Source: Rhodothermia bacterium
Lineage (GTDB): Bacteria; Bacteroidota; Rhodothermia; Rhodothermales; UBA2364
NCBI GenBank assembly: GCA_017303715.1
Contig: JAFLBZ010000020.1
Location: forward strand, 1 to 64,000
Reading direction: 5' to 3'
DNA: 64,000 nt
In this document: positions 1 to 64,000 of the stretch, in pieces
How the letters are laid out: every line of letters starts with the position of its first letter
How positions within the stretch are numbered: the stretch's first letter is position 1
The notes under the pieces: generated by a model
Told to the model about the DNA's origin: nothing
The model's input: the letters and a program-made list of their open reading frames with translations, nothing else
The model's database searches: none
Position numbers and translations under genes: made by a program

Positions 1-84
1 GACTGCTGAAATGATACTGGAAATTTGTGCAGGATTATGCAATTTAAAGCTCAAAAATTCAAAACATGAATTTTGCACCCAAAC

Positions 85-261
85 TTAATTCCTTCTAAAC
101 TCAATAAAAACAAGCGCAACAAGTCTAATATTAATACCCGGCGGATAATACAAACCATATCCAACCTTTAAATGGTTTTTAGATGTCTGAGCCAAGCTTA
201 TACTCCCTAAAAAGAAGTAGATTATTAAAGCCCAATGCCATAACCAATGCCTAATTCCCAT
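85..261 (-). CDS. Possible small secreted protein, 58 aa
   Basis: This short reading frame starts at an ATG inside the last codons of the upstream gene (which ends at 225) and stops at 85-87. Its first 24 residues look like a signal peptide: a hydrophobic core LIIYFFLGSISLA followed by Q at a plausible cleavage site. The mature part (TSKNHLKVGYGLYYPPG, then NIRLVALVFIEF) resembles two strands of an outer-membrane barrel. The overlapping start suggests translational coupling with the preceding gene. It could also be the truncated start of a longer barrel protein. I know of no family match. Confidence is low because the frame is short. Confidence 0.35.
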   Translation of the reverse strand: MGIRHWLWHWALIIYFFLGSISLAQTSKNHLKVGYGLYYPPGINIRLVALVFIEFRRN

Positions 262-758
262 ATCTCTGTACCTTTATTATAGTATTTTGGTCCCGTCCAG
301 ATTTTGATTTTTCGTGAGGGATTTAATTTAAGCTCTGTTTCTATATTTAACACAATACCCCTATCTTTGCTTGCCTCTGTTTTGTAAATTGATTTATCCT
401 TATTAACATTATCATAATAAAAAATATAACGAGAAACACGATTTCTTATACTTCCACCTGTTACAAAGGAAAATGAAATAATTTTACCTTGAATAGGCTT
501 GAAGGTGAAAAGAAGATCAGCATTTATAGATGAAACTTGTTGTAGGTAACGCTCAAGTGAGTACGTTTGCATAAAACCCAATTTGAGGTTTGTACCAAAT
601 GTTTTAGTCATTTGAACGTTTAGTTCATTTGCTAAAACCAGCGATGATAAATCCCCCTCACCTAATCTTCCATATGCAATCGTAGGGTAAAGCGTAAGTT
701 TTTGGGCTGAGACAGAAGAAGTCACTAGCAGAATACATATTGTTAAATATCTAGTCAT
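225..758 (-). CDS. Small secreted beta-barrel-like protein (177 aa), function unknown
   Basis: I chose the ATG at 758 because it begins a clean signal peptide (MTRYLTICILLVTSSVSAQ). An upstream in-frame ATG at 848 would place 30 polar residues before it. The mature chain has alternating polar and hydrophobic strands (for example TFGTNLKLGFMQTYS, IISFSFVTGGS, and a final WELGIGYGIGL), as expected for a small outer-membrane beta-barrel or a conjugal-transfer-like outer-membrane protein. No catalytic motif is visible. It lies in an A+T-rich stretch together with a broken gene end just upstream, so the block may be acquired or decaying DNA. Confidence 0.6.
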   Translation of the reverse strand: MTRYLTICILLVTSSVSAQKLTLYPTIAYGRLGEGDLSSLVLANELNVQMTKTFGTNLKLGFMQTYSLERYLQQVSSINADLLFTFKPIQGKIISFSFVTGGSIRNRVSRYIFYYDNVNKDKSIYKTEASKDRGIVLNIETELKLNPSRKIKIWTGPKYYNKGTEIWELGIGYGIGL

Positions 759-792
759 ATTAGTGTAGATAAAAGACCGTGATAAAATATCA

Positions 793-828
793 CTTGGGAA
801 CATATATTCTAATAAACATGTTCCCAAG
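793..828. repeat. Inverted repeat, 11-bp arms with 14-bp loop
   Basis: Perfect arms CTTGGGAACAT (793-803) and ATGTTCCCAAG (818-828) can form a stable hairpin. It lies 21 bases downstream of the broken gene end at 849 and about 35 bases upstream of the start at 758. It may be a terminator for the former, although only a weak T-rich tract follows, or an operator for the latter. The half-sites TTGGGAAC/GTTCCCAA resemble those of the LacI operators near 26980 but are set much further apart. Confidence 0.55.
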
Positions 829-848
829 AATCTAAACTTAAAATCCAC

Positions 849-1082
849 TTAACTGGACCAAGGCATTGTAAATAAGAGGTCTCCTGCACTAAAGACAGGA
901 AAGCCTCCAGATGAAGGTGGGACATTTCTTCCCCCCACATCTCTAAAACCATAATCTTGATTTCTTTCATTTTGATATAAAAACGCTGCTCTCTCCCAAT
1001 CTTGCTGATAAATTACTTCATCAACACCTGGTTCTTTCCAGACAAATCCCCAAACAGCATGTCCTTTTGCATTTACTGTATA
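849..1082 (-). pseudogene. 3' remnant of an unidentified gene
   Basis: A 77-codon open stretch ends in TAA at 849-851 and reads like a genuine protein C-terminus (for example GHAVWGFVWKEPGVDEV and NERNQDYGFRDVGG). It has no start codon: the only in-frame ATG is five codons before the stop, and an in-frame TAA at 1083-1085 interrupts it upstream. The DNA beyond is A+T-rich and non-coding. I infer a gene truncated by deletion or rearrangement. I do not recognise the family. Confidence 0.5.
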
Positions 1083-1925
1083 TTAATTAGGTTAAGTGCT
1101 TTTAAGCTACAACCATATTGGATAACAAGTCAATAGAAAAGCATTATTTTATTTAAAAAATGTATTTTACTTGATTATATTAATTAGTTTATCATCACTA
1201 CACAACCAATACTTACATTTTAGTTTGCCTACCAGCGGCCTTCCCTTGTACGACCAAATGAAGCAAGGTGGCTGAGCCAAGCCGAAGCCATCCTTGCTCC
1301 GGCGAATTTTTCTAAGGATCGCAGTACCAAGCAAGAATGATGGAGAAAAGTTGGGTGTTTTCGCTCAGGGCTAAAGCCCCGTTTGTTGGAGTTTGATCCA
1401 CCTCCGCCCTAAAGCATAGGGATAATGTTTGGGTCTGCCTGTTGTCTCCTCGCTGATGGGTGGCGTTTCCGCACGCTATTATATTAACCCCATGCTTTAG
1501 CTTTTAAGGTTTACCACAACGACCACCACTTTCGGCTTTAGCCATGACCAATCAAGACTTAGCCCCAGCGGGTGGCATCTTCCGACGACGAGTTATAGCT
1601 GGCTGTATGTAGCCGAAAAAAGCCACACTGCCATTCGAGAATGATGGAGGAATCTCGTCATGGTGTAATTTGGTGGAAAAAATCATCTCCCACACCTGCA
1701 CATGAACAATTACAGGATCGTGCGGTGCGCATCAGAAATTTATAATCTTGCCCTTCAGATACGTTTCCAAGACTGACTACGAGGAAATACACAGATATTG
1801 AACAACACGTATTGTTATAAGATAGAGTCGGTCTCTATAATCAGGAATTAGCGCTACAAGCCGACACGTTACAAATGTCGCGAGAAGCGTGGTATCGCTT
1901 ATTTGTGGTCTCGCAAGGGGTTGCT
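1083..1925. other. Non-coding stretch with a composition break and repeat-like sequence
   Basis: No convincing gene is present. Positions 1083-1230 are very A+T-rich and then switch abruptly to mixed composition. Positions 1340-1620 hold short inverted motifs such as GGGCTAAAGCCC and repeated AATGATGGAG words (about 1332 and 1641), the kind of dispersed non-coding repeat common between genes in Bacteroidota. A 38-codon open stretch at 1821-1934 on the plus strand (contains SREAWYRLFVVSQG) has an in-frame stop just before it and overlaps the GH1 3' end. It could be a remnant of mobile DNA or chance. Confidence 0.5.
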
Positions 1926-3257
1926 TTACCGTGAGGTATGGCGGCGGAGGTGATCGCTTATAAAACGTGCGCTTGATTTTGGCGTGCGTTTTTGGGTCTC
2001 GAAGTCCACATGAACGATGCCAAATCGTTTACTATATCCAAAGCCCCATTCAAAGTTATCTAAAAGTGACCAAGCATAATAGCCACAAACATCTGCACCT
2101 TTTTGGATGGCTGTTTCGATGGCGGCAATGTGCTGCTTGAAGTATGCAACACGAAGTGGGTCTGACTGGATTTCCTCTGTTGCTACGGGCGGATCATAGT
2201 AAGCTGCACCGTTTTCAGTGATCCAAATGGGTGGCTTTCTATATCTTTCGGTAACCCAGCGTATGGTATCGCTAAGTGCAGGCGCATACACCTCCCAGCC
2301 CATTTCTGTATAGGGATGGCGAGCGTGAATCACTTTTTTTGTACCGAACAAAGCTTCGGAAGAATCGGCTACAGTTAGGCCACGTGCATAGAAATTTATC
2401 CCCAGAAAATCAGGCGTCGTATGGATGAACTTCATGTCCTCGGCATTCGGTTCTTGCCAAGCATGGCCATAAAATGCTTTAATTTCGTCGGGAAATGCCC
2501 CTAAATATACCGGATCCAAATACTGCCTATTCATGTAGGCATCCATTTTTTTGGCGGCTTCGAGGTCTTCTGGTCGGGATGTAGCCGGAACTTTTGGCTC
2601 TAAGTTTACAACCAAGCCAATTTGGTGATAGCAGCAGGATCGGTACAATTGAATCGCTTTCCCACTGGCACGCAATAAGTTTTGCACAACCTTTGTCGTT
2701 TCATATTTGTTTCGATGTCCGGGAGCATGGTTGCCCACCAGATACCCTTCGTGTGCCACCACCCACGGCTCATTTAAGGTTGACCAAAGTGGGACTCGGT
2801 CTCCCAAAGCCTTAAACATCACTTCGGCGTAGTCACAAAACCAATCTGCTACATCGGCATTTACCCAACCACCGCGTTCATCTAATGCTTGTGGGAGATC
2901 CCAATGATATAGCGTAATATTCGGTATAATGCCTCGTTCTAATAAGCCATCGGTGAGTTTGCGATAGAAGTCCAAGCCTTTTTGGTTCACCGCACCGACG
3001 CCATTGGGCAAGACACGGCTCCAAGCAATGCTAAACCGATAAGATTGGAAGCCGAGCGCTTGGATCAGGTGTAAATCCTCTTCCCAGCGGTGATAATGAT
3101 CACAAGCCACATCTCCATGTTGGTTCTGCCAAATATTTCCGGGCATTCTAGAAAAGGTGTCCCAAATACTAAGTCCCTTGCCATGACCCTCGGCAGCACC
3201 CTCAATCTGATACGCTGAAGTAGCACAACCCCAGACAAATCCTTTCTTATAAACCAC
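1926..3257 (-). CDS. GH1 beta-glucosidase, cytoplasmic
   Basis: This is a glycoside hydrolase family 1 enzyme of typical length (443 aa) with no signal peptide, so it acts in the cytoplasm. The N-terminus FVWGCATSAYQIEG is the classic GH1 start. The acid/base glutamate is E163 in TLNEPW and the nucleophile is E348 in ITENGAA. The late WSLLDNFEW motif lines the substrate site. It is the last gene of the 25-kb block and follows the GH94 phosphorylase by 57 bp. I infer that it hydrolyses sophorose or other short beta-glucosides left after phosphorolysis. GH1 enzymes are often broad, so linkage preference cannot be read from the sequence. Confidence 0.95.
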   Translation of the reverse strand: MVYKKGFVWGCATSAYQIEGAAEGHGKGLSIWDTFSRMPGNIWQNQHGDVACDHYHRWEEDLHLIQALGFQSYRFSIAWSRVLPNGVGAVNQKGLDFYRKLTDGLLERGIIPNITLYHWDLPQALDERGGWVNADVADWFCDYAEVMFKALGDRVPLWSTLNEPWVVAHEGYLVGNHAPGHRNKYETTKVVQNLLRASGKAIQLYRSCCYHQIGLVVNLEPKVPATSRPEDLEAAKKMDAYMNRQYLDPVYLGAFPDEIKAFYGHAWQEPNAEDMKFIHTTPDFLGINFYARGLTVADSSEALFGTKKVIHARHPYTEMGWEVYAPALSDTIRWVTERYRKPPIWITENGAAYYDPPVATEEIQSDPLRVAYFKQHIAAIETAIQKGADVCGYYAWSLLDNFEWGFGYSKRFGIVHVDFETQKRTPKSSARFISDHLRRHTSR

Positions 3258-3314
3258 TGTTATTTTTGCATTTATTGTTATAATGACTTTTTCTTAACCA
3301 CGCATAACCAGAGG

Positions 3315-6300
3315 TTAGACGGCTGTTTTTTTATCCCTAACCGTGTGGGCATTCTCTGGGTGAATGGTCTGGCCATTTTGGGGTAAGTGAGGAGTTTGGA
3401 CTATTTTTCCCATTTGGATGACCACTTGGTGTGTCTGTGCATCCGGCACAATCGGGATATGCGCCGTTGCGCCTATAATGGTACACGGATGCCCATCCAA
3501 TATGGCAGATTGAATTCCCGTTTCCACCTGATCGGGGTTGTTTACGACGATCTCGTAAATGGTTTGGCCATCGTGCCATTGATACTGAACCGCAAAGCCC
3601 GTCCAATGCATCGGAATACAGGGTTTAATGGTGAAGAATTTGTTTTCATGAACCCCCACGCCAAGGATAGATTCGAACATCACGCGGTACATCCATCCGG
3701 CAGAGCCTGTGTACCACGTCCAGCCTCCACGTCCAACATGGGGTGCAACGCCATAAACATCCGCCGCAACGACATAAGGTTCTGTTTGGTAACGTGCAAC
3801 TTTTTCGGGTGTATTGGTATGCGAGACAGGGCTGATCATGCGAAGCAAACGGGTGGCTAAAGTGCCCTTTCCGGCTTCTGCCAGTGCTTTTACAGCCCAC
3901 AATGCCGCATGGGTATATTGTCCACCATTTTCTCGGACGCCGGGTAGATAGCCTTTGATGTATCCCGGATCGTGGGGTGTTTGGTCAAATGCAGGCGTCA
4001 AAAGCCGGATAATGCCTTCGTTTTCGGCCACCAAATGCGTCATCATCGCCTCTAACGATGATTCTGCGCGGTCTTTCGGTGCGGCACCAGAAATCACCGA
4101 CCATGCTTGAGCGATGGTATCTATTTGGCACTCGTCATTTTCGGTAGCGCCAAGCGGTGAGCCGTTGTCGTAATAGGCACGGCGATACCAAGCCCCGTCC
4201 CATCCAGCAGTATTCAGGGCGTTATGTAGATTTTTCTGATAATTTCTGTACCGTTCTACCCTTTTGTAATCTTGTCGTTTTTCAGCAATCAAAATCCAGT
4301 CGGATAAGATGTGGTACAAGAAAAAGCCCAGCCATACGCTTTCGCCTTTTCCAAGTCTGCCCACACGGTTCATACCATCGTTCCAATCCCCAGTCCCCAT
4401 AAGCGGCAAGCCATGATCGCCACTCGTCAACGACCGATCAATCGTTATGGCGGCATGTTCATATAAACTTGCTTTTTTTGTACTATCTTCAGCAAAAACA
4501 AAGACCTCATCTTCGCCTTGTTTCAAATGTGGAGCAGTCTTAAATCCAACGACTTCATCCAATAGCCCCCAGTCGCCGCTACTGTTCACATAAAAAGCGG
4601 TTAAATAGGGCAACCAGAGTAAATCGTCCGAAAATCGTGTTCGGATGCCCTTCGAGAGCGGAGGATGCCACCAATGTAAGACATCACCTTCTTCAAATTG
4701 ATGGGCTGCGTGAAGCAATATTTGGGTTCGGGTTCGTTCTGGCGTGTGATAAAACATTCCGCCCGTGTCTTGCAGTTGATCCCGATAGCCAAAAGCACCG
4801 CCAGACTGATAGAAAGCCGAGCGTCCCATAATGCGGCAACTTAGGTTTTGATAGATCAACCAACCATTACCCATGAGGTTAAGTGCGGGGTCTGGGGTTT
4901 TGATTTGGATTTTGGCTGTCAACACTTCCCAAAATGCTCTCACTTCATCGAGTGAACGTTTGCAGTTCATCGAGAGTGCGTAGTGTGTCATTAATTGATG
5001 GGCGTGCTGTATATTTTCGCCTTGGCCAAACAAGACATAGAACGTGATTTCTTCGCCCGGCTGGAGTTCGATGTGCGTTTCTAAGGCCAAACAAGGATCT
5101 GTTTCTTCCCTTTGCTCAATCTGGTTACCCAAAGATGCTGCGCACAGACCCAGAGGCACATCCATTGTACCGTATCGCCCCAAAAAAGCGGTACGGTCGG
5201 TTGTGACAGAAGCACTTTTGGCTCCAGCAAGGTGCAAAAACGTGCGTCGTTCTGAAAACTCTGCATTTTCTGGATTCTCGGCCCATAGCCCCCCATTTTC
5301 GGAGCCGCCAGTACGGATATGCGGAACTGTTTTATGACGATAAGGCCCCATCACCAATTCATGATAGGCATAAAACGCTAAGGATTTAACTGTTTGACTA
5401 CGGTTTCGCAGGCTAATTTTGGTGATTTTGAGGGGATCGGACTTAGGGACAAAAATGGTGACATCCTGCGCTATCTCATGCTGAACAGATGAAAAGGTGG
5501 AATACCCAAATCCATGTTCTACACGGAAGGCTGCATTTGTTGTGGAAAGACCCGGCAGGGGCGAAAAAAGGTGACCATTGTTTCGATCTTTCAAGTAAAG
5601 GGCTTCCCCAAAAGGATCGGATACGGGATCATTTGACCACGGGGTGAGGCGGTTTTCTCGGCTGTTTGCGCTCCACGAATAACACGCCCCGCTTTCGCTG
5701 ATGATTACGCCGTGCTGGTCGTTCGAGATCACATTAACCCACGGCAATGGCGGTTTATGTCCTGCATGGGTGTGAAGGATGTATTTTTTCCCGTCCTCCG
5801 AGAAACCACCATATCCATTAAATTCCGACAAATATTCCTTGTGTTGCAAGGATTCGTACTCGGTTGTTACGTCTTTAGGTGCTGTGTTTATGACACTGTT
5901 TTTATTGGACTTTAACTGAAACACCGCGATCATTTCTAACTCGTCTTTAGAGAACAAAGCCGGTTCCTTAGCGGTTTTTTTTGGAATGGATTCTGCCATC
6001 CATTTGTTTAAGGTTTCTAAATTCGTCGCAAAAGCCAATGCAACATGAAGGGTAACGGATTCGCCCGCACCGAGTTTGAGGTTTTTCTGGAGGCTAAATA
6101 CCGCATCTAACACATTTCCAGTTGTGCAAGACAAAGCTTGTCCGAGTGCAAGTGGATTTTCGAGCGTTCTGCCTCTACCGACAAACCGCATCCGGTCGCT
6201 TTCCCACGCATCCGGTCGCTGCTCAAAGATCCAATGCGCCATGTAGCCGGGGTCATCACTCGGACTTCTGAGCCGTCTGTTGGCCAAAAGTGCGCCGCGT

Positions 6301-6785
6301 GCAGTGTCCCATTCCGTTTGTACAAAAAGTTTAGAGAAGGCGGGATGTCCCACGTCCCCCATTCTGGTGTTCAAAACCACTTCCGCGTAACTGGTAAGCC
6401 GGAGTGAACGCGGGGTATTGGTCTGGTTGGTTAGGGTAATGCGCCGGATTTCCACGTCCGAAGTTTCCGAAACAAAGACCTCCATAACGGACGCAATCCC
6501 ATTTTCAGTACGGGAAAACCGCACCATCCCGCCTTCCGCTACAACCTCATAGTGTTCTGGTGTGGTGCGCAAAGGTTGAAATCCCAACGACCAAGCGTCT
6601 TGGGAAGCCATGTCCTGAAGGTAGAAAAAATACCCCTCTGCATCGCGCGTGGGGTCTGGATACCAGCGTGTAAGTGCCAGCGACTTGTGTGAGGTGAAAC
6701 CACCACCGGATGAAGACAGAAATACAGAAAGTTGTCCGTTGGAACAAGTAAACGTATCAAACGGAAAGCGTAGGTTCGTTTCCAA
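3315..6785 (-). CDS. GH94 phosphorylase, likely 1,2-beta-oligoglucan phosphorylase
   Basis: This is a large (1156 aa) GH94 protein without a signal peptide. The N-terminal half has the RITLTNQTNTPRSLRLTSYAE and HPAFSKLFVQTE segments, which are typical of the GH94 part of cyclic beta-1,2-glucan synthases and of 1,2-beta-oligoglucan phosphorylases (about 1100 aa), rather than of the shorter cellobiose phosphorylases (about 800 aa). The catalytic (alpha/alpha)6 barrel begins near residue 630. It contains GYRDQLQD (666-673) and the general-acid motif GDWNDGMNRVG (799-809, D800/D803). The reaction would be reversible phosphorolysis of sophoro-oligosaccharides to glucose 1-phosphate. Two GH144-type proteins in the same block support this substrate. 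Cellodextrin-type activity cannot be fully excluded. Confidence 0.88.
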   Translation of the reverse strand: METNLRFPFDTFTCSNGQLSVFLSSSGGGFTSHKSLALTRWYPDPTRDAEGYFFYLQDMASQDAWSLGFQPLRTTPEHYEVVAEGGMVRFSRTENGIASVMEVFVSETSDVEIRRITLTNQTNTPRSLRLTSYAEVVLNTRMGDVGHPAFSKLFVQTEWDTARGALLANRRLRSPSDDPGYMAHWIFEQRPDAWESDRMRFVGRGRTLENPLALGQALSCTTGNVLDAVFSLQKNLKLGAGESVTLHVALAFATNLETLNKWMAESIPKKTAKEPALFSKDELEMIAVFQLKSNKNSVINTAPKDVTTEYESLQHKEYLSEFNGYGGFSEDGKKYILHTHAGHKPPLPWVNVISNDQHGVIISESGACYSWSANSRENRLTPWSNDPVSDPFGEALYLKDRNNGHLFSPLPGLSTTNAAFRVEHGFGYSTFSSVQHEIAQDVTIFVPKSDPLKITKISLRNRSQTVKSLAFYAYHELVMGPYRHKTVPHIRTGGSENGGLWAENPENAEFSERRTFLHLAGAKSASVTTDRTAFLGRYGTMDVPLGLCAASLGNQIEQREETDPCLALETHIELQPGEEITFYVLFGQGENIQHAHQLMTHYALSMNCKRSLDEVRAFWEVLTAKIQIKTPDPALNLMGNGWLIYQNLSCRIMGRSAFYQSGGAFGYRDQLQDTGGMFYHTPERTRTQILLHAAHQFEEGDVLHWWHPPLSKGIRTRFSDDLLWLPYLTAFYVNSSGDWGLLDEVVGFKTAPHLKQGEDEVFVFAEDSTKKASLYEHAAITIDRSLTSGDHGLPLMGTGDWNDGMNRVGRLGKGESVWLGFFLYHILSDWILIAEKRQDYKRVERYRNYQKNLHNALNTAGWDGAWYRRAYYDNGSPLGATENDECQIDTIAQAWSVISGAAPKDRAESSLEAMMTHLVAENEGIIRLLTPAFDQTPHDPGYIKGYLPGVRENGGQYTHAALWAVKALAEAGKGTLATRLLRMISPVSHTNTPEKVARYQTEPYVVAADVYGVAPHVGRGGWTWYTGSAGWMYRVMFESILGVGVHENKFFTIKPCIPMHWTGFAVQYQWHDGQTIYEIVVNNPDQVETGIQSAILDGHPCTIIGATAHIPIVPDAQTHQVVIQMGKIVQTPHLPQNGQTIHPENAHTVRDKKTAV

Positions 6786-6808
6786 AATAATGCAGGTTAC
6801 GGTTAAGG

Positions 6809-9800
6809 TTATTGGCGAATGACGACGGTTGCGGGTAAGGCATAAACTTTAATCTGGTGCGTATTTTCCACCAAACGTTTGCCGTTCACCCAAACTTCTC
6901 GAATGGGTTTAGGGTCGGGGATATGGATTTCCAAGCCGCCTTTGGGGATATTTAGGTTACCAGAAAGACGGAAAGTGGTGGTATTCTTTCGTGTGGATGC
7001 CGTAAAACTCAAGGCTCCCCACCACGTTCCAAGATTTTTGATGGCTACCCCGCTTCCCTTTTTAAGCCATGCGGGTAAAAGTCCCGCCCCAACCACCAAA
7101 GTTTCGTCATCTTCCCGCTCATAAGCGAAAAAGGATAAACTCGCACGGATAAAGTCTGATCCGACCCAAGTATGGGGCATATCGCCGATAAATTTCGGGG
7201 TTTTCGGATCATGCCAGATCACCTCGGCCCAATGTCGCCACACTGATGGGCGTTGATGGCTGAAGAAGAAGTGGCTCATGGCGTGGGCGCGGTCTTTCCA
7301 ACCAAGGCGAAGGAGAGCGCCGACGGTACGCCATTCGTAAGGTGTATAGTTTTCCCATGGTTTTGCACCAGATTTGCGGTTTTCAGCAAACTGCCAATAG
7401 CGTTCAAAGGTTTTTTCGAGCGCACCATTGGGAAAACGGGCCATCTCCTCGGCTGGGGTAATGCCGACAGTTGTGGAGGTGGGGTCAAAATCACCCAATT
7501 CAACACATCCGGGCAGGTAGTCTATTTGGTGAAGTGCCATTGTAGCACGGATTGCCGCATGAACATCTTGAGTAAAAACTTCCCTAAATTGGGTAAAAGT
7601 CGCTGCTGTTTGCTGTTCTCCGAGGGCTTCGGCCAAATAAACCGCATCTTTATAGCCACGAATGGCGAAAAAATAGTCCCAGAACGAATGGCGCGGATGA
7701 TCGGAATATCCTTCGTGGCTGATGGATTCGGGCAGGAGACCAAAGTACGGTTTCTTTTCAGCGGTCTGGTATTCTGGTGTCCGCCGTTGGTGCCGCAATT
7801 CCTCCATATAGCTTACGGCCAATTTCACCTTGGGCCAGACCTTTCGTAGCGTCTCAAGATCGTGTGTAAACCTGAAATATTCCGCAACGAGATAAATAAA
7901 TTGGCCATGACTATCGTTTTCCGGAACCGGATCTGCACCTCGCGCATCCACACAGCAAGGTACTTTCCCATTGTCAAAGAGATAGTTTGCATACCACAAA
8001 AGATAATCACGTACTGTATCGGCGTGTCCCAGGCGCAACAAAGCCGCCGAAGTCAGCGATCCATCCCGTATCCAACTCCGTTCATAACTACGCGAACCGG
8101 GTTGTATGGCATTTTGATCTTGGTTGACCAAAATATACCCAAGGTTTGCCTTAATTGACTGGGTTAGGGCTTCTTCTCCCGGAACCACAAGGTCAAAGCG
8201 CTCCGTTAAGTTTTGCCATTCAGCACGAGCTTGTTCAAGTGTGCCTTTTTGGTTTCCGTAGAACAAGGTCACGGTTTTGGACTGGCCAGCTTCCAATCGG
8301 AATCTAAAGCGCATGGCACCGGATGCAAAGCCGAGAGAATCGGTTGTGGTTTGGGTAATTGGATAAGTTCTATTTGCCATTTGGGTCATCAAATCACCTT
8401 CTTCTATACGTGTTGTCCACACCTGATCAGGCATAGGTTGCGTGGAGAAAACGTTTTGGTTTACTGCAAAGGGTTTGACCAAAGAAAGGGTCTTGATAGG
8501 TGCAAAACCACCGGGGGTATTCAAGAATTGAGATGTTGGATTAACCTGAAAAGGGCGAAGCGCAAGGAATAGATGGCCATTTTTTCGTGTTTTCCCTTGA
8601 TTTTGCAGGTGATACCGCACGGCAAAGCCCCCATTTACTGCCCAAGCCGTGATTTTCAGCACTACGGCTCCCATTTTTCGGGTGACATTAGGAATGGGCA
8701 AATAGCCTTTTTCGAGGGAAGGTTCGTGTGTGGCCTCTGCCCATGTCCAAAGTTTGTTGTCCATCCAGACGAAGGGTTCAAAGGTAGGGCCACCTTTTTC
8801 CAATTCCACCGCACCATGTTCCCCCATTAGACCTTCGTTGGCGTGGTGCGGCGTGCCAAAAACCGTCCAATAGGTGAGTTCTTTGGAGAGATATTGTGGG
8901 TAATGTCCTTTGGGCGCAGCGGCTGCAAGATGCTCAAAAAATGCAGAAGGCGAGGACGAGAATGTAAGCGGCTCTATTTGAAGTTGCGACAAGGCACATT
9001 CGGACAAACAGGTTAGGCGTAAAAAACGGGCTTCTGTTTCGGGCAGATACAAGGCGTCGTAGCCGCCATCGCCCTTTTGGATGTCTATTTGTTTCTGCCA
9101 ATATTGCCCATCATCGGAAGTCATTATATGGTATTGTTGTCCACCTTTTTTCCAGTTAAGGGTTATCCCGCCAAATTCCCGGAACCGTTCAAAATCCATG
9201 GTAAGTGATTGTGGTTTGGAAGGATCGGGTTCCCAAACGCTGGCTTGGCTTAGCAGACCATTTACTTTTCCAGAAGTCGTTGTTATTACAGGTATTTGTG
9301 TATAAGGTATATCGGGCGGCCTCGGCTGAATTCGGATGTCATCCAACCAAATGGTTCCCTTCCCTCCTTTCTCGGCAACGATGGTAAACTCAAAAGCAGT
9401 TAGTTTTTCCAAAGGCCGTTTGGGTTCTGGCCCCCAAGCAAAACTGATTTTCCGGCGCTTAATGCGTTGTTCAGTCCATTTCTGAGGCATTTTAAACGAG
9501 GGTTGAACAAGCCACCAGATATTGCCTTCTTGTTGGAGTTTAATTTCTAACTTATTTACGGGCGACTCGCCGCGCAATCGGTAGTTCAGTACAAAATTTT
9601 CCGGTAAAGCCACCAGAACGGGCTTTACAGCCGCTGCCCAGCCGCCTTTGCCATTAAAATTATAGTCTAAACGGATGGCGGGGCCATTCTCCCCTTGTTC
9701 TTGGGAAATCTTCAAATCCACGCCCTCGGTTGGGGAAGATTGCCATTTATCGGCCTGTGAACCGTCTTCTACGATTAGCACATCCGATTGTGCGAACACA

Positions 9801-9850
9801 TAAGGGCTTAAAACAAACCCCATCAAGCACCATAAAGCCTTTATTTTCAT
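6809..9850 (-). CDS. Secreted (alpha/alpha)6-barrel glycosidase-like protein with N-terminal binding domains
   Basis: The protein has 1013 aa and a signal peptide at 1-20. Residues about 25-175 form a carbohydrate-binding-like beta-sandwich ending in GTIWLDDIRI. Residues about 190-295 look like an F5/8 (discoidin) domain. Then comes a beta-rich linker region, and residues about 555-910 form a helical barrel with RSWIRDG (591-597), ENDSHGQF (644-651) and ESISHEGYSDHPRHSFWD (708-725). The WIRDG and acidic motifs resemble GH15/GH63-type barrels, but I cannot place it in a numbered family. No lipobox is seen, so it is probably periplasmic. It starts with an ATGA overlap with the permease gene upstream and is followed by the GH94 gene after 23 bp. 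Its substrate is therefore probably a beta-1,2-gluco-oligosaccharide or a decorated form. Confidence 0.75.
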   Translation of the reverse strand: MKIKALWCLMGFVLSPYVFAQSDVLIVEDGSQADKWQSSPTEGVDLKISQEQGENGPAIRLDYNFNGKGGWAAAVKPVLVALPENFVLNYRLRGESPVNKLEIKLQQEGNIWWLVQPSFKMPQKWTEQRIKRRKISFAWGPEPKRPLEKLTAFEFTIVAEKGGKGTIWLDDIRIQPRPPDIPYTQIPVITTTSGKVNGLLSQASVWEPDPSKPQSLTMDFERFREFGGITLNWKKGGQQYHIMTSDDGQYWQKQIDIQKGDGGYDALYLPETEARFLRLTCLSECALSQLQIEPLTFSSSPSAFFEHLAAAAPKGHYPQYLSKELTYWTVFGTPHHANEGLMGEHGAVELEKGGPTFEPFVWMDNKLWTWAEATHEPSLEKGYLPIPNVTRKMGAVVLKITAWAVNGGFAVRYHLQNQGKTRKNGHLFLALRPFQVNPTSQFLNTPGGFAPIKTLSLVKPFAVNQNVFSTQPMPDQVWTTRIEEGDLMTQMANRTYPITQTTTDSLGFASGAMRFRFRLEAGQSKTVTLFYGNQKGTLEQARAEWQNLTERFDLVVPGEEALTQSIKANLGYILVNQDQNAIQPGSRSYERSWIRDGSLTSAALLRLGHADTVRDYLLWYANYLFDNGKVPCCVDARGADPVPENDSHGQFIYLVAEYFRFTHDLETLRKVWPKVKLAVSYMEELRHQRRTPEYQTAEKKPYFGLLPESISHEGYSDHPRHSFWDYFFAIRGYKDAVYLAEALGEQQTAATFTQFREVFTQDVHAAIRATMALHQIDYLPGCVELGDFDPTSTTVGITPAEEMARFPNGALEKTFERYWQFAENRKSGAKPWENYTPYEWRTVGALLRLGWKDRAHAMSHFFFSHQRPSVWRHWAEVIWHDPKTPKFIGDMPHTWVGSDFIRASLSFFAYEREDDETLVVGAGLLPAWLKKGSGVAIKNLGTWWGALSFTASTRKNTTTFRLSGNLNIPKGGLEIHIPDPKPIREVWVNGKRLVENTHQIKVYALPATVVIRQ

Positions 9851-10668
9851 CCTTTTACACCTCCCATCATAATACCTTTAATGTAATGCTTTTGTAAGAC
9901 CAAGAATACCATAAGGACAGGTAAAACGGTCATCACCGAACCCGCCATCATCATTTCGTTGTCCTGAACATGTTCTCGTGAAAGTGCCGCCAAAGCTACT
10001 GGAAGCGTATAATTCCGGTCGTCGGTCATTAAAATGAGGGGCCACATAAAATCATTCCAGGTGCCCATAAACGTAAAAAGTGCTAAGGTCACTAAAATGG
10101 GACGTAAAAGCGGTAAGATGACCGACCAAAACGTGCGAAATTCCCCTGCTCCGTCCATTCTTGCGGCTTCTATAAGCTCATTTGGAACCGATAGGGCGTA
10201 TTGTCGGATGAGAAAGATGCCAAAAATACTGGCCAATCCGGGAATCATGACCCCCAAATAGGTGTTCACCAAACCCATGTATTTCATCATTAAAAACAGC
10301 GGAAGCATAGCTACCTGTGCCGGAATAACCAATGCGCCCATAAGGGTTTTAAAGATGCGCTCTTTACCCGGAATGGGTAATTTTGCAAACGCATAACCTG
10401 CCATGGCATTCAATAGCAGTGAAAACAGGGTGATAGAAGTGGCTAACAGGAAACTATTCAGAAAATACCGCCCCATTTCCATCCGCTCAAAAAGGGTTTG
10501 GTATTGCTCAAGCGTTGGTGAACTGGGTACGAGTGGAGGCGGATATGTGCCAGCTGCACCCGTTTGCATGAACGAAACGGAGACCATCCAAACCAATGGA
10601 AAGGCAGTGATGAGTGCAACTATCCACAAACTGCCATTGACCAAAAAAGAAGTAAATCGCTGACTCAT
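9847..10668 (-). CDS. Sugar ABC transporter permease, MalG type
   Basis: This is a 273-aa inner-membrane permease with six predicted membrane segments. The ATG at 10668 was chosen because MSQRFTSFLVNGSLWIVALITA starts directly before the first membrane helix, whereas the longer reading frame adds a polar stretch overlapping the upstream gene. The EAA loop that contacts the ATPase is EAARMDGAGEFRTFWSVILP. The C-terminus (YIKGIMMGGVKG) is characteristic of MalG-like permeases. It partners the MalF-type permease 20 bp upstream and the binding lipoprotein before that. No ATPase gene is nearby, so a shared MsmK/UgpC-type ATPase elsewhere is presumably used. The inferred substrate is a beta-1,2-gluco-oligosaccharide. 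Confidence 0.93.
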   Translation of the reverse strand: MSQRFTSFLVNGSLWIVALITAFPLVWMVSVSFMQTGAAGTYPPPLVPSSPTLEQYQTLFERMEMGRYFLNSFLLATSITLFSLLLNAMAGYAFAKLPIPGKERIFKTLMGALVIPAQVAMLPLFLMMKYMGLVNTYLGVMIPGLASIFGIFLIRQYALSVPNELIEAARMDGAGEFRTFWSVILPLLRPILVTLALFTFMGTWNDFMWPLILMTDDRNYTLPVALAALSREHVQDNEMMMAGSVMTVLPVLMVFLVLQKHYIKGIMMGGVKG

Positions 10669-10688
10669 AAGCTTTTTTTTGGGATGGT

Positions 10689-11588
10689 TTAAGCCGTTGC
10701 ATCCGCTTTTTGTAGGCGCAACTGAACGAGGGTTGCGACCAACATGATCGCAAACAGTACAAAGGCGACAGCGGCGGCATAACCCAAATTCCACCACTTA
10801 AAACCTTGTTCGTACATGAGATACACAATACTCACCGTGCTTTGCAGTGGGCCGCCCAAAGTCATCACATACGGCTCGGCAAACAATTGAAAGTACCCGA
10901 TCATGGTCATCAGACCAACAAACAAAAAAGTAGGGGCGAGCATAGGAACCGTAACATGCCAAAACTGTTGCCAAGCGTTAGCACCATCTATTCGCGCCGA
11001 TTCATAAAGCTCGTCGGGGATGTTTTGAAGTCCCGCAATGAAAATCACCATATTGTATCCAAAACCTTTCCAAACGGCCATCAGGATGATGGCGGGCATC
11101 GCCCAAACGGGGTCGCCGAGCCAATCCACCGGATCAATCCCCAAAAATTGGAGGATGTAATTCAAAAAACCGTATTTGGTGTGGTATAGGTAGCGCCAAA
11201 CAACGGCAACGGCAACAATGGTGGTGACGACTGGGGCAAAGAATATGGTTCTGAATAGGGCCTTAAACCTTACCAATTTGGACTGAAGGAGCAATGCGGT
11301 TCCCAAGGATACCGCTACCGAAAGCGGCCCGCCCACCAAAACAAAATAGAAGGTATTCCATAACGCCTTCCAAAAGTCTTCGGAAACAAAAAGCTCCGTG
11401 TAGTTCCGAAGTCCCACCACCCGAAGATGATTGGGGTTTGCTAATGCGTAGATGTCGAAATCGGTGAAGCTCAGTAAAAACGCCGCCAATACGGGTACAA
11501 AAAAGAATACCACGATCAGCAGAAGCGCGGGAGCGGCAAAAAACCATGCGGCACGAACGGTTCCACGTGGGAGGGTGTATTGGTTCAT
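10689..11588 (-). CDS. Sugar ABC transporter permease, MalF type
   Basis: This is a 299-aa inner-membrane permease. The start at 11588 gives MNQYTLPRGTVRAAWFFAAPALLLI, a normal MalF/UgpA-type N-terminus, and overlaps the stop of the binding-protein gene by an ATGA, a hallmark of coupled translation. The EAA loop is ELYESARIDGANAWQQFWHV. GGPLQSTVSIVYLMYEQGF and the last helix match the family. It forms the transmembrane channel with the MalG-type partner just downstream. Confidence 0.93.
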   Translation of the reverse strand: MNQYTLPRGTVRAAWFFAAPALLLIVVFFFVPVLAAFLLSFTDFDIYALANPNHLRVVGLRNYTELFVSEDFWKALWNTFYFVLVGGPLSVAVSLGTALLLQSKLVRFKALFRTIFFAPVVTTIVAVAVVWRYLYHTKYGFLNYILQFLGIDPVDWLGDPVWAMPAIILMAVWKGFGYNMVIFIAGLQNIPDELYESARIDGANAWQQFWHVTVPMLAPTFLFVGLMTMIGYFQLFAEPYVMTLGGPLQSTVSIVYLMYEQGFKWWNLGYAAAVAFVLFAIMLVATLVQLRLQKADATA

Positions 11589-12853
11589 GGCGTGATTTTG
11601 TTTTGTGAGCGCATCCAACGGCGCTTTTCGAGAATGCGGTCGGTTGTGGCATCCAAGTCTCTTAGGGCGGCATCCATGCTTTTCATCCCGCTCAAGATCA
11701 CTTCGGTGGTTAGGCGGAGTTCCGTAGCAATCCGCTCCCATTCCGGTACTTTTGGGGTTGGCCGCGTAAATTGAAGCTGCTGTTGGAAAGCCTGCATATA
11801 GGGATCTATTGCCAACTTGGGGTCTTTCCATGCCGAATAACGCGGCGGCAAATCGCCCGTTAATTCGTTAAACCGTATTTGAACCTCTGGACGAGACAGG
11901 TATTCTAAAAAGGCCCACGCTTCTTGTTTGTGTTTTGAACTCTGGAAGATGACCAAACTGGAACCGCCAGCCATAGAATAGGCGGGTTTTCCGGCTTCCG
12001 GAGCAGGCATAGGAGCTGTTCCCCAAGCCGATTGCAGCGACTTAGGGAGACGTGTTTTGAACTCGCTGACGTTCCAAGGGCCGGTGATGTAGAACGAAAA
12101 ATAGCCCCGTTCAAATTCTTGCCAAACATTGGAGATTTCTTGATTCCCGACACTTGGAGAAAGTTTTTTTCGGAATAAGTCTAAATAAAAGCCATATGCT
12201 TTTTTAAAGTCCGCACTTTGGAAATTCCCCCGTGTGCCCTGCTCTCGGAGCATCTCACTTGGTTGTTGTAGGGCCAAAATGATGGGCGGCTCAAACTCAT
12301 TTAAAGGCAATAAAACGGCAAATTTATCCGGCCCCACCAATTGCTTAATCTTCATAAGGACGGTTTGCCACTCTTGCCAAGTGGTCGGCGGTTGCGAAAA
12401 GCCCGCCTTCTGAAGCAAATCTTTTCGGTAAAAAAGAAGCCGTGTATCCACATACCAAGGAATCCCATACGTCCGGTCTTCAAAAACATTCGAGGCCCAA
12501 ATACCAGAAAAATAATCATTCTCTTGAATAACCTTACTTCTGGAAACCCACGGCGAAAGGTCTTCGAGCGCACCAAGCACAGTAAATTCTGGCATCCACG
12601 TATTTCCCAACTGGCACAGATCGGGAAGGGATTCGCCCGCAAATCCGGTCAAGAGTTTCTCATGGGCGGCAGTCCAAGGCAAGGCTTGTACACGTACCTT
12701 GATGTTTGGATGGGTACGCTCAAATTCTGGAACCAATTCTCCGAGGACTTCGCCTTCCTTTCCCATTGCCCAAATCCGAATTTCCGTTCTGGAATCCGTC
12801 TGGGTGGTACATCCGGCCCAAAAAGCCAGTATGAGGAAGAAGAAGCGGGTCAT
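11585..12853 (-). CDS. ABC sugar-binding lipoprotein (extracellular solute-binding family 1)
   Basis: A binding protein of the MalE/UgpB type (422 aa). I prefer the ATG at 12853 (MTRFFFLILAFWAGC) over 12877, because it begins the signal peptide directly and leaves an 8-bp gap after the GH144 gene instead of an overlap. The cysteine in FWAGC is the likely lipid-anchored residue 15. Family features include IRIWAMGKEGEVL at the mature N-terminus, GIPWYVDTRLLFYRKDLL, and GGSSLVIFQSSKHKQEAWAFLEYL near the C-terminus. It delivers oligosaccharides to the two permeases. Specificity for sophoro-oligosaccharides is inferred from context only. Confidence 0.9.
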   Translation of the reverse strand: MTRFFFLILAFWAGCTTQTDSRTEIRIWAMGKEGEVLGELVPEFERTHPNIKVRVQALPWTAAHEKLLTGFAGESLPDLCQLGNTWMPEFTVLGALEDLSPWVSRSKVIQENDYFSGIWASNVFEDRTYGIPWYVDTRLLFYRKDLLQKAGFSQPPTTWQEWQTVLMKIKQLVGPDKFAVLLPLNEFEPPIILALQQPSEMLREQGTRGNFQSADFKKAYGFYLDLFRKKLSPSVGNQEISNVWQEFERGYFSFYITGPWNVSEFKTRLPKSLQSAWGTAPMPAPEAGKPAYSMAGGSSLVIFQSSKHKQEAWAFLEYLSRPEVQIRFNELTGDLPPRYSAWKDPKLAIDPYMQAFQQQLQFTRPTPKVPEWERIATELRLTTEVILSGMKSMDAALRDLDATTDRILEKRRWMRSQNKITP

Positions 12854-12860
12854 GTTGGGT

Positions 12861-14954
12861 TTATGGTTTTTGTTCAATCCACTGTTTTAGGGCTGCCATT
12901 ACACGCTCAAAAAACAAAGCGTGGGCGCTATCAGTAAGGTGTATCTGGTCTCCGGCATCGTATTTGGGATTAATACGCCCGTCTTCGAGGGCTATTTCGC
13001 TCCAAAAATCAATGACAAAGTTTCCGTAAAGGGCTTTTAAACGGTCTCGGACTTGCATGAGTTCAGCGCGTTTTTCGCCGCTCAGGTTTCGTGGCTGGGT
13101 GGTGGTGATCCAAACCGGAATCCCTTTTTCTTGTGCGGGTGCGATGATGGTGGCAAAATTCTGAATTTGCTCCTCGAAGCCATATCCGGCGGTGGTGTCA
13201 TTGGAAGGCAAGTTAATGATAATGGCCTCTGGATTGAGGCTCAAGGCTTTAGTGATATTCCGCTCTACATCTGGCTGTGGCCGGCTCGCCATCATCGGAC
13301 TGCCGGTTGGCAACAAGTGAAAAGTGGAATAGGCGCTCCGTGCGATGTTAAAAACATGGATTTTTCCGGTGGGTTCAAGCACGCCCCGAAGCCGATTTAC
13401 CCAAGTGTTTTCCCAAACTTTCGGCCCAACGCCTTCAGCAGTCGAGGAACCTAATACCACAATGCGTTTGTATTTCGGCGAGGTCTCTACGTCGGCCATG
13501 CGTTTTGGCATCCAAGTACTATAGATTTTCGCAGGTTGAGGCGCATCTGACAACCACCCGCCCGTAAATCCTGCCCGCTCAAGTCCTTTCCGGATGTATG
13601 GATTTTTCTGAAGGGTTTTCCAAATCAAGCCAGTACGATAATTTTCGATCATCACCAAAATGGGGCCTTGGTCTATGCCCAGATAATCGGTATCAAACCA
13701 GCCTTTTTCTGGAATAACGCGGCCATGCTGTGGCTTTATATCGTTAAACGTAAATGAAGGATTAAACGCATCTAAAAAGCCGTATTTTCCATAAAGCGGC
13801 TCGCCATAACGGGAGGCCATTGCTTTCAGAGCCGGAATAGTGATTTCTGGTGCAAATGGAACGGATCCGCCAACGGCAGTAGGTGAGAGTGTTCCATCAT
13901 CCAAGACGTATTCGTTACTGGCCCCGCGTGGTGCATACGTTTGGAAACGCCTCATTTTGCCATTGAATTCCCGCTCAATATCCAAAGGCCCGTCACAGGC
14001 GGTTAGTCCCCAAATCTCGGCGCTATAGTCTTTCCACCCATTCGGATTTGCAATGGCATAGGCATGTTGGCTTAGGGTGGCACGACGCGAGTTCTCGAAG
14101 TAATCTATGCCTTTGGAGCGCATAAACGCATCTTGGATTCCTTTCATTGGGAGGTACATCTGGGTATATTGATGCCCAAACAGCGGCGAAAAGTTAACGT
14201 GTTCCTGCCCAAAGTATGATCCCCAACGATAGGTTGCGGTATAAACCTGCCAAGCGTCGTCTCTAAAGGGGAACGTGGGCGATCCCAAGCCCAAGATATA
14301 AGGCATCATGGCCTCGTCGTAGCCCTTGTAGTCGTGCGTGTGTTTTCCGGATTCTGGATACCAGCCCATTGCCATCAGCCCACCGCGAACGTGCATCCAA
14401 TCCCACTCCACCCGTCGGTAGAGGGAGTCCGCATAAGCGCGAATATCCCGCTCTTGGGCGTCATTCTGGTCATAATAACTTTGGGTAAACAAGACGCCCG
14501 CCATTAGCCAAGCGGTATCTATACTGGAAAGTTCGACATTTCGGAATCGTTCTCCCGTTTTCATGTCGAGGAAGTGGTAATAGAAACCTTTATAGCCGGT
14601 TTGCTTCAGTCCTGCAGGGCCTTGCGGAGATTTCCACAAGAATCTAAGCGTGGTTAATGTCCTATCAACGGCTTGTTTGCGTGAAATCCAACCGCGTTCG
14701 GCACCAATAGGATACGCGGTAAGGCCAAATCCAATGGCTGCTACGCTCGAAAAGGACTCTGTAGGCCAACGATCTGGAACGAGACCGTTTTCTGGATTGG
14801 TGGTTTCCCAAAACCAGTTAAAGGTTCGTTGTTGTACGTCGTTTAAAAAAGCCTCATCTCCATTTTGAGGTTTTTGGACGTTTGGTGGTGGCTTGGGCGC
14901 ACAGCCAGTCCAAAGGAGGAGAAGCAAAAGTAATCCACTTCTTAGCGTCATCAT
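12861..14954 (-). CDS. GH144-type endo-beta-1,2-glucanase fused to an SGNH hydrolase, lipoprotein
   Basis: The protein has 697 aa. Residues 1-18 are a lipoprotein signal (LLLLWTGC, Cys18). Residues about 34-465 are a glucoamylase-like (alpha/alpha)6 domain of the type found in GH144 endo-beta-1,2-glucanases, with FNWFWETTNPENGLVPDR (45-62), YKGFYYHFLD (121-130), ELSSIDTAWLMAG (141-153), YPESGK (199-204) and GIDQGPILVMIENYRTGLIW (427-446). Residues about 495-690 are an SGNH/GDSL hydrolase: block I GSS with Ser504, block III-like SNDT with Asn585, and the block V pair Asp669/His672 in DQIH. The second domain suggests removal of an ester substituent from the glucan, which is inference. It lies 11 bp after the other GH144 gene and 8 bp before the binding-protein gene. 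Confidence 0.88.
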   Translation of the reverse strand: MMTLRSGLLLLLLLWTGCAPKPPPNVQKPQNGDEAFLNDVQQRTFNWFWETTNPENGLVPDRWPTESFSSVAAIGFGLTAYPIGAERGWISRKQAVDRTLTTLRFLWKSPQGPAGLKQTGYKGFYYHFLDMKTGERFRNVELSSIDTAWLMAGVLFTQSYYDQNDAQERDIRAYADSLYRRVEWDWMHVRGGLMAMGWYPESGKHTHDYKGYDEAMMPYILGLGSPTFPFRDDAWQVYTATYRWGSYFGQEHVNFSPLFGHQYTQMYLPMKGIQDAFMRSKGIDYFENSRRATLSQHAYAIANPNGWKDYSAEIWGLTACDGPLDIEREFNGKMRRFQTYAPRGASNEYVLDDGTLSPTAVGGSVPFAPEITIPALKAMASRYGEPLYGKYGFLDAFNPSFTFNDIKPQHGRVIPEKGWFDTDYLGIDQGPILVMIENYRTGLIWKTLQKNPYIRKGLERAGFTGGWLSDAPQPAKIYSTWMPKRMADVETSPKYKRIVVLGSSTAEGVGPKVWENTWVNRLRGVLEPTGKIHVFNIARSAYSTFHLLPTGSPMMASRPQPDVERNITKALSLNPEAIIINLPSNDTTAGYGFEEQIQNFATIIAPAQEKGIPVWITTTQPRNLSGEKRAELMQVRDRLKALYGNFVIDFWSEIALEDGRINPKYDAGDQIHLTDSAHALFFERVMAALKQWIEQKP

Positions 14955-14965
14955 GTTGTTGTAAA

Positions 14966-16843
14966 TTAAGGACTTTCTTTATGTCTAATAACTTTAATCA
15001 CCTTCACGGTTTCATTCAGGGTAATCCGTACAAAATACGCCCCGTCCGGCCATTCCCCACCCGCTAATCGCCATGATTGCAGACCACTTTCGAGAAACTT
15101 CTGTTCTTGATGTTTGGCACGGCCTAAAACATCAAAGACTTCTAAGGTGGCAAGTCCACTGTGCGGAAACGCCGTATCTATTTGTAGTTCGTCGCTAAAG
15201 GGATTGGGATAACTTTGGATCAAGGTGGACGAATTTGGAGGAATCTCGGCCTCATTTGCTACACCGGGGCCTTTGAATCCAGCCCGCCGAAGCCCTCTTT
15301 GTATGACCTCGCTTTTCATCATGTATTTCCAGATGAGACCCGTTCGGTGGTTTTCGATCATCAGCAAAATAGGGCCTTGATCAATGCCGATATAGTCGGT
15401 CGCGAACCAGTTTTTGGTGGGATTAAAAGCATCTTTCAGGCCATATGCGCCCCATAAATTCAAGCAATAACGGTTATACATCTCCCGAAGTGCCGCCAAC
15501 GATTCGTTCGGGGTGAAGGGAAAAGATCCACCGGGAGCTGTTGGGTTTAGCGTCCCATCATCGCCCCAATCGGGAGGAGCGCCACGTGCTTTATACCCGC
15601 CGGGCACATCCGAAGCCGTAATCCCCCAGAGGTTTGGGCCATAATCGGTAAAACCTTTCGGATTCGCGATACAATAGGCCCGTTGAGCAAGGGTAGCTCT
15701 TTTGGCGTTTTCAAAATAATCGGAACCACGTGCATTCATATAGCTATCTTTAATCCCCCTAAAGTCAATAAAAATATGGGAATATTGGTGTCCGAAGAGT
15801 GGTGGAAAGATCACAAAAGACTGCCCATAATGGCTTTGCCACGTATAAGTGGACGTCCAAGCGCTCCAAGACGTTGCCGGAAGCGGGTACGTAGGCGAAC
15901 CCAGCCCAATGATGTACAAGATGGATGCTTCGCTAAACCCAGCCCAATCGTAGGGCAAAAGGCCAGATTCGGGCTTCCAGCCATGAGAAACACGTGGCGC
16001 ACGTGGTGAAGCCCATTTCCAATCCGCTCGGTCATTGATCTTTGTAGCCAAGTCTCGGATCTCGGTTTCGGCAGCATCGTTGCCAGAAAAGTATTCCTTT
16101 GCGAACAAAATGCCGCCCAGCAAAAGTGCAGTGTCTATCGTAGAAAGTTCGCTACTCCATTCGCGATATCCGCCTGTCATGTTCAAGAAGTGGTAGTAAA
16201 ACCCTTTATATCCGGTACTATTTGAAGGCTCATCGGTTGGGACATCTGCAAAAAAGCGCAAGGTGTTTAAGACCCGCTGGCGTCCGGCTTCACGGGTGAT
16301 CCATCCGCGCTCAATGCCCACAGCAATGGCAGGTAAACCAAATCCCACACTGGCTGTACTGGCGTGTGATCCACGTTGGCTCCGGTCTCGGATTAAGCCT
16401 TTTTCGGGATTGGCCTCGTTCCAAAAGAAGTCGAACGCGGTTTGTTGCATCAAATTCAGAAATTCCTCATCGCTCAATTCTTGCGGCGTTACTGCTATTG
16501 GTGTTGATGGCTCCCCCTCGATAAAGCTTGCATTAACTGCCGAGATCTTATAATAATAGGTTTTGTTGTTTTGGAGGCTGTTTTCCACCCAATAGGGCTG
16601 CGTTTGCATCACGGTTGTTCTGGAGGTAAATGGGCCTGTTGCATTGGTGGACCAATAGATATAATAGCCAAAAATGCCTCTCTCGGCGGCTTCCCAACGG
16701 ATAATGGCTGTTTTGTCACCGATTCGCGTTGTTGGGTTGATGGGTGGTAAAGGCCCTGTTTGTGCATATAGAAGCGCTCGTGTATAGCCTAAGCAAGACA
16801 AAACAACCATCAAGAATAGGTATCTGGCACCATTTCTTTTCAT
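14966..16843 (-). CDS. GH144-type endo-beta-1,2-glucanase, T9SS-secreted
   Basis: The protein has 625 aa with an N-terminal signal peptide. A fibronectin type III domain spans about 33-118. The GH144-type domain spans about 125-525, with FDFFWNEANPEKGLIRDRS (137-155), YKGFYYHFL (212-220), ELSTIDTALLLGG (232-244), KPESG (290-294) and GIDQGPILLMIENHRTGLIW (486-505). A T9SS type A sorting domain runs from about 540 (SYPNPFSDELQI) to the end, so the enzyme should be exported across the outer membrane and held at the surface. It shares the catalytic domain with the next gene but not the SGNH module. Together they would supply surface cleavage of long or cyclic beta-1,2-glucan. Confidence 0.9.
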   Translation of the reverse strand: MKRNGARYLFLMVVLSCLGYTRALLYAQTGPLPPINPTTRIGDKTAIIRWEAAERGIFGYYIYWSTNATGPFTSRTTVMQTQPYWVENSLQNNKTYYYKISAVNASFIEGEPSTPIAVTPQELSDEEFLNLMQQTAFDFFWNEANPEKGLIRDRSQRGSHASTASVGFGLPAIAVGIERGWITREAGRQRVLNTLRFFADVPTDEPSNSTGYKGFYYHFLNMTGGYREWSSELSTIDTALLLGGILFAKEYFSGNDAAETEIRDLATKINDRADWKWASPRAPRVSHGWKPESGLLPYDWAGFSEASILYIIGLGSPTYPLPATSWSAWTSTYTWQSHYGQSFVIFPPLFGHQYSHIFIDFRGIKDSYMNARGSDYFENAKRATLAQRAYCIANPKGFTDYGPNLWGITASDVPGGYKARGAPPDWGDDGTLNPTAPGGSFPFTPNESLAALREMYNRYCLNLWGAYGLKDAFNPTKNWFATDYIGIDQGPILLMIENHRTGLIWKYMMKSEVIQRGLRRAGFKGPGVANEAEIPPNSSTLIQSYPNPFSDELQIDTAFPHSGLATLEVFDVLGRAKHQEQKFLESGLQSWRLAGGEWPDGAYFVRITLNETVKVIKVIRHKESP

Positions 16844-16887
16844 ATCAACCCCCTATTACGAAATTCCACAATGAAATAACAAAACCC

Positions 16888-17889
16888 CTAAAACTCAAAG
16901 GCAAATCCAAACCGTTGGCTACTCCCAAGCCGCCCAAAGTCTGCCCAGCCATAATCAAAGCGGAAGCGATATTGGTCAATCTCATAATGAATGCCCGCAC
17001 CCAAAGTAAGCCCTGTTTCGTGGTCTTGTTGGAACAGGTGTTGGTATCCACCACGAAGAGAAAATGTCTCGAACAAGGTGATTTCCGTCCCAAAACTCAC
17101 GCTTTCGGTGTTGTCGCTTGGGTGATAGGCATTAACGGCAAAGATGGCTTGGGCTTTTTTGCCTAATGAAACGGGATAATCCATCCCAACCCGAAAAAGT
17201 ACAGGCAACTGGTGAGCTTCCGTCACCAATGCGGCGGGGAGACTGGAGTTGTCTCCGTATTTGTCTGGATTTGCATCAAACCGGACGCGCAAGTCTTTGC
17301 CATCAAACTTGCCTTTTGTCCCAAAATTGGACAGGCTCGCTCCTAATTGCGCCCCAAACGGCAATTTATACATCACCCCAAAATCAAGCGCACCTGCTTG
17401 TAAGGCGGAGTTCCAGATGCGCTCGGTCACATATTTGAGGTTTACCCCTGCCGAAAACCGATCGCTTAGTTTCCGGCTGTAGCCCACACTAAGCGCCAAG
17501 TCTTTCACCTGATATTGTTCGCCCGTCCCCAAAGGTTGTTCTACGGTTCTGACGGCAATTTCGCCAGAGTTTAAGGACGTAACACTTACCGAAAGGGCGT
17601 CTGTTTGCCCCAAGCGTAGGTCAGCAGTTGCAAATTGGTGGGAAATTCCAGCCAACCAAGCACCGTGCGAGAACTGAACTGCCGTCCGAGGTTCCCAAGC
17701 CGGCGCTGCTGGATTAAAATAGCCTGATGACGGATCGCCATACGTCGTTACCGAGGCATTTGCCATGCCCATTGCACGGGCACTTGGTTCGATAAGTAAA
17801 AACTGACCGATGGTCGTTCCTGTTTTGCTCTGCGCAAGGGCAAAAGACAGATTCAGGAAAAGTGAAGCTAAAAGTACAAGCGCCTTCAT
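16888..17889 (-). CDS. PorV/PorQ-family outer-membrane barrel protein
   Basis: The protein has 333 aa. The ATG at 17889 starts a good signal peptide (MKALVLLASLFLNLSFALAQ), and two upstream ATGs only add polar residues. The mature N-terminus has GQFLLIEPSARAMGMANAS followed by YFNPAAPAW, the family hallmark of PorV/PorQ (FadL-like barrels). The chain continues in amphipathic strands and ends with aromatic FGFAFEF. PorV-type proteins shuttle T9SS cargo to the surface, and several T9SS-tailed products are encoded next to it. It is probably a locus-specific paralogue rather than the core PorV. Confidence 0.88.
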   Translation of the reverse strand: MKALVLLASLFLNLSFALAQSKTGTTIGQFLLIEPSARAMGMANASVTTYGDPSSGYFNPAAPAWEPRTAVQFSHGAWLAGISHQFATADLRLGQTDALSVSVTSLNSGEIAVRTVEQPLGTGEQYQVKDLALSVGYSRKLSDRFSAGVNLKYVTERIWNSALQAGALDFGVMYKLPFGAQLGASLSNFGTKGKFDGKDLRVRFDANPDKYGDNSSLPAALVTEAHQLPVLFRVGMDYPVSLGKKAQAIFAVNAYHPSDNTESVSFGTEITLFETFSLRGGYQHLFQQDHETGLTLGAGIHYEIDQYRFRFDYGWADFGRLGSSQRFGFAFEF

Positions 17890-17950
17890 ATGTACATGGG
17901 TCATGGCGGTCGGTGACAGCACCAAGCGGCCTCTTGAATAAATCTATTTC

Positions 17951-20900
17951 TTACTTAATAATTGCAAACTTATCAACAAAAGTTCCTAAGTCCCCAGCAT
18001 CCACATGGTAGAGGTAGAGACCCGGGGCAACCTCCAGATTGTCCTTCGACCTTAAATCCCAAGGAACCATTCCAGTATTTAGGCCGTCATGTTCGAGCAT
18101 TTTCACCAGTTCGCCTTTGATGGTATATATCCGAATAATGGCACTTTGTGGGATATTCCGAAACTCCATCCGGCGCACACCACGTCCAGAAACCGCAAAC
18201 CGTTCTGGCTCAAAACTCGCCGAAGCCACATATGGATTCGGAACCACATATGGTTTCTCTGCATCGAATTGTGACTTTGCATCCGTTGCGTTGATTTTTT
18301 CGCCATCTACTTTGAACTCAAAGACATCTCCTCTTTGGAAAGGCTTGGACAGCACCAAATGATACACGTCTCCGCTAGCTGGCGGTTTGGAGGTTGGCGA
18401 GCCGCTAGCCAAACGTATGTCCCACGTGGCCAATGGGGTTCTAGGCGCTTCGGGTAAATAGGTAAGCACCTCGATAAATTCGGTGGCCTCGTCTAATGTA
18501 CCCGAATTGTTTACATCACGGAACCGGAACTTCAATTTTTGGCCTTTATCGGTTCTAACCGTAAACTTGGCCACCCGTGCAGGCGCGCCAATAGCAGCCA
18601 ATGACGTGTCCTGCGGCGTATCCGCGAAGGAAATCACCAAGTTATCGGGGAAACCAGTGCGACGACGGTTGATGTGGAACGAACTCGCATACCGTGCGGT
18701 GATTTGGGCAGTCGTTGTGCTTCCGGTTTTAAAACCAGAGGCTACCGGATCGGGCGAAAGGATTTTAGGCGTCTTTACCACGGGCAATAATCCATGTCCT
18801 GTAACGCCCGAAAGTCCTCCGTCCAACTCCTCACTTCCAGAGAAGACCAACTCGCCCGTATCCAAATCGGTCATGCTGTAATTCGTTGCGCGAACACTAT
18901 CGGCAGGAGCTGCAAAAGTGATTTGGTATTTATGTCCATCCTTCACCGCTTTGGGATTCATAATGCGGATATCTACACTCCCCGTACCATCTCCGGATTT
19001 ATGTACCAAGGAGCCGGATTGAATTTGGGCGCGAATATAGCCCGGAACGGGTTTGTTTGGGCGGACTTCCACCACGTTGGTGGGTAGGATCGTCCCGCCG
19101 CGAGGCGTCCGAGAGACCGAAATGGCATTTTCGGACGGGAAAAACTGAAATTCTTCCGAGCCATTGTCATATGCTGTAACGGCATAATAATAGGTTTGGC
19201 CATTTACAACGGTGGTATCCACAAAACTGTGCATCAGGCCGGAGTCCTCGCCAAGCCAATACTGCACCCCTTGAACGGCGATGTTTGAAAACCCACGAAC
19301 CTCATTTTTAAGGTCGAATTGTGCAATTGGTTTTCCATTGCCAAACGGCCCAGTTCCGCGTCCGGTAGAAATGACCTGCGCATCTAAGAAGTTAGGATCG
19401 GTAGAACGGTAAACACGGTAGCCCTCAAAGTCGTAAAGATTGGTTACAGGGTCTGGGGTTTTCTCCGAGACATTGTCCCAAACGAGGGTCACTTTTTTGT
19501 CTTCGGCAAAGGCTTGTACCACCGGTTTAGGTGGCGGGGTTGCAAATTGGTAATTGGCGTCATAAATCCTTGAGACCACTTTTACGTTGTCCTTCAACTC
19601 TTCCAAATCAGCGCCATAGGCCAAGGCAAGGCTAAAACGTTCCGTAGCGCCCGCTTTTAGCTTAAAGGTTCCAGATGCAAAGACAAACCCAATGTTATAA
19701 TTTGCGGCTAAGGGCGTATCGAACCGCTTTTTGGGATCTGCGTTGGTAAATTGTTCCCATAAACGGCGAGGCCACTCCTTCCCATCGTCATAAAAAACAA
19801 TATTATCGGTCTCGGTACTCCCATTTCCAGCACCTGCCTTAATCCGGTTAAATTTAAATCCGGTTAGACCAATTTGGTCGGACTCATTTACGTCGGTTTT
19901 GTCAAAATTCGGTTCGCCGTCAGTGGGCATTCCGTCATTTTCGCCCGTATCATTGGTCCCAAAGACGCCATCTGCGCCCGTATCATGGAACTCCGGAATC
20001 CAGTCCAAGTCTTCGTCACCTGTCCACCAGATCCCAAGCCGATAGGCCGGACGTTGTGTGAGTGGTGCAACCTCTTTTTCGAACTTGGTAAGGTCATATT
20101 TGGATTGCAGATAAGCCAAAATAGCGGATTGGCCTTCGATTTTCTGACCTCGCCCCCCATCGCGTTGTTCATCCACCATGCCGTCATCGTCGTTGTCTAA
20201 ACCATCGAATTTATTCCCCGGCGTTTCCAAATACGCATAGCCCAAATAGCCCGTTTTGGCACAACTGCTGCTTAGGCTCACGCCTGTCCCATTTTTATCC
20301 CATGTATAAACCAAGTCCTCGCCCAAATCGGTAGAATAAAAAGCATTGTCGTCGTCGGACTCATAGATACCGTCGCAAGAAAGTTGCGAGCCGCCCACGC
20401 CGGAGTCCATGTACAAACCGAAGATTATATTGTCGTCGTAGTCGGTTGTGGACTCATTGGTGATGTCGTATTGCCAGAAGATTACATTTTGTGCCTGCGG
20501 ATTGGCCCATTGGAAGCCCCGAACCGAAATCTTGAGGCCCAACCCACGCCTTGTATTGTCTCGTGAATCTGGATAAAAATCCCAACCATCGTAGAAGTTA
20601 TCGTCCATAACGGAATAACTTTCTTGGTCGGCATTGGGTCTTTTACCAAAATAACCGTTCCAGTCTCCAGCCCAACCCGGATCATCGGTATCGTTTAATT
20701 TGTCCACCCATTTTTCCGGCCACGTTCGCGGGTCGTTACTCATGGCAATGGAACGCCCTTTGTTGATGTTGGGGTCTTCTTGGAAGTATCCCGGTCGTGG
20801 CTCAAAACGCATCACCTTTCCCGTAACGGGACTAATTCCTTGGCGCTCCCGATAGCCCGTTTCCATGATGTAGGCATTGGAGCCACTCCGTTGTTTCACC

Positions 20901-21175
20901 TTCGCCAAAACGAATGGCGAAACCCCATCCGAGTAATTCACACCTGTGCCCTTGGGTACTTCCGAGGAATGAAAGACGGAGAGATCGGGATTTCCCTGAA
21001 AATCGCCCACCATCCCAAAGTTATAGAAAAGGGTTCTAATGCGGTTGGCATCGTGTGTCCCTGTGCGCTCGGCATCAATCCGGCTTCGGAGTTCGGGCGG
21101 AACCACTTGTGCAAAACCCACATTCATCCATCCGAAGAAGAACCCCAGCAAAAAAAGTTTGCGGAACATATTCAT
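17951..21175 (-). CDS. Large secreted T9SS surface protein with FN3 domain
   Basis: The protein has 1074 aa and a signal peptide (MNMFRKLFLLGFFFGWMNVGFAQ). The N-terminal 500 residues are acidic and aromatic-rich (for example GDWNGYFGKRP and DDNFYDGWDFYPDSRDN) and include a calcium-loop-like motif DGLDNDDDGMVDE. A fibronectin type III domain follows (KKVTLVWDN, FEGYRVYRS). The last about 95 residues (VVPNPYVAS to FVDKFAIIK) are a T9SS-type sorting domain. I recognise the architecture as one that accompanies TonB receptors and PorV-like barrels in Rhodothermota/Ignavibacteria-type genomes, but its biochemical role is unknown. It sits 41 bp after the TonB receptor, the place where a SusD would be expected, so I infer glycan capture at the surface. 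Confidence 0.75.
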   Translation of the reverse strand: MNMFRKLFLLGFFFGWMNVGFAQVVPPELRSRIDAERTGTHDANRIRTLFYNFGMVGDFQGNPDLSVFHSSEVPKGTGVNYSDGVSPFVLAKVKQRSGSNAYIMETGYRERQGISPVTGKVMRFEPRPGYFQEDPNINKGRSIAMSNDPRTWPEKWVDKLNDTDDPGWAGDWNGYFGKRPNADQESYSVMDDNFYDGWDFYPDSRDNTRRGLGLKISVRGFQWANPQAQNVIFWQYDITNESTTDYDDNIIFGLYMDSGVGGSQLSCDGIYESDDDNAFYSTDLGEDLVYTWDKNGTGVSLSSSCAKTGYLGYAYLETPGNKFDGLDNDDDGMVDEQRDGGRGQKIEGQSAILAYLQSKYDLTKFEKEVAPLTQRPAYRLGIWWTGDEDLDWIPEFHDTGADGVFGTNDTGENDGMPTDGEPNFDKTDVNESDQIGLTGFKFNRIKAGAGNGSTETDNIVFYDDGKEWPRRLWEQFTNADPKKRFDTPLAANYNIGFVFASGTFKLKAGATERFSLALAYGADLEELKDNVKVVSRIYDANYQFATPPPKPVVQAFAEDKKVTLVWDNVSEKTPDPVTNLYDFEGYRVYRSTDPNFLDAQVISTGRGTGPFGNGKPIAQFDLKNEVRGFSNIAVQGVQYWLGEDSGLMHSFVDTTVVNGQTYYYAVTAYDNGSEEFQFFPSENAISVSRTPRGGTILPTNVVEVRPNKPVPGYIRAQIQSGSLVHKSGDGTGSVDIRIMNPKAVKDGHKYQITFAAPADSVRATNYSMTDLDTGELVFSGSEELDGGLSGVTGHGLLPVVKTPKILSPDPVASGFKTGSTTTAQITARYASSFHINRRRTGFPDNLVISFADTPQDTSLAAIGAPARVAKFTVRTDKGQKLKFRFRDVNNSGTLDEATEFIEVLTYLPEAPRTPLATWDIRLASGSPTSKPPASGDVYHLVLSKPFQRGDVFEFKVDGEKINATDAKSQFDAEKPYVVPNPYVASASFEPERFAVSGRGVRRMEFRNIPQSAIIRIYTIKGELVKMLEHDGLNTGMVPWDLRSKDNLEVAPGLYLYHVDAGDLGTFVDKFAIIK

Positions 21176-21216
21176 TTATAGCTTTAATTCAAAAAATACA
21201 AGACTTTAGCCCAAGA

Positions 21217-23868
21217 TTACCCTTTCTTAAAAACACCTCTTAGGGTTAATCCAACCTCAATCCTACGTGGTTGCGAGAAACGGCCTGGATTACGAAGTTG
21301 GCTCCGATTTGCTTCCGGTGTTAAGGAATAATACGGGCTTCCGGTATTGGCAAAAACAAAGCCATTTACCGCATGTTCATCCGTCAGGTTAAAGGCTCGG
21401 ACAAACCCCGTTGCGTTCCATTTCCCCAGTTTGAAGTACTTCTCGGCCCGCACATCCAAGAGGAAGAAGTTGGCTTTACGACCCGAATTGGGTTCCAAGT
21501 CCGATCCGAACGTTGAGCCTAATTCCGGTGTAAAGGGCTGACCACTGCCAAATCGCAAAATTGTGGTGAGGTTAAAATTATTGGCCTTAAACCACGTAAG
21601 TGAGCCATTTAAGGTATGGCGTTGATCCCAATTAAAGGCCACCTGACGTGGACGCGGGTCTTCTCCGGCGGCAGCGCGGTTTGCGGTTTCTCGCGGATCG
21701 CTACTATTTCCAACGGCAATTTGCAAGGTATAATCCACCGAGGCATTCAAGCCGGAAGCCGTTCGTTGGTCTAATGAGAGGGTAAAACCACGCACACCGC
21801 CAAAATCCACATTGGTTAATCGGGCATACTCGGCGGCGGTAAAGGTTTGCACAAATTCCACCCCCAGCAAGTCGCGTATGTCTTTATAAAACAAGCTCAA
21901 GTCTAAGCCTAAGTCGCGGTTAAGGGCAGACTTAAAACCAAATTCATATTGGGTGGTAAATTCGGGTTTCAGGTCTGGATTGCCCATCACACCATACGAA
22001 ATTCCACCTGCTTGTAGGTCTTTTAAGACGGAATAATCCGCATTTTGGAAAAGCTGACCCAAGCCGGGCATTTGATAAAAATGACCATAGGAGAAAAAGA
22101 CGGAAGCTCGGTCTAAAATGGGGAAGGAAATGCCTAAACGAGGCGCTAAAGCCAATTTAACCGTGGTGGCTTTAGGCGTAGAGGCTGGCGCACCAGTAAT
22201 GGCATTGGCTGGATTCCTAAGCTCGCTTGGAACCGTTGTTCGTGCATCGAAATATTCTAAACGCACGCCACCACGAATCCGTAAATCGCCCCATTCTACA
22301 CGATCTTGTGCAAAAATAGAACCTTGGATAGGGCTAAAATCGGTGGTTTTGGCTTCGGGTAAATCGGTACGGGGGAGTAAAACCTGCACTCCACCCACAT
22401 TGGTTTCGGCGATAATACCGGGCGCACCAAACGAAATATTGGAGCGCATAAATTCAAATCCCAATTTTAGCAAATGGGCCTTGGTAATCTGATCGGTATA
22501 AGCCCCTTTGGCAACCAAGGCATCGGTGGTTTGGATAAACCGTCCCAGATCAGCACCTTGCACCACTGCACCATCTTCGTAATTGCTGTCGCTTTGTGGC
22601 CGTCCCCAATCTAAGTAAAGAGGGTTCTCTAAGTCCTCAAATAACATATCTTTGTAGTCAAATCTATTTTGTCGGAACGTGAGTTCATAGAAGCGTTTAT
22701 CTGACAAGGTGTGGGTAATGTTCAGACCATGCACAATCGAAAACTGGCGCGGCGTTTTGACGCCCTCCGGATTGAGCCGCCAAGCGTCATTGTAGTATTT
22801 CCGCTTTATCCAGTTGGTAATAGCTTGGTATTCCAATTTGATGTTTTTGAGGGAACGGTTCGAGACCTTCGCCAAAAGATTGGATTCATAAGAGAAATTC
22901 ATCGGAACAACTGCGCCATCGCCCGTCGGGTTAAAAGTGCGCTGTTCCAAGTCCGAGCGGTCAGACGGTAAAAAGCGCCGTTCACCGAATAAATAGCCGT
23001 CGTTGGCCAAATGCTGTCCGCTGACCAAAAAGGTTGTATTGCGGATAAATGGCCCACTCACACTTGCTTGGAGATTTCGCTGGTTTAGCGGGCTAATTTT
23101 GTCTAAATGTGGAAAACGATTGGCTTTGGTATAGGCATTTTCTGCGGTGGAATAATAGCTCCCACCAAACGTTTCAAGATTGACCTCGAAGCGGTCTAAG
23201 TCTCCACTCCGAAGCACGGCATTGACCACGCCGGACATGGCTTGGCCGTATTCAGCATCAAACGTGCCCGAAATAACTTGGACTTCTTGTAGTAAAGATC
23301 GGTCTAATTCTAAGGAAGAACTATTATTGTATGGGTTGTTTACGGAAACACCGTCCACCTGATATTGTACCTCTCCTTGACGTCCTCCCCTAAAGTGCCC
23401 ATCCACCACTCCAGCTTGTAAATTTACGATCTCACCAATGTTTTGAACCGGTAGAACCGCAATGTCTTCTTTAGACAAACTGGTCATGGAACTTGTCTGA
23501 GAAACATCCACAATGGGGCGCTCTGCAACTACTGTAACCTCGCCACCTTGTAAGGTTTCCTCTCTTAATGTGGCATTCTGCGTGGTTGTTTGGTTGGAAT
23601 TTACCCGAACGCCGGAAATGATTAAGGCTTGATAGCCAATGTAGCTAAACCGTACCGAGTAGGTTCCAGGTGGAATCCTCAAAATCGCAAAGTAACCCTC
23701 GGTATCCGTCACTGCCCCCAATTGTGTGCCGGGCAAAGCCACCGTTACGCCAATTAAGGTGACACCGCTTGCATCGGTGACTTTTCCGGATAATTTACCG
23801 GTTTGGGCAAAAACCATCTGGCCATACAGCACACTGCACAGCAACAAGATCAGACGCAGACCTTTCAT
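21217..23868 (-). CDS. TonB-dependent receptor with carboxypeptidase-like N-terminal domain
   Basis: This is an outer-membrane active transporter of 883 aa. Residues 1-21 are a signal peptide. Residues about 26-108 are a carboxypeptidase-regulatory-like domain (LSGKVTDASGVTLIGVTVAL, TDTEGYFAILRIPPGTYSV). The plug follows (EIVNLQAGVVDGHFRGGR, VQYQVDGVSVNNPY, and DAEYGQAMSGVVNAVL near 200-220), and the remainder is a 22-strand-type barrel. It is somewhat short for a SusC and has no SusD partner. Position within the block suggests import of beta-1,2-gluco-oligosaccharides into the periplasm, powered by TonB-ExbBD encoded elsewhere. Confidence 0.93.
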   Translation of the reverse strand: MKGLRLILLLCSVLYGQMVFAQTGKLSGKVTDASGVTLIGVTVALPGTQLGAVTDTEGYFAILRIPPGTYSVRFSYIGYQALIISGVRVNSNQTTTQNATLREETLQGGEVTVVAERPIVDVSQTSSMTSLSKEDIAVLPVQNIGEIVNLQAGVVDGHFRGGRQGEVQYQVDGVSVNNPYNNSSSLELDRSLLQEVQVISGTFDAEYGQAMSGVVNAVLRSGDLDRFEVNLETFGGSYYSTAENAYTKANRFPHLDKISPLNQRNLQASVSGPFIRNTTFLVSGQHLANDGYLFGERRFLPSDRSDLEQRTFNPTGDGAVVPMNFSYESNLLAKVSNRSLKNIKLEYQAITNWIKRKYYNDAWRLNPEGVKTPRQFSIVHGLNITHTLSDKRFYELTFRQNRFDYKDMLFEDLENPLYLDWGRPQSDSNYEDGAVVQGADLGRFIQTTDALVAKGAYTDQITKAHLLKLGFEFMRSNISFGAPGIIAETNVGGVQVLLPRTDLPEAKTTDFSPIQGSIFAQDRVEWGDLRIRGGVRLEYFDARTTVPSELRNPANAITGAPASTPKATTVKLALAPRLGISFPILDRASVFFSYGHFYQMPGLGQLFQNADYSVLKDLQAGGISYGVMGNPDLKPEFTTQYEFGFKSALNRDLGLDLSLFYKDIRDLLGVEFVQTFTAAEYARLTNVDFGGVRGFTLSLDQRTASGLNASVDYTLQIAVGNSSDPRETANRAAAGEDPRPRQVAFNWDQRHTLNGSLTWFKANNFNLTTILRFGSGQPFTPELGSTFGSDLEPNSGRKANFFLLDVRAEKYFKLGKWNATGFVRAFNLTDEHAVNGFVFANTGSPYYSLTPEANRSQLRNPGRFSQPRRIEVGLTLRGVFKKG

Positions 23869-23983
23869 GAGATCGGGGAACTTAGTGGAAAAGAGTAGTT
23901 GTTGTTTTACAAGGGGAATCGGAAGGATGTTTATTCAACCTACAAACCGACTCCCCCGCAAAACACTTTCACCTAAAAGACGG

Positions 23984-25888
23984 TTATTTCATTAAGATCA
24001 TTTTGCCCGCCGGACTGGTATAAACACCGGCTTGGGTTCTTACACGCAGTTGATACAGATAAACACCCGATGCCAAACCGTTGGCTTGGAAGGTTGCACC
24101 TTGTGAGCCTGCACTTTGCGCACCAAGGTTAACAGTCCGAACCAAGCGCCCTGTAACATCAAAGACATCTAAATTTACGTCTCCCGCTTGTGGCAGGGCA
24201 TAACGGATGGTCGTGGAGGGATTAAAGGGGTTCGGGTAATTGCCCTCTAATTTGAAACCATTCGGGATTTCTGCATTCACTTCGTTCGCTACACCAATTT
24301 TGAAGGTGTCGTCCATGACCAACCATGCCCAAGTTGCACCACCAGTATGTTCTTTGAACCACCAAGTGCGGGTGCTATAATTTTTGGCCGGATCTGCCAA
24401 TTTATCTCCATCAAAGAGACACAAACCCGCAAATAACGTATTGTCGCCAACGGGATAACCCAGCGCCGCAAGGTCAATCACCATTTCGACGGTATAGCCA
24501 AGGTCAATGTCATTGGCATCATTTACCGTACTTGAGCCTTTGAACTTCAGGGCGGCTTCTGCTTTTCCACTCTTAATGAGGTCGGTCAGGTATCCATCAG
24601 TAACCATTTTGCCATCAGCACCTATTCTAACCACAAACTGACGTGCTTCTCCCACATTCTCGGAGGTGAGCGCAGCAGGGTCGCGATCTAACAACATGAG
24701 ACGGAAGCCATCCCACATATCGTAATTGTCGTCACCCGTCAAAACTTGGTCTCTCACATCTGCCGAGACATAGAGTTTTGTCCCAGAATAGAACCACTTC
24801 ACAGTTGCATCTCCCGGATCCAACACGTCGGCACGAACGCCATTAAATTCTGGTTGAAATTCTCCACTCAAGAATGGGCCAACGCCACGATAGCTGCCGC
24901 GAAGGGTTTTATCGCCATATCGGATGTCCATTCCTTTGGCCTTTGTCCAAACGGCTTCTGTCAAACCTCCATCAACGGTTGGCATGGTTTCACCCGCAGC
25001 ATTCGGGATTTTGCCATCCACATTAATGGCTGGTGCGCTTCCGGTAGAATTGATCGTCCAGTCTGGGCGTCCCCAAAGTTGCACTTGGGAGAGGACGTCC
25101 GCATTTCCCCAAGGGTCTTGCCACCAAGTACGGTTAGAGGCAAACTTAGCGGCATTGCGTGGCCAGTTCCAGTCTGCATCCCAGATAGACAAGCTAAAAA
25201 GTCCTACATCGCCCGTTGCTTTGGTGAAGTCATACCCCATAACGCCCAAGTCGAACATCATCTCAATGACATAGCCTTTGTCGGGCGTGCTGTCGTCGTT
25301 CACAACGCCATCAACTTTGATCACACCGTCCCAAGCGCCCTTACGGGTTGCATCGCGTGGTGGAGCGGTAAAAGGCGGCCAACCGTCGCCACCAAATTTC
25401 CCGATGAAGTGCGGTTGTGCGCCTGACTTGGTTGCATCGGGATTGTCTGGCGACCAAAATGTGTAAAAATATTCTGCCGCTGGCACAGGACGATTGGCGG
25501 AGGTCTTGTCCTTAAAGCCCATCAAAAAAGCATCCCAAGTAGCCCAATCACCGGAACCGCCCACCGAGCTATCCGCAACCGCAACGCCCATATACAACTT
25601 GTTACCGTTTAAAAGGAATTTCAGGGTCGCCTTCATCGGGTCGGTTGGGTTATTCCCCCGACCACCTTCTTCGCGCCATCCGGATCCGGGCAAGCCCGCA
25701 CTTTTGCCAAATTCCATCGTTTTGGCTTCTGCTTTTGCCCAAGCCGCTTCGTTAAGGTTGCCATCCAAGGTAATGGCCGCCCCTGCCGTAGAACGAACCC
25801 ACCAAGCATCTGCCCGTTGTGCCATCGCGGTTCCCCACGTACCACAGAGCAAGGCCGTAAGCAACATTCTGATTGTAAAGGTTTTCAT
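23984..25888 (-). CDS. T9SS-secreted protein with two CBM9-like domains
   Basis: The protein has 634 aa and a signal peptide at about 1-23 (ends TAMAQ). There are two copies of a CBM9/DOMON-like carbohydrate-binding fold. The first starts at ITLDGNLNEAAWAKAEAKTM (about 39-58), the second at MPTVDGGLTEAVWTKAKGMD (about 303). Each is followed by LYMGVAVADSS or LYVSADVRDQ strands and a late Y-VEM-DL motif (GYVIEMMFDLGVMGYDF, GYTVEMVIDLAALGYPV). Residues 543-634 are a canonical T9SS type A domain (NYPNPFNPSTTIRYALPQAG). No catalytic domain is visible. It is probably a surface glycan-binding protein that may stand in for SusD/SusE functions. It is 75 bp after lacI. Confidence 0.88.
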   Translation of the reverse strand: MKTFTIRMLLTALLCGTWGTAMAQRADAWWVRSTAGAAITLDGNLNEAAWAKAEAKTMEFGKSAGLPGSGWREEGGRGNNPTDPMKATLKFLLNGNKLYMGVAVADSSVGGSGDWATWDAFLMGFKDKTSANRPVPAAEYFYTFWSPDNPDATKSGAQPHFIGKFGGDGWPPFTAPPRDATRKGAWDGVIKVDGVVNDDSTPDKGYVIEMMFDLGVMGYDFTKATGDVGLFSLSIWDADWNWPRNAAKFASNRTWWQDPWGNADVLSQVQLWGRPDWTINSTGSAPAINVDGKIPNAAGETMPTVDGGLTEAVWTKAKGMDIRYGDKTLRGSYRGVGPFLSGEFQPEFNGVRADVLDPGDATVKWFYSGTKLYVSADVRDQVLTGDDNYDMWDGFRLMLLDRDPAALTSENVGEARQFVVRIGADGKMVTDGYLTDLIKSGKAEAALKFKGSSTVNDANDIDLGYTVEMVIDLAALGYPVGDNTLFAGLCLFDGDKLADPAKNYSTRTWWFKEHTGGATWAWLVMDDTFKIGVANEVNAEIPNGFKLEGNYPNPFNPSTTIRYALPQAGDVNLDVFDVTGRLVRTVNLGAQSAGSQGATFQANGLASGVYLYQLRVRTQAGVYTSPAGKMILMK

Positions 25889-25963
25889 AAGTGAATCTCC
25901 AAGAAATTTTTGGTATTGTGAAAAGGTGAATCGGGGTCTATGTTTTGGTTCAAGTAGGGTGCT

Positions 25964-26965
25964 TTATTTTTGACCGCAGGACTGCCGGATCACAAGGGAG
26001 GTTGGGAACTTTTCCTGCCGACGGGTGTGGTCGTTTTCTTCTTGTATCGCCATAAGTAAACGCTCCATTGCACGTTGGCCCATCTCGAAAATGGGAACAT
26101 GCACCGAGGTTAAAGGGGGTTCTAAGTATTGACTTGTTGGGATATCGTCAAAGCCCACAATGGCAATATCTTCCGGAACCTTAAGCCCAAGGCCACGCAG
26201 AGCAGCCATTGCCCCGATGGCCATCCCATCGTTCATTGCAAAAATGGCGGTTGGGGGTTCTGGATGACGCATCAGGAACAAGGCTCCTTTATGGCCACTC
26301 GCTTCGTTAAAATCACCTTCGTACCGCAAAACAGGATCGGTTAATCCGGCATCTCGCAAGGCATCTTCATAGCCTCGATAACGTTCTTGGGCCTCATGGT
26401 TGTTGGCGGAACCGGTGATGATGCCAATCTTACGATGGCCAAGACGAGTCAGATGGCGCACAATGGAATATGACCCGCCGTAGTTATCCACGTTGATGGA
26501 GTCGAAGGCATCTCCTTCCACATAACAATTCAGGAGAACAACAGGAAGGGAAGCGGGGAGATTGGTTTGTAAAGAGGCGGCATCAATATCCGGCGACATC
26601 ACCACCAAGCCATCAACACGGCCTTGCATGGCTTGGATCGCTCGTACAATTTCCTTGCGTTCATTATGCGAACTTGACACCAAAAGATGATATCCTCGAT
26701 CTTGGGCTGTTCGGTCTAATCCGCGCAAAATTTCAGAGTAGAAACCGCCATACATGTCGGGCAAAACCACGCCCAAGGTATAGGTTTTTTTGGTCACCAA
26801 ACTCCGGGCTGCACCATTCGAGACAAAATTGAGTTTACGAACCGCAAGTTGAATCACTTCCCGCTTCTGACGGCTCACTGGCCCGCCCGTCAACCACCGA
26901 GAGACCGTTGAGACCGATACCCCAGATTCTTTTGCAACGTCTTTTATTGTAGCAGCCATAACCAT
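25964..26965 (-). CDS. LacI-family transcriptional regulator
   Basis: A standard LacI/GalR regulator (333 aa; the third residue Met at 26959 is an equally good start). The N-terminal helix-turn-helix is [19 protein letters not shown], followed by the hinge helix region [20 protein letters not shown]. The periplasmic-binding-protein-like sensor domain fills the rest ([40 protein letters not shown]). It is the first gene of the 25-kb minus-strand block, with palindromic operators directly upstream, so autoregulation and control of the whole locus by a beta-glucan-derived inducer are likely. The inducer cannot be identified from sequence. Confidence 0.95.
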
Positions 26966-26974
26966 TTATCATAC

Positions 26975-26988
26975 TGGGAACGTTCCCA
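26975..26988. promoter_or_regulatory. LacI-type operator O1, perfect palindrome
   Basis: TGGGAACGTTCCCA is a perfect 14-bp palindrome centred on CG, the form bound by LacI/GalR proteins. It sits 9-16 bp upstream of the lacI start, where binding would block transcription or promoter clearance. Confidence 0.8.
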
Positions 26989-27113
26989 CTTTTGTCCAAA
27001 AATAAAACCGATAAAAGCGGTTCCCGTTTAACAATAATATATACGCAATAGATCTAAAAAAACGTTTTAATCCCTTAATTTATAATACTTTATTTAAATA
27101 ATAAAAATTAAAC

Positions 27114-27127
27114 TGGGAACGTTTCCA
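27114..27127. promoter_or_regulatory. LacI-type operator O2
   Basis: TGGGAACGTTTCCA matches O1 in 13 of 14 positions and is centred 139 bp further upstream, a distance compatible with DNA looping by a regulator tetramer or with a second promoter. Weaker related sites are centred at 27145 (GAAAAGCGTTTCCC), about 27063 (AAAACGTTTT core) and about 27018 (AAAAGCGGTTCCCG). Confidence 0.7.
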
Positions 27128-27380
27128 TAAAAAGCTAAGAAAAGCGTTTCCCAAAATCAAGTCGAAAATGATGTTTTTTTTGAAGAAGTCGTGCTTTTAC
27201 TACTTAGGGACGACCCCGCTGTTTGCGGATCGTAGGCGTGTCCAACGGAGCCTCTCCGCCGGATTTACATGTACGTAAGGGCGTAAGGAAGTGGTGCTTT
27301 GGCTTTTAGCGTAGCGTCTGGACGTTTTGCGGTAATGGGGCGGTGTACAATTTAGCAAGAGCAAAGACAAAGGTAAGTTT

Positions 27381-30300
27381 CTAAGCAGCAGCTTGCTCCG
27401 TGTTTTTTGCCTCGAAAGAGACCTGTACCACCTTGCTCACGCCCATTTCTTGCATGGTGATGCCATACATGCGGTCTGCGGCCTCCATAGTGAGTTTGTT
27501 GTGCGTGACTAAAATGAATTGGGTGGTATCTGCAAATTGCCGAATGAGGCGCATAAAGCGCTCAATATTTGCATCGTCTAAGGGCGCATCTACCTCGTCG
27601 AGGATACAAAATGGGGAAGGTTTGACGAGGTAAATCGCAAAGAGCAAGGCAATGGCGGTAAGGGTTTTTTCACCTCCAGAAAGTTGAGAAATGCCGGAGG
27701 GCTGTTTGCCGCGTGGTTTAGCGACAATTTTGATTCCGGCCTCCAAGGGGTCTTCATCATCCAAAAGCAATTTTGCGGTATCGCCCGGATTAAACAGTCC
27801 TTCAAAGAGTGTTTGGAAGTGTTTGTTGATTTCGGCGAAGGTTTCGTTAAAGCGCCGTGTGGCCGTTTGATTGATTTCTTGGATGGTTTCTAAAAGGTTC
27901 TTTTCGGCGTCAGTTAAGTCTTTTTGTTGTTCTTTAATGAAGGCGAGGCGTTCTTTTTCCCGTTCAAAGTCTTCTAAAGCCAGTTCATTTACAGCGCCCA
28001 AAGCACGGATTTTTTGTCGGAGTTCGGCAGCTTCTTTTCTGGCCGTTTGCTCATCGAAAACCGCTTCCGTTTCGGTGTCGGTGGTTAAGGCGGCTTCGGT
28101 CACGACCATCGTAAGGTCAAGGCCCAACTCGTCTAAGGTGCGCTGCACAAGGTTTTCGAGCCGTGTGTTTCGCTCGGCTAATTGTACCGCCAGACGGTTT
28201 TCTTCCCGCTGAAAATCGTCTCGTTTGCGCCGGATTTCCCGTATTTGGGCTTCATCCGCCGAAATGGCGAAACGGGAATGGGAAACATTGTTTTCTGCTT
28301 GGTGGACGTTTTCGTCTTGGTTTGCTTTTTCTGCATACCCTTTAGCAAGTTCCTCTTCCAATTGTTGTTGGAGTTGTGCGGCTTTTCCTCGGCTTTCAAG
28401 CGCTAAATTAATTTCGGACTGGCGGTTTTGTGCACGACGTAGCAAAGAGGCCGCTTCTTCTTGTTTTCTACGCAGTTCATTTTCGAGAATCTGGGCATGA
28501 TTTTCCGCTTGGATGACTTGGATATTGGCCTCGTTCATGGCTTGTCCGGCGGTTCTTCGTTGGACTTCCGCTTCTCCGAAAATGGACTCTGCCGCCGTTC
28601 GATTGGTTTCCGCCGCTGTCACAAGGGCTTCTGCGTGTGTTACCCCTTCATTTTTTTCGGAGAAGGCCATACGGATTTGGGTGGATTCCTCTCCCAGTTG
28701 CTGTATTCGCGCTGTCAGTTCTTGTTCACGCTTCGCCGAGGCTGATTGTTCGTATTGGGCACGTTCACTTGCTTTTTCTGCCTCTGCGAGTTGCCGTTCT
28801 GCCTTTTGGAGTGCCAAACGTAGAAAAGGCAAATTGATGCTGGCCAACGCATCACGGATTTGCTTAAAGCGTGTGGCTTGGTCGGCCTTTTGTGTCTCAA
28901 GACTATGCAACTCTTCGCGGACTTGTGCCAATCGTTCTCGACGTCCTAACCGATTTGCGGTTGCTGGGGCATTTTTTTTGCTCCCACCATGCAGCGTTCC
29001 TTGTGTGTCTGCCCATTCGCCCGTTGGTGCGATAAATTTCAGAAATCGTTCAGCGGATTGATAAGCGGTAGCCAATGTTTGAGCGCGCTCAAAAGACTCG
29101 GTTAAATACACATTTCCCAATAAAATATTGGCCAAGGGGACATAGGTTTGGGCTGTACGAATGACCGAGACCGCCGGAATTGCGCCGTCTATGGTTACTT
29201 CTGGAACGTGTAATTCTGGCAAACGGTTCATCACCAAGAAGTCGGTTCGGCCTTTGCCTTGGGTGCGGAGTAAGGCGATGGCCGCTTGTGCTTCGGCCTC
29301 GGAGGCCACGACAAAGCACCCCGAAAAGTCGCGTAAGGCCGCATCTATCCCCACCTGATAAGCCACATCACACGCCAAGACATCCGAGACGGTAAGAGGT
29401 GGGGCTTGGCTCCAGTCCGTTTTTTTGGCCAGAAACTGAACCGCTTGGGAAAACTCTTCATAACTGGCCACCAAATTTTCCAAGAGTTTAGCCTCTGCAC
29501 CCAATGCCGAGGTTTTTTGCTCCGTAATCCGAAGGAGGTTCTGGGCCTCATTTAGGGCAGTGGTTTGCGACTCGTGGTTTTTTTCGGCCTCGGATAAGGT
29601 ATTTCGGGCCATTTCGACGGATTTATGGGCTTCTCCAAGTGCATCCGCCACGATTTTGGTTTTTTCAAACAGCGAAATTTGTCCTTCTTGATATGTTTTT
29701 CGTTCACGCACCAACCGTGCCACCTCGTTTTCAAGAAGTTCAATCTTATTGGTCAATCGTGCGGTTTCTGCTTGCAAGGCTGTACGGTCGTGAGTTGCCT
29801 TCCGTTCTGTTACGCGCAGCGCCTCTAATGTTTGTAAAGCCGCGTCGTATGCCTCTTGTGCTGTTTTTTGGCTTTCAAATGCTGTATGACGCGCCGCTAT
29901 TTTTTGGGCCAAGACCTTTTGCGCCACTGCTAATTTAGACGCCATTTCTTCCGACTGCTTCGAGAGTTGTTCGTGCCGCATATCGGCTTCTACGGCTTCG
30001 TGCTTTAGCCGCGAAAGGGACTTCTCGGCCTGGGCTTGCCGCTCTTTTTCCACCCGAAGATCGGCCTCTGCTTTGCGAATATGGTCTAAATGCACCGCCC
30101 GCTTTTGCACTTGGTCGGCAAGGCCGGTTTCCAAATGGGTGAGATACAACCGATGTTGCTCTATTTGTGCTTCTTGGGTTGTCAAATCTGTTTGAAGTAC
30201 GCCGATGGTTGTTTCCACCTCCACGTATCGGGCCGTGAATTGGTCAATCTCGGTTCGTAAGCGCAGTAACTCACGCCTCGCCAACTCGGTCTCCAAAAAC

Positions 30301-30968
30301 GTAAGTTTATCGCGGAAGTCTTTATATTTACGGGCTTTTCCAGCCTGATTTGCTAGGGAGCGCACTTGCCTCTCCAACTCATCTACCAAGTCTTGAACCC
30401 GCGCCAAATCTTGCTGGGTTCCTTCTAATTTCTGTATTGCCTGTTTACGCCGGATTTTATACTTTGTAATGCCAGCCGCTTCCTCAAACAACCTTCGGCG
30501 TTCGGTGACATTTTCCGATAAAATCTCCTCGATCATCTTTAGTTCAATCACCGAATACGCTCCCGCCCCCATTCCTGTGTCCATAAAAAGGTCTGTAATG
30601 TCCTTTAAACGGCAAGACACATTGTTCAACAGATATTCCGATTCACCACTGCGGTAGAGCCGCCGCGTAATCACCACTTCGGTATATTCTAAAGGTAAAA
30701 TACCACGATTGTTCTCGATGTGTAACGAGACCTCCGCCAACCCTAATGCCCGCCGTTTTGCCGTTCCATTAAAAATAACATTGTCCATTTTCTCCGAACG
30801 CAAAGCCCGTGCCCGCTGTTCACCCAAGACCCAACGTACCGCATCAATTACATTGGACTTGCCACAACCGTTTGGTCCGACAATAGCTGTTATGCCTTGG
30901 TGATAATGGATTTCGGTCTTCTGCGCAAAACTCTTGAAACCGTGTAACGTTATTTTTTTTAAATACAT
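27381..30968 (-). CDS. smc: Chromosome segregation protein SMC
   Basis: This is the structural-maintenance-of-chromosomes ATPase (1195 aa), which acts as a dimer with ScpA/ScpB in DNA loop extrusion and nucleoid segregation. The start at 30968 (MYLKKITLHGFKSFAQKTEI) is the conserved family N-terminus; the longer frame adds seven residues. Walker A is GPNGCGKSN (31-39). Long coiled coils flank a hinge at about 510-680 (VLACDVAYQVGIDAALRDF to DTQGTLHGGS). The ABC signature is ISQLSGGEKTLTA, and Walker B/D-loop is FCILDEVDAPLDDAN near the C-terminus. Full length with all motifs intact. Its neighbours are unrelated sugar genes; scpAB are not in the window. Confidence 0.97.
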   Translation of the reverse strand: MYLKKITLHGFKSFAQKTEIHYHQGITAIVGPNGCGKSNVIDAVRWVLGEQRARALRSEKMDNVIFNGTAKRRALGLAEVSLHIENNRGILPLEYTEVVITRRLYRSGESEYLLNNVSCRLKDITDLFMDTGMGAGAYSVIELKMIEEILSENVTERRRLFEEAAGITKYKIRRKQAIQKLEGTQQDLARVQDLVDELERQVRSLANQAGKARKYKDFRDKLTFLETELARRELLRLRTEIDQFTARYVEVETTIGVLQTDLTTQEAQIEQHRLYLTHLETGLADQVQKRAVHLDHIRKAEADLRVEKERQAQAEKSLSRLKHEAVEADMRHEQLSKQSEEMASKLAVAQKVLAQKIAARHTAFESQKTAQEAYDAALQTLEALRVTERKATHDRTALQAETARLTNKIELLENEVARLVRERKTYQEGQISLFEKTKIVADALGEAHKSVEMARNTLSEAEKNHESQTTALNEAQNLLRITEQKTSALGAEAKLLENLVASYEEFSQAVQFLAKKTDWSQAPPLTVSDVLACDVAYQVGIDAALRDFSGCFVVASEAEAQAAIALLRTQGKGRTDFLVMNRLPELHVPEVTIDGAIPAVSVIRTAQTYVPLANILLGNVYLTESFERAQTLATAYQSAERFLKFIAPTGEWADTQGTLHGGSKKNAPATANRLGRRERLAQVREELHSLETQKADQATRFKQIRDALASINLPFLRLALQKAERQLAEAEKASERAQYEQSASAKREQELTARIQQLGEESTQIRMAFSEKNEGVTHAEALVTAAETNRTAAESIFGEAEVQRRTAGQAMNEANIQVIQAENHAQILENELRRKQEEAASLLRRAQNRQSEINLALESRGKAAQLQQQLEEELAKGYAEKANQDENVHQAENNVSHSRFAISADEAQIREIRRKRDDFQREENRLAVQLAERNTRLENLVQRTLDELGLDLTMVVTEAALTTDTETEAVFDEQTARKEAAELRQKIRALGAVNELALEDFEREKERLAFIKEQQKDLTDAEKNLLETIQEINQTATRRFNETFAEINKHFQTLFEGLFNPGDTAKLLLDDEDPLEAGIKIVAKPRGKQPSGISQLSGGEKTLTAIALLFAIYLVKPSPFCILDEVDAPLDDANIERFMRLIRQFADTTQFILVTHNKLTMEAADRMYGITMQEMGVSKVVQVSFEAKNTEQAAA

Positions 30969-31244
30969 AGCAAAATAGTGCGGAAGCAAAAAAGCCTATT
31001 AAGATACGGCTCCCCACCTTCTGCTGAAGTGAAAAATAATTAGAGACTTTGTATGAGGTTAAAATCCAAAAAGAACCGTAACCTGTGTTGTGGATCGGGA
31101 TTGTCGGCAAATGGCTCCTACACTTGGCTTAAGCCATGCCATTGGAGAATGTACAACCGGAATTTAGCGCCATTGGGATAAAGGCCGCTCTAAAAGGAAA
31201 ATTTAGCTGGCTGAACGCAGCCAAGACCCAATCTACCCACAATC

Positions 31245-31283
31245 AATTACCCATGCTCAATTCTTAATTACCCATGCTCAATT
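31245..31283. repeat. Two 18-bp direct repeats, 21-bp period
   Basis: AATTACCCATGCTCAATT occurs at 31245-31262 and again at 31266-31283, six bases before the stop of the downstream ABC permease. The surrounding 320-bp gap (30969-31288) holds no gene. A small hairpin GGCTG-AACG-CAGCC at 31209-31222, followed on the minus strand by a T-rich stretch, may end the permease transcript. Confidence 0.6.
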
Positions 31284-31288
31284 TTGCC

Positions 31289-32551
31289 TCACGTCTTCAT
31301 CCCCGTAGTTGCAATTCCGGCAACGATATAGCGCTGGAAGATCAAGAAAAGAATGGCAACGGGGAACATGGCCAGAACAGCACCTGTCATAATTAAATGG
31401 CGCGTGTCCACATATGGCGAGCGGAAGTATTCTAAGCCCAGCGTCACGGTGCGATAATCTGGATCGTCTAAATAAATGAGCGGGCCCATCACATCTTGCC
31501 AAGCACCCACAAAGGTAAACAAGCCCACCACAATCAAAACCGGAATAGAATTGGGGAGGATGATGTAAAAAAATGTGCGGAAAGGGCCGCAGCCGTCAAT
31601 CGCCGCTGAGTCGTCCAATTCTTTGGGTAAAGTAAGCATGTATTGCCGGAGCAAAAACACATTAAATGCACCAGCCGTAAATTGTGGAACCACCAAGGGC
31701 AAAAAGGAATTGACCCAACCGATAGATTTGAAAATCGCGAACATCGGAATCATGGTGACTTGTGCCGGAATCATCATTGTTGCCAAAAGCACAACAAACC
31801 ATCCTTCGCGGCCTCGGAAGTTGAGACGGGCAAAGCCATATGCCACCAAACTACTGGAAAGAACTTGCCCAATCATGGAAAGAATACCAATAATAAAGCT
31901 GTTCCGCATAAAAAGTAGAAATCCGGTGGATTTTTCTTGGCCAATGGTGGCTTCCGGCCCACGCAAGGTTTCTGGATAATTTTCCCAACGTGCATGAAAG
32001 ACCCGCTGCTCGGCATGAGTACGGTTTTTAACCACTTGCACCTTGTCCGGCTTATGCTCCGTTGTAAAGAACAGTAATTCATCAAAAGAGGCTCCTTTGG
32101 GGCGCACCATCTTGGCCAAAAGCGGGATGGCTTCCGGTTCGCCCTCAATCTCGTGCATTGTAACCCCTTCAAAAAGAATGGAGGGTGGCCCTACAACCGA
32201 TTGAACCGCACTCTCGGGGAACCATTGCAGGTATTGTCCAGGTTTTAGGCTATCTAATCGAACATAATAAGCACCCGGTGTGGTATCCTTTGTCAAGAGG
32301 TCGCTACTTTTGCGTAATTGGTACCATAGGATGGAATCCTGTCCGGCGGCTTCCTTATAAATCCGTCCATTTGCAGGTAGGGATAAATGGACTTTGCGAT
32401 ACTCGGATGGATAATACGAGGGTGGCCGCATGGAAATCCCCTCAACAGACTTTATGGAGGAAATCAATACCCAATAAAAAGGGAAGAGGAACAGGCCCGA
32501 AATACCAATCAACGTAAGATATAAGAGGACACGCTTAAATTTCTTATCCAT
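31289..32551 (-). CDS. Sugar ABC permease (MalG type) with a large periplasmic insertion
   Basis: A 420-aa permease whose C-terminal part (209-420) is a normal MalG core with EAA loop DDSAAIDGCGPFRTFFYIILP and C-terminus YIVAGIATTGMKT. Membrane helix 1 is at about 8-31 and helix 2 at about 209-231. Between them lies a soluble stretch of about 175 residues, about 130 more than usual. The canonical NYPETL/NSFII motif appears just before helix 2, so the extra sequence (about 45-185) is inserted rather than appended. It is 3 bp downstream of the fused binding-protein/permease gene and must be its partner. The substrate is unknown; no ATPase is nearby. Confidence 0.88.
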   Translation of the reverse strand: MDKKFKRVLLYLTLIGISGLFLFPFYWVLISSIKSVEGISMRPPSYYPSEYRKVHLSLPANGRIYKEAAGQDSILWYQLRKSSDLLTKDTTPGAYYVRLDSLKPGQYLQWFPESAVQSVVGPPSILFEGVTMHEIEGEPEAIPLLAKMVRPKGASFDELLFFTTEHKPDKVQVVKNRTHAEQRVFHARWENYPETLRGPEATIGQEKSTGFLLFMRNSFIIGILSMIGQVLSSSLVAYGFARLNFRGREGWFVVLLATMMIPAQVTMIPMFAIFKSIGWVNSFLPLVVPQFTAGAFNVFLLRQYMLTLPKELDDSAAIDGCGPFRTFFYIILPNSIPVLIVVGLFTFVGAWQDVMGPLIYLDDPDYRTVTLGLEYFRSPYVDTRHLIMTGAVLAMFPVAILFLIFQRYIVAGIATTGMKT

Positions 32552-32554
32552 GGG

Positions 32555-34978
32555 TTATGCCTCCGAATGAACAAATTTTTTGGACAACTTAAATTGGATC
32601 ATCGTGATCGCAAAAATGATCACAAAAAGCACAACCGCCCAACTGGACGCTTTTCCCATCCGAAGATTGTTAAAAGCCTCGTGATAGATATTAACCGAAT
32701 AAAACTTGAGAGACTCTCCCGGCCCGCCAATGGTGATGGCATACTCCGCAAAAAACAAAGCGGGGGTAAAGACTTGAAAAGCACCGATGGTAGTCATAAC
32801 AACCATGAATAAAATCACTGGCGAGAGCATTGGAATGGTGATGGAGAAAAACCGTCGGAATGCGCCCGCGCCGTCAATCTCGGCGGCTTCGTAGAGCGAT
32901 CTCGGAATTTGTTTCATGCCTGCATAATAGATAATGGTTGCTCCACCCACCCAGAAAAAGTTCATCAAAACAACCGTTGTGAAGGCATGGGCTTCGTCTA
33001 ACCAATTGATAGGGTCTCCACCAAAAAATCCAATGATGTGGTTCACCACACCAAATTCCTTGTGGAACATGTTCATCCACAACACGGTAGCCGCTGCACC
33101 GGTAAACAAGGAAGGAAAATAAAAGATGGCCTTGAAGGCATCACTACCACGTACATCGCTCGTAAGCAAGCCAGCGGTAAAAATCCCCCCGATCAACGAA
33201 ATTGGAATGACCCATGCTGCATAGGTAAAGGTTTTTTGTAGGCCAAGCGTGAAAAAGCGATCCGAAAATAAATTGGTGTAATGTTGTGCGCCAATCCATT
33301 CCGGCGGTTTAATCATGTTCCAATCGGTAAAAGAAAGGTAAATGGAGGCCAACATAGGGCCTAAGGTGAAGAATAAAAATCCGGCCAACCAAGGCGAAAG
33401 TGCGGCATATCCCGCCAAACTTTGCCGCCAAGTGGGCTTGCTGATATAGGCTTTAGGCTCTTGGTTGCGCTTAAACCAAACCATGTATCCTGCTCCTGCC
33501 GAGGCCAGAAACAGCAAAATCAAGAGCGGTAGAACCACTTTTTCGGTAAATGTAGGCGGTCGTTTTTCTAACGTTTTGAAGGCTTCCGCCATTTCGTTAT
33601 GAAAAGTGGGCAAAGCAGAGCGCACCTCTTTTGCCACCAAATGGTTCATCTCAGCCTCGAAAGCGGCATGGTCTGCCTCCTTAAATGACCCTTTTCGGCT
33701 CCGCCATTCCGCCAGTTTCCTGTCGTAGAGCAAGCCCAACTTCAATTCCATGCGTTCTTCCCATTTAATCGGGATTTGTTCAATGTCCGAAAGCCTTGGG
33801 CAAATGTAGCTTTCTGCGGTTGGCATGTCTGTGGTAAAAGCTTCAAGCCCTTTTACACCGGCCTCATTGTTGTAGAAGGCATCCTTCGCCGAAATAAGGG
33901 TGGGCAGGCCGCGTAACGTCCTTCCGATTTCTCGCTGGGTAAACGCTCCGGCCAAAAAACGAACCAATTTCCAAGCCGCTTCTGGATTCTTAGCCCCAGA
34001 ATAAATGCCTACACCATTGGCACTAAACAACTGATTGGCCCGCGTCCCGTGTGGCGTTGGCGTGGCAATTAACCGAACGCCGGCGGCCTTATAATCCGGC
34101 AAAACCCAAGGGCCTAACCAAGCCATTGCAATGAGGTTGGATTTCAGCACGGCGTCACCGCCAAACTCCAAACTGGTAAGATTCGCCTTGGGCGCTTGAA
34201 CTCTGGAGGCAAAACGGTCTTGGAAGGTGTGAATAAGGCCCTTTACCAAGGCTTCATTCCCCAAGATGGTCGGTTTCGTGGGGTTTACCTGACGATCAAC
34301 ATAGCGTCCTCCCCAAATCCCATTCATGTGGTCGTTAAACCAACCACCAGACCCGACACCAATTTGCCGGACTTGGCCTTGGGCGTCACGTAGGGTGAGT
34401 TTACGGGCCAATGTTTTGTATTCTTCATATGTCATCGCCTTGTCCGGTCGGGGCCACTGGTCACGTGGGATACCGCGCGCCTCTAATTTGTCCACAGAAA
34501 TGAGTAAAGCACCAACGGCCAGTTCAATCGGGAAGCTATACAATTTCCCGTCCCATCGGAAGGCATCCAACGCACCTTTGTAATAAGCGCTTTGATCCAT
34601 ACCATCCCGTACCATATATTTATCTAAAGGCTGGAAAACCCCGTGCGAAATCCAAACCCCCGCACCCGATCCAAACATCGAGATCACATCAGGCGCAATT
34701 CCTGCTGCTACTTGAGTTTGTAATTTTGACCAATACTGCCCCCAAGGATAGATCGAAACATCTACCGCAATATCGGGGTGTTCTTGTACAAAGCGTTCTG
34801 TAACCGTTTTAAAAAGTCGAACAGTACTTTCCCCACCCCAAAAAGCCCATCGAACAACGGTTTTTTTGCCTTTGTACGACTTGTTTTCAATGATTTCACC
34901 CGCTTGAACAACAGAGGAAGCACATAAAAGGAACAGAACAATCCAAAGCGCATTGAATCTTAATCGTGTAGGGGGCAT
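32555..34978 (-). CDS. Fused ABC solute-binding protein and MalF-type permease
   Basis: The protein has 807 aa from the ATG at 34978, which begins a signal peptide (LWIVLFLLCASSVVQAG); upstream codons of the longer frame look non-coding. Residues about 40-440 are a family 1 solute-binding protein (VRWAFWGGESTVRLFKTVTE, GKLYSFPIELAVGALLISVD, NGVGIYSGAKNPEAAWKLVRF). A linker and membrane helix follow (about 482-502, LPLLILLFLASAGAGYMVWF). A MalF-type permease (about 525-807) completes the protein (AALSPWLAGFLFFTLGPMLAS; EAA loop EAAEIDGAGAFRRFFSITIP). The frame is continuous, so this is a real fusion and not two genes. The binding domain would be tethered on the periplasmic side of the transporter. 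Its partner is the insertion-bearing permease 3 bp downstream. Confidence 0.9.
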   Translation of the reverse strand: MPPTRLRFNALWIVLFLLCASSVVQAGEIIENKSYKGKKTVVRWAFWGGESTVRLFKTVTERFVQEHPDIAVDVSIYPWGQYWSKLQTQVAAGIAPDVISMFGSGAGVWISHGVFQPLDKYMVRDGMDQSAYYKGALDAFRWDGKLYSFPIELAVGALLISVDKLEARGIPRDQWPRPDKAMTYEEYKTLARKLTLRDAQGQVRQIGVGSGGWFNDHMNGIWGGRYVDRQVNPTKPTILGNEALVKGLIHTFQDRFASRVQAPKANLTSLEFGGDAVLKSNLIAMAWLGPWVLPDYKAAGVRLIATPTPHGTRANQLFSANGVGIYSGAKNPEAAWKLVRFLAGAFTQREIGRTLRGLPTLISAKDAFYNNEAGVKGLEAFTTDMPTAESYICPRLSDIEQIPIKWEERMELKLGLLYDRKLAEWRSRKGSFKEADHAAFEAEMNHLVAKEVRSALPTFHNEMAEAFKTLEKRPPTFTEKVVLPLLILLFLASAGAGYMVWFKRNQEPKAYISKPTWRQSLAGYAALSPWLAGFLFFTLGPMLASIYLSFTDWNMIKPPEWIGAQHYTNLFSDRFFTLGLQKTFTYAAWVIPISLIGGIFTAGLLTSDVRGSDAFKAIFYFPSLFTGAAATVLWMNMFHKEFGVVNHIIGFFGGDPINWLDEAHAFTTVVLMNFFWVGGATIIYYAGMKQIPRSLYEAAEIDGAGAFRRFFSITIPMLSPVILFMVVMTTIGAFQVFTPALFFAEYAITIGGPGESLKFYSVNIYHEAFNNLRMGKASSWAVVLFVIIFAITMIQFKLSKKFVHSEA

Positions 34979-35150
34979 AGGGGTTGGGTAATAGCTTAAA
35001 CAATGGGAAGGTTGCCACAACAAACGTGCCGTCAAGATACAACTAAAATACCTTGATATGAACAAAAAGCGCTTTCTGAAGGCTTTTTCCTAAACAACGT
35101 ATCGCGCAACGCAGGCTACAAGCGGCGGAACAAAGCAACTTTATGCTTTT

Positions 35151-36245
35151 TCACGCCTCAATTCCGATGACGTCTCGGAGGTGGTTAAAGCCATTTTGGT
35201 CTATACGGCTTAACAAACCTTTGTGGATGTTGGAAATCAGTCCCGGACCTTGATACACAAGTCCGGTATAGACCTGAAGCAGGGAAGCGCCAGCTTTAAT
35301 TTTCTCGAAAGCATCTTCTGCACATTGAATACCGCCCAAACCAATGATGGGCATTTGGCCAGACGTTTTTTGGTACAAGGTGCGAATAAGGGCGGTTGAG
35401 CGCTGTGCGAGTGGTTTACCGGAAAGCCCCCCACGACCAATTTCGGTAAGTCGGCTAATGGGCGTTTTGAGTCCGCGTCGGTCGGATGCCGTATTGGTGG
35501 CCATCAGTCCAGCAAGCGGATATTGGCCCATAACGGCAAGTAAATCATCCACATAGGCTAAGTCTGTCCGTGTCAACGAATGCGGAGGCGACATTTTTAC
35601 CAAAACGGGAACATCGAGACCAAGAGATGTACGGACTTCAAAAATAGCCTTTAGTAATTGGTCTAAGGCCATTGGGTCTTCAAAGGTTTTGCCTTCGGCG
35701 GTGTTGGGGCACGAGATATTAAGCGTCACGTACCCCGAAAATGGCGCCAAATGCCGGAAACTGGCCACGAAATCCTGAATGGCCGCCTCGCCCAAAATAT
35801 CGGGTGCATGGGTTTTTGCAATATTGATCCCCAATGGAATGGCCGTTGGGCCAAAAGCAGCAATTCGCTTGGCAACCACCTTTGCGCCATCATTGTTAAG
35901 CCCCATGCGGTTAATCAACGCCTCGTCCTCCGGAAGGCGAAAAGCACGTGGTTTAGGGTTTCCAGCAGATGGTTTTGCCGTGACGGAGCCTATTTCCATA
36001 AATCCAAAACCCAACAAAGGCCAAAAGCCTATGTGTCCGGCATTTTTATCAAATCCGGCAGCCAGTCCAACAGGTGTATTGAACTGGAGACCAAACAGAT
36101 TTTGGCGTAATCTCTCGTCCTCCACCACATACGTTGGCCTTGCCCAGTTTGGAGCTATTGCACCCCAAGACGCAGCCACCAAAGCAAAATGGTGAGCCGT
36201 TTCTGGTTCTAATCTGAACAAAAGAGGCTTCAAAAATTGGTACAT
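35151..36245 (-). CDS. pyrD: Dihydroorotate dehydrogenase (class 2-like)
   Basis: This enzyme oxidises dihydroorotate to orotate in pyrimidine synthesis (364 aa). The N-terminal extension (YQFLKPLLFRLEPETAHHFA) and overall length fit the membrane-associated, quinone-linked class 2. FMN-site motifs include GLAAGFDKNA (60-69), IGSVTAKPSAGNPKPR (85-100) and INRMGLNNDG (111-120), with GLGGIQCAEDAFEKIKAGAS near the C-terminus. The catalytic-base loop reads NISCPNT with Cys179, where typical class 2 enzymes have serine and class 1 enzymes cysteine. It stands alone, divergent from the next gene. Confidence 0.95.
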   Translation of the reverse strand: MYQFLKPLLFRLEPETAHHFALVAASWGAIAPNWARPTYVVEDERLRQNLFGLQFNTPVGLAAGFDKNAGHIGFWPLLGFGFMEIGSVTAKPSAGNPKPRAFRLPEDEALINRMGLNNDGAKVVAKRIAAFGPTAIPLGINIAKTHAPDILGEAAIQDFVASFRHLAPFSGYVTLNISCPNTAEGKTFEDPMALDQLLKAIFEVRTSLGLDVPVLVKMSPPHSLTRTDLAYVDDLLAVMGQYPLAGLMATNTASDRRGLKTPISRLTEIGRGGLSGKPLAQRSTALIRTLYQKTSGQMPIIGLGGIQCAEDAFEKIKAGASLLQVYTGLVYQGPGLISNIHKGLLSRIDQNGFNHLRDVIGIEA

Positions 36246-36352
36246 AGCGCTTAATATGATCCTTTTAAAGCGTGCATTGCGTAACGGTTAGTACAACGAT
36301 TCTATCGCAAACAACTTAAGACCAATTTTCCACAAATCAACCCTTATTTCTA

Positions 36353-37081
36353 ATGAAAAACCTTCTCTTACTTACTGGGCTTATCCTCTTTTGCTTCTCT
36401 ACAGCAACTGCCCAACGGCTTGAATATGGCCTAAAAGGTGGGACAAATATCAGCTTGATTACCGATGCCGACTACAAATTTAAGTCGGTTAAGGTGGCGC
36501 CGGGGTTTATGGCAGGCTTTTATGCTCGCACCAATACGCGGAGAATAGGTGCACAAATTGAGGCAATCTATGCCTCCAAACAATGGGGCACGGAAGAAGA
36601 ACGAGCCGGACAAACCAATACAACGATTCTCCGCCAGTTGGATACCCAAAACGGCTATCTCAGCATTCCCGTTATGTTCTACGCCAAATTGGGGCGTTTG
36701 GATATTGGTGCTGGGCCACAATTAAATGCACTACTGACCTCTGTTGCTAAGGGTCAGGAATTGATTAAAAACATTCAATCTGGAAATACCGAAGCCATCA
36801 AAGACCTTGCTTACGACTATTTGAAGGATAAAATTGGAGAAGGTGCGTATGCCGACATTCCAGCGGGGACACCACAGGAAGGCAGTCTATACGAAAAAGT
36901 GGGCTTGGACGCCAACTTTGGCTTGGGTCTAAACCTAAAAAGAACCCGTATTGAGGGGCGTCTCAATTATGGCCTAACCGATGTGATGAACAACTATTAT
37001 GTGAAGTTTCTAAACCCATCAGCCTACGACAACAACGAAAAATTGATTTCAGGGCAGGTCATATTGAGCATCAAACTCTAA
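36353..37081 (+). CDS. PorT-like outer-membrane beta-barrel protein
   Basis: The protein has 242 aa with a signal peptide (MKNLLLLTGLILFCFSTATAQ). The mature chain begins LEYGLKGGTNISLI, typical of the outer-membrane beta-barrel family related to PorT/porin_8. Strand motifs follow (VAPGFMAGFYARTN, IGAQIEAIYASKQWG, LSIPVMFYAKLGRLDIGAGPQ), and the C-terminus GQVILSIKL is a final barrel strand. Its function is unknown. It has its own promoter region, divergent from pyrD, and a clear terminator follows. Confidence 0.85.
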   Translation: MKNLLLLTGLILFCFSTATAQRLEYGLKGGTNISLITDADYKFKSVKVAPGFMAGFYARTNTRRIGAQIEAIYASKQWGTEEERAGQTNTTILRQLDTQNGYLSIPVMFYAKLGRLDIGAGPQLNALLTSVAKGQELIKNIQSGNTEAIKDLAYDYLKDKIGEGAYADIPAGTPQEGSLYEKVGLDANFGLGLNLKRTRIEGRLNYGLTDVMNNYYVKFLNPSAYDNNEKLISGQVILSIKL

Positions 37082-37110
37082 AATTGCCAATAACACAATA
37101 ATTTTTACTG

Positions 37111-37145
37111 AAAGCCGTCTTCATCCTGAAGTCGGCTTTTTTTTG
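37111..37145 (+). terminator. Rho-independent terminator
   Basis: The stem AAAGCCG-T-CTTCA / TGAAG-T-CGGCTTT with loop TCC is followed by a run of eight T. It lies 30 bp after the barrel-protein stop codon. Confidence 0.9.
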
Positions 37146-37216
37146 GTATAGGGATTGATTATACTATTTTAAACGACTCAACCGTTAAAAATTACAACCT
37201 TAATTAGTCTTCTTGC

Positions 37217-38029
37217 ATGAAAAAATTTTCCCTCTCCTGTATAATGCTCGTCTTTTTGTGGCTTCCTACGCAAGCACAACAAGTTACACAGGGCAACCCG
37301 CCAGCAGCGGATGAAGTGACGCAACTACGTCAGGCGGTTCAACAATTATACCGCTATGTGCAGTATTTAGACGGCGAAGTCCGTACACTTAAACAGTTTA
37401 TTGATGCGGCTGTCGAGATAAAATTGTCTATAGATATTAAGGACTTACCCGTAAAAGGGAGTGCAAAGGCACCCATTGCCCTTTTGGAGTTTTCCGACTT
37501 TCAGTGCCCGTATTGCGCAACGTTTGCCAATAATGTAGCGCCAACCTTAGACAGTTTGGTGACAGCTGGAACCCTCAAAAAAGTATTTGTGGATCTCCCC
37601 CTCACTTCTATCCACCCTATGGCACTCAAAGCGGCAAAAGTGGGGCGGTGTGCAAATGAACAAGGGAAATTCTGGGAAGTGCATGATAGCTTTTTCAAGA
37701 ATCAGGGCAAATTACAGGCTGCCTTAGACTCTCTTGGGACGTTTGCGCAAAAGAACGGGCTTGACGGTGCAAAACTTCAAGATTGTGTAAACAGCACCAA
37801 GTATGATGCGGCCATCAATAAAACCATTGACATCGCCGAAAGCGCGAGCATCAGCTCTACCCCAACCTTGGTGTTGGGCTATACACAACCGGACGGCACG
37901 GTTAAAGTGGCCAAGTTTATTCGGGGTTCTGGTGCCAACTTTGTGGAAGAAGTAAAAGCACTTAAAGCCAAAATACCAAGCCAAACCACAGCACCGGAAC
38001 AACCGAAAGGGAAGCGATCTCGTGGTTAA
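37217..38029 (+). CDS. DsbA-like thiol-disulfide oxidoreductase
   Basis: The protein has 270 aa with a signal peptide (ends LPTQAQ). A short coiled-coil-like region (about 33-62) precedes a thioredoxin-fold DsbA domain. The active site is CPYC (Cys97, Cys100) in EFSDFQCPYCATFANN. The cis-proline loop is SSTPTLVLGY near 215. The helical insertion holds MALKAAKVGRCANEQGKFWEVHD, as in BdbD/DsbA-type proteins. It would form or rearrange disulfides in periplasmic proteins. It is monocistronic, flanked by terminators. Confidence 0.93.
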   Translation: MKKFSLSCIMLVFLWLPTQAQQVTQGNPPAADEVTQLRQAVQQLYRYVQYLDGEVRTLKQFIDAAVEIKLSIDIKDLPVKGSAKAPIALLEFSDFQCPYCATFANNVAPTLDSLVTAGTLKKVFVDLPLTSIHPMALKAAKVGRCANEQGKFWEVHDSFFKNQGKLQAALDSLGTFAQKNGLDGAKLQDCVNSTKYDAAINKTIDIAESASISSTPTLVLGYTQPDGTVKVAKFIRGSGANFVEEVKALKAKIPSQTTAPEQPKGKRSRG

Positions 38030-38050
38030 GCGTCTTTGCGCACTTTGTTC

Positions 38051-38078
38051 AGCCTCGTCTTTTGGATGGGGCTTTTTT
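38051..38078 (+). terminator. Rho-independent terminator of the DsbA-like gene
   Basis: AGCCTCGTC pairs with GATGGGGCT (including G-T pairs) around a loop of TTTTG, followed by six T. It meets the convergent 122-aa gene and may serve both. Confidence 0.75.
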
Positions 38079-38445
38079 ATTGGACACCGGGGAAATGATC
38101 AACGTACTTTATGGTAAAATCAGGAAAATGATCTACAATCTTAATCTTATAGTCTGGAAAGTGATCCACTAATTTCCATTTTCCAGCACGATCAGGGAAA
38201 TGGTCCACCAATTTAACATGTAAATCTGCAAAATGATCTACGATCTTCACTTTATAATCAGGAAAATGGTCAACCAATTTTATTTTACCATAGATCCGGC
38301 TAAGGTCCGGCTTGCCGTTTTTCATCGGTAAAGGAGGACGTGTGATGACAGAGGCAGACGTCGTCAGCAAAAGCACAAAAAGAAGTATAAAAATCCATGT
38401 GATTTTACCCACAAATTGCTTCGAGGTATGTAAAAAATATTGCAT
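38077..38445 (-). CDS. Small secreted protein of six VDHFPD repeats
   Basis: The protein has 122 aa. Residues about 14-32 are a membrane or signal segment (ITWIFILLFVLLLTTSAS). From residue 54 to the end it consists of six copies of an 11-residue unit, consensus (K/V)-x-(K)-(I/L)-V-D-H-F-P-D-x. The VDH triplets are at 58, 69, 80, 93, 104 and 115; the third interval is 13 residues. Each unit looks like one beta-strand and a turn. Compact Bacteroidota proteins with comparable short repeats (the DUF6150 type and a predicted knotted beta-fold) come to mind, but I cannot confirm homology. No catalytic site is evident; the regularly placed Asp-His pairs could bind metal. Divergent from the galactokinase-like gene. 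Confidence 0.8.
   Translation of the reverse strand: MQYFLHTSKQFVGKITWIFILLFVLLLTTSASVITRPPLPMKNGKPDLSRIYGKIKLVDHFPDYKVKIVDHFADLHVKLVDHFPDRAGKWKLVDHFPDYKIKIVDHFPDFTIKYVDHFPGVQ
38080..38292 (-). repeat. Six in-frame tandem repeats encoding VDHFPD units
   Basis: The DNA repeats with a 33-bp period (one 39-bp interval) because it encodes the 11-residue units. Codons differ between copies, so the repetition is kept at protein level and is not a recent DNA duplication. Confidence 0.85.
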
Positions 38446-38603
38446 ATAACACAGAAGTTATCCATATGATCATTTTGAAGAGATAATTTTTATAAAAATA
38501 CCCTTCTTATTAAACCCTAAATTTACGTGATAAATCGTTATTTGTAAAGCGGGCTATTTTCTTTGTATTATAGCAAGACCACACCACCACACCATACAAA
38601 ATC

Positions 38604-39962
38604 ATGCGTACAATTACCCACGAGCAAATGCCTTTGCATACGGGACTTGCTCAAAGAGGAATTTCGAAGCAAGAAATCTCGGCCTTGGCTGACGGCATTT
38701 CTGCTGATCTCGCGTACATCCGTGAAATGCCCTCTTACAACTCGGAAGCCATTTTCGGATATTTTATTCCCGGCAGATTAGAGGTTCTGGGCAAACATAC
38801 CGATTATGCTGGCGGGAGTAGTTTGGTATGTGCTGTAAATAAAGGGTTTAGGATTTATGGCCTAAAATCAGATGATGGCTTATTGCATATCCACCATTTA
38901 GACCAAAAAATAAACATCACCATAGACCTTTCTGCACACCGCTCACCAGCATCGGGCTGGGAAGTCTATGTGCAAACCGTTTTACGGAGGCTAACCGCCA
39001 ATTTTGGTAAACTTTCGGGTGGAGACCTCTTTATCACTTCCGACTTGCCCCAAGCGGCAGGGATGAGCAGTTCAAGCGCTTTTATTGTTGCCTTGCTCCT
39101 TGCACTGACCGAAATGAACCAACTTAGGACACATCCTTTATGGATAAGCCAAATTAAAACACAAGAAGACTTGGCAACCTATGCCAGTTGTATTGAAAAT
39201 GGGATGAGTTTTGGGACGCTAAGAGGGGAAAGAGGCGTCGGTACATTGGGCGGAAGCCAAGATCATGTGGCCATTTTGTGCAGTCGTGCCGGTTGCCTAA
39301 ACCATTTTTCTTACGCACCAACCTGCTTCAAAAAAGCGATTGCTTTACCGCCAGAATTTCAGTTTGTGATTGGGCACTCTGGCATACTGGCCGAAAAGAC
39401 AGGGGACGCACTTGAGTTATACAACCGTACTTCGAGTTTGGCGCAGGCATTGGTCGAAGCATGGAATCACGGTGAAGGTGGGAATTTCCCCCATATCGGC
39501 GCATTGCTACAGCACCCTAAATTTGATCTCTATACCATCTGGAAACACCTATTGCTCCGAAGAAAAACCTTTTCAGACGTAGCGCTAATGGATCGTTTAG
39601 ACCATTTTATGGTGGAAACCGATCTGGTGGAGGAGGCCGTGAAAGCTTTGGAGCAAGATCAAATCATTTCTTTTGGGCGGTTGTCCTTTCAATCACAGCA
39701 TTATGCCGAGCGACTTCTACACAATCAAGTACAAGAGACCACTTTTCTCGTCTCAACAGCACGGAGGTTAGGTGCATTGGCGGCTTCTGCCTTTGGTGCG
39801 GGCTTTGGCGGAGCTGTTTGGGCTTTGGTACATACCTACGATGTTCCGCTCTTTTTGCAAAAATGGGAGGCCACCTATGCACATACATTTCCAAATAGGG
39901 TTTCGCTTTCGCAATTTTTTCCAGTAATTCCCGGATCACCCGCTTTTGCACTGCCCTTGTGA
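38604..39962 (+). CDS. Galactokinase-family GHMP sugar kinase
   Basis: The protein has 452 aa and is cytoplasmic. The sugar-binding motif PGRLEVLGKHTDYAGG (56-71) corresponds to the galactokinase signature GRxNLIGEHTDY, with Lys in place of the usual Glu. The GHMP ATP-binding loop is PQAAGMSSSSAF (149-160). GSQDH holds the likely catalytic Asp, and GAGFGGAVWAL is the third motif. It would phosphorylate galactose or a related sugar at C1. A GH53 galactanase gene lies 0.7 kb downstream on the same strand, which fits galactose use, but the Glu-to-Lys change leaves the exact substrate open. Confidence 0.85.
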   Translation: MRTITHEQMPLHTGLAQRGISKQEISALADGISADLAYIREMPSYNSEAIFGYFIPGRLEVLGKHTDYAGGSSLVCAVNKGFRIYGLKSDDGLLHIHHLDQKINITIDLSAHRSPASGWEVYVQTVLRRLTANFGKLSGGDLFITSDLPQAAGMSSSSAFIVALLLALTEMNQLRTHPLWISQIKTQEDLATYASCIENGMSFGTLRGERGVGTLGGSQDHVAILCSRAGCLNHFSYAPTCFKKAIALPPEFQFVIGHSGILAEKTGDALELYNRTSSLAQALVEAWNHGEGGNFPHIGALLQHPKFDLYTIWKHLLLRRKTFSDVALMDRLDHFMVETDLVEEAVKALEQDQIISFGRLSFQSQHYAERLLHNQVQETTFLVSTARRLGALAASAFGAGFGGAVWALVHTYDVPLFLQKWEATYAHTFPNRVSLSQFFPVIPGSPAFALPL

Positions 39963-40000
39963 TTTGTACCTTATAAAATCCATCATCTAAATCAAACGAT

Positions 40001-40663
40001 ATGGGATTTTTTGACTTTATCCGATCCAACCAGACCTCGCCACTCATCCAACAGTGCCTAACCGATATGCAAGTGATGTTAGAGATTGCTGAGGAGATTT
40101 TCACGGCTGCAACAGCATACGCCTTAGACAACCAAACCCTTAAAATTGACCTCAAGGCCAGAGACGAAGAAATTAACAATCGCGAAGTTGGGATTCGAGG
40201 TCGGTTGCAGGAGCATTTTCATCAGGATCCCAAGCAAGACATTACCATCGGATTGATTTTAATGAGCATCGTCCAAGATGCCGAACGTGCCGGAGATCTG
40301 GGTAAATCCATTGCAAAAATGGCAGATTTGGCTCACCGAAACCGCATAGGAACGCGGGTTCAAGAATTGCGCAATATTCGTGATTTAATTGCTAAAATGT
40401 TTCCGCAAATGAAACAAGGGTTTATCGGAAAAGATGCTTGGGTTGCCAGGGTGGTAATGGATCAAAACATTAATATTAAGTCGCTAACCACACAATTTAT
40501 GCGGAATTTAGCAAACGATGCGGAAATAAGTGTAAATGAAGCGGTTGTACTCGCGGCCCTTGCACGAATGATTTCCCGCGTTTCTGCACATTTATCTAAT
40601 ATCATGTCCTCGGTTGTCATGCCGTTTGATCAAATCAGAAGAGCGCCCAGTTGGAGTGAATAA
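40001..40663 (+). CDS. PhoU-domain protein
   Basis: The protein has 220 aa, is cytoplasmic and all-helical. It has the PhoU-like pattern of two three-helix bundles with acidic metal-binding motifs: DLKARDEEINNREVGIRGRL (about 50-69) and IVQDAERAGDLGKSIAKM (about 90-107). It probably modulates phosphate transport or signalling. No Pit or Pst transporter is adjacent. It starts 38 bp after the kinase gene and 26 bp before the GH53 gene, so the three may be cotranscribed. Confidence 0.85.
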   Translation: MGFFDFIRSNQTSPLIQQCLTDMQVMLEIAEEIFTAATAYALDNQTLKIDLKARDEEINNREVGIRGRLQEHFHQDPKQDITIGLILMSIVQDAERAGDLGKSIAKMADLAHRNRIGTRVQELRNIRDLIAKMFPQMKQGFIGKDAWVARVVMDQNINIKSLTTQFMRNLANDAEISVNEAVVLAALARMISRVSAHLSNIMSSVVMPFDQIRRAPSWSE

Positions 40664-40689
40664 TTTTCTGTAACATAAATACATTTAAA

Positions 40690-41754
40690 ATGAGGCAGAC
40701 GTATTTTAAATTATTCTTCCTTTTTTGGGTATTGCTAACATCAGCCTGCGATAATTCCCAACCTAAATTACCGCGCCCTGAAGAAAATATATTTCTCCAA
40801 GGCGCCGATATTTCTTTCCTACCAGAAATCCGAAATTCAGGGGTAAAAACCTACTCCGATGGTCAAGAGGAAGATATGCTCGAGACGCTAAAAAAGGCAG
40901 GTGTAAATGTGATTCGCCTTAGACTTTGGAAAGATCCCTTAAATGAAACTTCCTCTTTAAAGACGGTTAAAAGCTTAAGTAATGAAGCCAAAGCCTTGGG
41001 CTTTAAAACGCTTATCTCGCTTCATTATTCAGACACTTGGGCCGATCCCGGAAAACAGACTAAACCGGAAATTTGGAAAAATGTGATGGCCACTTCATTA
41101 CGAGATAGTGTATATATATATACCAAAAAAATAATGGAAGCATTAAGACCCGACTACCTTCAAATTGGAAATGAAATTAATGGTGGATTATTGTGGCCAG
41201 ATGGAGATTATAAACATTTTGATGAGGCGATTACCTTGATCGCTCAAGCAGCTAAAGCGATAAGATCAGTCGATCCGGAAACAAAGATTATTTTACATTA
41301 TGCTGGATTTGAATATGCGAATGCTTTTTTTTCTAAGTTTGCAACAATTGATTATGATATTATAGGTCTTAGTTATTACCCAATATGGCATGGAAAAGAC
41401 CTTCCAAAACTAACCTCTGAACTTTCAAGCCTCTCTTTAATCTATAATAAATCTATCATGATTGTTGAGACGGCTTACCCTTGGACACTGAGTTGGAATG
41501 ACTGGACAAACAACATTGTGGGTTTATCTTCTCAATTATTGCCTGAATACCCAGCATCACCTGAAGGTCAGAAAGCGTATTTAATGAAAATTAAAGATAT
41601 TCTTAAAAACACGCCAAAAGGTTTAGGATTTTGCTATTGGGGTGGAGAATGGATCAGTTACAAAGGAAATCAAGCGAGAGATGGATCTTCTTTTGAAAAT
41701 CAAGCATTTTGGGATTTTGAAAATAAACGTCTGCCTGTTTTAGATGCTTATTGA
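40690..41754 (+). CDS. GH53 endo-beta-1,4-galactanase, lipoprotein
   Basis: The protein has 354 aa with a lipoprotein signal (LFWVLLTSAC, Cys20). The GH53 fold is clear: GADISFLPEI (38-47), NVIRLRLWKDP (73-83) and SLHYSDTWADPGKQTKP (110-126). The acid/base is E162 in QIGNEINGG and the nucleophile E260 in IVETAYPWT. It hydrolyses beta-1,4-galactan or arabinogalactan type I into galacto-oligosaccharides, probably at the cell surface or in the periplasm. The gene is noticeably A+T-richer than those to its left, which may indicate acquisition. The C-terminus lacks a T9SS tail, in keeping with lipid anchoring. Confidence 0.93.
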   Translation: MRQTYFKLFFLFWVLLTSACDNSQPKLPRPEENIFLQGADISFLPEIRNSGVKTYSDGQEEDMLETLKKAGVNVIRLRLWKDPLNETSSLKTVKSLSNEAKALGFKTLISLHYSDTWADPGKQTKPEIWKNVMATSLRDSVYIYTKKIMEALRPDYLQIGNEINGGLLWPDGDYKHFDEAITLIAQAAKAIRSVDPETKIILHYAGFEYANAFFSKFATIDYDIIGLSYYPIWHGKDLPKLTSELSSLSLIYNKSIMIVETAYPWTLSWNDWTNNIVGLSSQLLPEYPASPEGQKAYLMKIKDILKNTPKGLGFCYWGGEWISYKGNQARDGSSFENQAFWDFENKRLPVLDAY

Positions 41755-42081
41755 AATCGCTTGTATCTTAATAGTATAATGTGTTCTTCACTAACGGCAT
41801 GGTGACCCTAGGAAAATCCGCCGGATAGACCAGCAACCGCAACATGGATGGCTACGAACAACCAGCTTTCCCTCCTCATCTAAATATGCCACGCCCTACG
41901 GGGCTTTATTGTGTGCATTTGGGAAACGATTTCCATTAATATACCACCCCCTGCGGGATTTGCCGCTCCTTAAAAAGTAGAAAAAAACCTTATAAAAACC
42001 AAAATCTACGCTATCTCGTGAGTTCTTACAAGACACTCTGGTGTTCGGGACTGGCTTTTGCAGGCTTCCTTAAAAATAAAT
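41755..42081. other. Intergenic stretch with repeat-like sequence
   Basis: The 327-bp gap between the convergent GH53 and histidine-kinase genes has no credible gene. Positions 41880-41975 contain CGCCCTACGGGGC, TGGGAAACGATTTCCA and CCCCCTGCGGG motifs, similar in style to dispersed intergenic repeats of Bacteroidota and to the 1340-1620 stretch. No obvious terminator with a T-tract was found. Confidence 0.45.
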
Positions 42082-44067
42082 TTAAGGTGCTTGAAATACA
42101 ATCTTCGCTTTTGTCCCAGCTTCACTACTTTCAATTGTAAATATCCCCTCCAATTGACGAACCAGCCCTCTAACAAGGTTAATGCCAAGCGAGTTACGGC
42201 TATTGAGATTGATTTCTCCCGATATCCCTACTCCATTATCAGCAACCATTAAATGATATTGATGATCCACTTTCTTGAATGAAATATCAATTTCTCCTAT
42301 TTTTTTGTTAACGAAGGCATATTTATAACAATTCGTTATCAGTTCATTAACAATAAGACCCATTGGAATGGCCGTATCAATACTTAGTTTAGATTCATCA
42401 ATATCTACTTTCACTTCAATAGTTTGGTTTTCAGGTTTGTATGAACGTTCAATATTGCTAATCAATGTAACTATGAAGTTTTTAATCCCAAGCGTGGATA
42501 AATCTTCTGACTGGTATAAATTTTGGTGAACCAAAGCGATTGAATAAACCCGATCTTGCCCTTCCTTCATCAGTTTTTTAGCCTGTTCGTCTTTCATATT
42601 CCGTGCCTGTTTTTCAAACAAACCTGAAATGATTTGAAGATTATTTTTTACGCGGTGATGAATCTCTTGCAAAAGGCGCTCTTTGTCGTGCAAGGAAGTT
42701 TCAAGTAATGTTTTTTGATGTGCTATAATTAAATTATCATTTTTAATTCTCCGAATAAACAAATAACCCAATAAAATAACGACAATCAATGTAGTTACTG
42801 CCAAGTTTTTTAATAAGCCTTCATGCCGGCTATTCTTTTGTACTGACTCAATTTGATTTTGATAGCGTTCTGCATCCACCCGCATTTCAATTTGCCAAAG
42901 TTTGCGTTTATCGTTTTGTTTGGCCAAGCTATCCTCCATTTTATTTGCCAATTTCAAGTATTTGAAGGCATTTTTATAATCATTTTTCAATTCGTAATAC
43001 TCCACATTATTGTAATAAAAGGGAAGGGTTTTAAAGTAGTTTCCGGGATCTTCAAACCGGATATGAGGTTGCAAATAAATTGCTCTTTCTAAATCTGCCT
43101 GGGCTTCTTCTAATTTTTTTAATCTAATTTTCAATTTTATGATTACTTGTAAAGCATCATATTCTGCTATGACTTGGGTGGTATTGTTCAAATCATCAAA
43201 GGACTTGTATAAGGAATACCCACGATTGGCATAAAAAGAGGCACGTGCTAAATTGTTTAATTCCATGTAGTAAGAAGCAATATCCAAAGAAGACAATCCC
43301 TGCCAATAAAGACTACGCCATTCCTTAACGTCTTGTGTTGGATTGACTTTGTAATTGACTTCATAAATAAGTCCGGCATAATGAATCGCACTTGAATATT
43401 CTTTCGATATCGCATATATCGCTTGGATAAGGTTAAGCGTAAGTGTATAAAAAATACTATGTATATTTTCGTTATACTTGATTGACAATTTCAAGCTTTC
43501 TAAAGATTTTTCATAATCGCCTAAGGTGTAAAATGTTCTCCCCATGCTATAAAGCATCCAATCAAGGTCGTAATAGTAGAATTTTTCAAACCCAAGAGAC
43601 CTCATCATAGACAAATATTTCAAGTACGAAGAGTATAGTTCTTGTTCAGACAGTTTATTGGTATTGAATTTATGCAATTCGAGTGAGAAATTAGCTGCAA
43701 TATATTCAACCATATACTCATTACTTCCTTGGCTTAGCTCTATTATTTTATGTAAACTTTCAATGATTTCATCTGATTTATATTGATAACCATTCCCAAC
43801 TTTACCTCTAAGATAGTGCCAATACATCATCAATGAAATATTGTTCTCGCGTTTAATTTCCTGATGAATTAGTTCATAAGTTTTTTTATTATAACTTAGA
43901 TAATTTTTAAGAAAACTCTTTTTTTCAGGTATCGTTTTTAACTTTTTATAATCCAAATAATTCACTGTAATAGATATAGTATTATCCTGTGCCATTATAT
44001 TTGAACAGATCGCAATCACAAAAAAGAGGGCAGTAATAACCCTTAGATTAAATATTGTTGTTTTCAT
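42082..44067 (-). CDS. TPR-containing sensor histidine kinase (HisKA_2 type)
   Basis: The protein has 661 aa. Residues 1-26 are a signal peptide. About 30-400 is a helical tetratricopeptide-like sensor region outside the cytoplasm (for example YTLGDYEKSLESLKLSIKYNE, EAQADLERAIYLQP). A single membrane helix is at about 420-437, then a short coiled coil. The HisKA_2 dimerisation and phosphotransfer motif is EIHHRVKNNLQIISGLF (His470/471). The ATPase domain has NELITNCYKYAF and VADNGVGI. The likely partner is the LytTR response regulator at 47880-48638, 3.8 kb away, because no other regulator is in the window and such kinases commonly pair with LytTR regulators. The gene is A+T-rich. The ligand is unknown. 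Confidence 0.9.
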   Translation of the reverse strand: MKTTIFNLRVITALFFVIAICSNIMAQDNTISITVNYLDYKKLKTIPEKKSFLKNYLSYNKKTYELIHQEIKRENNISLMMYWHYLRGKVGNGYQYKSDEIIESLHKIIELSQGSNEYMVEYIAANFSLELHKFNTNKLSEQELYSSYLKYLSMMRSLGFEKFYYYDLDWMLYSMGRTFYTLGDYEKSLESLKLSIKYNENIHSIFYTLTLNLIQAIYAISKEYSSAIHYAGLIYEVNYKVNPTQDVKEWRSLYWQGLSSLDIASYYMELNNLARASFYANRGYSLYKSFDDLNNTTQVIAEYDALQVIIKLKIRLKKLEEAQADLERAIYLQPHIRFEDPGNYFKTLPFYYNNVEYYELKNDYKNAFKYLKLANKMEDSLAKQNDKRKLWQIEMRVDAERYQNQIESVQKNSRHEGLLKNLAVTTLIVVILLGYLFIRRIKNDNLIIAHQKTLLETSLHDKERLLQEIHHRVKNNLQIISGLFEKQARNMKDEQAKKLMKEGQDRVYSIALVHQNLYQSEDLSTLGIKNFIVTLISNIERSYKPENQTIEVKVDIDESKLSIDTAIPMGLIVNELITNCYKYAFVNKKIGEIDISFKKVDHQYHLMVADNGVGISGEINLNSRNSLGINLVRGLVRQLEGIFTIESSEAGTKAKIVFQAP

Positions 44068-44100
44068 ACGATCTGGGGAATAAGCGTAAAATAAAACACA

Positions 44101-44131
44101 AAAGGGGTGCTCCGAATTTGAAGCAGCCCCT
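44101..44131 (-). terminator. Terminator hairpin after the CapA-like gene
   Basis: On the minus strand AGGGGCTGCT pairs with AGCACCCCT (one bulged base), followed by TTTGTGTTTTATTTT. It lies 26 bp past the stop of the CapA-like gene and before the histidine-kinase start, so it separates the two transcripts. Confidence 0.7.
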
Positions 44132-44156
44132 ACTTTTTATCCATTGATTTGAAGGC

Positions 44157-45272
44157 TTATTTGGGAAGAATGGTTCCATCTGCCTCAATCTTAGGCATCG
44201 TAGAAGGAAAGTCTAATTTTGACAACCGACGTAAGGTTGAGATTGCTGAATTGGACTTGTCTTTTATTAGCACCCCACGCCCAGCAAGTACATATGGGTG
44301 GATTTTCCCGGCCATAAATTTTCCATCGGCATCTATTTTCATCTCCAGCACCATGGTTTCTGCCGTTGCTCCAGCCAGTTGAAACCATCCATAGGTTGCG
44401 AAATTGCCCAATGAGTAGGCGATCAATCGGTCATTATACATTTCCATTCCACGTAAAACATGCGGGCCGTGGCCGAGTACCAAGTCTGCTCCAGCATCAA
44501 TTACGGTTTTAGCAAAGAGTGGGAGGTTTCCTCTTGCTTCGCCATAAAAGAGTTCGGTACGATTTGGAACGCGGGTATTTCCGGAACCTTCAGCACCACC
44601 ATGAAAGGAAACCACGATCAAATCTGCTTTTTTATCGGCTTCCAAAACCAACTGCCGTGCCGCATCCAATTCATTCACATTGGGTGCGACATTGTTGTGA
44701 GCAAAGCCAAGAAAAGCGATTTTTTTTCCTTGGGTCGTAAGATACGTTGTCGCAAACGCCTGACGGTCACCGCCAGCGTGTTTTATCCCTACTTCCTCTA
44801 ATGTTTTTCGAGTGCTCAAACGTCCCGCTTCACCGAAATCATTTGCATGGTTATTGGCAACACTTAAAACGTCTAATCCAGCACGTTTTAAATGTTTTCC
44901 GTAGCGGGTGGGCATTTTAAACGCAAAACAATTACCACTATTTCCACATTTACTGGAAACGCCTTTGTCTATAAGAGGCCCTTCTAAGTTTGCAAAAGCA
45001 ATATCTGCTGCCTGAAAAAGTGGGGCTACCGGATCCAATAGATTTGCCCCGTCGTTTGGTGGCATTCGGGTTTCGTTGGGAAAGGTAGAACCCAGCATGA
45101 TGTCGCCAGCAGCGGCGATGGTAATAGGCTCAGTATTCTTGGGAATGATCGGCCTCGTATCCGAAGAGTCTTTTTTTTCTTCGGAACTGGGTTTTGTCGT
45201 TTCTGCACATCCTGATAAAATCATTACAAAAACCAAAATCCAAACAACCCGACCAACTGTAAACTGTATCAT
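44157..45272 (-). CDS. CapA-like metallophosphatase-fold lipoprotein
   Basis: The protein has 371 aa. The ATG at 45272 begins a lipoprotein signal (VWILVFVMILSGC, Cys22). The PGA_cap/CapA domain has the metallophosphatase motifs in order: AAGDIMLG, ANLEGPLID, SVANNHANDFGEAG, VSFHGG and LGHGPHVLRGMEMY, plus IAYSLGNFATYGWF. Relatives serve in poly-gamma-glutamate capsule synthesis, but many Bacteroidota homologues stand alone, as here with no capB or capC, and their substrate is not known. It would face the periplasm. Confidence 0.9.
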   Translation of the reverse strand: MIQFTVGRVVWILVFVMILSGCAETTKPSSEEKKDSSDTRPIIPKNTEPITIAAAGDIMLGSTFPNETRMPPNDGANLLDPVAPLFQAADIAFANLEGPLIDKGVSSKCGNSGNCFAFKMPTRYGKHLKRAGLDVLSVANNHANDFGEAGRLSTRKTLEEVGIKHAGGDRQAFATTYLTTQGKKIAFLGFAHNNVAPNVNELDAARQLVLEADKKADLIVVSFHGGAEGSGNTRVPNRTELFYGEARGNLPLFAKTVIDAGADLVLGHGPHVLRGMEMYNDRLIAYSLGNFATYGWFQLAGATAETMVLEMKIDADGKFMAGKIHPYVLAGRGVLIKDKSNSAISTLRRLSKLDFPSTMPKIEADGTILPK

Positions 45273-45441
45273 GTTTTGCGCAAAAAAATGAAAAGGGCGG
45301 TTGTGGCCAAGCACATCCTGAAAGAAAACCAGAATTGAGCTTAGTATATACCTTAATTTATGAAATTACAGCTTTTACCCTTCCGTTGCAAACCGAGAAT
45401 GCCAATACCAATACCTTATTGTGGTGGCGCAATGCCGTGCA

Positions 45442-45984
45442 TTACATGTGTTCATTAAAACTCACATTGGCTACAAATGGAATTTCTTTATTCCCATTGT
45501 TTATAAATTCGATCACCTGATCACCCGATTGGCTTGCGTGTTCACCACAAGGGCCATTTTCTGCAATATCGCGCACTTTACCACCAACTTTTATGGTGAC
45601 TTTTTCACCTAATTCCGTATTGGGCATAATGCAAGTCATAAATCCTTTTTCCACCCGTGCCACATAACTTTTGGTTTCACGAGCTTCGAGGATGATGTTC
45701 AAGTCGGTATCTGATGCACCTTTTTTCAAGGTTATACGCTCGACTTCCTTGCCGCCTGTGGTTTCTTCCGATTCAAGTTCCTCCGAAGTCGGGGTGTTGG
45801 CTGTGTTCTTGGTGGGAGCCTCTTCTTTTGGAAATGTTGTATTAGTAGCAGCACTTTCGGTTGTAGAAGTTGTATTAGTAGCAGTACTTTCGGTGGTTTT
45901 TGTCGGGTTGGACGTATTTTTGTTACAGCCTATGGCCACAGAGAAGACCATAAAGAGTGCAATTGTTTTTTTGGAGAGGTGCAT
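45442..45984 (-). CDS. Small lipoprotein with Thr-rich linker and PPC-like domain
   Basis: The protein has 180 aa. The lipobox is VFSVAIGC (Cys20). Residues 21-80 are a low-complexity Thr/Asn/Glu linker including two copies of a TTESAATNTT-like unit. The C-terminal about 100 residues begin RITLKKGASDTDLNIILEAR and align with the two small secreted proteins encoded just upstream (VKFARGASDAMLTRTIPAN, VKFAKGKSEKLVVVTLAAN). The pattern recalls beta-sandwich domains of the pre-peptidase C-terminal or g-type lysozyme-inhibitor (PliG) kind. This copy has two extra cysteines (TCIMPN, GPCGEH) that could form a disulfide. Function unknown. Confidence 0.75.
   Translation of the reverse strand: MHLSKKTIALFMVFSVAIGCNKNTSNPTKTTESTATNTTSTTESAATNTTFPKEEAPTKNTANTPTSEELESEETTGGKEVERITLKKGASDTDLNIILEARETKSYVARVEKGFMTCIMPNTELGEKVTIKVGGKVRDIAENGPCGEHASQSGDQVIEFINNGNKEIPFVANVSFNEHM
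45836..45894 (-). repeat. 33-bp in-frame tandem duplication
   Basis: GTTGTATTAGTAGCAG-C/T-ACTTTCGGT occurs at 45836-45861 and 45869-45894 with one mismatch, within the Thr-rich linker of the lipoprotein gene. The near-identity implies a recent slippage duplication. Confidence 0.8.
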
Positions 45985-46025
45985 CGGTTTTTAGAATTAA
46001 ATTTATGATGTAAATAAAATAAGAA

Positions 46026-46066
46026 TTGGCGATTCATCATAAAATACCTGTATAAAAAATCGCCAA
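46026..46066 (-). terminator. Inverted repeat, possible terminator
   Basis: Arms TTGGCGATT (46026-46034) and AATCGCCAA (46058-46066) are perfect, with a 23-base A+T-rich loop, and are followed on the minus strand by CTTATTTTATTT. It lies 26 bp after the stop of the 127-aa gene and before the lipoprotein gene, so it may attenuate read-through. Confidence 0.55.
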
Positions 46067-46091
46067 ACGCTTTATGGAAACCGATCAACGC

Positions 46092-46475
46092 CTAATTGAT
46101 GTCTAAATACAAGGTCATTGTAATGGCTTTTCTGGAGGTATTTTTCACCTTCAGTTTGTGGTTGCCTGTATCTTGAATTTCATACTCATTGTGTTCTTCT
46201 GGGCCGCCGCTCCAGGTTACATCGGTGGTACGAGGCGGAACTAAGGAGGCAACAATATCACTGCCTTTAAAATCATATCCGATTGTAAAGCCCATTGTTT
46301 GTCCTGTTTTAGCACCAATGACAAAGGTAATTGAGCCATTGGCTGGAATCGTCCTCGTCAACATTGCATCCGAAGCACCTCTTGCAAATTTAACGGTTTC
46401 GGTTTTGTCCTTTTGTGCAAATGCAAAGCCAGCAAATATGAACATGATGGCTAAGAAAGATGAAATTTTTTTCAT
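46092..46475 (-). CDS. Small secreted PPC/PliG-like protein A
   Basis: The protein has 127 aa with a signal peptide (MKKISSFLAIMFIFAGFAFAQ). The mature part begins ETVKFARGASDAMLTRTIPA and has FVIGAKTGQTMGFTIGYDF and HKLKVKNTSRKAITMTLYL, a seven-strand beta-sandwich pattern. It is paralogous to its two neighbours (46521-46904 and the C-terminal half of 45442-45984). The FARGAS...GAKTGQTM pattern is like that of proteins annotated as inhibitors of g-type lysozyme, so defence of peptidoglycan or general surface binding is conceivable. That is inference. Confidence 0.75.
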   Translation of the reverse strand: MKKISSFLAIMFIFAGFAFAQKDKTETVKFARGASDAMLTRTIPANGSITFVIGAKTGQTMGFTIGYDFKGSDIVASLVPPRTTDVTWSGGPEEHNEYEIQDTGNHKLKVKNTSRKAITMTLYLDIN

Positions 46476-46520
46476 GATGTTTTTTATTTGTAGATGTAGG
46501 TTTTGTTATTTCTTTTTGCC

Positions 46521-46904
46521 TCAATAATGTTTGCCATTTCCAGCAAAAAAGTTGATGCGAAATGTCTTTTTGCTATTGGATGTATTTTGGACCCGAATCA
46601 AGTATTTTCCGGTTTCATTCGCCAAGACCCGCAATCCACCCGGTTCCTCTTCATGATCTGAAGCCAAACTTGGATTTTGCAAGGTGATGGCTACACTTTC
46701 CGAGGTACTACCTTGCGCACCAACGATGATGGCTTGGCCCCCACGTACTTCAATTGAATAGGTTTTGGAGGTATTTGCCGCTAAGGTTACGACCACCAAT
46801 TTTTCGCTTTTACCTTTGGCAAATTTGACCACTTCTTGGGCGTGGACTTGCGTTCCTATGAGGGTACTTGCCCAAAACAAGAACAGGAAAAAGAGTTTTT
46901 TCAT
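46521..46904 (-). CDS. Small secreted PPC/PliG-like protein B
   Basis: The protein has 127 aa from the ATG at 46904 (46910 is also possible). Both give the signal peptide KKLFFLFLFWASTLIGTQVHAQ; the longer reading frame would overlap the upstream gene. The mature part is EVVKFAKGKSEKLVVVTLAA, then YSIEVRGGQAIIVGAQGST and GKYLIRVQNTSNSKKTFRIN. It is a paralogue of the next two genes downstream, with 45 bp between its stop and the next start. No catalytic motif. Confidence 0.75.
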   Translation of the reverse strand: MKKLFFLFLFWASTLIGTQVHAQEVVKFAKGKSEKLVVVTLAANTSKTYSIEVRGGQAIIVGAQGSTSESVAITLQNPSLASDHEEEPGGLRVLANETGKYLIRVQNTSNSKKTFRINFFAGNGKHY

Positions 46905-46947
46905 GTGCATAAAATGGTAGTTAATAGTGTGAGAGAAATAATTTGGA

Positions 46948-47523
46948 TTAATGATCTGGATCACCGTATTGGTCGGCCTCCCCTTCTTTCCACGTTCCAG
47001 TAGCAGAGATAGGAAGTGGGGTTACTTGTTGCCAAGGCTTTTCCATTTTTTGCGAACGGGTAAATTTTTTTGTAGGACTAAGGGTGTAATCATTTACCGT
47101 TTCTATTAGTTCATTTGGGTTATTGTTATACTCAATAAAGTGGGTTTTTTGAACTTTGCCATCTTTACCTTTGAGGGTATGGAGGACATTGTGGCCATAT
47201 TCACTTTGTGACGTTTCAACAACCATTGTGGCGTCATCTTTGGTGTATGTAACGGACTCCATCACGGTATCCCCTTCATTGTCCATAATTTGGGGTGCTG
47301 TGGCTGTCCATGTAGCAAGGTCGTAACGTCCAAAGTGTTCAAAATTAATTTGGGGACTATTAAAAGGAGGGGGGGTGTTTTCCGGATCACTTGCCTCCTT
47401 TTTATCGGTGTTTTCTGGTACTGGTGCCGGATTATTCTCCTTATTTCCACAAGCAGAAAACAAAAAACTTCCCAATGCTAAAATCCAAACAAATTTGGAT
47501 GTAGGGTAAGAACTAAATTTCAT
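46948..47523 (-). CDS. Small lipoprotein of unknown function
   Basis: The protein has 191 aa. The ATG at 47523 starts a lipoprotein signal (FVWILALGSFLFSAC, Cys25). A Pro/Asn/Glu-rich linker follows, then a domain with INFEHFGRYDLATWTATAP and regularly spaced strands (ESVTYTKDDATMVVETSQSE, KTHFIEYNNNPNELIETVND). I do not recognise it. It is the first gene of a four-gene minus-strand run of secreted products, divergent from the LytTR regulator. Two LytTR-type repeat pairs lie in the shared 356-bp gap, so it is a probable target. Confidence 0.7.
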   Translation of the reverse strand: MKFSSYPTSKFVWILALGSFLFSACGNKENNPAPVPENTDKKEASDPENTPPPFNSPQINFEHFGRYDLATWTATAPQIMDNEGDTVMESVTYTKDDATMVVETSQSEYGHNVLHTLKGKDGKVQKTHFIEYNNNPNELIETVNDYTLSPTKKFTRSQKMEKPWQQVTPLPISATGTWKEGEADQYGDPDH

Positions 47524-47682
47524 CGTTTTAAATAATTTATTGCGTTTTAGCAATCAAAAAGTAGATATTGGTGCATCTATTTTCCGAGTTTATGCAGTCA
47601 ACGTTGAATGTGGAATTATGATAATTTGTAATTTGATGTTTATAAAAGCTATTGCAACCATGATGCACATCGCAAGTACTTT

Positions 47683-47712
47683 GGGACGAAAACAAAGTAT
47701 GGAGGGACGAAA
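47683..47712 (+). promoter_or_regulatory. Putative LytTR binding site 1
   Basis: GGGACGAAA occurs at 47683-47691 and 47704-47712, exactly 21 bp apart, two helical turns. LytTR-domain regulators typically bind pairs of 9-bp direct repeats with 21-bp periodicity. The site is 168 bp upstream of the LytTR gene and 160 bp upstream of the divergent lipoprotein gene. Confidence 0.65.
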
Positions 47713-47737
47713 GAACAGCACGTATTTTATCGTTTCT

Positions 47738-47767
47738 GCTCATCCCTTGAAAAGCCCATTTCGTCCC
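47738..47767 (-). promoter_or_regulatory. Putative LytTR binding site 2
   Basis: On the minus strand GGGACGAAA (47767-47759) and GGGATGAGC (47746-47738) are 21 bp apart. The intervening sequence CTTTTCAA is shared with the site at 50865-50893, so the two are copies of one about 29-bp element. Confidence 0.65.
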
Positions 47768-47879
47768 AACAAACTTGATTATAATGAGCTTTATAAGTAT
47801 TATGTGTTTAAAAATATAAAAAAGGCAATCTTAAAAAATGTTTCTCCATGAGATAAAGCAGCTAAAATTTAGGCTATAA

Positions 47880-48638
47880 ATGACGATGAACCAAAAAAAA
47901 CGTATCCTTATTGTAGAAGACGAGTTCATTACTTTAGATATGCTAAGGGATGTTCTGGAATCTGCTGGATATGAAATCTCAGGGGACGCCATGCGTGCTG
48001 AAGAAGCAATAGAAATTCTTGAACGTTTCGAGACCGATATTGCCGTATTGGATATAAACCTCAAAGGGGGGAAAAATGGTATTTGGCTTGCTGAACAAAT
48101 CCGAAAACACTATCATATACCCTTTATCTTCCTAACAGCCAATAGTGATAGTACAACCGTAGAGCGAGCTTCTAACACCAATCCTTACGGCTACCTTGTA
48201 AAACCATTTACAAAGGCAGATGTTTTTACCGCCATCGAAGTTGCCCTAAAAAACCATCAGAAAGAGGTTAACCCCTTAGAAATTACAGCATACGATAAAT
48301 CCATTCATGGTACATTGTTAATCAGTCAGCACTTTTTTATAAAAGACAACACCTCTTATAAAAAGATAAAGATTTCCGATATTACATACATTCAGTCTTT
48401 TAAAAATTATTTAGAACTATATCTTACAAGTGGCAGAATTTTGGTGCGTACAACCCTGCAAAAAATGCTTGAAATGTTGCCTTCGGAGTCTTTTAAACAG
48501 GTTCACCGTTCTTTTATTGTTAACATCCGCTTTGTGGAAGAAATCAACCCCAACAGCATTTCTATAGGCGAACACCACATTCCCATCAGCAAAAGTTATC
48601 GGGAAGCGTTTATTGAGCAATTTAAATTCTTCGAGTAA
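47880..48638 (+). CDS. LytTR-family response regulator
   Basis: The protein has 252 aa. The receiver domain (about 6-122) has acidic residues E13/D14, phospho-acceptor Asp58 in AVLDINLKGG, a FLTAN motif and LVKPF. The LytTR DNA-binding domain (about 150-250) has ISDITYIQSFKNYLELYLTS, LQKMLEMLP and VHRSFIVNIRFVEEI. It is probably phosphorylated by the HisKA_2 kinase at 42082-44067. Repeat pairs matching a LytTR layout lie in its own upstream region and upstream of the outer-membrane/giant-protein genes. Confidence 0.95.
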   Translation: MTMNQKKRILIVEDEFITLDMLRDVLESAGYEISGDAMRAEEAIEILERFETDIAVLDINLKGGKNGIWLAEQIRKHYHIPFIFLTANSDSTTVERASNTNPYGYLVKPFTKADVFTAIEVALKNHQKEVNPLEITAYDKSIHGTLLISQHFFIKDNTSYKKIKISDITYIQSFKNYLELYLTSGRILVRTTLQKMLEMLPSESFKQVHRSFIVNIRFVEEINPNSISIGEHHIPISKSYREAFIEQFKFFE

Positions 48639-48653
48639 GGTTTGGCCCCAATA

Positions 48654-50549
48654 TTATGGACGTAGATGAAGCAATTTATATTGCCACATTGCTTGGTTTG
48701 TGGAGAGGCGAATCAGGTAGATGCCAGGCGGAAGACGATCAGTTGGTGTCCAAAGGTGTTCATGCGTTCCTGCAGGAAATTGACCCTCAAGCAGGTTTTG
48801 CAGATGCCTCCCCGTAAGGTCATAAACCGAAATCTGCACAGGACTTCCGTTATCAAGGCTAAATCTGATGGTTGTAGCACCAGATGTCGGATTTGGAAAA
48901 GCAAAAAAAGTATTGGAAATGCTGTTTTGGGGTTTTTCCTTGTGGGTGTTTACCAAAACATCTGGCGATTTCCTGCGGTTAATCATGACCATTGCTTCAC
49001 CAGCAACAAGCGTACTTTCAGATGCTTCACCTTTTTCTAAGCGAATAACAGTACGTTCTCCTTTTTCTAAAAACACGGTTCCAATTTTTTGCCAACCTTT
49101 TACGCCAAAATCGGTTTGGTCAAACGCTTTCACCACCTGCTCATGTGCGCCTTTAAGGCTAAAAAGGGCTTTTCTGCTTTGGTTCGTCTGGGGTGTTTGA
49201 TGGACAAAAACATCGAACCATGCCGTAAATGGGATTCTGAAGATGTAATCAAGTTGCGCATTCGTGGAAATGGAGCCAAAAAGGGCCTTGTTTTTGTACC
49301 CTGTCGTGGTTAATGGTTGCCAATTTCCGCTCAGGGGTTTTAGGGGTTCAGGGAAGGTGGCTGGAGGGCGGAACACCACTCCGCCCCTTGCTGGAACGAG
49401 TGCGGGTTTGTTGTAAGCGGTTTTTTGGAGCAAATTTCCAAGAAGATTGTTTTGTGCCCGTAGCCCTTCGTAAAAGAAAAATACTTCTCCTTGAACTCCT
49501 CTTGCCCGATTTGCTTCGATGGTTTTCGTGAGAAATTCTGTGGATATTAGATATGAGCCTACCTTCATAAGGACACCTGCATAATATCCATTGGGTGCAT
49601 CTGGGTAATGTGGTAGCGAAAGATTAAGTTCCTTCACATAGTCTGTTATATTGTATCGGTAGAGTTGGGGAATGATCTCATCAACGATGCCATTTTTCAT
49701 CCAAGTTGCGGAGTCTTGGAGGTACTCCATATATGACCACGGAAATAAACTGGGGCTTGCCGCAACCGTGAGGTAAGCACCGTGCTTTTTGACCGCCACA
49801 CGCACACGCTGGAACCAATCGTTCAGTTTATCGGCACGCCAACGTAACCACGTCGGGTCTTTTGGATCATCCGGAGGACTATTTCCGCCGTGTTCTTTCT
49901 GGTACAATGAGACGGTAAAAGGCTCGTAACCACCTTCATAGGGCATCGCGGGAATACGATCGGAGTACTCTACACCCTCTACATCATAAGTAGAAACGAT
50001 TTCTTCCGTCATTTCAAGCAATAAGTTTTGCGGCCCCGAATGAATGTTGCTCATCCAATCGAAGCCATTTTTTACCACCAATTTGCCACTTTTGTCATGC
50101 AAGGCCCAGTCTGGGTATTTTTGCAAAATATGTCCGCCATTTTGTGTATATGAAGTAGAAAATCCCATCTCGAACCAAGGCAAAACCTCCATCCCATTGC
50201 GATGCGCTTCAATGATAATGCGTTCCAAAACATCGCGGCCTTCAAATCGTGGGTGGATTTTGGTGCCAAAATACTTTTCAAAAACAGCACTTGGGTAGAG
50301 TGGGTAATCTCCATTGGCACTATTGGCGTTCCACACAACGGGTACAACGGTATTGACACCAATTGAAGCTAAATAATCCATAGCTTCGGCAATTCGATCA
50401 TCGTCAAACATTACCTGACTGTCCACATTTGTGATCTTTACGGCACGTAATTCACTCTGCAGTTGCGCCAGAGCGATTCCGTTCCCCAAAAACAGGAGTA
50501 GCAAGCACCCAATAAAGGTGTGTTGGAAAATTTTACGTGCTTTTATCAT
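48654..50549 (-). CDS. GHL10/DUF187-family glycosidase-like protein, T9SS-secreted
   Basis: The protein has 631 aa with a signal peptide (FIGCLLLLFLGNGIALAQ). About 32-385 is a TIM barrel of the GHL10 (DUF187) family: ELRAVKITNVDSQVMFDDD, LASIGVNTVVPVVWN, AHRNGMEVLPWFEMGFSTSY, VEGVEYSDR and FFYEGLRAQNN. A beta-rich domain (about 400-525) follows, resembling a golvesin/FN3-like module in GHL10 proteins. Residues about 545-631 are a T9SS sorting domain (AFPNPTSGATTIRFSLDNGS). Family members cut peptidoglycan-like or other glycans; the substrate here is unknown. It is convergent with the response-regulator gene (15 bp apart). Confidence 0.88.
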   Translation of the reverse strand: MIKARKIFQHTFIGCLLLLFLGNGIALAQLQSELRAVKITNVDSQVMFDDDRIAEAMDYLASIGVNTVVPVVWNANSANGDYPLYPSAVFEKYFGTKIHPRFEGRDVLERIIIEAHRNGMEVLPWFEMGFSTSYTQNGGHILQKYPDWALHDKSGKLVVKNGFDWMSNIHSGPQNLLLEMTEEIVSTYDVEGVEYSDRIPAMPYEGGYEPFTVSLYQKEHGGNSPPDDPKDPTWLRWRADKLNDWFQRVRVAVKKHGAYLTVAASPSLFPWSYMEYLQDSATWMKNGIVDEIIPQLYRYNITDYVKELNLSLPHYPDAPNGYYAGVLMKVGSYLISTEFLTKTIEANRARGVQGEVFFFYEGLRAQNNLLGNLLQKTAYNKPALVPARGGVVFRPPATFPEPLKPLSGNWQPLTTTGYKNKALFGSISTNAQLDYIFRIPFTAWFDVFVHQTPQTNQSRKALFSLKGAHEQVVKAFDQTDFGVKGWQKIGTVFLEKGERTVIRLEKGEASESTLVAGEAMVMINRRKSPDVLVNTHKEKPQNSISNTFFAFPNPTSGATTIRFSLDNGSPVQISVYDLTGRHLQNLLEGQFPAGTHEHLWTPTDRLPPGIYLIRLSTNQAMWQYKLLHLRP

Positions 50550-51058
50550 ACGAAAAAGGTGTATTTCGGGGTAATGAAACGATCATCATAATGAAGGCTC
50601 AAATTTTACACAGCCAACAAGATAATAGAACTACACGGGCTTGCTCATCGTAACAATTTACAACAAATCAGGGTCATGCACCTACCAACATGCACTTTAA
50701 ACCAAAAGCGCCCCCCAACCTACCGAGGTTTTAAAAAACCAAAGAGATTGCGTAAGAGAAAGGAAATAGACCAATTTGAAGCCACATATTTCTTCAACAG
50801 CAACATTGGCTACCTAAGACCTCACGTTTATTTATTGCTTAAATAATAAGCATAGAAACTTTTATTCGTCCCTTGAAAAGCCGACTTCGTCCCAAAGGCT
50901 TTGACATATTCCCCGTCTTACGATAGTTTGAGAACTTCGAGGGATATATTCCACCTTATAAAAGGCTGTTTTGTTCAAAAATACAGGACAACTCCAGAAT
51001 GCCCTACTCTTAATAGCCTGTGAACGCAACATCTTTTATAAACAATGACCTAAGAACA
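50550..51058. promoter_or_regulatory. Divergent intergenic region
   Basis: This 509-bp gap between the GHL10 gene and the outer-membrane barrel gene has no credible reading frame. It carries one LytTR-type repeat pair at 50865-50893, closer to the barrel gene. Confidence 0.5.
50865..50893 (-). promoter_or_regulatory. Putative LytTR binding site 3
   Basis: TTCGTCCC at 50865-50872 and again at 50886-50893, 21 bp apart; on the minus strand this reads GGGACGAA twice. The core CTTGAAAAGCC between them is identical to that of site 2. It is 166 bp upstream of the barrel-protein start at 51059, which suggests that the LytTR regulator controls the barrel/giant-protein transcript. Confidence 0.65.
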
Positions 51059-52771
51059 ATGAAACCCATTCTCTTGGGCGCCATTTTTGGCTTGGCGCTA
51101 TTGAGTACAGCGGTATTGTCTGCGCAAACCGCCTCAAACAATTCTCCGGACGTCAAAAAACAACCAGCTTTAGTGCGACTTTCTGGCTCCTTAAGGTTGA
51201 TGGGCGATTTTTTTCAGACAACACGTCAGCGCCAAACAACACCAGATTTAAAAGGTAGGATACATTCAGATTTGGCCCTCCATCTGGGGAAAGTACAACT
51301 CCAGACGAATATTTTATACTCCAGCGAGCAGAACCGATTTCAGGAGTCGCTGAATCAATTAGGGCTTAGAGGGCGATGGCGTGGCTTGTCGTTTTCGGTT
51401 GGAGACCACTATCCCATGCTCTCTACCTTTAGCTTAAATGGTATAAAGGTACAAGGTGCTTCTGCACAAATAGATTTGGGCGGCTTGTTCATTTCTGGAA
51501 GTTGGGGGAACAATGGTATTGGCAAACAGAAGGATTTGGCAGATTTAGGAAAATATGTGGCTTATACACAACAAATACGGGCAGTACGGCTTGGTATCGG
51601 CAAGCCAGACGGTAACCATTTGCACGTGGTTGTTTTTTCGGCGAACGATGATTCGACCTCAATAACGGGACGATTTCAAGGCGTAAAGCCACAACAAAAC
51701 ATTAGCCTCTCTACGTCATCCGCTATAAAATTGTTTAAAGGCGCTGTACAGTTAAATGGTGAGGCAACGGGTACTGCATTTAATCCCAATCAATTTGGAT
51801 CTAAAGTTGAAGTGTCCACATTTGCCCAGGAGCAAGGCGTTCCGGAAAAGGTGGTGAGCGCACTCACTAAGTTTTTTTCGCCGACTGTGGGTACAGAACT
51901 CGGTTATGCACTCAAAGGTGACGCCCGAATACAACTGCCAGTGGTCGGACTTAATGGGTCGGCACGTTATCTTGCGCCCGGTTTTACAGCACTTGGCGCA
52001 CCCGGCATGGTTTCGGATGTTTTTGATTGGTCGGGTGGTGCGAATATCATGTTGGGCAAAGGCAAATTTATCGCTAGTGGTTCTTATGGTCTTAACCGTA
52101 ATAACTTGTCCGCTCTTTTACTAAGTACAATTCGGCGTGAAGTCCTATCTGCAAATATCCAGATACAACCCATTGCCTCCGTCGCTATTGTAGGTGGTTA
52201 CCAGCGGATGGTCAGCACTTCTCAGAGTGATGTACAGGCCAGTTATTCACAGATGTTTACAAGTTGGAACCTCAGCCCAACCTTTAGTCTAACGCGTCCC
52301 AGCGGAAATCTACACAGCCTGTCACTTAATTTTATTTTGAATGACTTTGGTGCGCCCACCTTGGCCCAACAAGGTTCTTCTAACTTTCGGAATATGGGCG
52401 GCATGGCTTCGGTGAACAGTTCCTTGGGTAAGGGGCTAACCTTATTGGCTTCGGGAACCTACATGAAGGATTCTTCTGCTTTTTCTGATGGCATTACACA
52501 AGGGGTACAGCTTGGCCTTAATAAGCCTTTGATGCATAAAAAACTCCGCATAAGCCTTCTTGGCAGTTACGACCTTAGCCGTTTTGAGCTTTCTGATGCT
52601 ACGCCTTCAACAGAGACCGTTAGGTACGCGGCACGCCTCAACACCACTTGGAAAATCACCCCAAAAGATGTCTTGCAATTTGGCACAACCGCCTCGTTGA
52701 TACAAGCTGATCCACAAGTTGCTCGTATCCGAGAAATGCGGGGTAATGCCGCCTATATCCGAACTTTCTGA
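51059..52771 (+). CDS. Outer-membrane beta-barrel protein, unknown function
   Basis: The protein has 570 aa. I chose the ATG at 51059 (MKPILLGAIFGLALLSTAVLSAQ, a clean signal peptide) rather than the GTG at 51020. The chain is a long series of amphipathic strands with Gly/aromatic turns (GLSFSVGDHYPMLSTFSLNG, IMLGKGKFIASGSYGLN, LTLLASGTYMKDSSAF) and ends in Phe (AAYIRTF), the usual barrel C-terminus. The LNGIKVQGA segment resembles outer-membrane proteins encoded beside very large secreted Bacteroidota proteins. It ends 21 bp before the 3708-aa gene, so the two are almost certainly cotranscribed and may work together at the surface. Confidence 0.8.
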   Translation: MKPILLGAIFGLALLSTAVLSAQTASNNSPDVKKQPALVRLSGSLRLMGDFFQTTRQRQTTPDLKGRIHSDLALHLGKVQLQTNILYSSEQNRFQESLNQLGLRGRWRGLSFSVGDHYPMLSTFSLNGIKVQGASAQIDLGGLFISGSWGNNGIGKQKDLADLGKYVAYTQQIRAVRLGIGKPDGNHLHVVVFSANDDSTSITGRFQGVKPQQNISLSTSSAIKLFKGAVQLNGEATGTAFNPNQFGSKVEVSTFAQEQGVPEKVVSALTKFFSPTVGTELGYALKGDARIQLPVVGLNGSARYLAPGFTALGAPGMVSDVFDWSGGANIMLGKGKFIASGSYGLNRNNLSALLLSTIRREVLSANIQIQPIASVAIVGGYQRMVSTSQSDVQASYSQMFTSWNLSPTFSLTRPSGNLHSLSLNFILNDFGAPTLAQQGSSNFRNMGGMASVNSSLGKGLTLLASGTYMKDSSAFSDGITQGVQLGLNKPLMHKKLRISLLGSYDLSRFELSDATPSTETVRYAARLNTTWKITPKDVLQFGTTASLIQADPQVARIREMRGNAAYIRTF

Positions 52772-52792
52772 CATCCCCAATTGTTGTCTGAT

Positions 52793-55700
52793 ATGCGTAA
52801 ACTCTTTGCTTTTCTAACCTTTTGGTTATTGGCTTTTAATGCTGTGCAAGCACAGTGGTCATTAACCCTCTCCGGTATCCCATATGTGGCTCCGCCAAAC
52901 CTGACGCGAGACATGATAGATGGATACCGCATGACCGGACGGGTCAACTTGGTGTATGGGCAAACAACGCCAGCAACTGTCCAATTCCACTTGGCAGTTT
53001 ATACCAATTACACCAAACTTTCTCCGGTCAATGGTGCTGCACCCGGTTTAGGGTCAGTTCTTTCTACCATCCAAACACAGACCGGAAGTTCTGTAAACAA
53101 ACTCATTGGACTTGCCAGTTCCGACCCAGTAACCCTTACTGGGCCACTCAACTCCAGTCAGACGTTTGAGACATTTTGGGAAACATATAACTTCAGTGCT
53201 TCTTATACCCCTGATTTGGATTCCAAACTCTCCTCCGGCCAGATTATGGAAGGTACCCATGCGGTGTATATGTGGGTTACAGAAGGTGGAGGCGCACCTT
53301 TAGCCTACGACGGTAGAATCTACACCGTAAGTTCTCCTTCTGCGCCAAGGCTATTATATCCTACGGATGGACAAACTTTGGCCTCTAAAACCACGCCCGA
53401 TTTTCGTTGGGCACCGGTTTCTGCATCCTACCCCATTTCCTCGGTCTTTTACCGCCTCCGAATAGTTGAAGTTCTCACAGGACAATCTGCAGTTGTGGCC
53501 ATGCGGTCTAATGCAGTTTATTATGAAGCTACCACTCGCAATTTAACCCAGCATCGGTATGACCTCACCCAACCAGAATTATTGCCAAGCCGTACTTATG
53601 CTTGGCAAGTTGCATCCGTTGATGCCGAAGGAGAACCACTCTCGTCCACGTATGAAAGTGAGGTTTTTTCTTTTATCACACCCGAGGACGGCGTCTCGGT
53701 TCCACCCATAATTCCAGATCCGCCACCTGTAAAAGCGAGTATTACGCTAAATAATGCCTTACCAACGGCTTTTAATCAAATTGCGGCCACGCCTTTGGGC
53801 AATAACTTTGGGGCAAAAGTCAGTCCTTTGGCCGCATGGACGGATTTAACGTTACAGATTATCCGCATTACTGACCCTGATTTTGATGCTCAACGCCTCC
53901 GCAATCCAGATACTTTTGAAAGCTATTGGTTTGAAGGAAACAAAGCGGGGACTGGTTCGAATAGCCCATACCGTATTGAGGTTTTGGAGCAAACCCTAAG
54001 CTATAACAGCCAAGGCAACTTGATTTGGGGCAATTTCAATTTGCCTAAAATGGACGTCCCTTCCTATGTCGTCTTTCGCTATACGGGCAAAAATGGCCTA
54101 CATGTCTCGGATGATTTCGAGGGCCAGAACCCATTCATCACGTCCGAAATTGGACTGGCGTATATACCAAGTGCCAACATACAAAGCATTCAGCCAAAGA
54201 TTGAGGTAATCCGTCCAACAACAGGAATAACCCTTCAAACAGAAGCAATGCAAAGCCTACTCTTTGAAGGCAAATTTAGCCCCAAAAGCATCAATACTGC
54301 ACAAGGCGAATGGCGCAATGCCAAGCTACAATTGGTGGCGATTACCTCGCCAGCAACCAATGGGGCAAGCATAAACAGCACGTCCGCATTTAATGATTTA
54401 GTGGCGCAGGCAACCAACAATGCAACCGGAATTCATTTACTCGAAACCCCCATTACCTTTGACGAGAACGGAACCGCCAGTATTCCAGAAATACCTTTAC
54501 CTGAAGCTGGACAAAATTACTGGGTTGTTTACCGTTTTATAGGTGAATTTGTACATGGGGAAGACTTTTTGACCATTCCCTCTAGAATCGGACAAATCGA
54601 GATACAAAAAACGCAACGAAGTCTTAGCTTGGCTGTGGAAGGCTTCTCTGCACGGGGCACACTTCGCCGGAAAACACAAGCCTTTAGTTTCAAAGCCACA
54701 CCAGCCAGTTTATTAACCGAAAACTACTTGGCACAAAGCAGCCTAAGTTTGGTCGGATGGTACAAAGAAGTTCAAGGTACAGACAGCACTGCAACTGCAC
54801 GGCGACGCGCCTTTAATGAGATAAGCAGCTTATTTGGTGGGCGAACCACCAATCCACAACTTCCCAACGGTTATACGGAATGGGTACAACACCTTACTGA
54901 TCCTAACAGTGGCATTGGAACGCTATCCCTGCCTTTTGACGTCGAAAAAGCATTGGTTGTGTATCGGCTAGCTTGGCATGTTGGGCTTGAAACCCTTTAT
55001 TCTGCTCCTATATATCTGTATTACGATGGTAGCTTATCTTATCTCGCCCCAGAAATTGTTTTAGACGATAATCCTGCTAGTGACCCAGTTGAGGTGAATG
55101 CAAGTAACGCGTTTACAACACTTTCTGGTTCCTTAACCCCGTTCAAGGCCAGCAACAATGATAGCCAAAAAGGGATATGGAAAAACCTACAAGTCGAGGT
55201 ACTCCAGATCACCGATGCCAAGATAAATCCCCAAACCCTAAGCGAGAACACTGAATTTGACCGTTATTTGGCTCAAGGTCAAAACAATAACCATCCAACC
55301 CTAAAGACGATCATTTTGCCTTTAGCTGCGCCCAACAGCAACCGTTTTTCAGGATCAGGCAGTTTCACCATGAATGCTACATCCGACTATCAGGTCGCCA
55401 TTCGCGTAACGGCAACGTTTGAAGTAGAAGTGGACGGTGTTCTGAGAAGTGAGAAGGTATATACGCCTATACAATGGCGGAATGTGAACGTAAAAGCGCC
55501 CCTTACGCTGGTGGTCGAGGGACATAAGCAAGGCGCAGAAATCAACGACCATTATCAAAACTTCACCTACGAAGGAGAGGGGCTGTCTAATCCAAACTTT
55601 GAAGGATGGTACAAAATCCTAACACCTGAAGAAAACACAGAAACCGCAAAGCAAACCCTAATCAATGGGTTAATAACGGCTTTAGATGCTAAACCTGCAC

Positions 55701-58700
55701 AGCCTATATTACCGTCAGGATTTACTCGTTGGGCGTTGGAGAGTTTTCAAGTCTTTTCGGATCGTACGGTGATGGGTGGAACGGTCACCTTGCCTAATGC
55801 GGTTTTAAAAGAAAATGCAATTTTGGTTTATCGCATTAAAGCGCTTCAACAAAGTACGGTCTATTCAAACCCGATTGTACTTTCACACAAACCCGTAAAT
55901 GCCCGCATTGAGGTTCTTTCTCCAAACCCGGCGATCTTGCTCCCCTTGAACGGTGGTGCCAAGGTAAGTTTTAAAGGAAAATTAGACCCAAGCACGGAGG
56001 GGGCTTGGCAAAATGCAAACTTGGTCTATTCAAAAATTTATGACAAAAACCTAAAACCGACAGAGATTAATACCCAAGATGATGCTGAGCGCATTTTCGG
56101 GTTAGCTTCTGATGGTAGTTTGCGTTTTCCGAAAAGACCAGATATCCAAAACATCGCCTTGTCTCCGAATGCCACTGGCGAGTTACAGGTCTCCGATGAA
56201 ACCTTTCCAGACATTGGGCAAGACTATTGGGTGATGTACCAATTTTATGGAGACTTTTCAAAAGGTTCAGCACCCGCGACTACTTTTTTTTCGCCGATTG
56301 GCAAGATTCAAATAAAGTCTAAAGGCTTTTTCAACCTAAATGTATTAGGCTATGCGCCGCGTTTGAAAACTTCTGCCAATACGTTAACCTATACCTTTGA
56401 TTATAACTTGGGTAGTTTAGGAGCAGAAAACTTTACCTTCCAATTAGAAGGTTTTTACAAAGAACTGCTTGCTCCCAATGAAACCACAGCGGAAAACAAA
56501 ACCACACTTTTCAACCAATTAACGACCGCGTTTGAAAACCAAACCACACCTACTGGATTTCAGACTTGGACCGAAGACTTGTCCAATCCCGCTGGAAAAA
56601 CTGGACAAATGAAGTTGCCCAGTGAGTGGTTAGAAAATGCCTTAGTCGGCTTTAGGCTCAAAGCCACAAGTGGATACTATACGTTTTATACCGAACCAGC
56701 CATTTTTGAATATCAACCTAAAGAACTCAAACCCCGGCTTAGCGTCACAGAGCCTATAAGTATGGGGATGCAAACCGCTACTGCCGGACCTGACTTCGTA
56801 AAGTTTACGGTCAAGCCAGAACCCGTTTTCCCTAATGAACAAGCAGATCTCAAAGGAAAATGGGAAAGCATAACTTTAGAAGTGGTGACTGTCTATGACC
56901 AAACCCTTCCCAGCAATACCATTAAATCCCAAGCCGATTTCGAGGCGTATTTAGCAAAAGGGAAAGGGTGGGGAGCATTTGACAAACAAGTTCTGGCGTA
57001 TGAAGAAATCCGCACACCAAGTCAGTATGCAGATTTTATGGAAAACGCCACCTTAAGTTATCCTGCGTATAAATTTGCCCGCTTAGGAACTGATTATTGG
57101 GTAGTACTACGTTTTAAAGGGGTTTTTGTTAAAAACATCAATGGTCTGCCACAACAAAGTACATGGTATTCAGATTTGGTGCATTACGAAGTGAAAGAAC
57201 CCGAAAATCCACCTAATAAGCCAGGGATAAACCTAAAATATCCTTCGGCCAAACCTGTAACCAAAGCCTCCGAAGAACCATTGGGTGACCATTTTGCGGC
57301 AAAGGTTAATCCCCTCACCGGTTGGAGCCAAATCCAAATGGAGGTCATATATTTGACGGATAAAAGCGTAAGCCCAAGCTCGCTCTTGGACTTAACCTAT
57401 TTCCAGTCGTATTTCTACCGCACAAATCAATCTGCAATCCTCAATGTTTCAAAAGATGCACAAGGCAACATCACATACTCAAACTTGGAGTTGCCAAATT
57501 TAGGAACCGATTATTATGCTATTTATCGGTATGTTGGACGTGGGAACGTACCATGTTGTTCGGACATTGGCATTGTATATGTACCAAAATCCACGCCTAA
57601 ACTTAAACCGGTTGCTTCGCTCACCAGTCATGGCAACGGCATAAATAACAGAACGTCTGGTACAAATGAATCGTTTACGGGGCAAATCACCCCTTATTTA
57701 CAAGGCAATACCGATAAGACCAAAGGAATTTGGCAAAATGTGAAGTTCCAGATGGTGACCTCTAAAAACTCTGACGCCCTCTTGGGTGAATTGACCCAAA
57801 CCAAAAAAGGAGTCGCATTTTATCAAGGAGCCTTTACCAAACTCGTCAACACGGCCGCAGATACGAAGTCGGGTTTAATTCTCATAGAGGTTGACGTCAA
57901 TCCAGATGCCACAGGCGGACTTTCCATCTCGCAATTCATGACCGAGCATGGTTATCAATATTCAGCCGTTGCCCGCTTTATTGGAACCTTCATCTCAGAG
58001 CGTGATGGTGAAGTCACCGAGCAAACCATTGCTACCACCCACACTGTATTTGATATTGCCACCAATGCCCGTCTTGGTATTTCGGTAGAAGGCTATACCC
58101 CCAATATGGTATTAGGCCAAAAAAACCAAGATTTCGAGATTAACTCGGTGGTATTAAATGAATTAAACAATGTACAAATACATATAGCTTATTACCCCAT
58201 GCCCGATAATGCCACGATGAGCATGTCGGTTGAACTTCGGGACTTAAAGTCGGCGGTTGAGGGCGTTGTGTATGGCAACGCGGCATTACCTACGCGATAC
58301 AAAACATGGACACAGCCCATTGTGGACTTTAAATCTGGAAAGGGTCGTATGGCATTTAGCGACTCTACTGTTTTCCGTGCAGCGTTTGCATATTGGGTTT
58401 CTGCAGACTTCAATGAAGTAAGTTTTAAGAGCAATCCCGTCTTTTTGGATTTGACGATTCCCCGTCCGGAACCAAAATATAATGTGGCACAAATCCAACC
58501 TAAAACAGACGAAATAAAAACTGTAGATGCGGGTAGTGTACAAACCTTCCGCATTAAAACCTCCCCTTGGGATGTTTATAACGACCAAAAAACAACGGAC
58601 AGATGGGATCGGGTAAGTATGCAGGTGGTCTATGTCTGGGATGATTACCCTACCAATGTCGTAACGACCCAAGAAGAGTTCAATAAACTCTTTAATGAAA

Positions 58701-61700
58701 AAGAAATCCGAGGCACTTCCCTGACTAAAATGCGCACGGAGGAAGTCAATGCACGATGGTTGTTAAATGGTGAATTAGAAGTCCCTTCGTATGCGTTCCA
58801 AGAAATTGGACGCGACTACTGGGTGGTGATTCGTTTTAGAGGGGTCTATCTTAAAGGGAGTAATGCCTTTGGAACGGGCAACCAAAATGAAGTCTTTAGC
58901 AAGCCAGTACATTTCAAAATCAAAACCAAGGCTACGTTTTCTGCGAGTATGAAGAACTACAAAAAGCGGATGGCGATTAATAAACGGGAACAGGTTTTTG
59001 AGTTTGAGGCAGATCCACCGAACCTCTTAAAAAATGTGGAATTGATTGGCTTGTATAAAAATTTGGCTCCAGAAGATACCAGCCAAACGGATGTCCTTAC
59101 CGCGTTTCGCAAAATGGACGATGCCTTTGATGAAATGGAAGAAGATGCGGACGAATCGCCGGACGGCTATCAATACTGGCAACAAACCATTCCCAACCTT
59201 GCCCTCAAGTCGGGAACCTTGAACTTTCCCGACGAAACAACCGAACGGGCCGTTATTGGCTTTGTATTAAGGGGCAATGTAAATGGCGCGGAAATCTATA
59301 CGGAACCTTTACTTTTGGATTACAACCTCCCTTCACCAAGTAACCGAATCTTTACCGTCAAAACGAAAGTAGAAGTAAAAGATGCCCAAAATGTCGTTAT
59401 CGCAAGCCCTGAATGGGATCAGATCAAACCGGAACTTCGCCTTAAAATTGGTCGGCAGACCAAAACCTTTAAGCCAAATTCTTTTAAGGACGGTAATTTG
59501 GTTTTTGCTTTCAAACTGCCTATTGAAGCACAACCAACCAATAAAGGTGCGACGCCATTGCCCTTTACCTTAGAAATAGATGGAGACGTCAACTACACGT
59601 CCGTAGAAGAGACCGGAACCTTAAGCAAGCGAAATGCAGATGTGCCAACCATCACGATCCAAGGAAGGAAGGCGGGTGAATACACGGTAGCAGGACTCGT
59701 TAAAGACTCCGACAGCGACCCCGTGCCGAATGTAGCGTTAAAAATTGCGGTGGATGGACTCAGTACGCCGCCTGCGGATGTAAAAACAGATGCGACGGGC
59801 AAGTTTAAGTTTACGGTTAAACTTCCAACGGCAAAAGTTCCAACAACCAGCAATTCGATTAACTTCACCATATTACCCGTTCTAACCACCACACAAAAGT
59901 TGCTCTATAAGCCAAGCAGTCAAAACGGGGCGTTGGACGGTCGAGACCAAACCAAGCTCTTAATTAAACTTAAGTCCTTGAATGCGTCGGTGATTGCGGG
60001 GACATTGGTATCCAAAGGGGCAAAAAAGCCTGTTCGTATGGCGGAAGTAGCCGTCTATGAAGCAAAAAACCCCAAACACCGCATAAAAAAAGTGATGACA
60101 GATGAGGATGGCCGTTTCTTGGCGGTTGGATTATTAGAGGGCGAATATGTCTTAAAGCTTGAAAAAACAGGCTATAAAACCATTGAAAAATTCCCACTTA
60201 GTGGCGCTGTTAAAGTGGAAACGGGCAAAAAATCGGACCTAAAGGAAGTTCAAATGGAGCTAAAGCCTCTGACGGTTAAAGTTTCCGTGCGTCCGAAAAA
60301 AGGGCCTCTTACCCAAGAACAAACGAATGTATATGTAATCAAAAAAACCGACCTCAACCAATATCAAGAATGGCGGGAGACCAATCCTTTAGCGCGTTTT
60401 GAAACCAGTGGGGTTAAAGTGGTGCAACAAAAACGTGCCAAATTAGACAATAAACCCGTTTCCTTCACCTTCAATGATGTGGACATCGAGCGAACACAAG
60501 ACTCCTACATCTTTATTTCGTCCACTTTAGACCTTAACGACGCTTTAGGAGAACAAACCACGCCGATGGACTCGGTCATCACCATTCGGCAAACAGCTTT
60601 TCCATCCATTTATCTAAAAGGAAAAGTCCTCAAACAAGGCAGTACCACCGGTTTGGCAGGTGTTCCCCTGAAACTCATCACAAAGCAAAATCCACCTAAA
60701 GTCTTTACGGCCAAAACGGATGAAAACGGCGCTTATACGTTCTGCTTGGGCGGTATGACGGCCATGGATTGTTCAGCTGCCATCCGAGATTATGGATTTA
60801 CGGTTGCCGTGGTTATTGCACCTAAAGTACTAACCAGTAAAGACCCCGCTCCGCCCGATAAAGCCTTGTACTCGTGGGATTCCCCAGATGTGGACTTTCC
60901 CACCGATGTCCCAGACTTCAGCGTGGATGCCAAATGGATTTCAGGCGGTGCTAACCCCACTACACCTTTACCTCGCCCCAACAGTAATACGGTTTGGAGT
61001 TCAGAAGAACCAGAACTTGTAGGTAAAGTCACCATTAAGGTACGCTCTTCCGGCCAAGCCGTTGCTGGTGCAAGTGTTGCTTTTGGGGACAACGAGGCTG
61101 AAACCAATGACCAAGGCGAAGCCGTCTTTGAAAAAGTTGAAGAAGACTCCTACGATCTGACCGTAACGGCCCCCGATGGCGCAAACTACGCTATCCAGCC
61201 AACCTCGATTCGGGTGACTTATTCGAGCCGTAGCAATCCCGTTTTTGAGATCACGCAAGAAGCCCAAACGGGCATGGAGGTCTCTGGGCAGGTTGTGGAC
61301 CAAGACAACAAGCCCGTTGCCAAGGCAAATGTATATGTAAAAGGAAATGCCCATATTGCCACCACCACCAAAGACGATGGAAGTTTTTCGCTTTCGGGCG
61401 TGGTGGGCGTGAAAGCGGGCGCTAAACTATTAGACCCTGTCTTGGTCGTGGATGGGGATGGTTATGGGCTAAATGAGCAAACCTTGACCTTTAAAGTTGG
61501 TGGGAGCCAATCGGATGTATTGTTCAAAGTGACCCGAGCCGAAATTACCGAAATTTACGGCTTCCGCGTCAAATATCGCACTGAAGACATCACCAAAACC
61601 ACAAACGGTTGGACAATCAAAGCTGGTTCATTGATCAATATTCCGTCCAATGCGCGGGTAAAGTTTGACGATGAATTAGAACTTCCGTTCAATAACCTGA

Positions 61701-63919
61701 ACCTCAATGCCCAAAAGCGGCCAAGTAGTGTGTTTTCTTTGTCCCTTAGCGAAGTAGCGTTAAAAGCCTTTGGATTTGAAGCCAAAATCTTTAATGATAC
61801 CGGGCTGTTACTGGTTCAAGAAGACTCCAAAACCAAAAAAGGCTACATTAAAGGCAAAATCCAATTCAAAATGAAGGAAGCCTTCCAAGGACATACCTTC
61901 AGCTTTATGGTTTCAGAAGAGCCTTGGCCCGCACCTGCCAAATGTGATGACACAAGTTTGTGTATTACCGCTGGTGAAAATCTTTTGGGCGGTCCTTTAG
62001 AGTATGAAAAAGGCGAAGACTTCCAATTTGGCTCGGCTTCAGGACAAAAAGTAACCAAAAACCTTGCACCAAACGGTAAAAGCCACTTCCTCCAAGATGC
62101 TCCGATAAGCATTATTGGCACACGCATTGACGAAGACGGCGTCTCATACACTGGGCGATTTAAACTTCCCGAAGTCGAAACAGGGGTAAAAGTGGATTTA
62201 GAAGCCGCCTTCGCCGACTGGGGCTTCAATCCCAAAAAGCGTTCGATGAAGTTCCCCAATATTGACGATGCTGAGGCTTCCATCGAACACGAAGCCAGTG
62301 GGCGCTTCCTCCAACTGATGATTAGCAACTTAAAGCTCTACGACGATGGGTTCTACTTAGAGGAAGGTTCCGCTATCTTTAATACCACCGATTCCCGCAA
62401 TAAACCTGCAACGGGCGATGTCACCGAAGGCTACGAGTTTACTTTCCGCGATTGTATGCTCCGAACGAAAGATTTTGCCTTCCGCGTGGGGGAATTAGAA
62501 ATCCCGAACGACAAGGCACTCAAAGTAGGTGGTATGGCCCTCTCGATAGATCGGATTGGGTTTGGCTATGAAAAGGCATTTTACTTTAGAATGGGCGGCG
62601 GACTGACCTTGCCTAAAGTAAACAATGCTGTTGCCATCAATGAATTAGGCTATGATGGTCGAACCCAAAAGATTACGATGGATTTAGGGCTAACCCAACC
62701 CATCAATATTTATTCGATGAAATTGAGTGTGGATCGCCTCGATTTTAATTATTCGTTCTCTACCAAGGCGATGAAACTTGGCTTTGAGGGTGCGGTAAGT
62801 TTGGGTTCTGTGATGAGTTTAGGTGGTTCGATTGCCTTGGAACGGAAAAGTGGGAATTGGGACTTTGCTGTCGAAAAAATCACAGGTAAAGCCAGTCTTG
62901 GCCCTGTTGACGTTGAAGACATCACCATCACCCTTAAAGACGGTACAGTTGGTGGTGGATTTAAAGCAAGTGTGATGAAGAAGCTCGTCTTTGGCGCCTC
63001 GTTCATGTGGCAAAACGAACAAAACTTTGCCTTCTCGGGTACATTTGGAACCCCCATCCCATTTGGTGCTTGGACGTTTGAGCGAGCAACCCTTTCGGTT
63101 AGCCGAGCCTTTAGCACATGGAATGTGGGCATGACGGATGTTGCCTTTAGTTCTGGTGGCCGAAGCCTTACGGTGAAAGGTGGAATCAATGTCACCTTTG
63201 GTGGGGGCTCCACGGTGATTAAAGTCACGGGCGAGGTCTTGCTTTACCAAGAGTCCACCCAAGTTGGCAAGGCAGAGGTCGTCATAGATACTGAAGTTGG
63301 CATTACAGGCAGCGTAAAAATAACGGGCTTTAGCGATCCTTCCTTGCGCGAGATGGTGGCGTTTAAACGTGAACCGAATGTCTCCTTTGCGGTCATTTGG
63401 GGCGGTTCTGGGGATAAGTACTGGTACTTTGGCGGTGGCTTGGATGTTACATTAGCCAAGCTCATTGATGCATCAGCCTATATCTTTATTGGAGAAAATG
63501 CCGATGGTTTATTAAGCCAAGCTTCGTCCATTGCCGAAAAATTCCCTGCCCATCCGAAGGGTAAATTGAATGGTATTTATGCAGGTGGCGTGGTTGGTGC
63601 GAGCTTTAATGTATGGCCTATCTCGGCAGGGGGCGGTATTGGGCTATACTTTTTAGGGGATGTGAACGCCATTGCAGGAGGATTTTATTATTCCCTGTAT
63701 GGTGGCGTGGATTTGCTCATTATTTCGGGCAAAATGGGCTTCACCCTCACAACCGAGATGAACAAAACCAAAGGGCAAGCCCTCTACATAAATGGCACGG
63801 CGAGTGCCTATGTACGGGCCTGTTTAAATCTCTTGTTTACCAAAATATGTAAAAGTATCAGTATTAGCGTTTATGCCCGTACAGAGAATGGAAGCATAAA
63901 ATATGGTCTAAAATGGTAA
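52793..63919 (+). CDS. Giant secreted modular protein, 3708 aa
   Basis: The ATG at 52793 starts a signal peptide (MRKLFAFLTFWLLAFNAVQA). By rough residue: 20-180 N-terminal domain; 185-300 FN3-like (PRLLYPTDGQTL, YAWQVASVDAEGE), reminiscent of TANFOR-type Bacteroidota proteins. From about 315 to 2185 two module types alternate. Type A (eight copies, starting near 315, 469, 752, 1037, 1312, 1476, 1606, 1896) usually ends in G-x-DYWVV-x-RF-x-G. Type B (five copies, near 609, 903, 1177, 1757, 2046) has a GWYK core and a GY/F-x-x-W segment. Five carboxypeptidase-regulatory-like domains follow (about 2296, 2398, 2606, 2743, 2828). About 2920-3708 is Gly-rich beta-strand repeats ending in aromatic KYGLKW, possibly membrane-anchored. 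No T9SS tail and no enzyme motif. Function unknown; adhesion or surface coat is a guess. Confidence 0.85.
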   Translation: MRKLFAFLTFWLLAFNAVQAQWSLTLSGIPYVAPPNLTRDMIDGYRMTGRVNLVYGQTTPATVQFHLAVYTNYTKLSPVNGAAPGLGSVLSTIQTQTGSSVNKLIGLASSDPVTLTGPLNSSQTFETFWETYNFSASYTPDLDSKLSSGQIMEGTHAVYMWVTEGGGAPLAYDGRIYTVSSPSAPRLLYPTDGQTLASKTTPDFRWAPVSASYPISSVFYRLRIVEVLTGQSAVVAMRSNAVYYEATTRNLTQHRYDLTQPELLPSRTYAWQVASVDAEGEPLSSTYESEVFSFITPEDGVSVPPIIPDPPPVKASITLNNALPTAFNQIAATPLGNNFGAKVSPLAAWTDLTLQIIRITDPDFDAQRLRNPDTFESYWFEGNKAGTGSNSPYRIEVLEQTLSYNSQGNLIWGNFNLPKMDVPSYVVFRYTGKNGLHVSDDFEGQNPFITSEIGLAYIPSANIQSIQPKIEVIRPTTGITLQTEAMQSLLFEGKFSPKSINTAQGEWRNAKLQLVAITSPATNGASINSTSAFNDLVAQATNNATGIHLLETPITFDENGTASIPEIPLPEAGQNYWVVYRFIGEFVHGEDFLTIPSRIGQIEIQKTQRSLSLAVEGFSARGTLRRKTQAFSFKATPASLLTENYLAQSSLSLVGWYKEVQGTDSTATARRRAFNEISSLFGGRTTNPQLPNGYTEWVQHLTDPNSGIGTLSLPFDVEKALVVYRLAWHVGLETLYSAPIYLYYDGSLSYLAPEIVLDDNPASDPVEVNASNAFTTLSGSLTPFKASNNDSQKGIWKNLQVEVLQITDAKINPQTLSENTEFDRYLAQGQNNNHPTLKTIILPLAAPNSNRFSGSGSFTMNATSDYQVAIRVTATFEVEVDGVLRSEKVYTPIQWRNVNVKAPLTLVVEGHKQGAEINDHYQNFTYEGEGLSNPNFEGWYKILTPEENTETAKQTLINGLITALDAKPAQPILPSGFTRWALESFQVFSDRTVMGGTVTLPNAVLKENAILVYRIKALQQSTVYSNPIVLSHKPVNARIEVLSPNPAILLPLNGGAKVSFKGKLDPSTEGAWQNANLVYSKIYDKNLKPTEINTQDDAERIFGLASDGSLRFPKRPDIQNIALSPNATGELQVSDETFPDIGQDYWVMYQFYGDFSKGSAPATTFFSPIGKIQIKSKGFFNLNVLGYAPRLKTSANTLTYTFDYNLGSLGAENFTFQLEGFYKELLAPNETTAENKTTLFNQLTTAFENQTTPTGFQTWTEDLSNPAGKTGQMKLPSEWLENALVGFRLKATSGYYTFYTEPAIFEYQPKELKPRLSVTEPISMGMQTATAGPDFVKFTVKPEPVFPNEQADLKGKWESITLEVVTVYDQTLPSNTIKSQADFEAYLAKGKGWGAFDKQVLAYEEIRTPSQYADFMENATLSYPAYKFARLGTDYWVVLRFKGVFVKNINGLPQQSTWYSDLVHYEVKEPENPPNKPGINLKYPSAKPVTKASEEPLGDHFAAKVNPLTGWSQIQMEVIYLTDKSVSPSSLLDLTYFQSYFYRTNQSAILNVSKDAQGNITYSNLELPNLGTDYYAIYRYVGRGNVPCCSDIGIVYVPKSTPKLKPVASLTSHGNGINNRTSGTNESFTGQITPYLQGNTDKTKGIWQNVKFQMVTSKNSDALLGELTQTKKGVAFYQGAFTKLVNTAADTKSGLILIEVDVNPDATGGLSISQFMTEHGYQYSAVARFIGTFISERDGEVTEQTIATTHTVFDIATNARLGISVEGYTPNMVLGQKNQDFEINSVVLNELNNVQIHIAYYPMPDNATMSMSVELRDLKSAVEGVVYGNAALPTRYKTWTQPIVDFKSGKGRMAFSDSTVFRAAFAYWVSADFNEVSFKSNPVFLDLTIPRPEPKYNVAQIQPKTDEIKTVDAGSVQTFRIKTSPWDVYNDQKTTDRWDRVSMQVVYVWDDYPTNVVTTQEEFNKLFNEKEIRGTSLTKMRTEEVNARWLLNGELEVPSYAFQEIGRDYWVVIRFRGVYLKGSNAFGTGNQNEVFSKPVHFKIKTKATFSASMKNYKKRMAINKREQVFEFEADPPNLLKNVELIGLYKNLAPEDTSQTDVLTAFRKMDDAFDEMEEDADESPDGYQYWQQTIPNLALKSGTLNFPDETTERAVIGFVLRGNVNGAEIYTEPLLLDYNLPSPSNRIFTVKTKVEVKDAQNVVIASPEWDQIKPELRLKIGRQTKTFKPNSFKDGNLVFAFKLPIEAQPTNKGATPLPFTLEIDGDVNYTSVEETGTLSKRNADVPTITIQGRKAGEYTVAGLVKDSDSDPVPNVALKIAVDGLSTPPADVKTDATGKFKFTVKLPTAKVPTTSNSINFTILPVLTTTQKLLYKPSSQNGALDGRDQTKLLIKLKSLNASVIAGTLVSKGAKKPVRMAEVAVYEAKNPKHRIKKVMTDEDGRFLAVGLLEGEYVLKLEKTGYKTIEKFPLSGAVKVETGKKSDLKEVQMELKPLTVKVSVRPKKGPLTQEQTNVYVIKKTDLNQYQEWRETNPLARFETSGVKVVQQKRAKLDNKPVSFTFNDVDIERTQDSYIFISSTLDLNDALGEQTTPMDSVITIRQTAFPSIYLKGKVLKQGSTTGLAGVPLKLITKQNPPKVFTAKTDENGAYTFCLGGMTAMDCSAAIRDYGFTVAVVIAPKVLTSKDPAPPDKALYSWDSPDVDFPTDVPDFSVDAKWISGGANPTTPLPRPNSNTVWSSEEPELVGKVTIKVRSSGQAVAGASVAFGDNEAETNDQGEAVFEKVEEDSYDLTVTAPDGANYAIQPTSIRVTYSSRSNPVFEITQEAQTGMEVSGQVVDQDNKPVAKANVYVKGNAHIATTTKDDGSFSLSGVVGVKAGAKLLDPVLVVDGDGYGLNEQTLTFKVGGSQSDVLFKVTRAEITEIYGFRVKYRTEDITKTTNGWTIKAGSLINIPSNARVKFDDELELPFNNLNLNAQKRPSSVFSLSLSEVALKAFGFEAKIFNDTGLLLVQEDSKTKKGYIKGKIQFKMKEAFQGHTFSFMVSEEPWPAPAKCDDTSLCITAGENLLGGPLEYEKGEDFQFGSASGQKVTKNLAPNGKSHFLQDAPISIIGTRIDEDGVSYTGRFKLPEVETGVKVDLEAAFADWGFNPKKRSMKFPNIDDAEASIEHEASGRFLQLMISNLKLYDDGFYLEEGSAIFNTTDSRNKPATGDVTEGYEFTFRDCMLRTKDFAFRVGELEIPNDKALKVGGMALSIDRIGFGYEKAFYFRMGGGLTLPKVNNAVAINELGYDGRTQKITMDLGLTQPINIYSMKLSVDRLDFNYSFSTKAMKLGFEGAVSLGSVMSLGGSIALERKSGNWDFAVEKITGKASLGPVDVEDITITLKDGTVGGGFKASVMKKLVFGASFMWQNEQNFAFSGTFGTPIPFGAWTFERATLSVSRAFSTWNVGMTDVAFSSGGRSLTVKGGINVTFGGGSTVIKVTGEVLLYQESTQVGKAEVVIDTEVGITGSVKITGFSDPSLREMVAFKREPNVSFAVIWGGSGDKYWYFGGGLDVTLAKLIDASAYIFIGENADGLLSQASSIAEKFPAHPKGKLNGIYAGGVVGASFNVWPISAGGGIGLYFLGDVNAIAGGFYYSLYGGVDLLIISGKMGFTLTTEMNKTKGQALYINGTASAYVRACLNLLFTKICKSISISVYARTENGSIKYGLKW

Positions 63920-63924
63920 TAGAC

Positions 63925-64000
63925 ATGAAAACAAACCTGATGATCAAATACATGATGGCTTTGGGGCTATGGTGCATTACAATACTTGTGGCCCAAGCCC
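63925..64000 (+). CDS. Start of a secreted protein, cut by the window edge
   Basis: An ATG five bases after the giant gene's stop codon opens a frame that stays open to the window end. The 25 visible residues (MKTNLMIKYMMALGLWCITI, then LVAQA) form a complete signal peptide. It is evidently the third gene of the barrel/giant-protein operon. Confidence 0.7.
   Translation, partial: MKTNLMIKYMMALGLWCITILVAQA

Follow-up and report, generated by a model that had tools for sequence, protein, structure and literature searches.

A conserved GH15-like candidate glycosidase of bacterial β-1,2-glucan utilisation loci

P0001, a 1013 amino acid protein encoded by a Rhodothermia bacterium in the 64,000-nucleotide stretch of DNA analysed here (the window), represents a widespread and recurrent family found almost only beside genes for the use of β-1,2-glucans. 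Judged from its sequence, it very probably belongs to a new family of GH15-like, probably anomer-inverting, periplasmic glycosidases that act on β-1,2-glucan fragments. β-1,2-Glucans, among them cyclic forms, act as factors in symbiosis and virulence, and many of the enzymes active on these glucans have been discovered via genes adjoining GH144 or SOGP. The P0001 family is among the most constant unassigned genes of such loci in its phylum and is present in the Proteobacteria too.

The open reading frame encoding P0001, which the first-pass annotation had reported without a strand, is real and reads on the minus strand (Table 1): it starts with ATG and has no internal stop, the plus-strand frame over the same positions being closed by many stops. 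The three motifs picked out in that annotation were located at residues 593–597 (WIRDG), 644–651 (ENDSHGQF) and 708–718 (ESISHEGYSDH). The start codon and the stop codon of the permease gene upstream overlap in the sequence ATGA, with a GGGAGG-like ribosome site ~10 bases ahead of the ATG, and together these make translational coupling to the importer, as had been claimed, plausible; the overlap and the good ribosome site are there, the coupling itself being deduced from the overlap. Downstream, the GH94 gene starts 23 bp past the P0001 stop.

The surrounding genes form what their sequences mark as a β-1,2-glucan block, with an importer, GH144 and GH94 that match known β-1,2-glucan proteins. 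Lin1841 is a Listeria protein that binds Sop3-5 (PMC12369401), and XcSGL, the GH144 β-1,2-glucanase of X. campestris, is active, with the locus tag XCC2207 appearing in the same paper (PMC12102758).

Table 1. Coordinates of P0001, its parts and its neighbours in the window
Feature	Position	Strand	Remarks
GH1 beta-glucosidase	1926..3257	minus	Pfam, NCBIfam
GH94	3315..6785	minus	matches GH94 region of cyclic beta-1,2-glucan synthase, 1.9e-258
P0001, 1013-aa secreted six-hairpin glycosidase candidate	6809..9850	minus	reference sequence of its family
(alpha/alpha)6 six-hairpin region, ~residues 560-915, GH15-like	7106..8173	minus	profile comparison
E876, proposed general base (equivalent of KfIG Glu335)	7223..7225	minus	profile alignment
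E713, proposed general acid (GH15 WE position)	7712..7714	minus	profile alignment
D596 (in WIRDG), equivalent of subsite -1 Asp56 of KfIG	8063..8065	minus	profile alignment
Y589, equivalent of GH15 Tyr48 of KfIG	8084..8086	minus	profile alignment
beta-sandwich N-domain of catalytic module, ~residues 310-530	8261..8923	minus	bounds inferred; strands in low-confidence model
second N-terminal binding-type domain, F5/8 type C (CBM32-like), residues 203-283	9002..9244	minus	Pfam E 3.8e-8, above cut-off
first N-terminal binding-type domain, CBM11/CBM4-like, ~residues 24-177	9320..9781	minus	bounds approximate, profile positions
Sec-type signal peptide, residues 1-20	9791..9850	minus	assigned by eye
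ABC sugar permease (MalG type)	9847..10797	minus	overlaps the start of P0001; probably begins at an internal start (273 aa in homologue)
ABC sugar permease (MalF/UgpA type)	10689..11831	minus	true start probably internal, homologue 298 aa
sugar-binding protein	11585..12877	minus	PDB relatives 3uor (1e-151), Lin1841 (1.8e-70)
GH144 endo-beta-1,2-glucanase fused to GDSL esterase domain	12861..14954	minus	best PDB match XCC2207 (8xul, 7e-175)
GH144 with fn3 and type IX secretion tail	14966..16843	minus	Pfam, NCBIfam
PorV/PorQ-family outer-membrane protein	16888..17925	minus	Pfam, NCBIfam
TonB-dependent receptor	21217..23868	minus	upstream of block
LacI-family regulator	25964..26965	minus	upstream of block

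The N-terminus of P0001 (MKIKALWCLMGFVLSPYVFA/Q) resembles a Sec signal peptide by eye, and most homologues have an N-terminus of the same type. The protein has no type IX secretion tail detectable by Pfam, and from this we infer a periplasmic location; the GH144 protein at 14966–16843 does carry such a tail. The two N-terminal binding-type domains proposed at first pass are borne out, the F5/8 type C (CBM32) domain by Pfam and the CBM11/CBM4-type domain by profile. CBM32-type modules are the sole strong matches of the family profile in the PDB (best E 1.3e-15), the CBM11/CBM4-type domain matching 1v0a at E 1.7e-4, and Pfam-type hits to CBM_4_9 and CBM_11 were obtained in four and three, respectively, of 22 homologues. 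From about residue 300 to residue 1013, a β-sandwich is followed by a helical six-hairpin region and then by a C-terminal β region. An AlphaFold model built from two sequences, that of the window and the one homologue found in public genomes (L002, ‘Bacteroidetes bacterium UBA2364’), is of low confidence (pLDDT 41).

No model in Pfam (2025) or NCBIfam (June 2026) covers the barrel, and the protein accordingly retains its initial description as one without a place in a known GH family, lying outside all the curated families searched in these two collections. Pfam matches fall below threshold for both GDE_C (15.7 bits against a cut-off of 21) and Bac_rhamnosid6H (14.6 against 24.5), as does a weak NCBIfam match to oligosac_amyl, a model of GH15-type oligosaccharide amylases. 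Among the homologues, Bac_rhamnosid6H is the commonest Pfam match to the barrel (14/22, best E 2.4e-7); Glyco_hydro_15 gives no match to P0001 at E 0.1 and matches nine of the 22 homologues with a best E of 8e-4. Neither PF10091 (Glycoamylase, GH144) nor the GH94 catalytic and supersandwich models of Pfam match P0001. Judged by the curated cut-offs, filing the protein under GH15, GH78, GH94 or GH144 was rejected.

Profile comparison by HHalign is more informative. The best match of the barrel is GH15 (94.8% probability), the family of glucoamylase, glucodextranase, the isomaltose glucohydrolase KfIG and trehalase, with GH78 (93.3%) and the GH133-type GDE_C (92.2%), both of the same superfamily, nearly as close; the controls GH94 and GH144 gave 0.8 and 0.2%. 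With the whole catalytic module, GH15 reached 96.2% and GH94 59%. In these comparisons, the probabilities ranged from 94.8 to 96.2% for GH15, 91.6 to 93.3% for GH78 and 92 to 93% for GDE_C, with unrelated profiles (SBP, permease, PorV) at 0–0.4%. The same test with GH15 as the query scored GH78 at 40% and GDE_C at 11%, and a repeat with a smaller GH15 alignment against P0001 returned 94.7% (E 6e-8). The alignment of the P0001 and GH15 profiles spans ~375 columns at ~18% identity. A single-sequence search of the PDB with P0001 found no match, and the family profile found weak barrel matches there (8bou, 2okx, KfIG). The pathway has other (α/α)6 barrels, namely GH144, GH162, GH189 and GH192–194, but GH144, which is encoded beside P0001 and is the one clan member compared, shows no profile similarity to the P0001 barrel.

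GH15 enzymes act on α-glucosides, and roles have been described for Tyr48, Asp56 (subsite −1) and Glu335 (the base) of KfIG, with the GH15 general acid placed in the α5–α6 loop (PMC12446779). As a phmmer search of the PDB with one GH15 protein gave no match, a GH15 profile was used to reach KfIG; the same profile was aligned to P0001 and to KfIG, allowing four active-site residues to be mapped. All four (Y589, D596, E713 and E876) are invariant in 22/22 homologues, at identities down to 27%, and the seven-residue spacing of Y589 and D596 is that seen in TtGA and AgGD. The counterpart of E713 is KfIG position 178 (with a chain offset of 20), which we take to be the KfIG general acid. E708 (in LPESISHEGY) was rejected as the general acid in favour of E713, being A or P in 4/22 homologues. 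P0001 and GH15 thus share a six-hairpin barrel by profile, the WxRD motif and the Tyr, Asp, acid and base positions, and differ in their binding domains and in genomic setting, β-1,2-glucan loci for P0001 as against α-glucan loci for GH15. By sequence, P0001 is GH15-like in its active site, yet outside GH15 by curated criteria. The proposal of a secreted (α/α)6-barrel candidate glycosidase within a β-1,2-glucan block is upheld: no confident match to a characterised family of unrelated substrate was seen, and the paired catalytic acids are kept. The trimming of cyclic, branched or substituted glucans suggested at first pass may be its activity, as may some other exo-action. The likeness of the barrel to GH15 and the recurrence of the family did not feature in the first-pass annotation.

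Of 394 genomes from the same phylum, 19, the window's own among them, encode a homologue whose alignment covers most of its length, and plasmid homologues were found at four places (Croceibacterium, Xanthomonas sacchari, Methylosinus and Methylocystis); a search of viral contigs found no relatives. Homologues are 27–73% identical to P0001 over most of its length, with a more distant clade (22–26% identity) of proteins mostly 780–870 amino acids long, and the 22-sequence alignment has a mean column identity of 44% and more than 70 invariant columns, mostly in the barrel. Conservation of this extent indicates that P0001 is more than a chance reading frame. The literature that could be searched, mostly outside subscription journals, yielded no characterised homologue or published activity, nor any homologue in work on the neighbours of XCC2207 and on glucohexadecaose degradation.

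The distribution of the family is closely tied to that of GH144. GH144 (PF10091) is present in 19/19 homologue-bearing genomes as against 135/394 overall (Fisher p = 6e-10 if each genome counts as an independent observation; eight families of the phylum are represented among the 19), and in every one of the 19 it lies within a few kb of the homologue, usually together with a binding protein, permeases and GH94. Outside the phylum, the gene order in Croceibacterium is TonB receptor–GH144–homologue, with overlapping genes, and in X. sacchari LacI–TonB receptor–GH144–binding protein–two permeases–homologue. In Methylosinus a divergent homologue without a signal peptide adjoins a SOGP-domain protein (PF21958, E 3e-68) and GH15, and the Methylocystis homologue has no GH144/SOGP-type neighbour. 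The homologue copy in the X. sacchari record shifts frame and looks broken. The P0001 family is a component of β-1,2-glucan utilisation loci, the GH144/SOGP neighbourhood being kept across lineages, and such near-exclusive siting suggests that P0001 probably performs a missing step in the breakdown of these glucans. Some ABC-type loci (L098, L100, L108 and L109) lack P0001, which implies that they do without the step or achieve it by other means.

What might that step be? In the scheme that we propose, the outer GH144 enzymes would cut β-1,2-glucans into pieces that enter the periplasm, where the two N-terminal domains of P0001 would bind them. P0001 would then hydrolyse one bond, with E713 protonating the glycosidic oxygen and E876 activating water, leading to inversion of the anomer, and the ABC importer followed by cytosolic GH94 and GH1 would complete the breakdown. 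This mechanism is established for GH15, and inversion is probable for P0001; dextran dextrinase, a GH15 homologue, is retaining, and sequence by itself does not reveal the mechanism (PMC12446779). The bond cut may be the single α-1,6 bond of α-1,6-cyclised β-1,2-glucans (CβGα), one that β-specific enzymes should not cleave. Taken whole, a GH15-related periplasmic hydrolase acting before import on one bond, likeliest that of CβGα, is the best explanation that we can offer, and we put it only just short of an even chance.

The sequence of P0001 does not name the bond, its six-hairpin relatives acting on varied sugars. The GH15-like barrel, however, points to an α-glucosidic bond, and it is on this footing that we tentatively favour such a bond, for example the α-1,6 link of CβGα, as the likeliest target, with somewhat less than even confidence. 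GH15 members are mostly exo-acting, whereas an intact ring could be opened only by endo-action, an objection that is avoided if P0001 acts in exo fashion on fragments that have already been opened. The known α-bond of the pathway is the single α-1,6 bond in CβGα of Xanthomonas, Ralstonia and Cereibacter, and CβGα is often succinylated or acetylated (PMC11842490), which would suit the GDSL esterase domain fused to one GH144 of the window. An α-1,6-cyclised ring of this kind was not hydrolysed by an exo β-glucosidase. This chain of evidence is coherent but circumstantial. It is doubtful, though worth stating, that P0001 is the founder of a new GH family and the first enzyme to cleave the α-1,6 bond of CβGα. 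If it does cut that bond, P0001 would be the first specific tool with which to detect and linearise this glucan, and bacteria that feed on β-1,2-glucans of this kind would possess an enzyme devoted to the single bond beyond the reach of β-specific enzymes. Xanthomonas needs CβGα for infection. The catalytic residues of P0001 are predicted to the exact position, and the substrates to try are few and can be prepared, so that a single round of assays could establish a new family.

The main rival reading, which we consider unlikely but by no means negligible, makes P0001 an exo-acting enzyme of β-1,2 bonds, either a β-1,2-glucosidase or a sophorose-releasing enzyme, in the periplasmic slot of GH3. 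All the linkage of P0001 is to β-1,2-glucan genes, and a GH3 β-glucosidase gene is present in 0/17 P0001 loci as against 10/16 GH144 loci without P0001 (p = 9e-5, the 16 being hand-picked from GH144 matches in the phylum sample rather than drawn at random), suggesting that GH3, although of a different family, may fill the step of P0001 in other loci. L034 and some other P0001 loci have no recognised β-glucosidase gene within ~20 kb, but several of the compared loci are incomplete, making such absences uncertain, and in Croceibacterium, exceptionally, GH3 and a P0001 homologue occur together. GH2, found in 10/17 P0001 loci (GH2, GH1 or GH35 in most), could be the β-glucosidase, and the window itself has GH1. 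The P0001 catalytic pair, moreover, aligns with that of GH15, in which the base lies on the β face and suits α-bonds (PMC12446779).

A less probable reading, though one that we would not dismiss, is that P0001 strips some other decoration or aglycone from β-1,2-glucans or sophorosides, for instance glucose α-linked as a side group, or a sugar other than glucose. In its favour, GH78 and GDE_C come close to GH15 in profile score, six-hairpin enzymes remove many sugars and the presence of two binding domains hints at a substrate that is large or decorated; to our knowledge, however, β-1,2-glucan loci have no GH78 or GH133-type substrate. The only decorations described in the accessible text of PMC11842490 are β-1,6-glucose branches and acyl groups, and acyl or phosphodiester groups would call for an esterase or phosphodiesterase rather than a glycosidase.

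It is very improbable that P0001 acts on an unrelated α-glucan (maltose, trehalose) and lies in the block only fortuitously: 3uor, the nearest PDB match of the importer's binding protein, is labelled only ‘ABC transporter sugar binding protein’ and NCBIfam points weakly to an oligosaccharide amylase, but against this stands linkage to GH144 in every homologue-bearing genome of eight families and in two proteobacterial lineages besides. Least probable of all is a non-catalytic binding protein of glycosidase origin, a reading prompted by the two binding domains and by the predicted nature of the catalysis, as the acid, base and subsite residues have stayed invariant throughout the 22 homologues, even the most diverged.

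A glycoside hydrolase family 2 (GH2) gene repeatedly adjoins both GH144, the endo-beta-1,2-glucanase, and a homologue of P0001, the 1013-aa secreted GH15-like six-hairpin glycosidase candidate, in six loci (Table). It falls into two size classes, of about 690-740 aa and 890 aa. No GH2 enzyme is known to act on beta-1,2-glucan, and this recurrent GH2 is therefore a candidate for a further enzyme without an assigned role in beta-1,2-glucan loci. Secreted-looking GH3 proteins are common in GH144 loci that lack P0001 (L098, L100, L108 and others), and no GH3 was found in those loci of this phylum sample that do carry P0001. Two GH144 loci each contain a GH35 gene; the two genes share 75% identity, and their setting is like that of the beta-1,2-glucosyltransferase IaSGT (PMC8861115).

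Within the window, a single gene combines GH144 with a GDSL esterase domain, a fusion suggesting that beta-1,2-glucan cutting is coupled with deacylation.

Homologues of P0001 are also plasmid-borne. In Methylosinus sp. C49, a P0001-like protein without a signal peptide is encoded together with an ABC ATP-binding/permease gene, a GH15 and a protein with an SOGP domain (known from beta-1,2-glucan-related proteins) that is annotated as hypothetical; the group is possibly a methanotroph locus for glucan turnover. The homologue in the X. sacchari R1 plasmid record, which lists no gene for it, is spread across three reading frames, reflecting either a broken gene or a sequencing error. More distantly, an uncharacterised clade of six-hairpin-like proteins of about 780-870 aa (loci L021-L023, L025, L026, L030 and L032) resembles P0001, by eye, in the motif regions of E713 and E876, its proposed general acid and base. 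In L023 the gene adjoins one glycosyltransferase-like gene and one inositol-monophosphatase-like gene.

Upstream of the P0001 block lies a second sugar ABC importer, in which an 836-aa ORF fuses solute-binding protein and permease in one frame and is followed by a 420-aa permease ORF. A 3712-aa ORF stops just short of the window end.

Coordinates of the features discussed
Feature	Locus	Positions	Strand
GH2	L033	2694-4775	
GH2	L036	11413-14106	
GH2	L038	12080-14314	
GH2	L041	12104-14764	
GH2	L043	2933-5587	
GH2	L046	17600-19666	
GH35	L045	1264-3405	
GH35	L109	6265-8391	
Methylosinus sp. C49 plasmid gene group	L052	7618-17430	
P0001 homologue, X. sacchari R1	L051	20001-23017	
GH144-GDSL fusion	window	12861-14954	-
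Second sugar ABC importer	window	31289-35065	-
836-aa ORF	window	32555-35065	-
3712-aa ORF	window	52781-63919	+

What the first reader, a model, noticed from the sequence alone, without database searches (positions are those of the whole stretch)
12861..14954. GH144 endo-glucanase fused to an SGNH esterase-like domain
The C-terminal about 200 residues carry SGNH blocks with Ser504, Asn585 and Asp669/His672, in one frame with the GH144 domain. The sister gene next door lacks this domain. Natural cyclic and osmoregulated beta-1,2-glucans carry substituents such as succinyl groups. A lipid-anchored enzyme that both cuts the backbone and removes an ester would explain the fusion.
Basis: partly seen in the sequence, partly recalled or inferred. 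Interest (0 to 1): 0.75.

Follow-up and report, generated by a model that had tools for sequence, protein, structure and literature searches.

The report
Glucan-cutting enzyme fused to an esterase
A bacterium carries one lipid-anchored protein that joins an enzyme cutting beta-1,2-glucan (a bacterial sugar polymer often decorated with ester groups) to a second, apparently intact esterase domain, and because the fusion is conserved in its relatives it gives a clear candidate for an enzyme that strips and cuts this polymer in one go; the esterase activity itself is untested.

Summary
Window 12861-14954 (minus strand) encodes a 697-residue lipoprotein-like protein: GH144 endo-beta-1,2-glucanase domain (about 33-470), a 20-residue variable linker, then an SGNH/GDSL (PF13472) domain (about 490-690). 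The closest solved relative is the characterised GH144 enzyme XcSGL (E 7e-175), and its catalytic residues are present. Ser504, Asn585, Asp669 and His672 are present; the block-II glycine is Ala in this genus only. The fusion recurs in nine species of one bacterial order. It is under purifying selection, its SGNH domains form one clade, and inside that order this SGNH subfamily was never found without GH144. It sits in a conserved beta-1,2-glucan utilisation locus: T9SS-exported GH144, TonB receptor, sophorooligosaccharide-type binding protein and permeases, GH94 phosphorylase, GH1. Most likely a periplasm-facing bifunctional enzyme that removes O-acyl groups and cuts the chain before ABC import. 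Against: the same locus occurs in relatives without this domain, and the same SGNH subfamily elsewhere in the phylum has no GH144, so the domain is an accessory and its substrate is inferred. Substituent (succinyl or acetyl) unknown. A new domain combination of known kinds; no paper found describes it.

The parts
12861..14954 (-). Fusion gene: lipoprotein signal (residues 1-18, Cys18) + GH144 endo-beta-1,2-glucanase + linker + SGNH/GDSL hydrolase, 697 aa
13545..14858 (-). GH144 catalytic domain, residues about 33-470; general acid E214, probable base D146, clan residues F259 and Y340
   Evidence: alignment with XcSGL 8XUL and CpSGL 5GZH; residues; roles from PMC12102758
13485..13547 (-). Inter-domain linker, residues about 470-490; 33-67% identical between close relatives, dN/dS 0.43
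12864..13487 (-). SGNH/GDSL (PF13472) domain, residues about 490-697; S504, A541 (block-II Gly position), N585, D669, H672
14966..16843 (-). Sister GH144 with fn3 and T9SS C-terminal sorting domain, no SGNH; 12 bases upstream
11585..12877 (-). ABC solute-binding protein; best ligand-defined match Lin1841 (sophorooligosaccharide-binding), E 1.8e-70
10689..11831 (-). ABC sugar permease 1
9847..10797 (-). ABC sugar permease 2
6809..9850 (-). Uncharacterised discoidin protein with CBM11-like N-terminus and GH94/GH15-like catalytic region (low-confidence model)
3315..6785 (-). GH94 phosphorylase-like protein; [quoted passage not shown]
1926..3257 (-). GH1 beta-glucosidase
16888..17925 (-). PorV/PorQ-family outer-membrane protein
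17951..21175 (-). 1074-aa protein, T9SS/PorZ-like only at its C-terminus, conserved between TonB receptor and PorV in relatives examined
21217..23868 (-). TonB-dependent receptor
23984..25888 (-). CBM9 protein with T9SS tail
25964..26965 (-). LacI-family regulator

Best explanation
The gene encodes a lipid-anchored, probably periplasm-facing bifunctional enzyme of a beta-1,2-glucan utilisation locus. The N-terminal GH144 domain cuts beta-1,2-glucan internally by an inverting mechanism (general acid E214, base probably D146). The C-terminal SGNH domain uses Ser504-His672-Asp669, with Asn585 in the oxyanion hole, to hydrolyse O-acyl esters (succinyl or acetyl) on the same glucan or its fragments. 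Working order (inferred): the T9SS-exported sister GH144 trims the polymer outside; the TonB receptor takes fragments into the periplasm; the fusion protein removes acyl groups that would block subsites or import and cuts further; the Lin1841-like binding protein and permeases import bare sophorooligosaccharides; GH94 phosphorylase and GH1 finish them. Shown: domains, catalytic residues, conserved fusion, purifying selection, conserved locus. Inferred: esterase activity, its substrate, periplasmic location, order of steps.
For: GH144: E 7e-175 to characterised XcSGL, and catalytic residues aligned (PMC12102758). SGNH: PF13472 above cut-off over its full length; catalytic S, N and H invariant in 30 rows; the top 49 Foldseek matches of a weak model are SGNH hydrolases, including acetyl xylan esterases and CE2. 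Fusion in nine species of the order; the SGNH domains of the fusions form one clade, 98/91 support, 97% of bootstraps; purifying selection, dN/dS 0.08 in SGNH against 0.43 in the linker. Lipoprotein signals in the fusions whose N-terminus is readable. Locus: sophorooligosaccharide-type binding protein, Cgs-type GH94, GH1, conserved order TonB - 1074-aa - PorV - GH144(T9SS) - GH144(+/-SGNH) - SBP - permeases - GH94. Periplasmic glucans bear O-succinyl and O-acetyl groups (PMC4726272; PMC9558356).
Against: The SGNH domain is absent from syntenic loci of relatives G004, G012 and G044, with no relative of it close by; the only neighbouring SGNH found there is a TesA-like gene in G044. So the pathway runs without it. 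The GH144 domains of the fusions are not one clade (p-AU 0.010), which needs loss or transfer. The block-II glycine is Ala in this genus and its SGNH domain sits on a long branch. No SGNH relative of known function is close (best PDB E 3e-6). No experiment.
Confidence: 0.6

Rival explanations
1. The SGNH domain is an active esterase, but its natural substrate is not acylated beta-1,2-glucan. It serves another ester met in the same compartment, for example another acetylated polysaccharide, a lipid, or a sophoroside-type conjugate, and the fusion only shares regulation and export.
For: Outside the order the same subfamily occurs with Ig, PKD, CBM30/CBM11-like and T9SS modules and no GH144. Beta-1,2-glucan loci without it exist in sister families.
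Against: Inside the order all ten genomes with this subfamily have it joined to GH144 (one damaged) and never alone. In the fusions with enough contig it lies in a beta-1,2-glucan locus.
Confidence: 0.22
2. The SGNH domain is not a working enzyme here: a binding or structural module, or one drifting after loss of the block-II glycine.
For: Ala541 replaces the block-II glycine in this genus only, and the domain evolves faster than GH144 (77% against 89% identity to L030; long branch 0.74).
Against: Catalytic Ser, Asn, Asp and His all kept; dN/dS 0.08. The glycine acts through its backbone NH, which Ala can supply (general knowledge of SGNH enzymes).
Confidence: 0.1
3. The SGNH domain is an acyltransferase that adds or moves acyl groups on glucan fragments, as SGNH domains do in AT3-SGNH and PatB systems.
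For: SGNH domains are known transferases in some systems (PMC9558356).
Against: No AT3 or MBOAT acyl-donor gene was recognised among the locus proteins that were scanned, and all named neighbours are degradative or uptake genes. No donor is evident for a lipoprotein.
Confidence: 0.05
4. Artefact: two genes joined by a missed stop or an assembly error.
For: None found; considered because the sister gene lacks the domain.
Against: Same single frame in nine species from separate assemblies.
Confidence: 0.01

Closest known systems
XcSGL (XCC2207, PDB 8XUL), GH144 endo-beta-1,2-glucanase of Xanthomonas campestris
   Same: GH144 domain, E 7e-175 over residues 23-475; same general acid and clan residues
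   Different: No SGNH match beyond residue 475 (539-aa chain aligned to position 487 only)
Ignavibacterium album beta-1,2-glucan cluster (IALB_1177-1187; PMC8861115)
   Same: Two GH144 genes, Cgs-type GH94, Lin1841-type binding protein and a TonB-dependent transporter
   Different: No esterase domain or gene is mentioned there; it has a GH35 glycosyltransferase
Streptomyces griseus SGR_2422-2427 cluster (PMC12369401)
   Same: Sophorooligosaccharide ABC transporter, GH1, endo-beta-1,2-glucanase, and a gene annotated as acetyl-esterase
   Different: The esterase is a separate gene without signal peptide, the glucanase is GH193, and no esterase function is tested
SGNH/GDSL hydrolases (PF13472): TesA, AlinE4, BF3764 (4ppy), acetyl xylan esterase AlAXEase, CE2
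   Same: Fold of the weak model, blocks I, III and V
   Different: About 22% identity or less; block-II Gly is Ala in this genus; the native substrate of this subfamily is unknown
AT3-SGNH acyltransferases (OafB, OatA) and PatB
   Same: SGNH domain acting on carbohydrate esters
   Different: Joined to or paired with a membrane acyl-transport protein; here joined to a glycanase

Membership tests
GH144 (clan GH-S) | Sequence relationship to characterised GH144 enzymes | tested here: met
   XcSGL E 7e-175; CpSGL 5GZH E 2e-41; PF10091 E 4e-76
GH144 (clan GH-S) | Conserved clan residues E239, F286, Y367 of XcSGL | tested here: met
   E214, F259, Y340 by alignment; residue roles from PMC12102758
GH144 (clan GH-S) | Acidic residue at the base position (E142 of CpSGL) | tested here: met
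   D146 aligns with the Glu of the 5GZH motif DLVET
GH144 (clan GH-S) | Hydrolysis of beta-1,2-glucan, inverting | not testable with these tools
   Needs purified enzyme
GDSL/SGNH hydrolase superfamily (PF13472) | Profile match over the curated cut-off | tested here: met
   47 bits against 32.9; all 8 representatives match PF13472
GDSL/SGNH hydrolase superfamily (PF13472) | Block I Ser, block III Asn, block V His (and Asp) | tested here: met
   S504, N585, H672, D669
Strict four-residue S-G-N-H signature | Block II Gly (the G of the tetrad) | tested here: not met
   Ala541 in this genus only; Gly in 26 of 30 rows and in all fusions outside the genus. So filed under the PF13472 superfamily, not claimed as a strict four-residue SGNH protein
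GDSL/SGNH hydrolase superfamily (PF13472) | Three-layer alpha/beta/alpha SGNH fold | tested here: inconclusive
   AF2 pLDDT 59, pTM 0.60 (2-row alignment), yet the top 49 PDB matches are SGNH hydrolases, TM-score up to 0.68
A CAZy carbohydrate esterase (CE) family | Sequence membership and carbohydrate O-deacylation | not tested
   No CAZy models at hand; only weak fold-level likeness to CE2 and acetyl xylan esterases
Bacterial lipoprotein | Hydrophobic signal ending in a lipobox Cys | tested here: met
   By eye: LLLLWTG-C18 (Trp at -3 is unusual); LLAG-C, VFAG-C, LLAA-C and AVAA-C in relatives. No predictor was run

The most novel reading that the evidence does not exclude
The C-terminal domain founds a new carbohydrate-esterase group specific for acylated beta-1,2-glucans (succinylated or acetylated periplasmic and cyclic glucans), and the fusion lets one lipoprotein de-acylate and cut these symbiosis- and virulence-related polymers on one chain.
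Probability: 0.4. Interest if true: 0.65.

Novelty: new variant of a known kind. Interest (0 to 1): 0.45.

Why it matters
Beta-1,2-glucans (periplasmic and cyclic glucans) are widespread bacterial products with roles in osmoregulation, symbiosis and virulence, and they often carry O-succinyl or O-acetyl groups. How scavengers get past these groups has not been worked out: no enzyme that removes them was found in the papers searched. A conserved fusion of an endo-beta-1,2-glucanase with an intact-looking SGNH hydrolase is a direct, cheap candidate to test, and would supply a tool for analysing native substituted glucans.

Tried and rejected
Considered re-filing the glucanase under the new families GH192-194, because its best PDB match XCC2207 comes from the paper that founded them; that paper classes XcSGL as GH144, so GH144 stands. 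Tested whether unfused relatives carry the esterase as a separate neighbour: no, apart from a TesA-like gene in G044 and an unrelated 480-aa GDSL protein in G003. Scan of viral contigs for the SGNH subfamily: nothing. Plasmid records: 96 with GH144, none covering 80% of the fusion. NCBIfam: no model for the fusion or for the window's SGNH domain; one relative hits the TesA model weakly. Literature: no paper holds both GH144 and SGNH, nor GH144, carbohydrate esterase and GDSL together.

Full report
WHAT WAS CHECKED. The gene is on the minus strand, 12861-14954, 697 codons without an internal stop. Pfam gives PF10091 (GH144) at residues 207-452 (E 4e-76) and PF13472 (GDSL-like lipase/acylhydrolase) at 500-680 over its whole length (E 5.5e-12; 47 bits against a curated cut-off of 32.9). 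With the domain alone PF13472 scores 50.4 bits, and all eight representatives of the domain family match it.

GH144 HALF. The best solved relative is XcSGL (XCC2207, PDB 8XUL), aligned over residues 23-475 with E 7e-175. The paper that describes it, PMC12102758, calls it a GH144 beta-1,2-glucanase. Its clan-defining residues E239 (general acid), F286 and Y367 correspond to E214, F259 and Y340 here, and the probable base (E142 in CpSGL) to D146. The crystal sequence has Gln at 239, in line with the E239Q mutant used there.

SGNH HALF. Across 30 rows of the subfamily (29 distinct; L003 and L031 are the same species) S504, N585 and H672 are invariant and D669 is present in 29. The block-II glycine (five residues after the block-II Asn, as in TesA; general knowledge) is Gly in 26 rows and Ala541 in the four rows of this genus. 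A glycine in block II serves through its backbone NH, so Ala may be tolerated, but this is the weakest point of the active site. An AlphaFold2 model from only two sequences is poor (pLDDT 59, pTM 0.60), yet the top 49 PDB matches by Foldseek are SGNH hydrolases or designs on such scaffolds (BF3764, EstA, TesA, AlinE4, BT0569, CE2 and acetyl xylan esterases). Profile search of PDB sequences also finds only GDSL/SGNH enzymes or designs on such scaffolds. The identity is therefore secure by profile and fold type. The exact geometry is not.

THE FUSION IS CONSERVED. A whole-protein match was found in the same genus (G001, G002, 83%; L003, Bacteroidetes bacterium UBA2364, matches G001) and in G008, G017, G032, G039 and G046 (53-58%). 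A ninth species is G173. G003 carries only the two ends of the gene, with the middle missing. In a search of 114 genomes of the order, all ten with this SGNH subfamily have it joined to GH144, counting the damaged one. SGNH codons are under purifying selection: L003 against L030 gives dN/dS 0.081 for SGNH, 0.038 for GH144 and 0.425 for the linker (pairs with the window are near or past saturation at synonymous sites). The SGNH domains of the fusions form one clade (98/91; 97% of bootstraps), so the domain was most simply joined once. The GH144 halves do not form one clade (three changes; p-AU 0.010): unfused G012, G021, G030 and two Ignavibacteria sit among fused ones, which points to later loss or transfer.

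OUTSIDE THE ORDER. The same SGNH subfamily occurs in other classes of the phylum without GH144, in proteins with Ig, PKD, Kre9-like, CBM30-like and T9SS modules or alone. It is a general secreted module of this phylum that was recruited to GH144 in one order. Nothing found here tells the substrate of any member: no close solved relative and no specific NCBIfam model.

THE LOCUS. The genes from 25888 down to 1926 run in one direction: CBM9-T9SS protein, TonB receptor, 1074-aa protein, PorV-family protein, GH144-T9SS, GH144-SGNH, binding protein, two permeases, a discoidin protein, GH94, GH1; LacI regulator upstream. The binding protein's best ligand-defined match is Lin1841, the sophorooligosaccharide-binding protein (E 1.8e-70; function from PMC12369401). 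[quoted passage not shown] In the regions fetched, the order TonB, 1074-aa, PorV, GH144(T9SS), GH144(+/-SGNH), binding protein, permeases, GH94 is kept, wholly or in part, with or without the SGNH domain. PF10091 hits only these two genes in the genome.

LOCATION. The fusions whose N-terminus could be read begin with a hydrophobic signal and a lipobox-type Cys (Cys18 here). The sister GH144 has a T9SS sorting domain. I infer that the sister works outside and the fusion inside the outer membrane; no predictor or experiment was run.

MECHANISM. Inferred order: outside cutting, TonB uptake, periplasmic de-acylation with further cutting, ABC import, phosphorolysis and hydrolysis in the cytoplasm. 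De-acylation before ABC import is plausible because periplasmic glucans carry O-succinyl (most widespread) and O-acetyl groups (PMC4726272; PMC9558356). Nothing here shows which group is removed. A separate gene annotated as acetyl-esterase in the S. griseus beta-1,2-glucan cluster (SGR_2422, PMC12369401) is a faint parallel. Relatives with the same locus and no such domain show that it is optional, which fits a role in widening the range of usable (substituted) substrates, but equally allows an unrelated ester.

VERDICT. A real, conserved, well-placed fusion of two known domain families. The activity is a good guess, not a result. Interest 0.45.

Noticed in passing
6809-9850 (-): 1013-aa protein: CBM11-like N-terminus, F5/8 domain, then a GH94/GH15-like beta-sandwich plus alpha/alpha barrel (weak model) with no Pfam or NCBIfam family over cut-off for the catalytic part. 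Relatives lie beside GH144 in L025, 33 bases from GH144 on a Croceibacterium plasmid, and near it on a Xanthomonas sacchari plasmid. May be an uncharacterised beta-1,2-glucan-active enzyme family.
   Followed up: partly
16888-23868 (-): TonB receptor, 1074-aa protein with no Pfam family, and PorV-family protein stay together at 51-94% identity in glucan loci of this phylum and Ignavibacteria. No SusD was recognised: possibly a different outer-membrane uptake set.
   Followed up: partly
3315-6785 (-): 1156-aa GH94 protein with an extra N-terminal supersandwich domain (two PF06165 stretches, first at 15-250), resembling a piece of cyclic glucan synthase without its synthase part.
   Followed up: no
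L091 4780-5107 (G003 contig C289): Remnant of the fusion gene: start of GH144 and end of SGNH with the middle missing; internal deletion or assembly error.
   Followed up: no
G010, G031, G039 and G046 GH144 paralogues: Five GH144 matches carry one in-frame TGA; may be alignment past the stop, damaged genes or recoding.
   Followed up: no
L065, L068, L070: Same SGNH subfamily in T9SS or PKD proteins, with CBM30-like regions or an added alpha/beta-hydrolase-like domain: a widespread secreted esterase-like subfamily of unknown substrate.
   Followed up: partly
52781-63919 (+): 3712-residue ORF with several carboxypeptidase-regulatory-like repeats in its C-terminal third.
   Followed up: no

Follow-up and report, generated by a model that had tools for sequence, protein, structure and literature searches.

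Three direct repeats with 21-bp spacing, found in a 64,000-nt stretch of DNA (the window), are best read as operators from which the product of 47880–48638, a LytTR response regulator, would activate transcription at a position upstream of the promoter. We assign a probability of about 0.82 to this reading, which comprises autoactivation, a leftward gene run, a barrel operon and one unlinked target. According to it, a single response regulator very probably switches on, besides its own gene, a lipoprotein cluster that ends in the likely sensor kinase and a cluster encoding giant secreted surface proteins. The analysis of the sequence supports a compact LytTR regulon that is autoregulated and governs secreted proteins; within it, we infer the regulator as the binder, activation as the effect, the kinase at 42082–44067 as the partner and the extents of the operons.

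A previous sequence-only reading of the window had described three repeats, all with exact 21-bp spacing. Two of them are perfect, namely site 1 (47683–47711, plus strand) and site 3 (50865–50893, minus strand), both of which are exact GGGACGAA-N13-GGGACGAA pairs. The remaining one, site 2 (47739–47767, minus strand), keeps the 21-bp register but is an imperfect GGGACGAA-N13-GGGATGAG pair, its second half carrying two mismatches. The window contains five exact GGGACGAA octamers, all within sites 1–3. When written toward the gene that it precedes, every site takes the form TTCGTCCC-N13-TTCGTCCC. Site 1 faces a leftward run of minus-strand genes, site 2 the LytTR gene and site 3 the barrel/giant-protein operon. 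The proposed link between the sites, the regulator and the barrel and giant-protein genes is supported, with the correction that a single transcription unit belongs to each site, namely the left operon, the regulator gene and the barrel/giant operon, respectively. The claim that sites 2 and 3 share a spacer core was also right, the 10-nt sequence GGCTTTTCAA being present in both in the home genome (G000), but this core is not kept in the congener G002. The repeats are direct, with half-sites of ~9 nt and the 21–22-bp period of LytTR operators (PMC4847170). The suggested match to such operators in length and period (PMC4847170, PMC6193735) was borne out, and it is accompanied by conservation in congeners and by a fixed promoter register.

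The exact repeat is extremely rare. A scan of the 4.35-Mb home genome for GGGACGAA-N13-GGGACGAA returned two pairs, sites 1 and 3, both in the window, when ~0.0014 would be expected per genome from base composition; the motif is not scattered over the genome, which the earlier reading had named as grounds for rejecting it. With the spacer allowed to vary from 0 to 30 nt in the three congeneric genomes, six of the seven exact pairs had a spacer of 13 nt and one of 12 nt, and the reversed-pattern control, run over the same spacers in the three genomes of the genus, gave no pair. When up to three mismatches were permitted and the TTG promoter anchor described below was added to the pattern, only four sites were left in the home genome. 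Other home-genome matches with 2–3 mismatches, several of which fall in a repetitive coding-type stretch (C24), occurred mostly at control frequency and were gone once the promoter anchor was required, and outside the family, but within the order, matches were near chance. Tandem 21-nt repeats with GGGACGAA also occur at G091:C501:5079-5233 and G029:C3:190370-190629, apparently as 7-codon protein repeats; coding repeats of this kind are a pitfall for scans at a 21-bp period.

The sites stand in a constant relation to promoter-like elements. In 7 of the 10 sites, a number that none of 5000 permutations reached, a TTG starts exactly 15 nt past the start of the proximal half-site and 7 nt past the repeat; it is absent from two site-4 promoters. 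A TAnnTTT-like −7 box starts 37–39 nt past the proximal half-site start, with TA..TT at +37/38 in 6 of the 10 sites (0/2000). In the window, the putative −33 TTG of the LytTR promoter lies at 47775–47777 (plus strand), 7 nt past site 2, with a TATTAT −7-like box from 47798; that of the barrel promoter lies at 50901–50903 (plus strand), 7 nt past site 3, with a TAGTTTG box from 50924; and that of the leftward promoter lies at 47673–47675 (minus strand), 7 nt past site 1, with the −7-like box TAGCTTTT near 47651. The promoter consensus of Bacteroidetes consists of a −33 TTTG and a −7 TAnnTTTG, the −33 part of which was not found in F. johnsoniae (PMC7366714). The TTG and TA..TT are the putative counterparts of these two elements, and the repeat lies just upstream of the −35/−33 element of its targets. 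Because the TTG/TA..TT register is fixed and only four anchored sites are left, we place the site directly upstream of the promoter. This placement is that of a predicted activator on a Bacteroidota promoter; the characterised LytTR activator AgrA also binds directly upstream of its promoter (PMC4227749).

Conservation in congeners follows the half-sites. In G002 all three sites have perfect counterparts, and site 3 is perfect in G001 too, whose contigs break inside the regulator gene, so that sites 1 and 2 were compared with G002 only. The half-sites are kept while the spacers and the flanking intergenic DNA diverge. In a three-way alignment of the region upstream of the barrel gene, which is ~38% identical overall, the clearest conserved features are the two TTCGTCCC blocks and a TTTGA after them. 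The predicted regulon extends beyond the three sites initially noticed, since a fourth site, a one-mismatch pair, is present on another contig, one in each of the three genomes. The genes that directly follow it in G000 and G001 encode small secreted proteins that are homologous (~35–37% identical) and stand in unrelated gene contexts. As these targets were found from the motif and only afterwards recognised as one gene family, they provide independent support. A structure model of this remote target reached a pLDDT of 55, too poor for a structure search. In G002 the target of the fourth site (L179 ~8350-9150; G002:C53 near 69968) is a pseudogene remnant, with the repeat and promoter region nearly intact.

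The gene at 47880–48638 (plus strand) encodes, as had been proposed, a LytTR response regulator, with Response_reg (PF00072, 2.1e-21) and LytTR (PF04397, 8.4e-19) Pfam domains, and is the predicted binder. Its ortholog in G002 is 79% identical, and the residues D14, D58, T86 and K108 are retained in an alignment with relatives. To the left of site 1, all on the minus strand, follow a lipoprotein-like secreted protein (46948–47553; 62–66% identical in congeners), two small proteins with signal peptides (46521–46964 and 46092–46475), a putative lipoprotein (45442–45984), a PGA_cap (CapA-like) protein (44157–45314; PF09587, 2.8e-53; 78–81% identical in congeners) and, as the last gene of the run, a TPR–HisKA_2–HATPase_c histidine kinase (42082–44067; PF07568, 8.9e-26). 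That the genes from site 1 to the kinase form one operon is assumed from their shared strand and short gaps. In G002 the leftward run (L124:9411-11546, against window 45442–47553) has a changed gene order and one extra gene, with site 1 still at its head. The PGA_cap protein has a 39% identical paralog (L122:2456-3571), the two lying one on each side of the cluster and being kept in congeners.

The kinase lies 4 kb from the regulator and is conserved in congeners, and since a homologous kinase is encoded within a few kb in 20 of the 22 loci with a related regulator, it is likely to be the cognate partner. The putative left operon, ending in this probable partner, would add to the regulon as first conceived. 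To the right of site 3, the first gene (51020–52771, plus strand; start probably 51062; 68–69% identical in congeners) encodes a protein that, from the appearance of its sequence, is probably an outer-membrane beta-barrel. It ends in ...YIRTF and had no Pfam or NCBIfam match, and its structure model (pLDDT 26) was too poor for a structure search. The co-directional gene that follows (52781–63919, plus strand) encodes a giant secreted protein of 3712 aa with CarboxypepD_reg repeats (PF13620, 2.3e-27), kept in G001 and G002. A GHL10 glycoside hydrolase gene with Golvesin_C-like and type IX secretion tail domains (48654–50549) lies between the regulator and site 3; it points away from the site-3 promoter and is probably not a direct target.

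Repeats of the same period accompany related regulators. Direct repeats offset by 21 nt were over-represented in the intergenic DNA of homolog loci (13, against ~3 per other offset), and the half-sites of several relatives have a core TTCnnMMCA, which was read from, and then counted in, the same loci. One locus (L041) carries TTCGTAACA repeats before the regulator and a second 21-nt pair before the giant secreted gene that follows it. TTCAGAACA repeats precede a secreted protein of >1684 aa adjoining the regulator (L255) and another of 1109 aa (L258), TTCACAACA repeats precede the kinase in L252 and L257, and in G386 two pairs 200 nt apart stand before a giant gene. In four genomes of flavobacterial type, a label inferred from group sizes and gene content, TTCACAACA pairs numbered 11–14, against 0–2 in the control. 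Among 24 genomes of that family, there were 8–14 pairs in the five with a syntenic regulator, whereas the remaining 19 had 0–4, close to the control. The predicted targets of the TTCACAACA pairs include several large signal-peptide proteins as well as a TPR protein and the kinase. The TA..TT box stands at the same 37–38 nt in 13 of 20 flavobacterial-type sites (0/2000), and these promoters share the geometry without the −33 TTG.

The idea that the TTCnnMMCA core is common to every homologous regulator was rejected, the motif not being seen at 20 more distant homolog loci kept as a hold-out set. The regulators of G304 and G175 are as similar to that of the window as are those of the positive genomes, yet lack TTCACAACA sites. 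Since the hold-out loci are without the core and these two genomes without TTCACAACA, half-site specificity appears to change between lineages. We give even odds to a more general formulation, in which a TPR-HisKA_2 kinase and a LytTR regulator form a recurrent Bacteroidota module that governs giant proteins, secreted or at the surface, via 21-bp repeats, with TTCnnMMCA-core half-sites 37–38 nt upstream of TAnnTTTG, lineage-specific half-site variants and regulons of small to medium size. Two further observations concern repeats of this kind. Downstream of repeat sites in L304, L310, L312, L314 and L316 (G265, G222), a long near-identical leader, TTTACATTGTAATTAAGTGATAGT..., is common to several flavobacterial-type promoters, which suggests that either the target family has been duplicated or the 5′ leader is conserved. 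At G449:C131:3153-3203 (L229), downstream of a rho-like gene, there are three tandem half-sites, TTCGTAAAG, TTCGTAAAA and TTGGTAAAA, at 21-nt steps.

The repeats could in principle be due to chance or be remnants of a small dispersed repeat element, and both the 10 nt of spacer shared by sites 2 and 3 in G000 and the origin of other 21-nt periods in 7-codon coding repeats (G091, G029) could be cited for this. With ~0.001 exact pairs expected per genome, a fixed promoter register, congeners that keep the sites as spacers and flanks diverge, and four sites that share no wider repeat unit, we regard such an origin as hardly credible. A weightier but still unlikely possibility is that the repeats are genuine operators of a different DNA-binding protein, a LytTR paralog or another regulator, which controls this LytTR gene and its neighbours. 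The genome has ~20 response-regulator matches, so another LytTR protein could bind, regulator genes are often targets themselves, and binding by the 47880–48638 product is a prediction. Nevertheless, a site adjoins the same regulator in G000 and G002, relatives of the regulator in other families come with 21-bp repeats of their own, located at the gene of the regulator, of the kinase or of a secreted protein nearby, and no 21-nt repeats were found upstream of 16 paralogs in three genomes; the 21-bp period, besides, fits LytTR binding (PMC4847170).

Slightly more probable, though again a minority reading, is that the regulator does bind the sites but represses the promoters or acts in a mixed way, given that a site so close to the −33 element could block the polymerase and that the direction of the effect is not readable from sequence. 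Against this, the sites lie upstream of, and not over, the −33/−7 elements in one fixed register, like those of characterised LytTR activators (PMC4227749, PMC6193735), and the flavobacterial-type promoters with the same geometry lack the −33 TTG, as expected of activator-dependent promoters.

For the preferred reading, activation by the 47880–48638 product, we propose that a phosphorylated dimer of the regulator most likely binds both TTCGTCCC half-sites, which, being 21 bp or two DNA turns apart, would lie on one helical face. With the proximal half-site 7 nt upstream of the −33 and 37–38 nt upstream of the −7, the bound dimer would recruit RNA polymerase and activate transcription. Site 2 would make the regulator autoactivating; site 1 would drive the divergent lipoprotein/PGA_cap run, perhaps through to the gene of the TPR-HisKA_2 kinase as the likely sensor; site 3 would drive the barrel-giant-fn3 operon, and the unlinked fourth site a small secreted protein. 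LytTR regulators are common in Bacteroidota, and the fixed distance to the −7 box offers a rule by which other genomes can be searched for such regulons. Because the sites and the promoter geometry are seen alongside the likely kinase and the targets, the regulons become immediately testable, and the one described here would link a so far uncharacterised two-component system to the giant secreted proteins.

Among known systems, PorX does not belong to the LytTR proteins and works by way of an ECF sigma factor, whereas here a LytTR regulator would use its own operators. The PorX/PorY–SigP system of P. gingivalis type IX secretion is alike in that a two-component system governs products that are secreted or at the surface in a member of the Bacteroidota (PMC4800418). 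In the LytTR regulatory systems (LRS) of S. mutans and in LRS-like Bacteroides operons, direct repeats with a 21–22-bp period stand 4–11 bp upstream of −35, and positive autoregulation has been inferred or shown (PMC6193735), features that the present system would share. LRS regulators are, however, without a phosphorylated receiver and are paired with a membrane inhibitor, and no inhibitor-like gene was found adjacent to our regulator; with a receiver domain and a candidate kinase instead, the system is not an LRS, and unlike in LRS the regulon would include secreted giant proteins. LytTR operators in general consist of two 9–11-nt repeats with 11–13-nt spacers and have no common sequence (PMC4847170). 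In open-licence papers we found no published use of the octamer GGGACGAA as an operator, its matches being to unrelated sequence only, nor any operator described for a Bacteroidota two-component system of LytTR type. The architecture is one known for LytTR regulators, and the motif and regulon are apparently undescribed. The closest likeness is to the group of AgrA, YpdB, ComE and VirR, which also combine REC and LytTR domains with two ~9-nt direct repeats, 11–13-nt spacers and a site just upstream of the promoter (PMC4847170, PMC4227749). From this group the present system differs in its half-site, TTCGTCCC(A), in its Bacteroidota −33/−7 promoter and in its candidate partner, a HisKA_2 kinase with TPR in place of one of the LytS/AgrC type.
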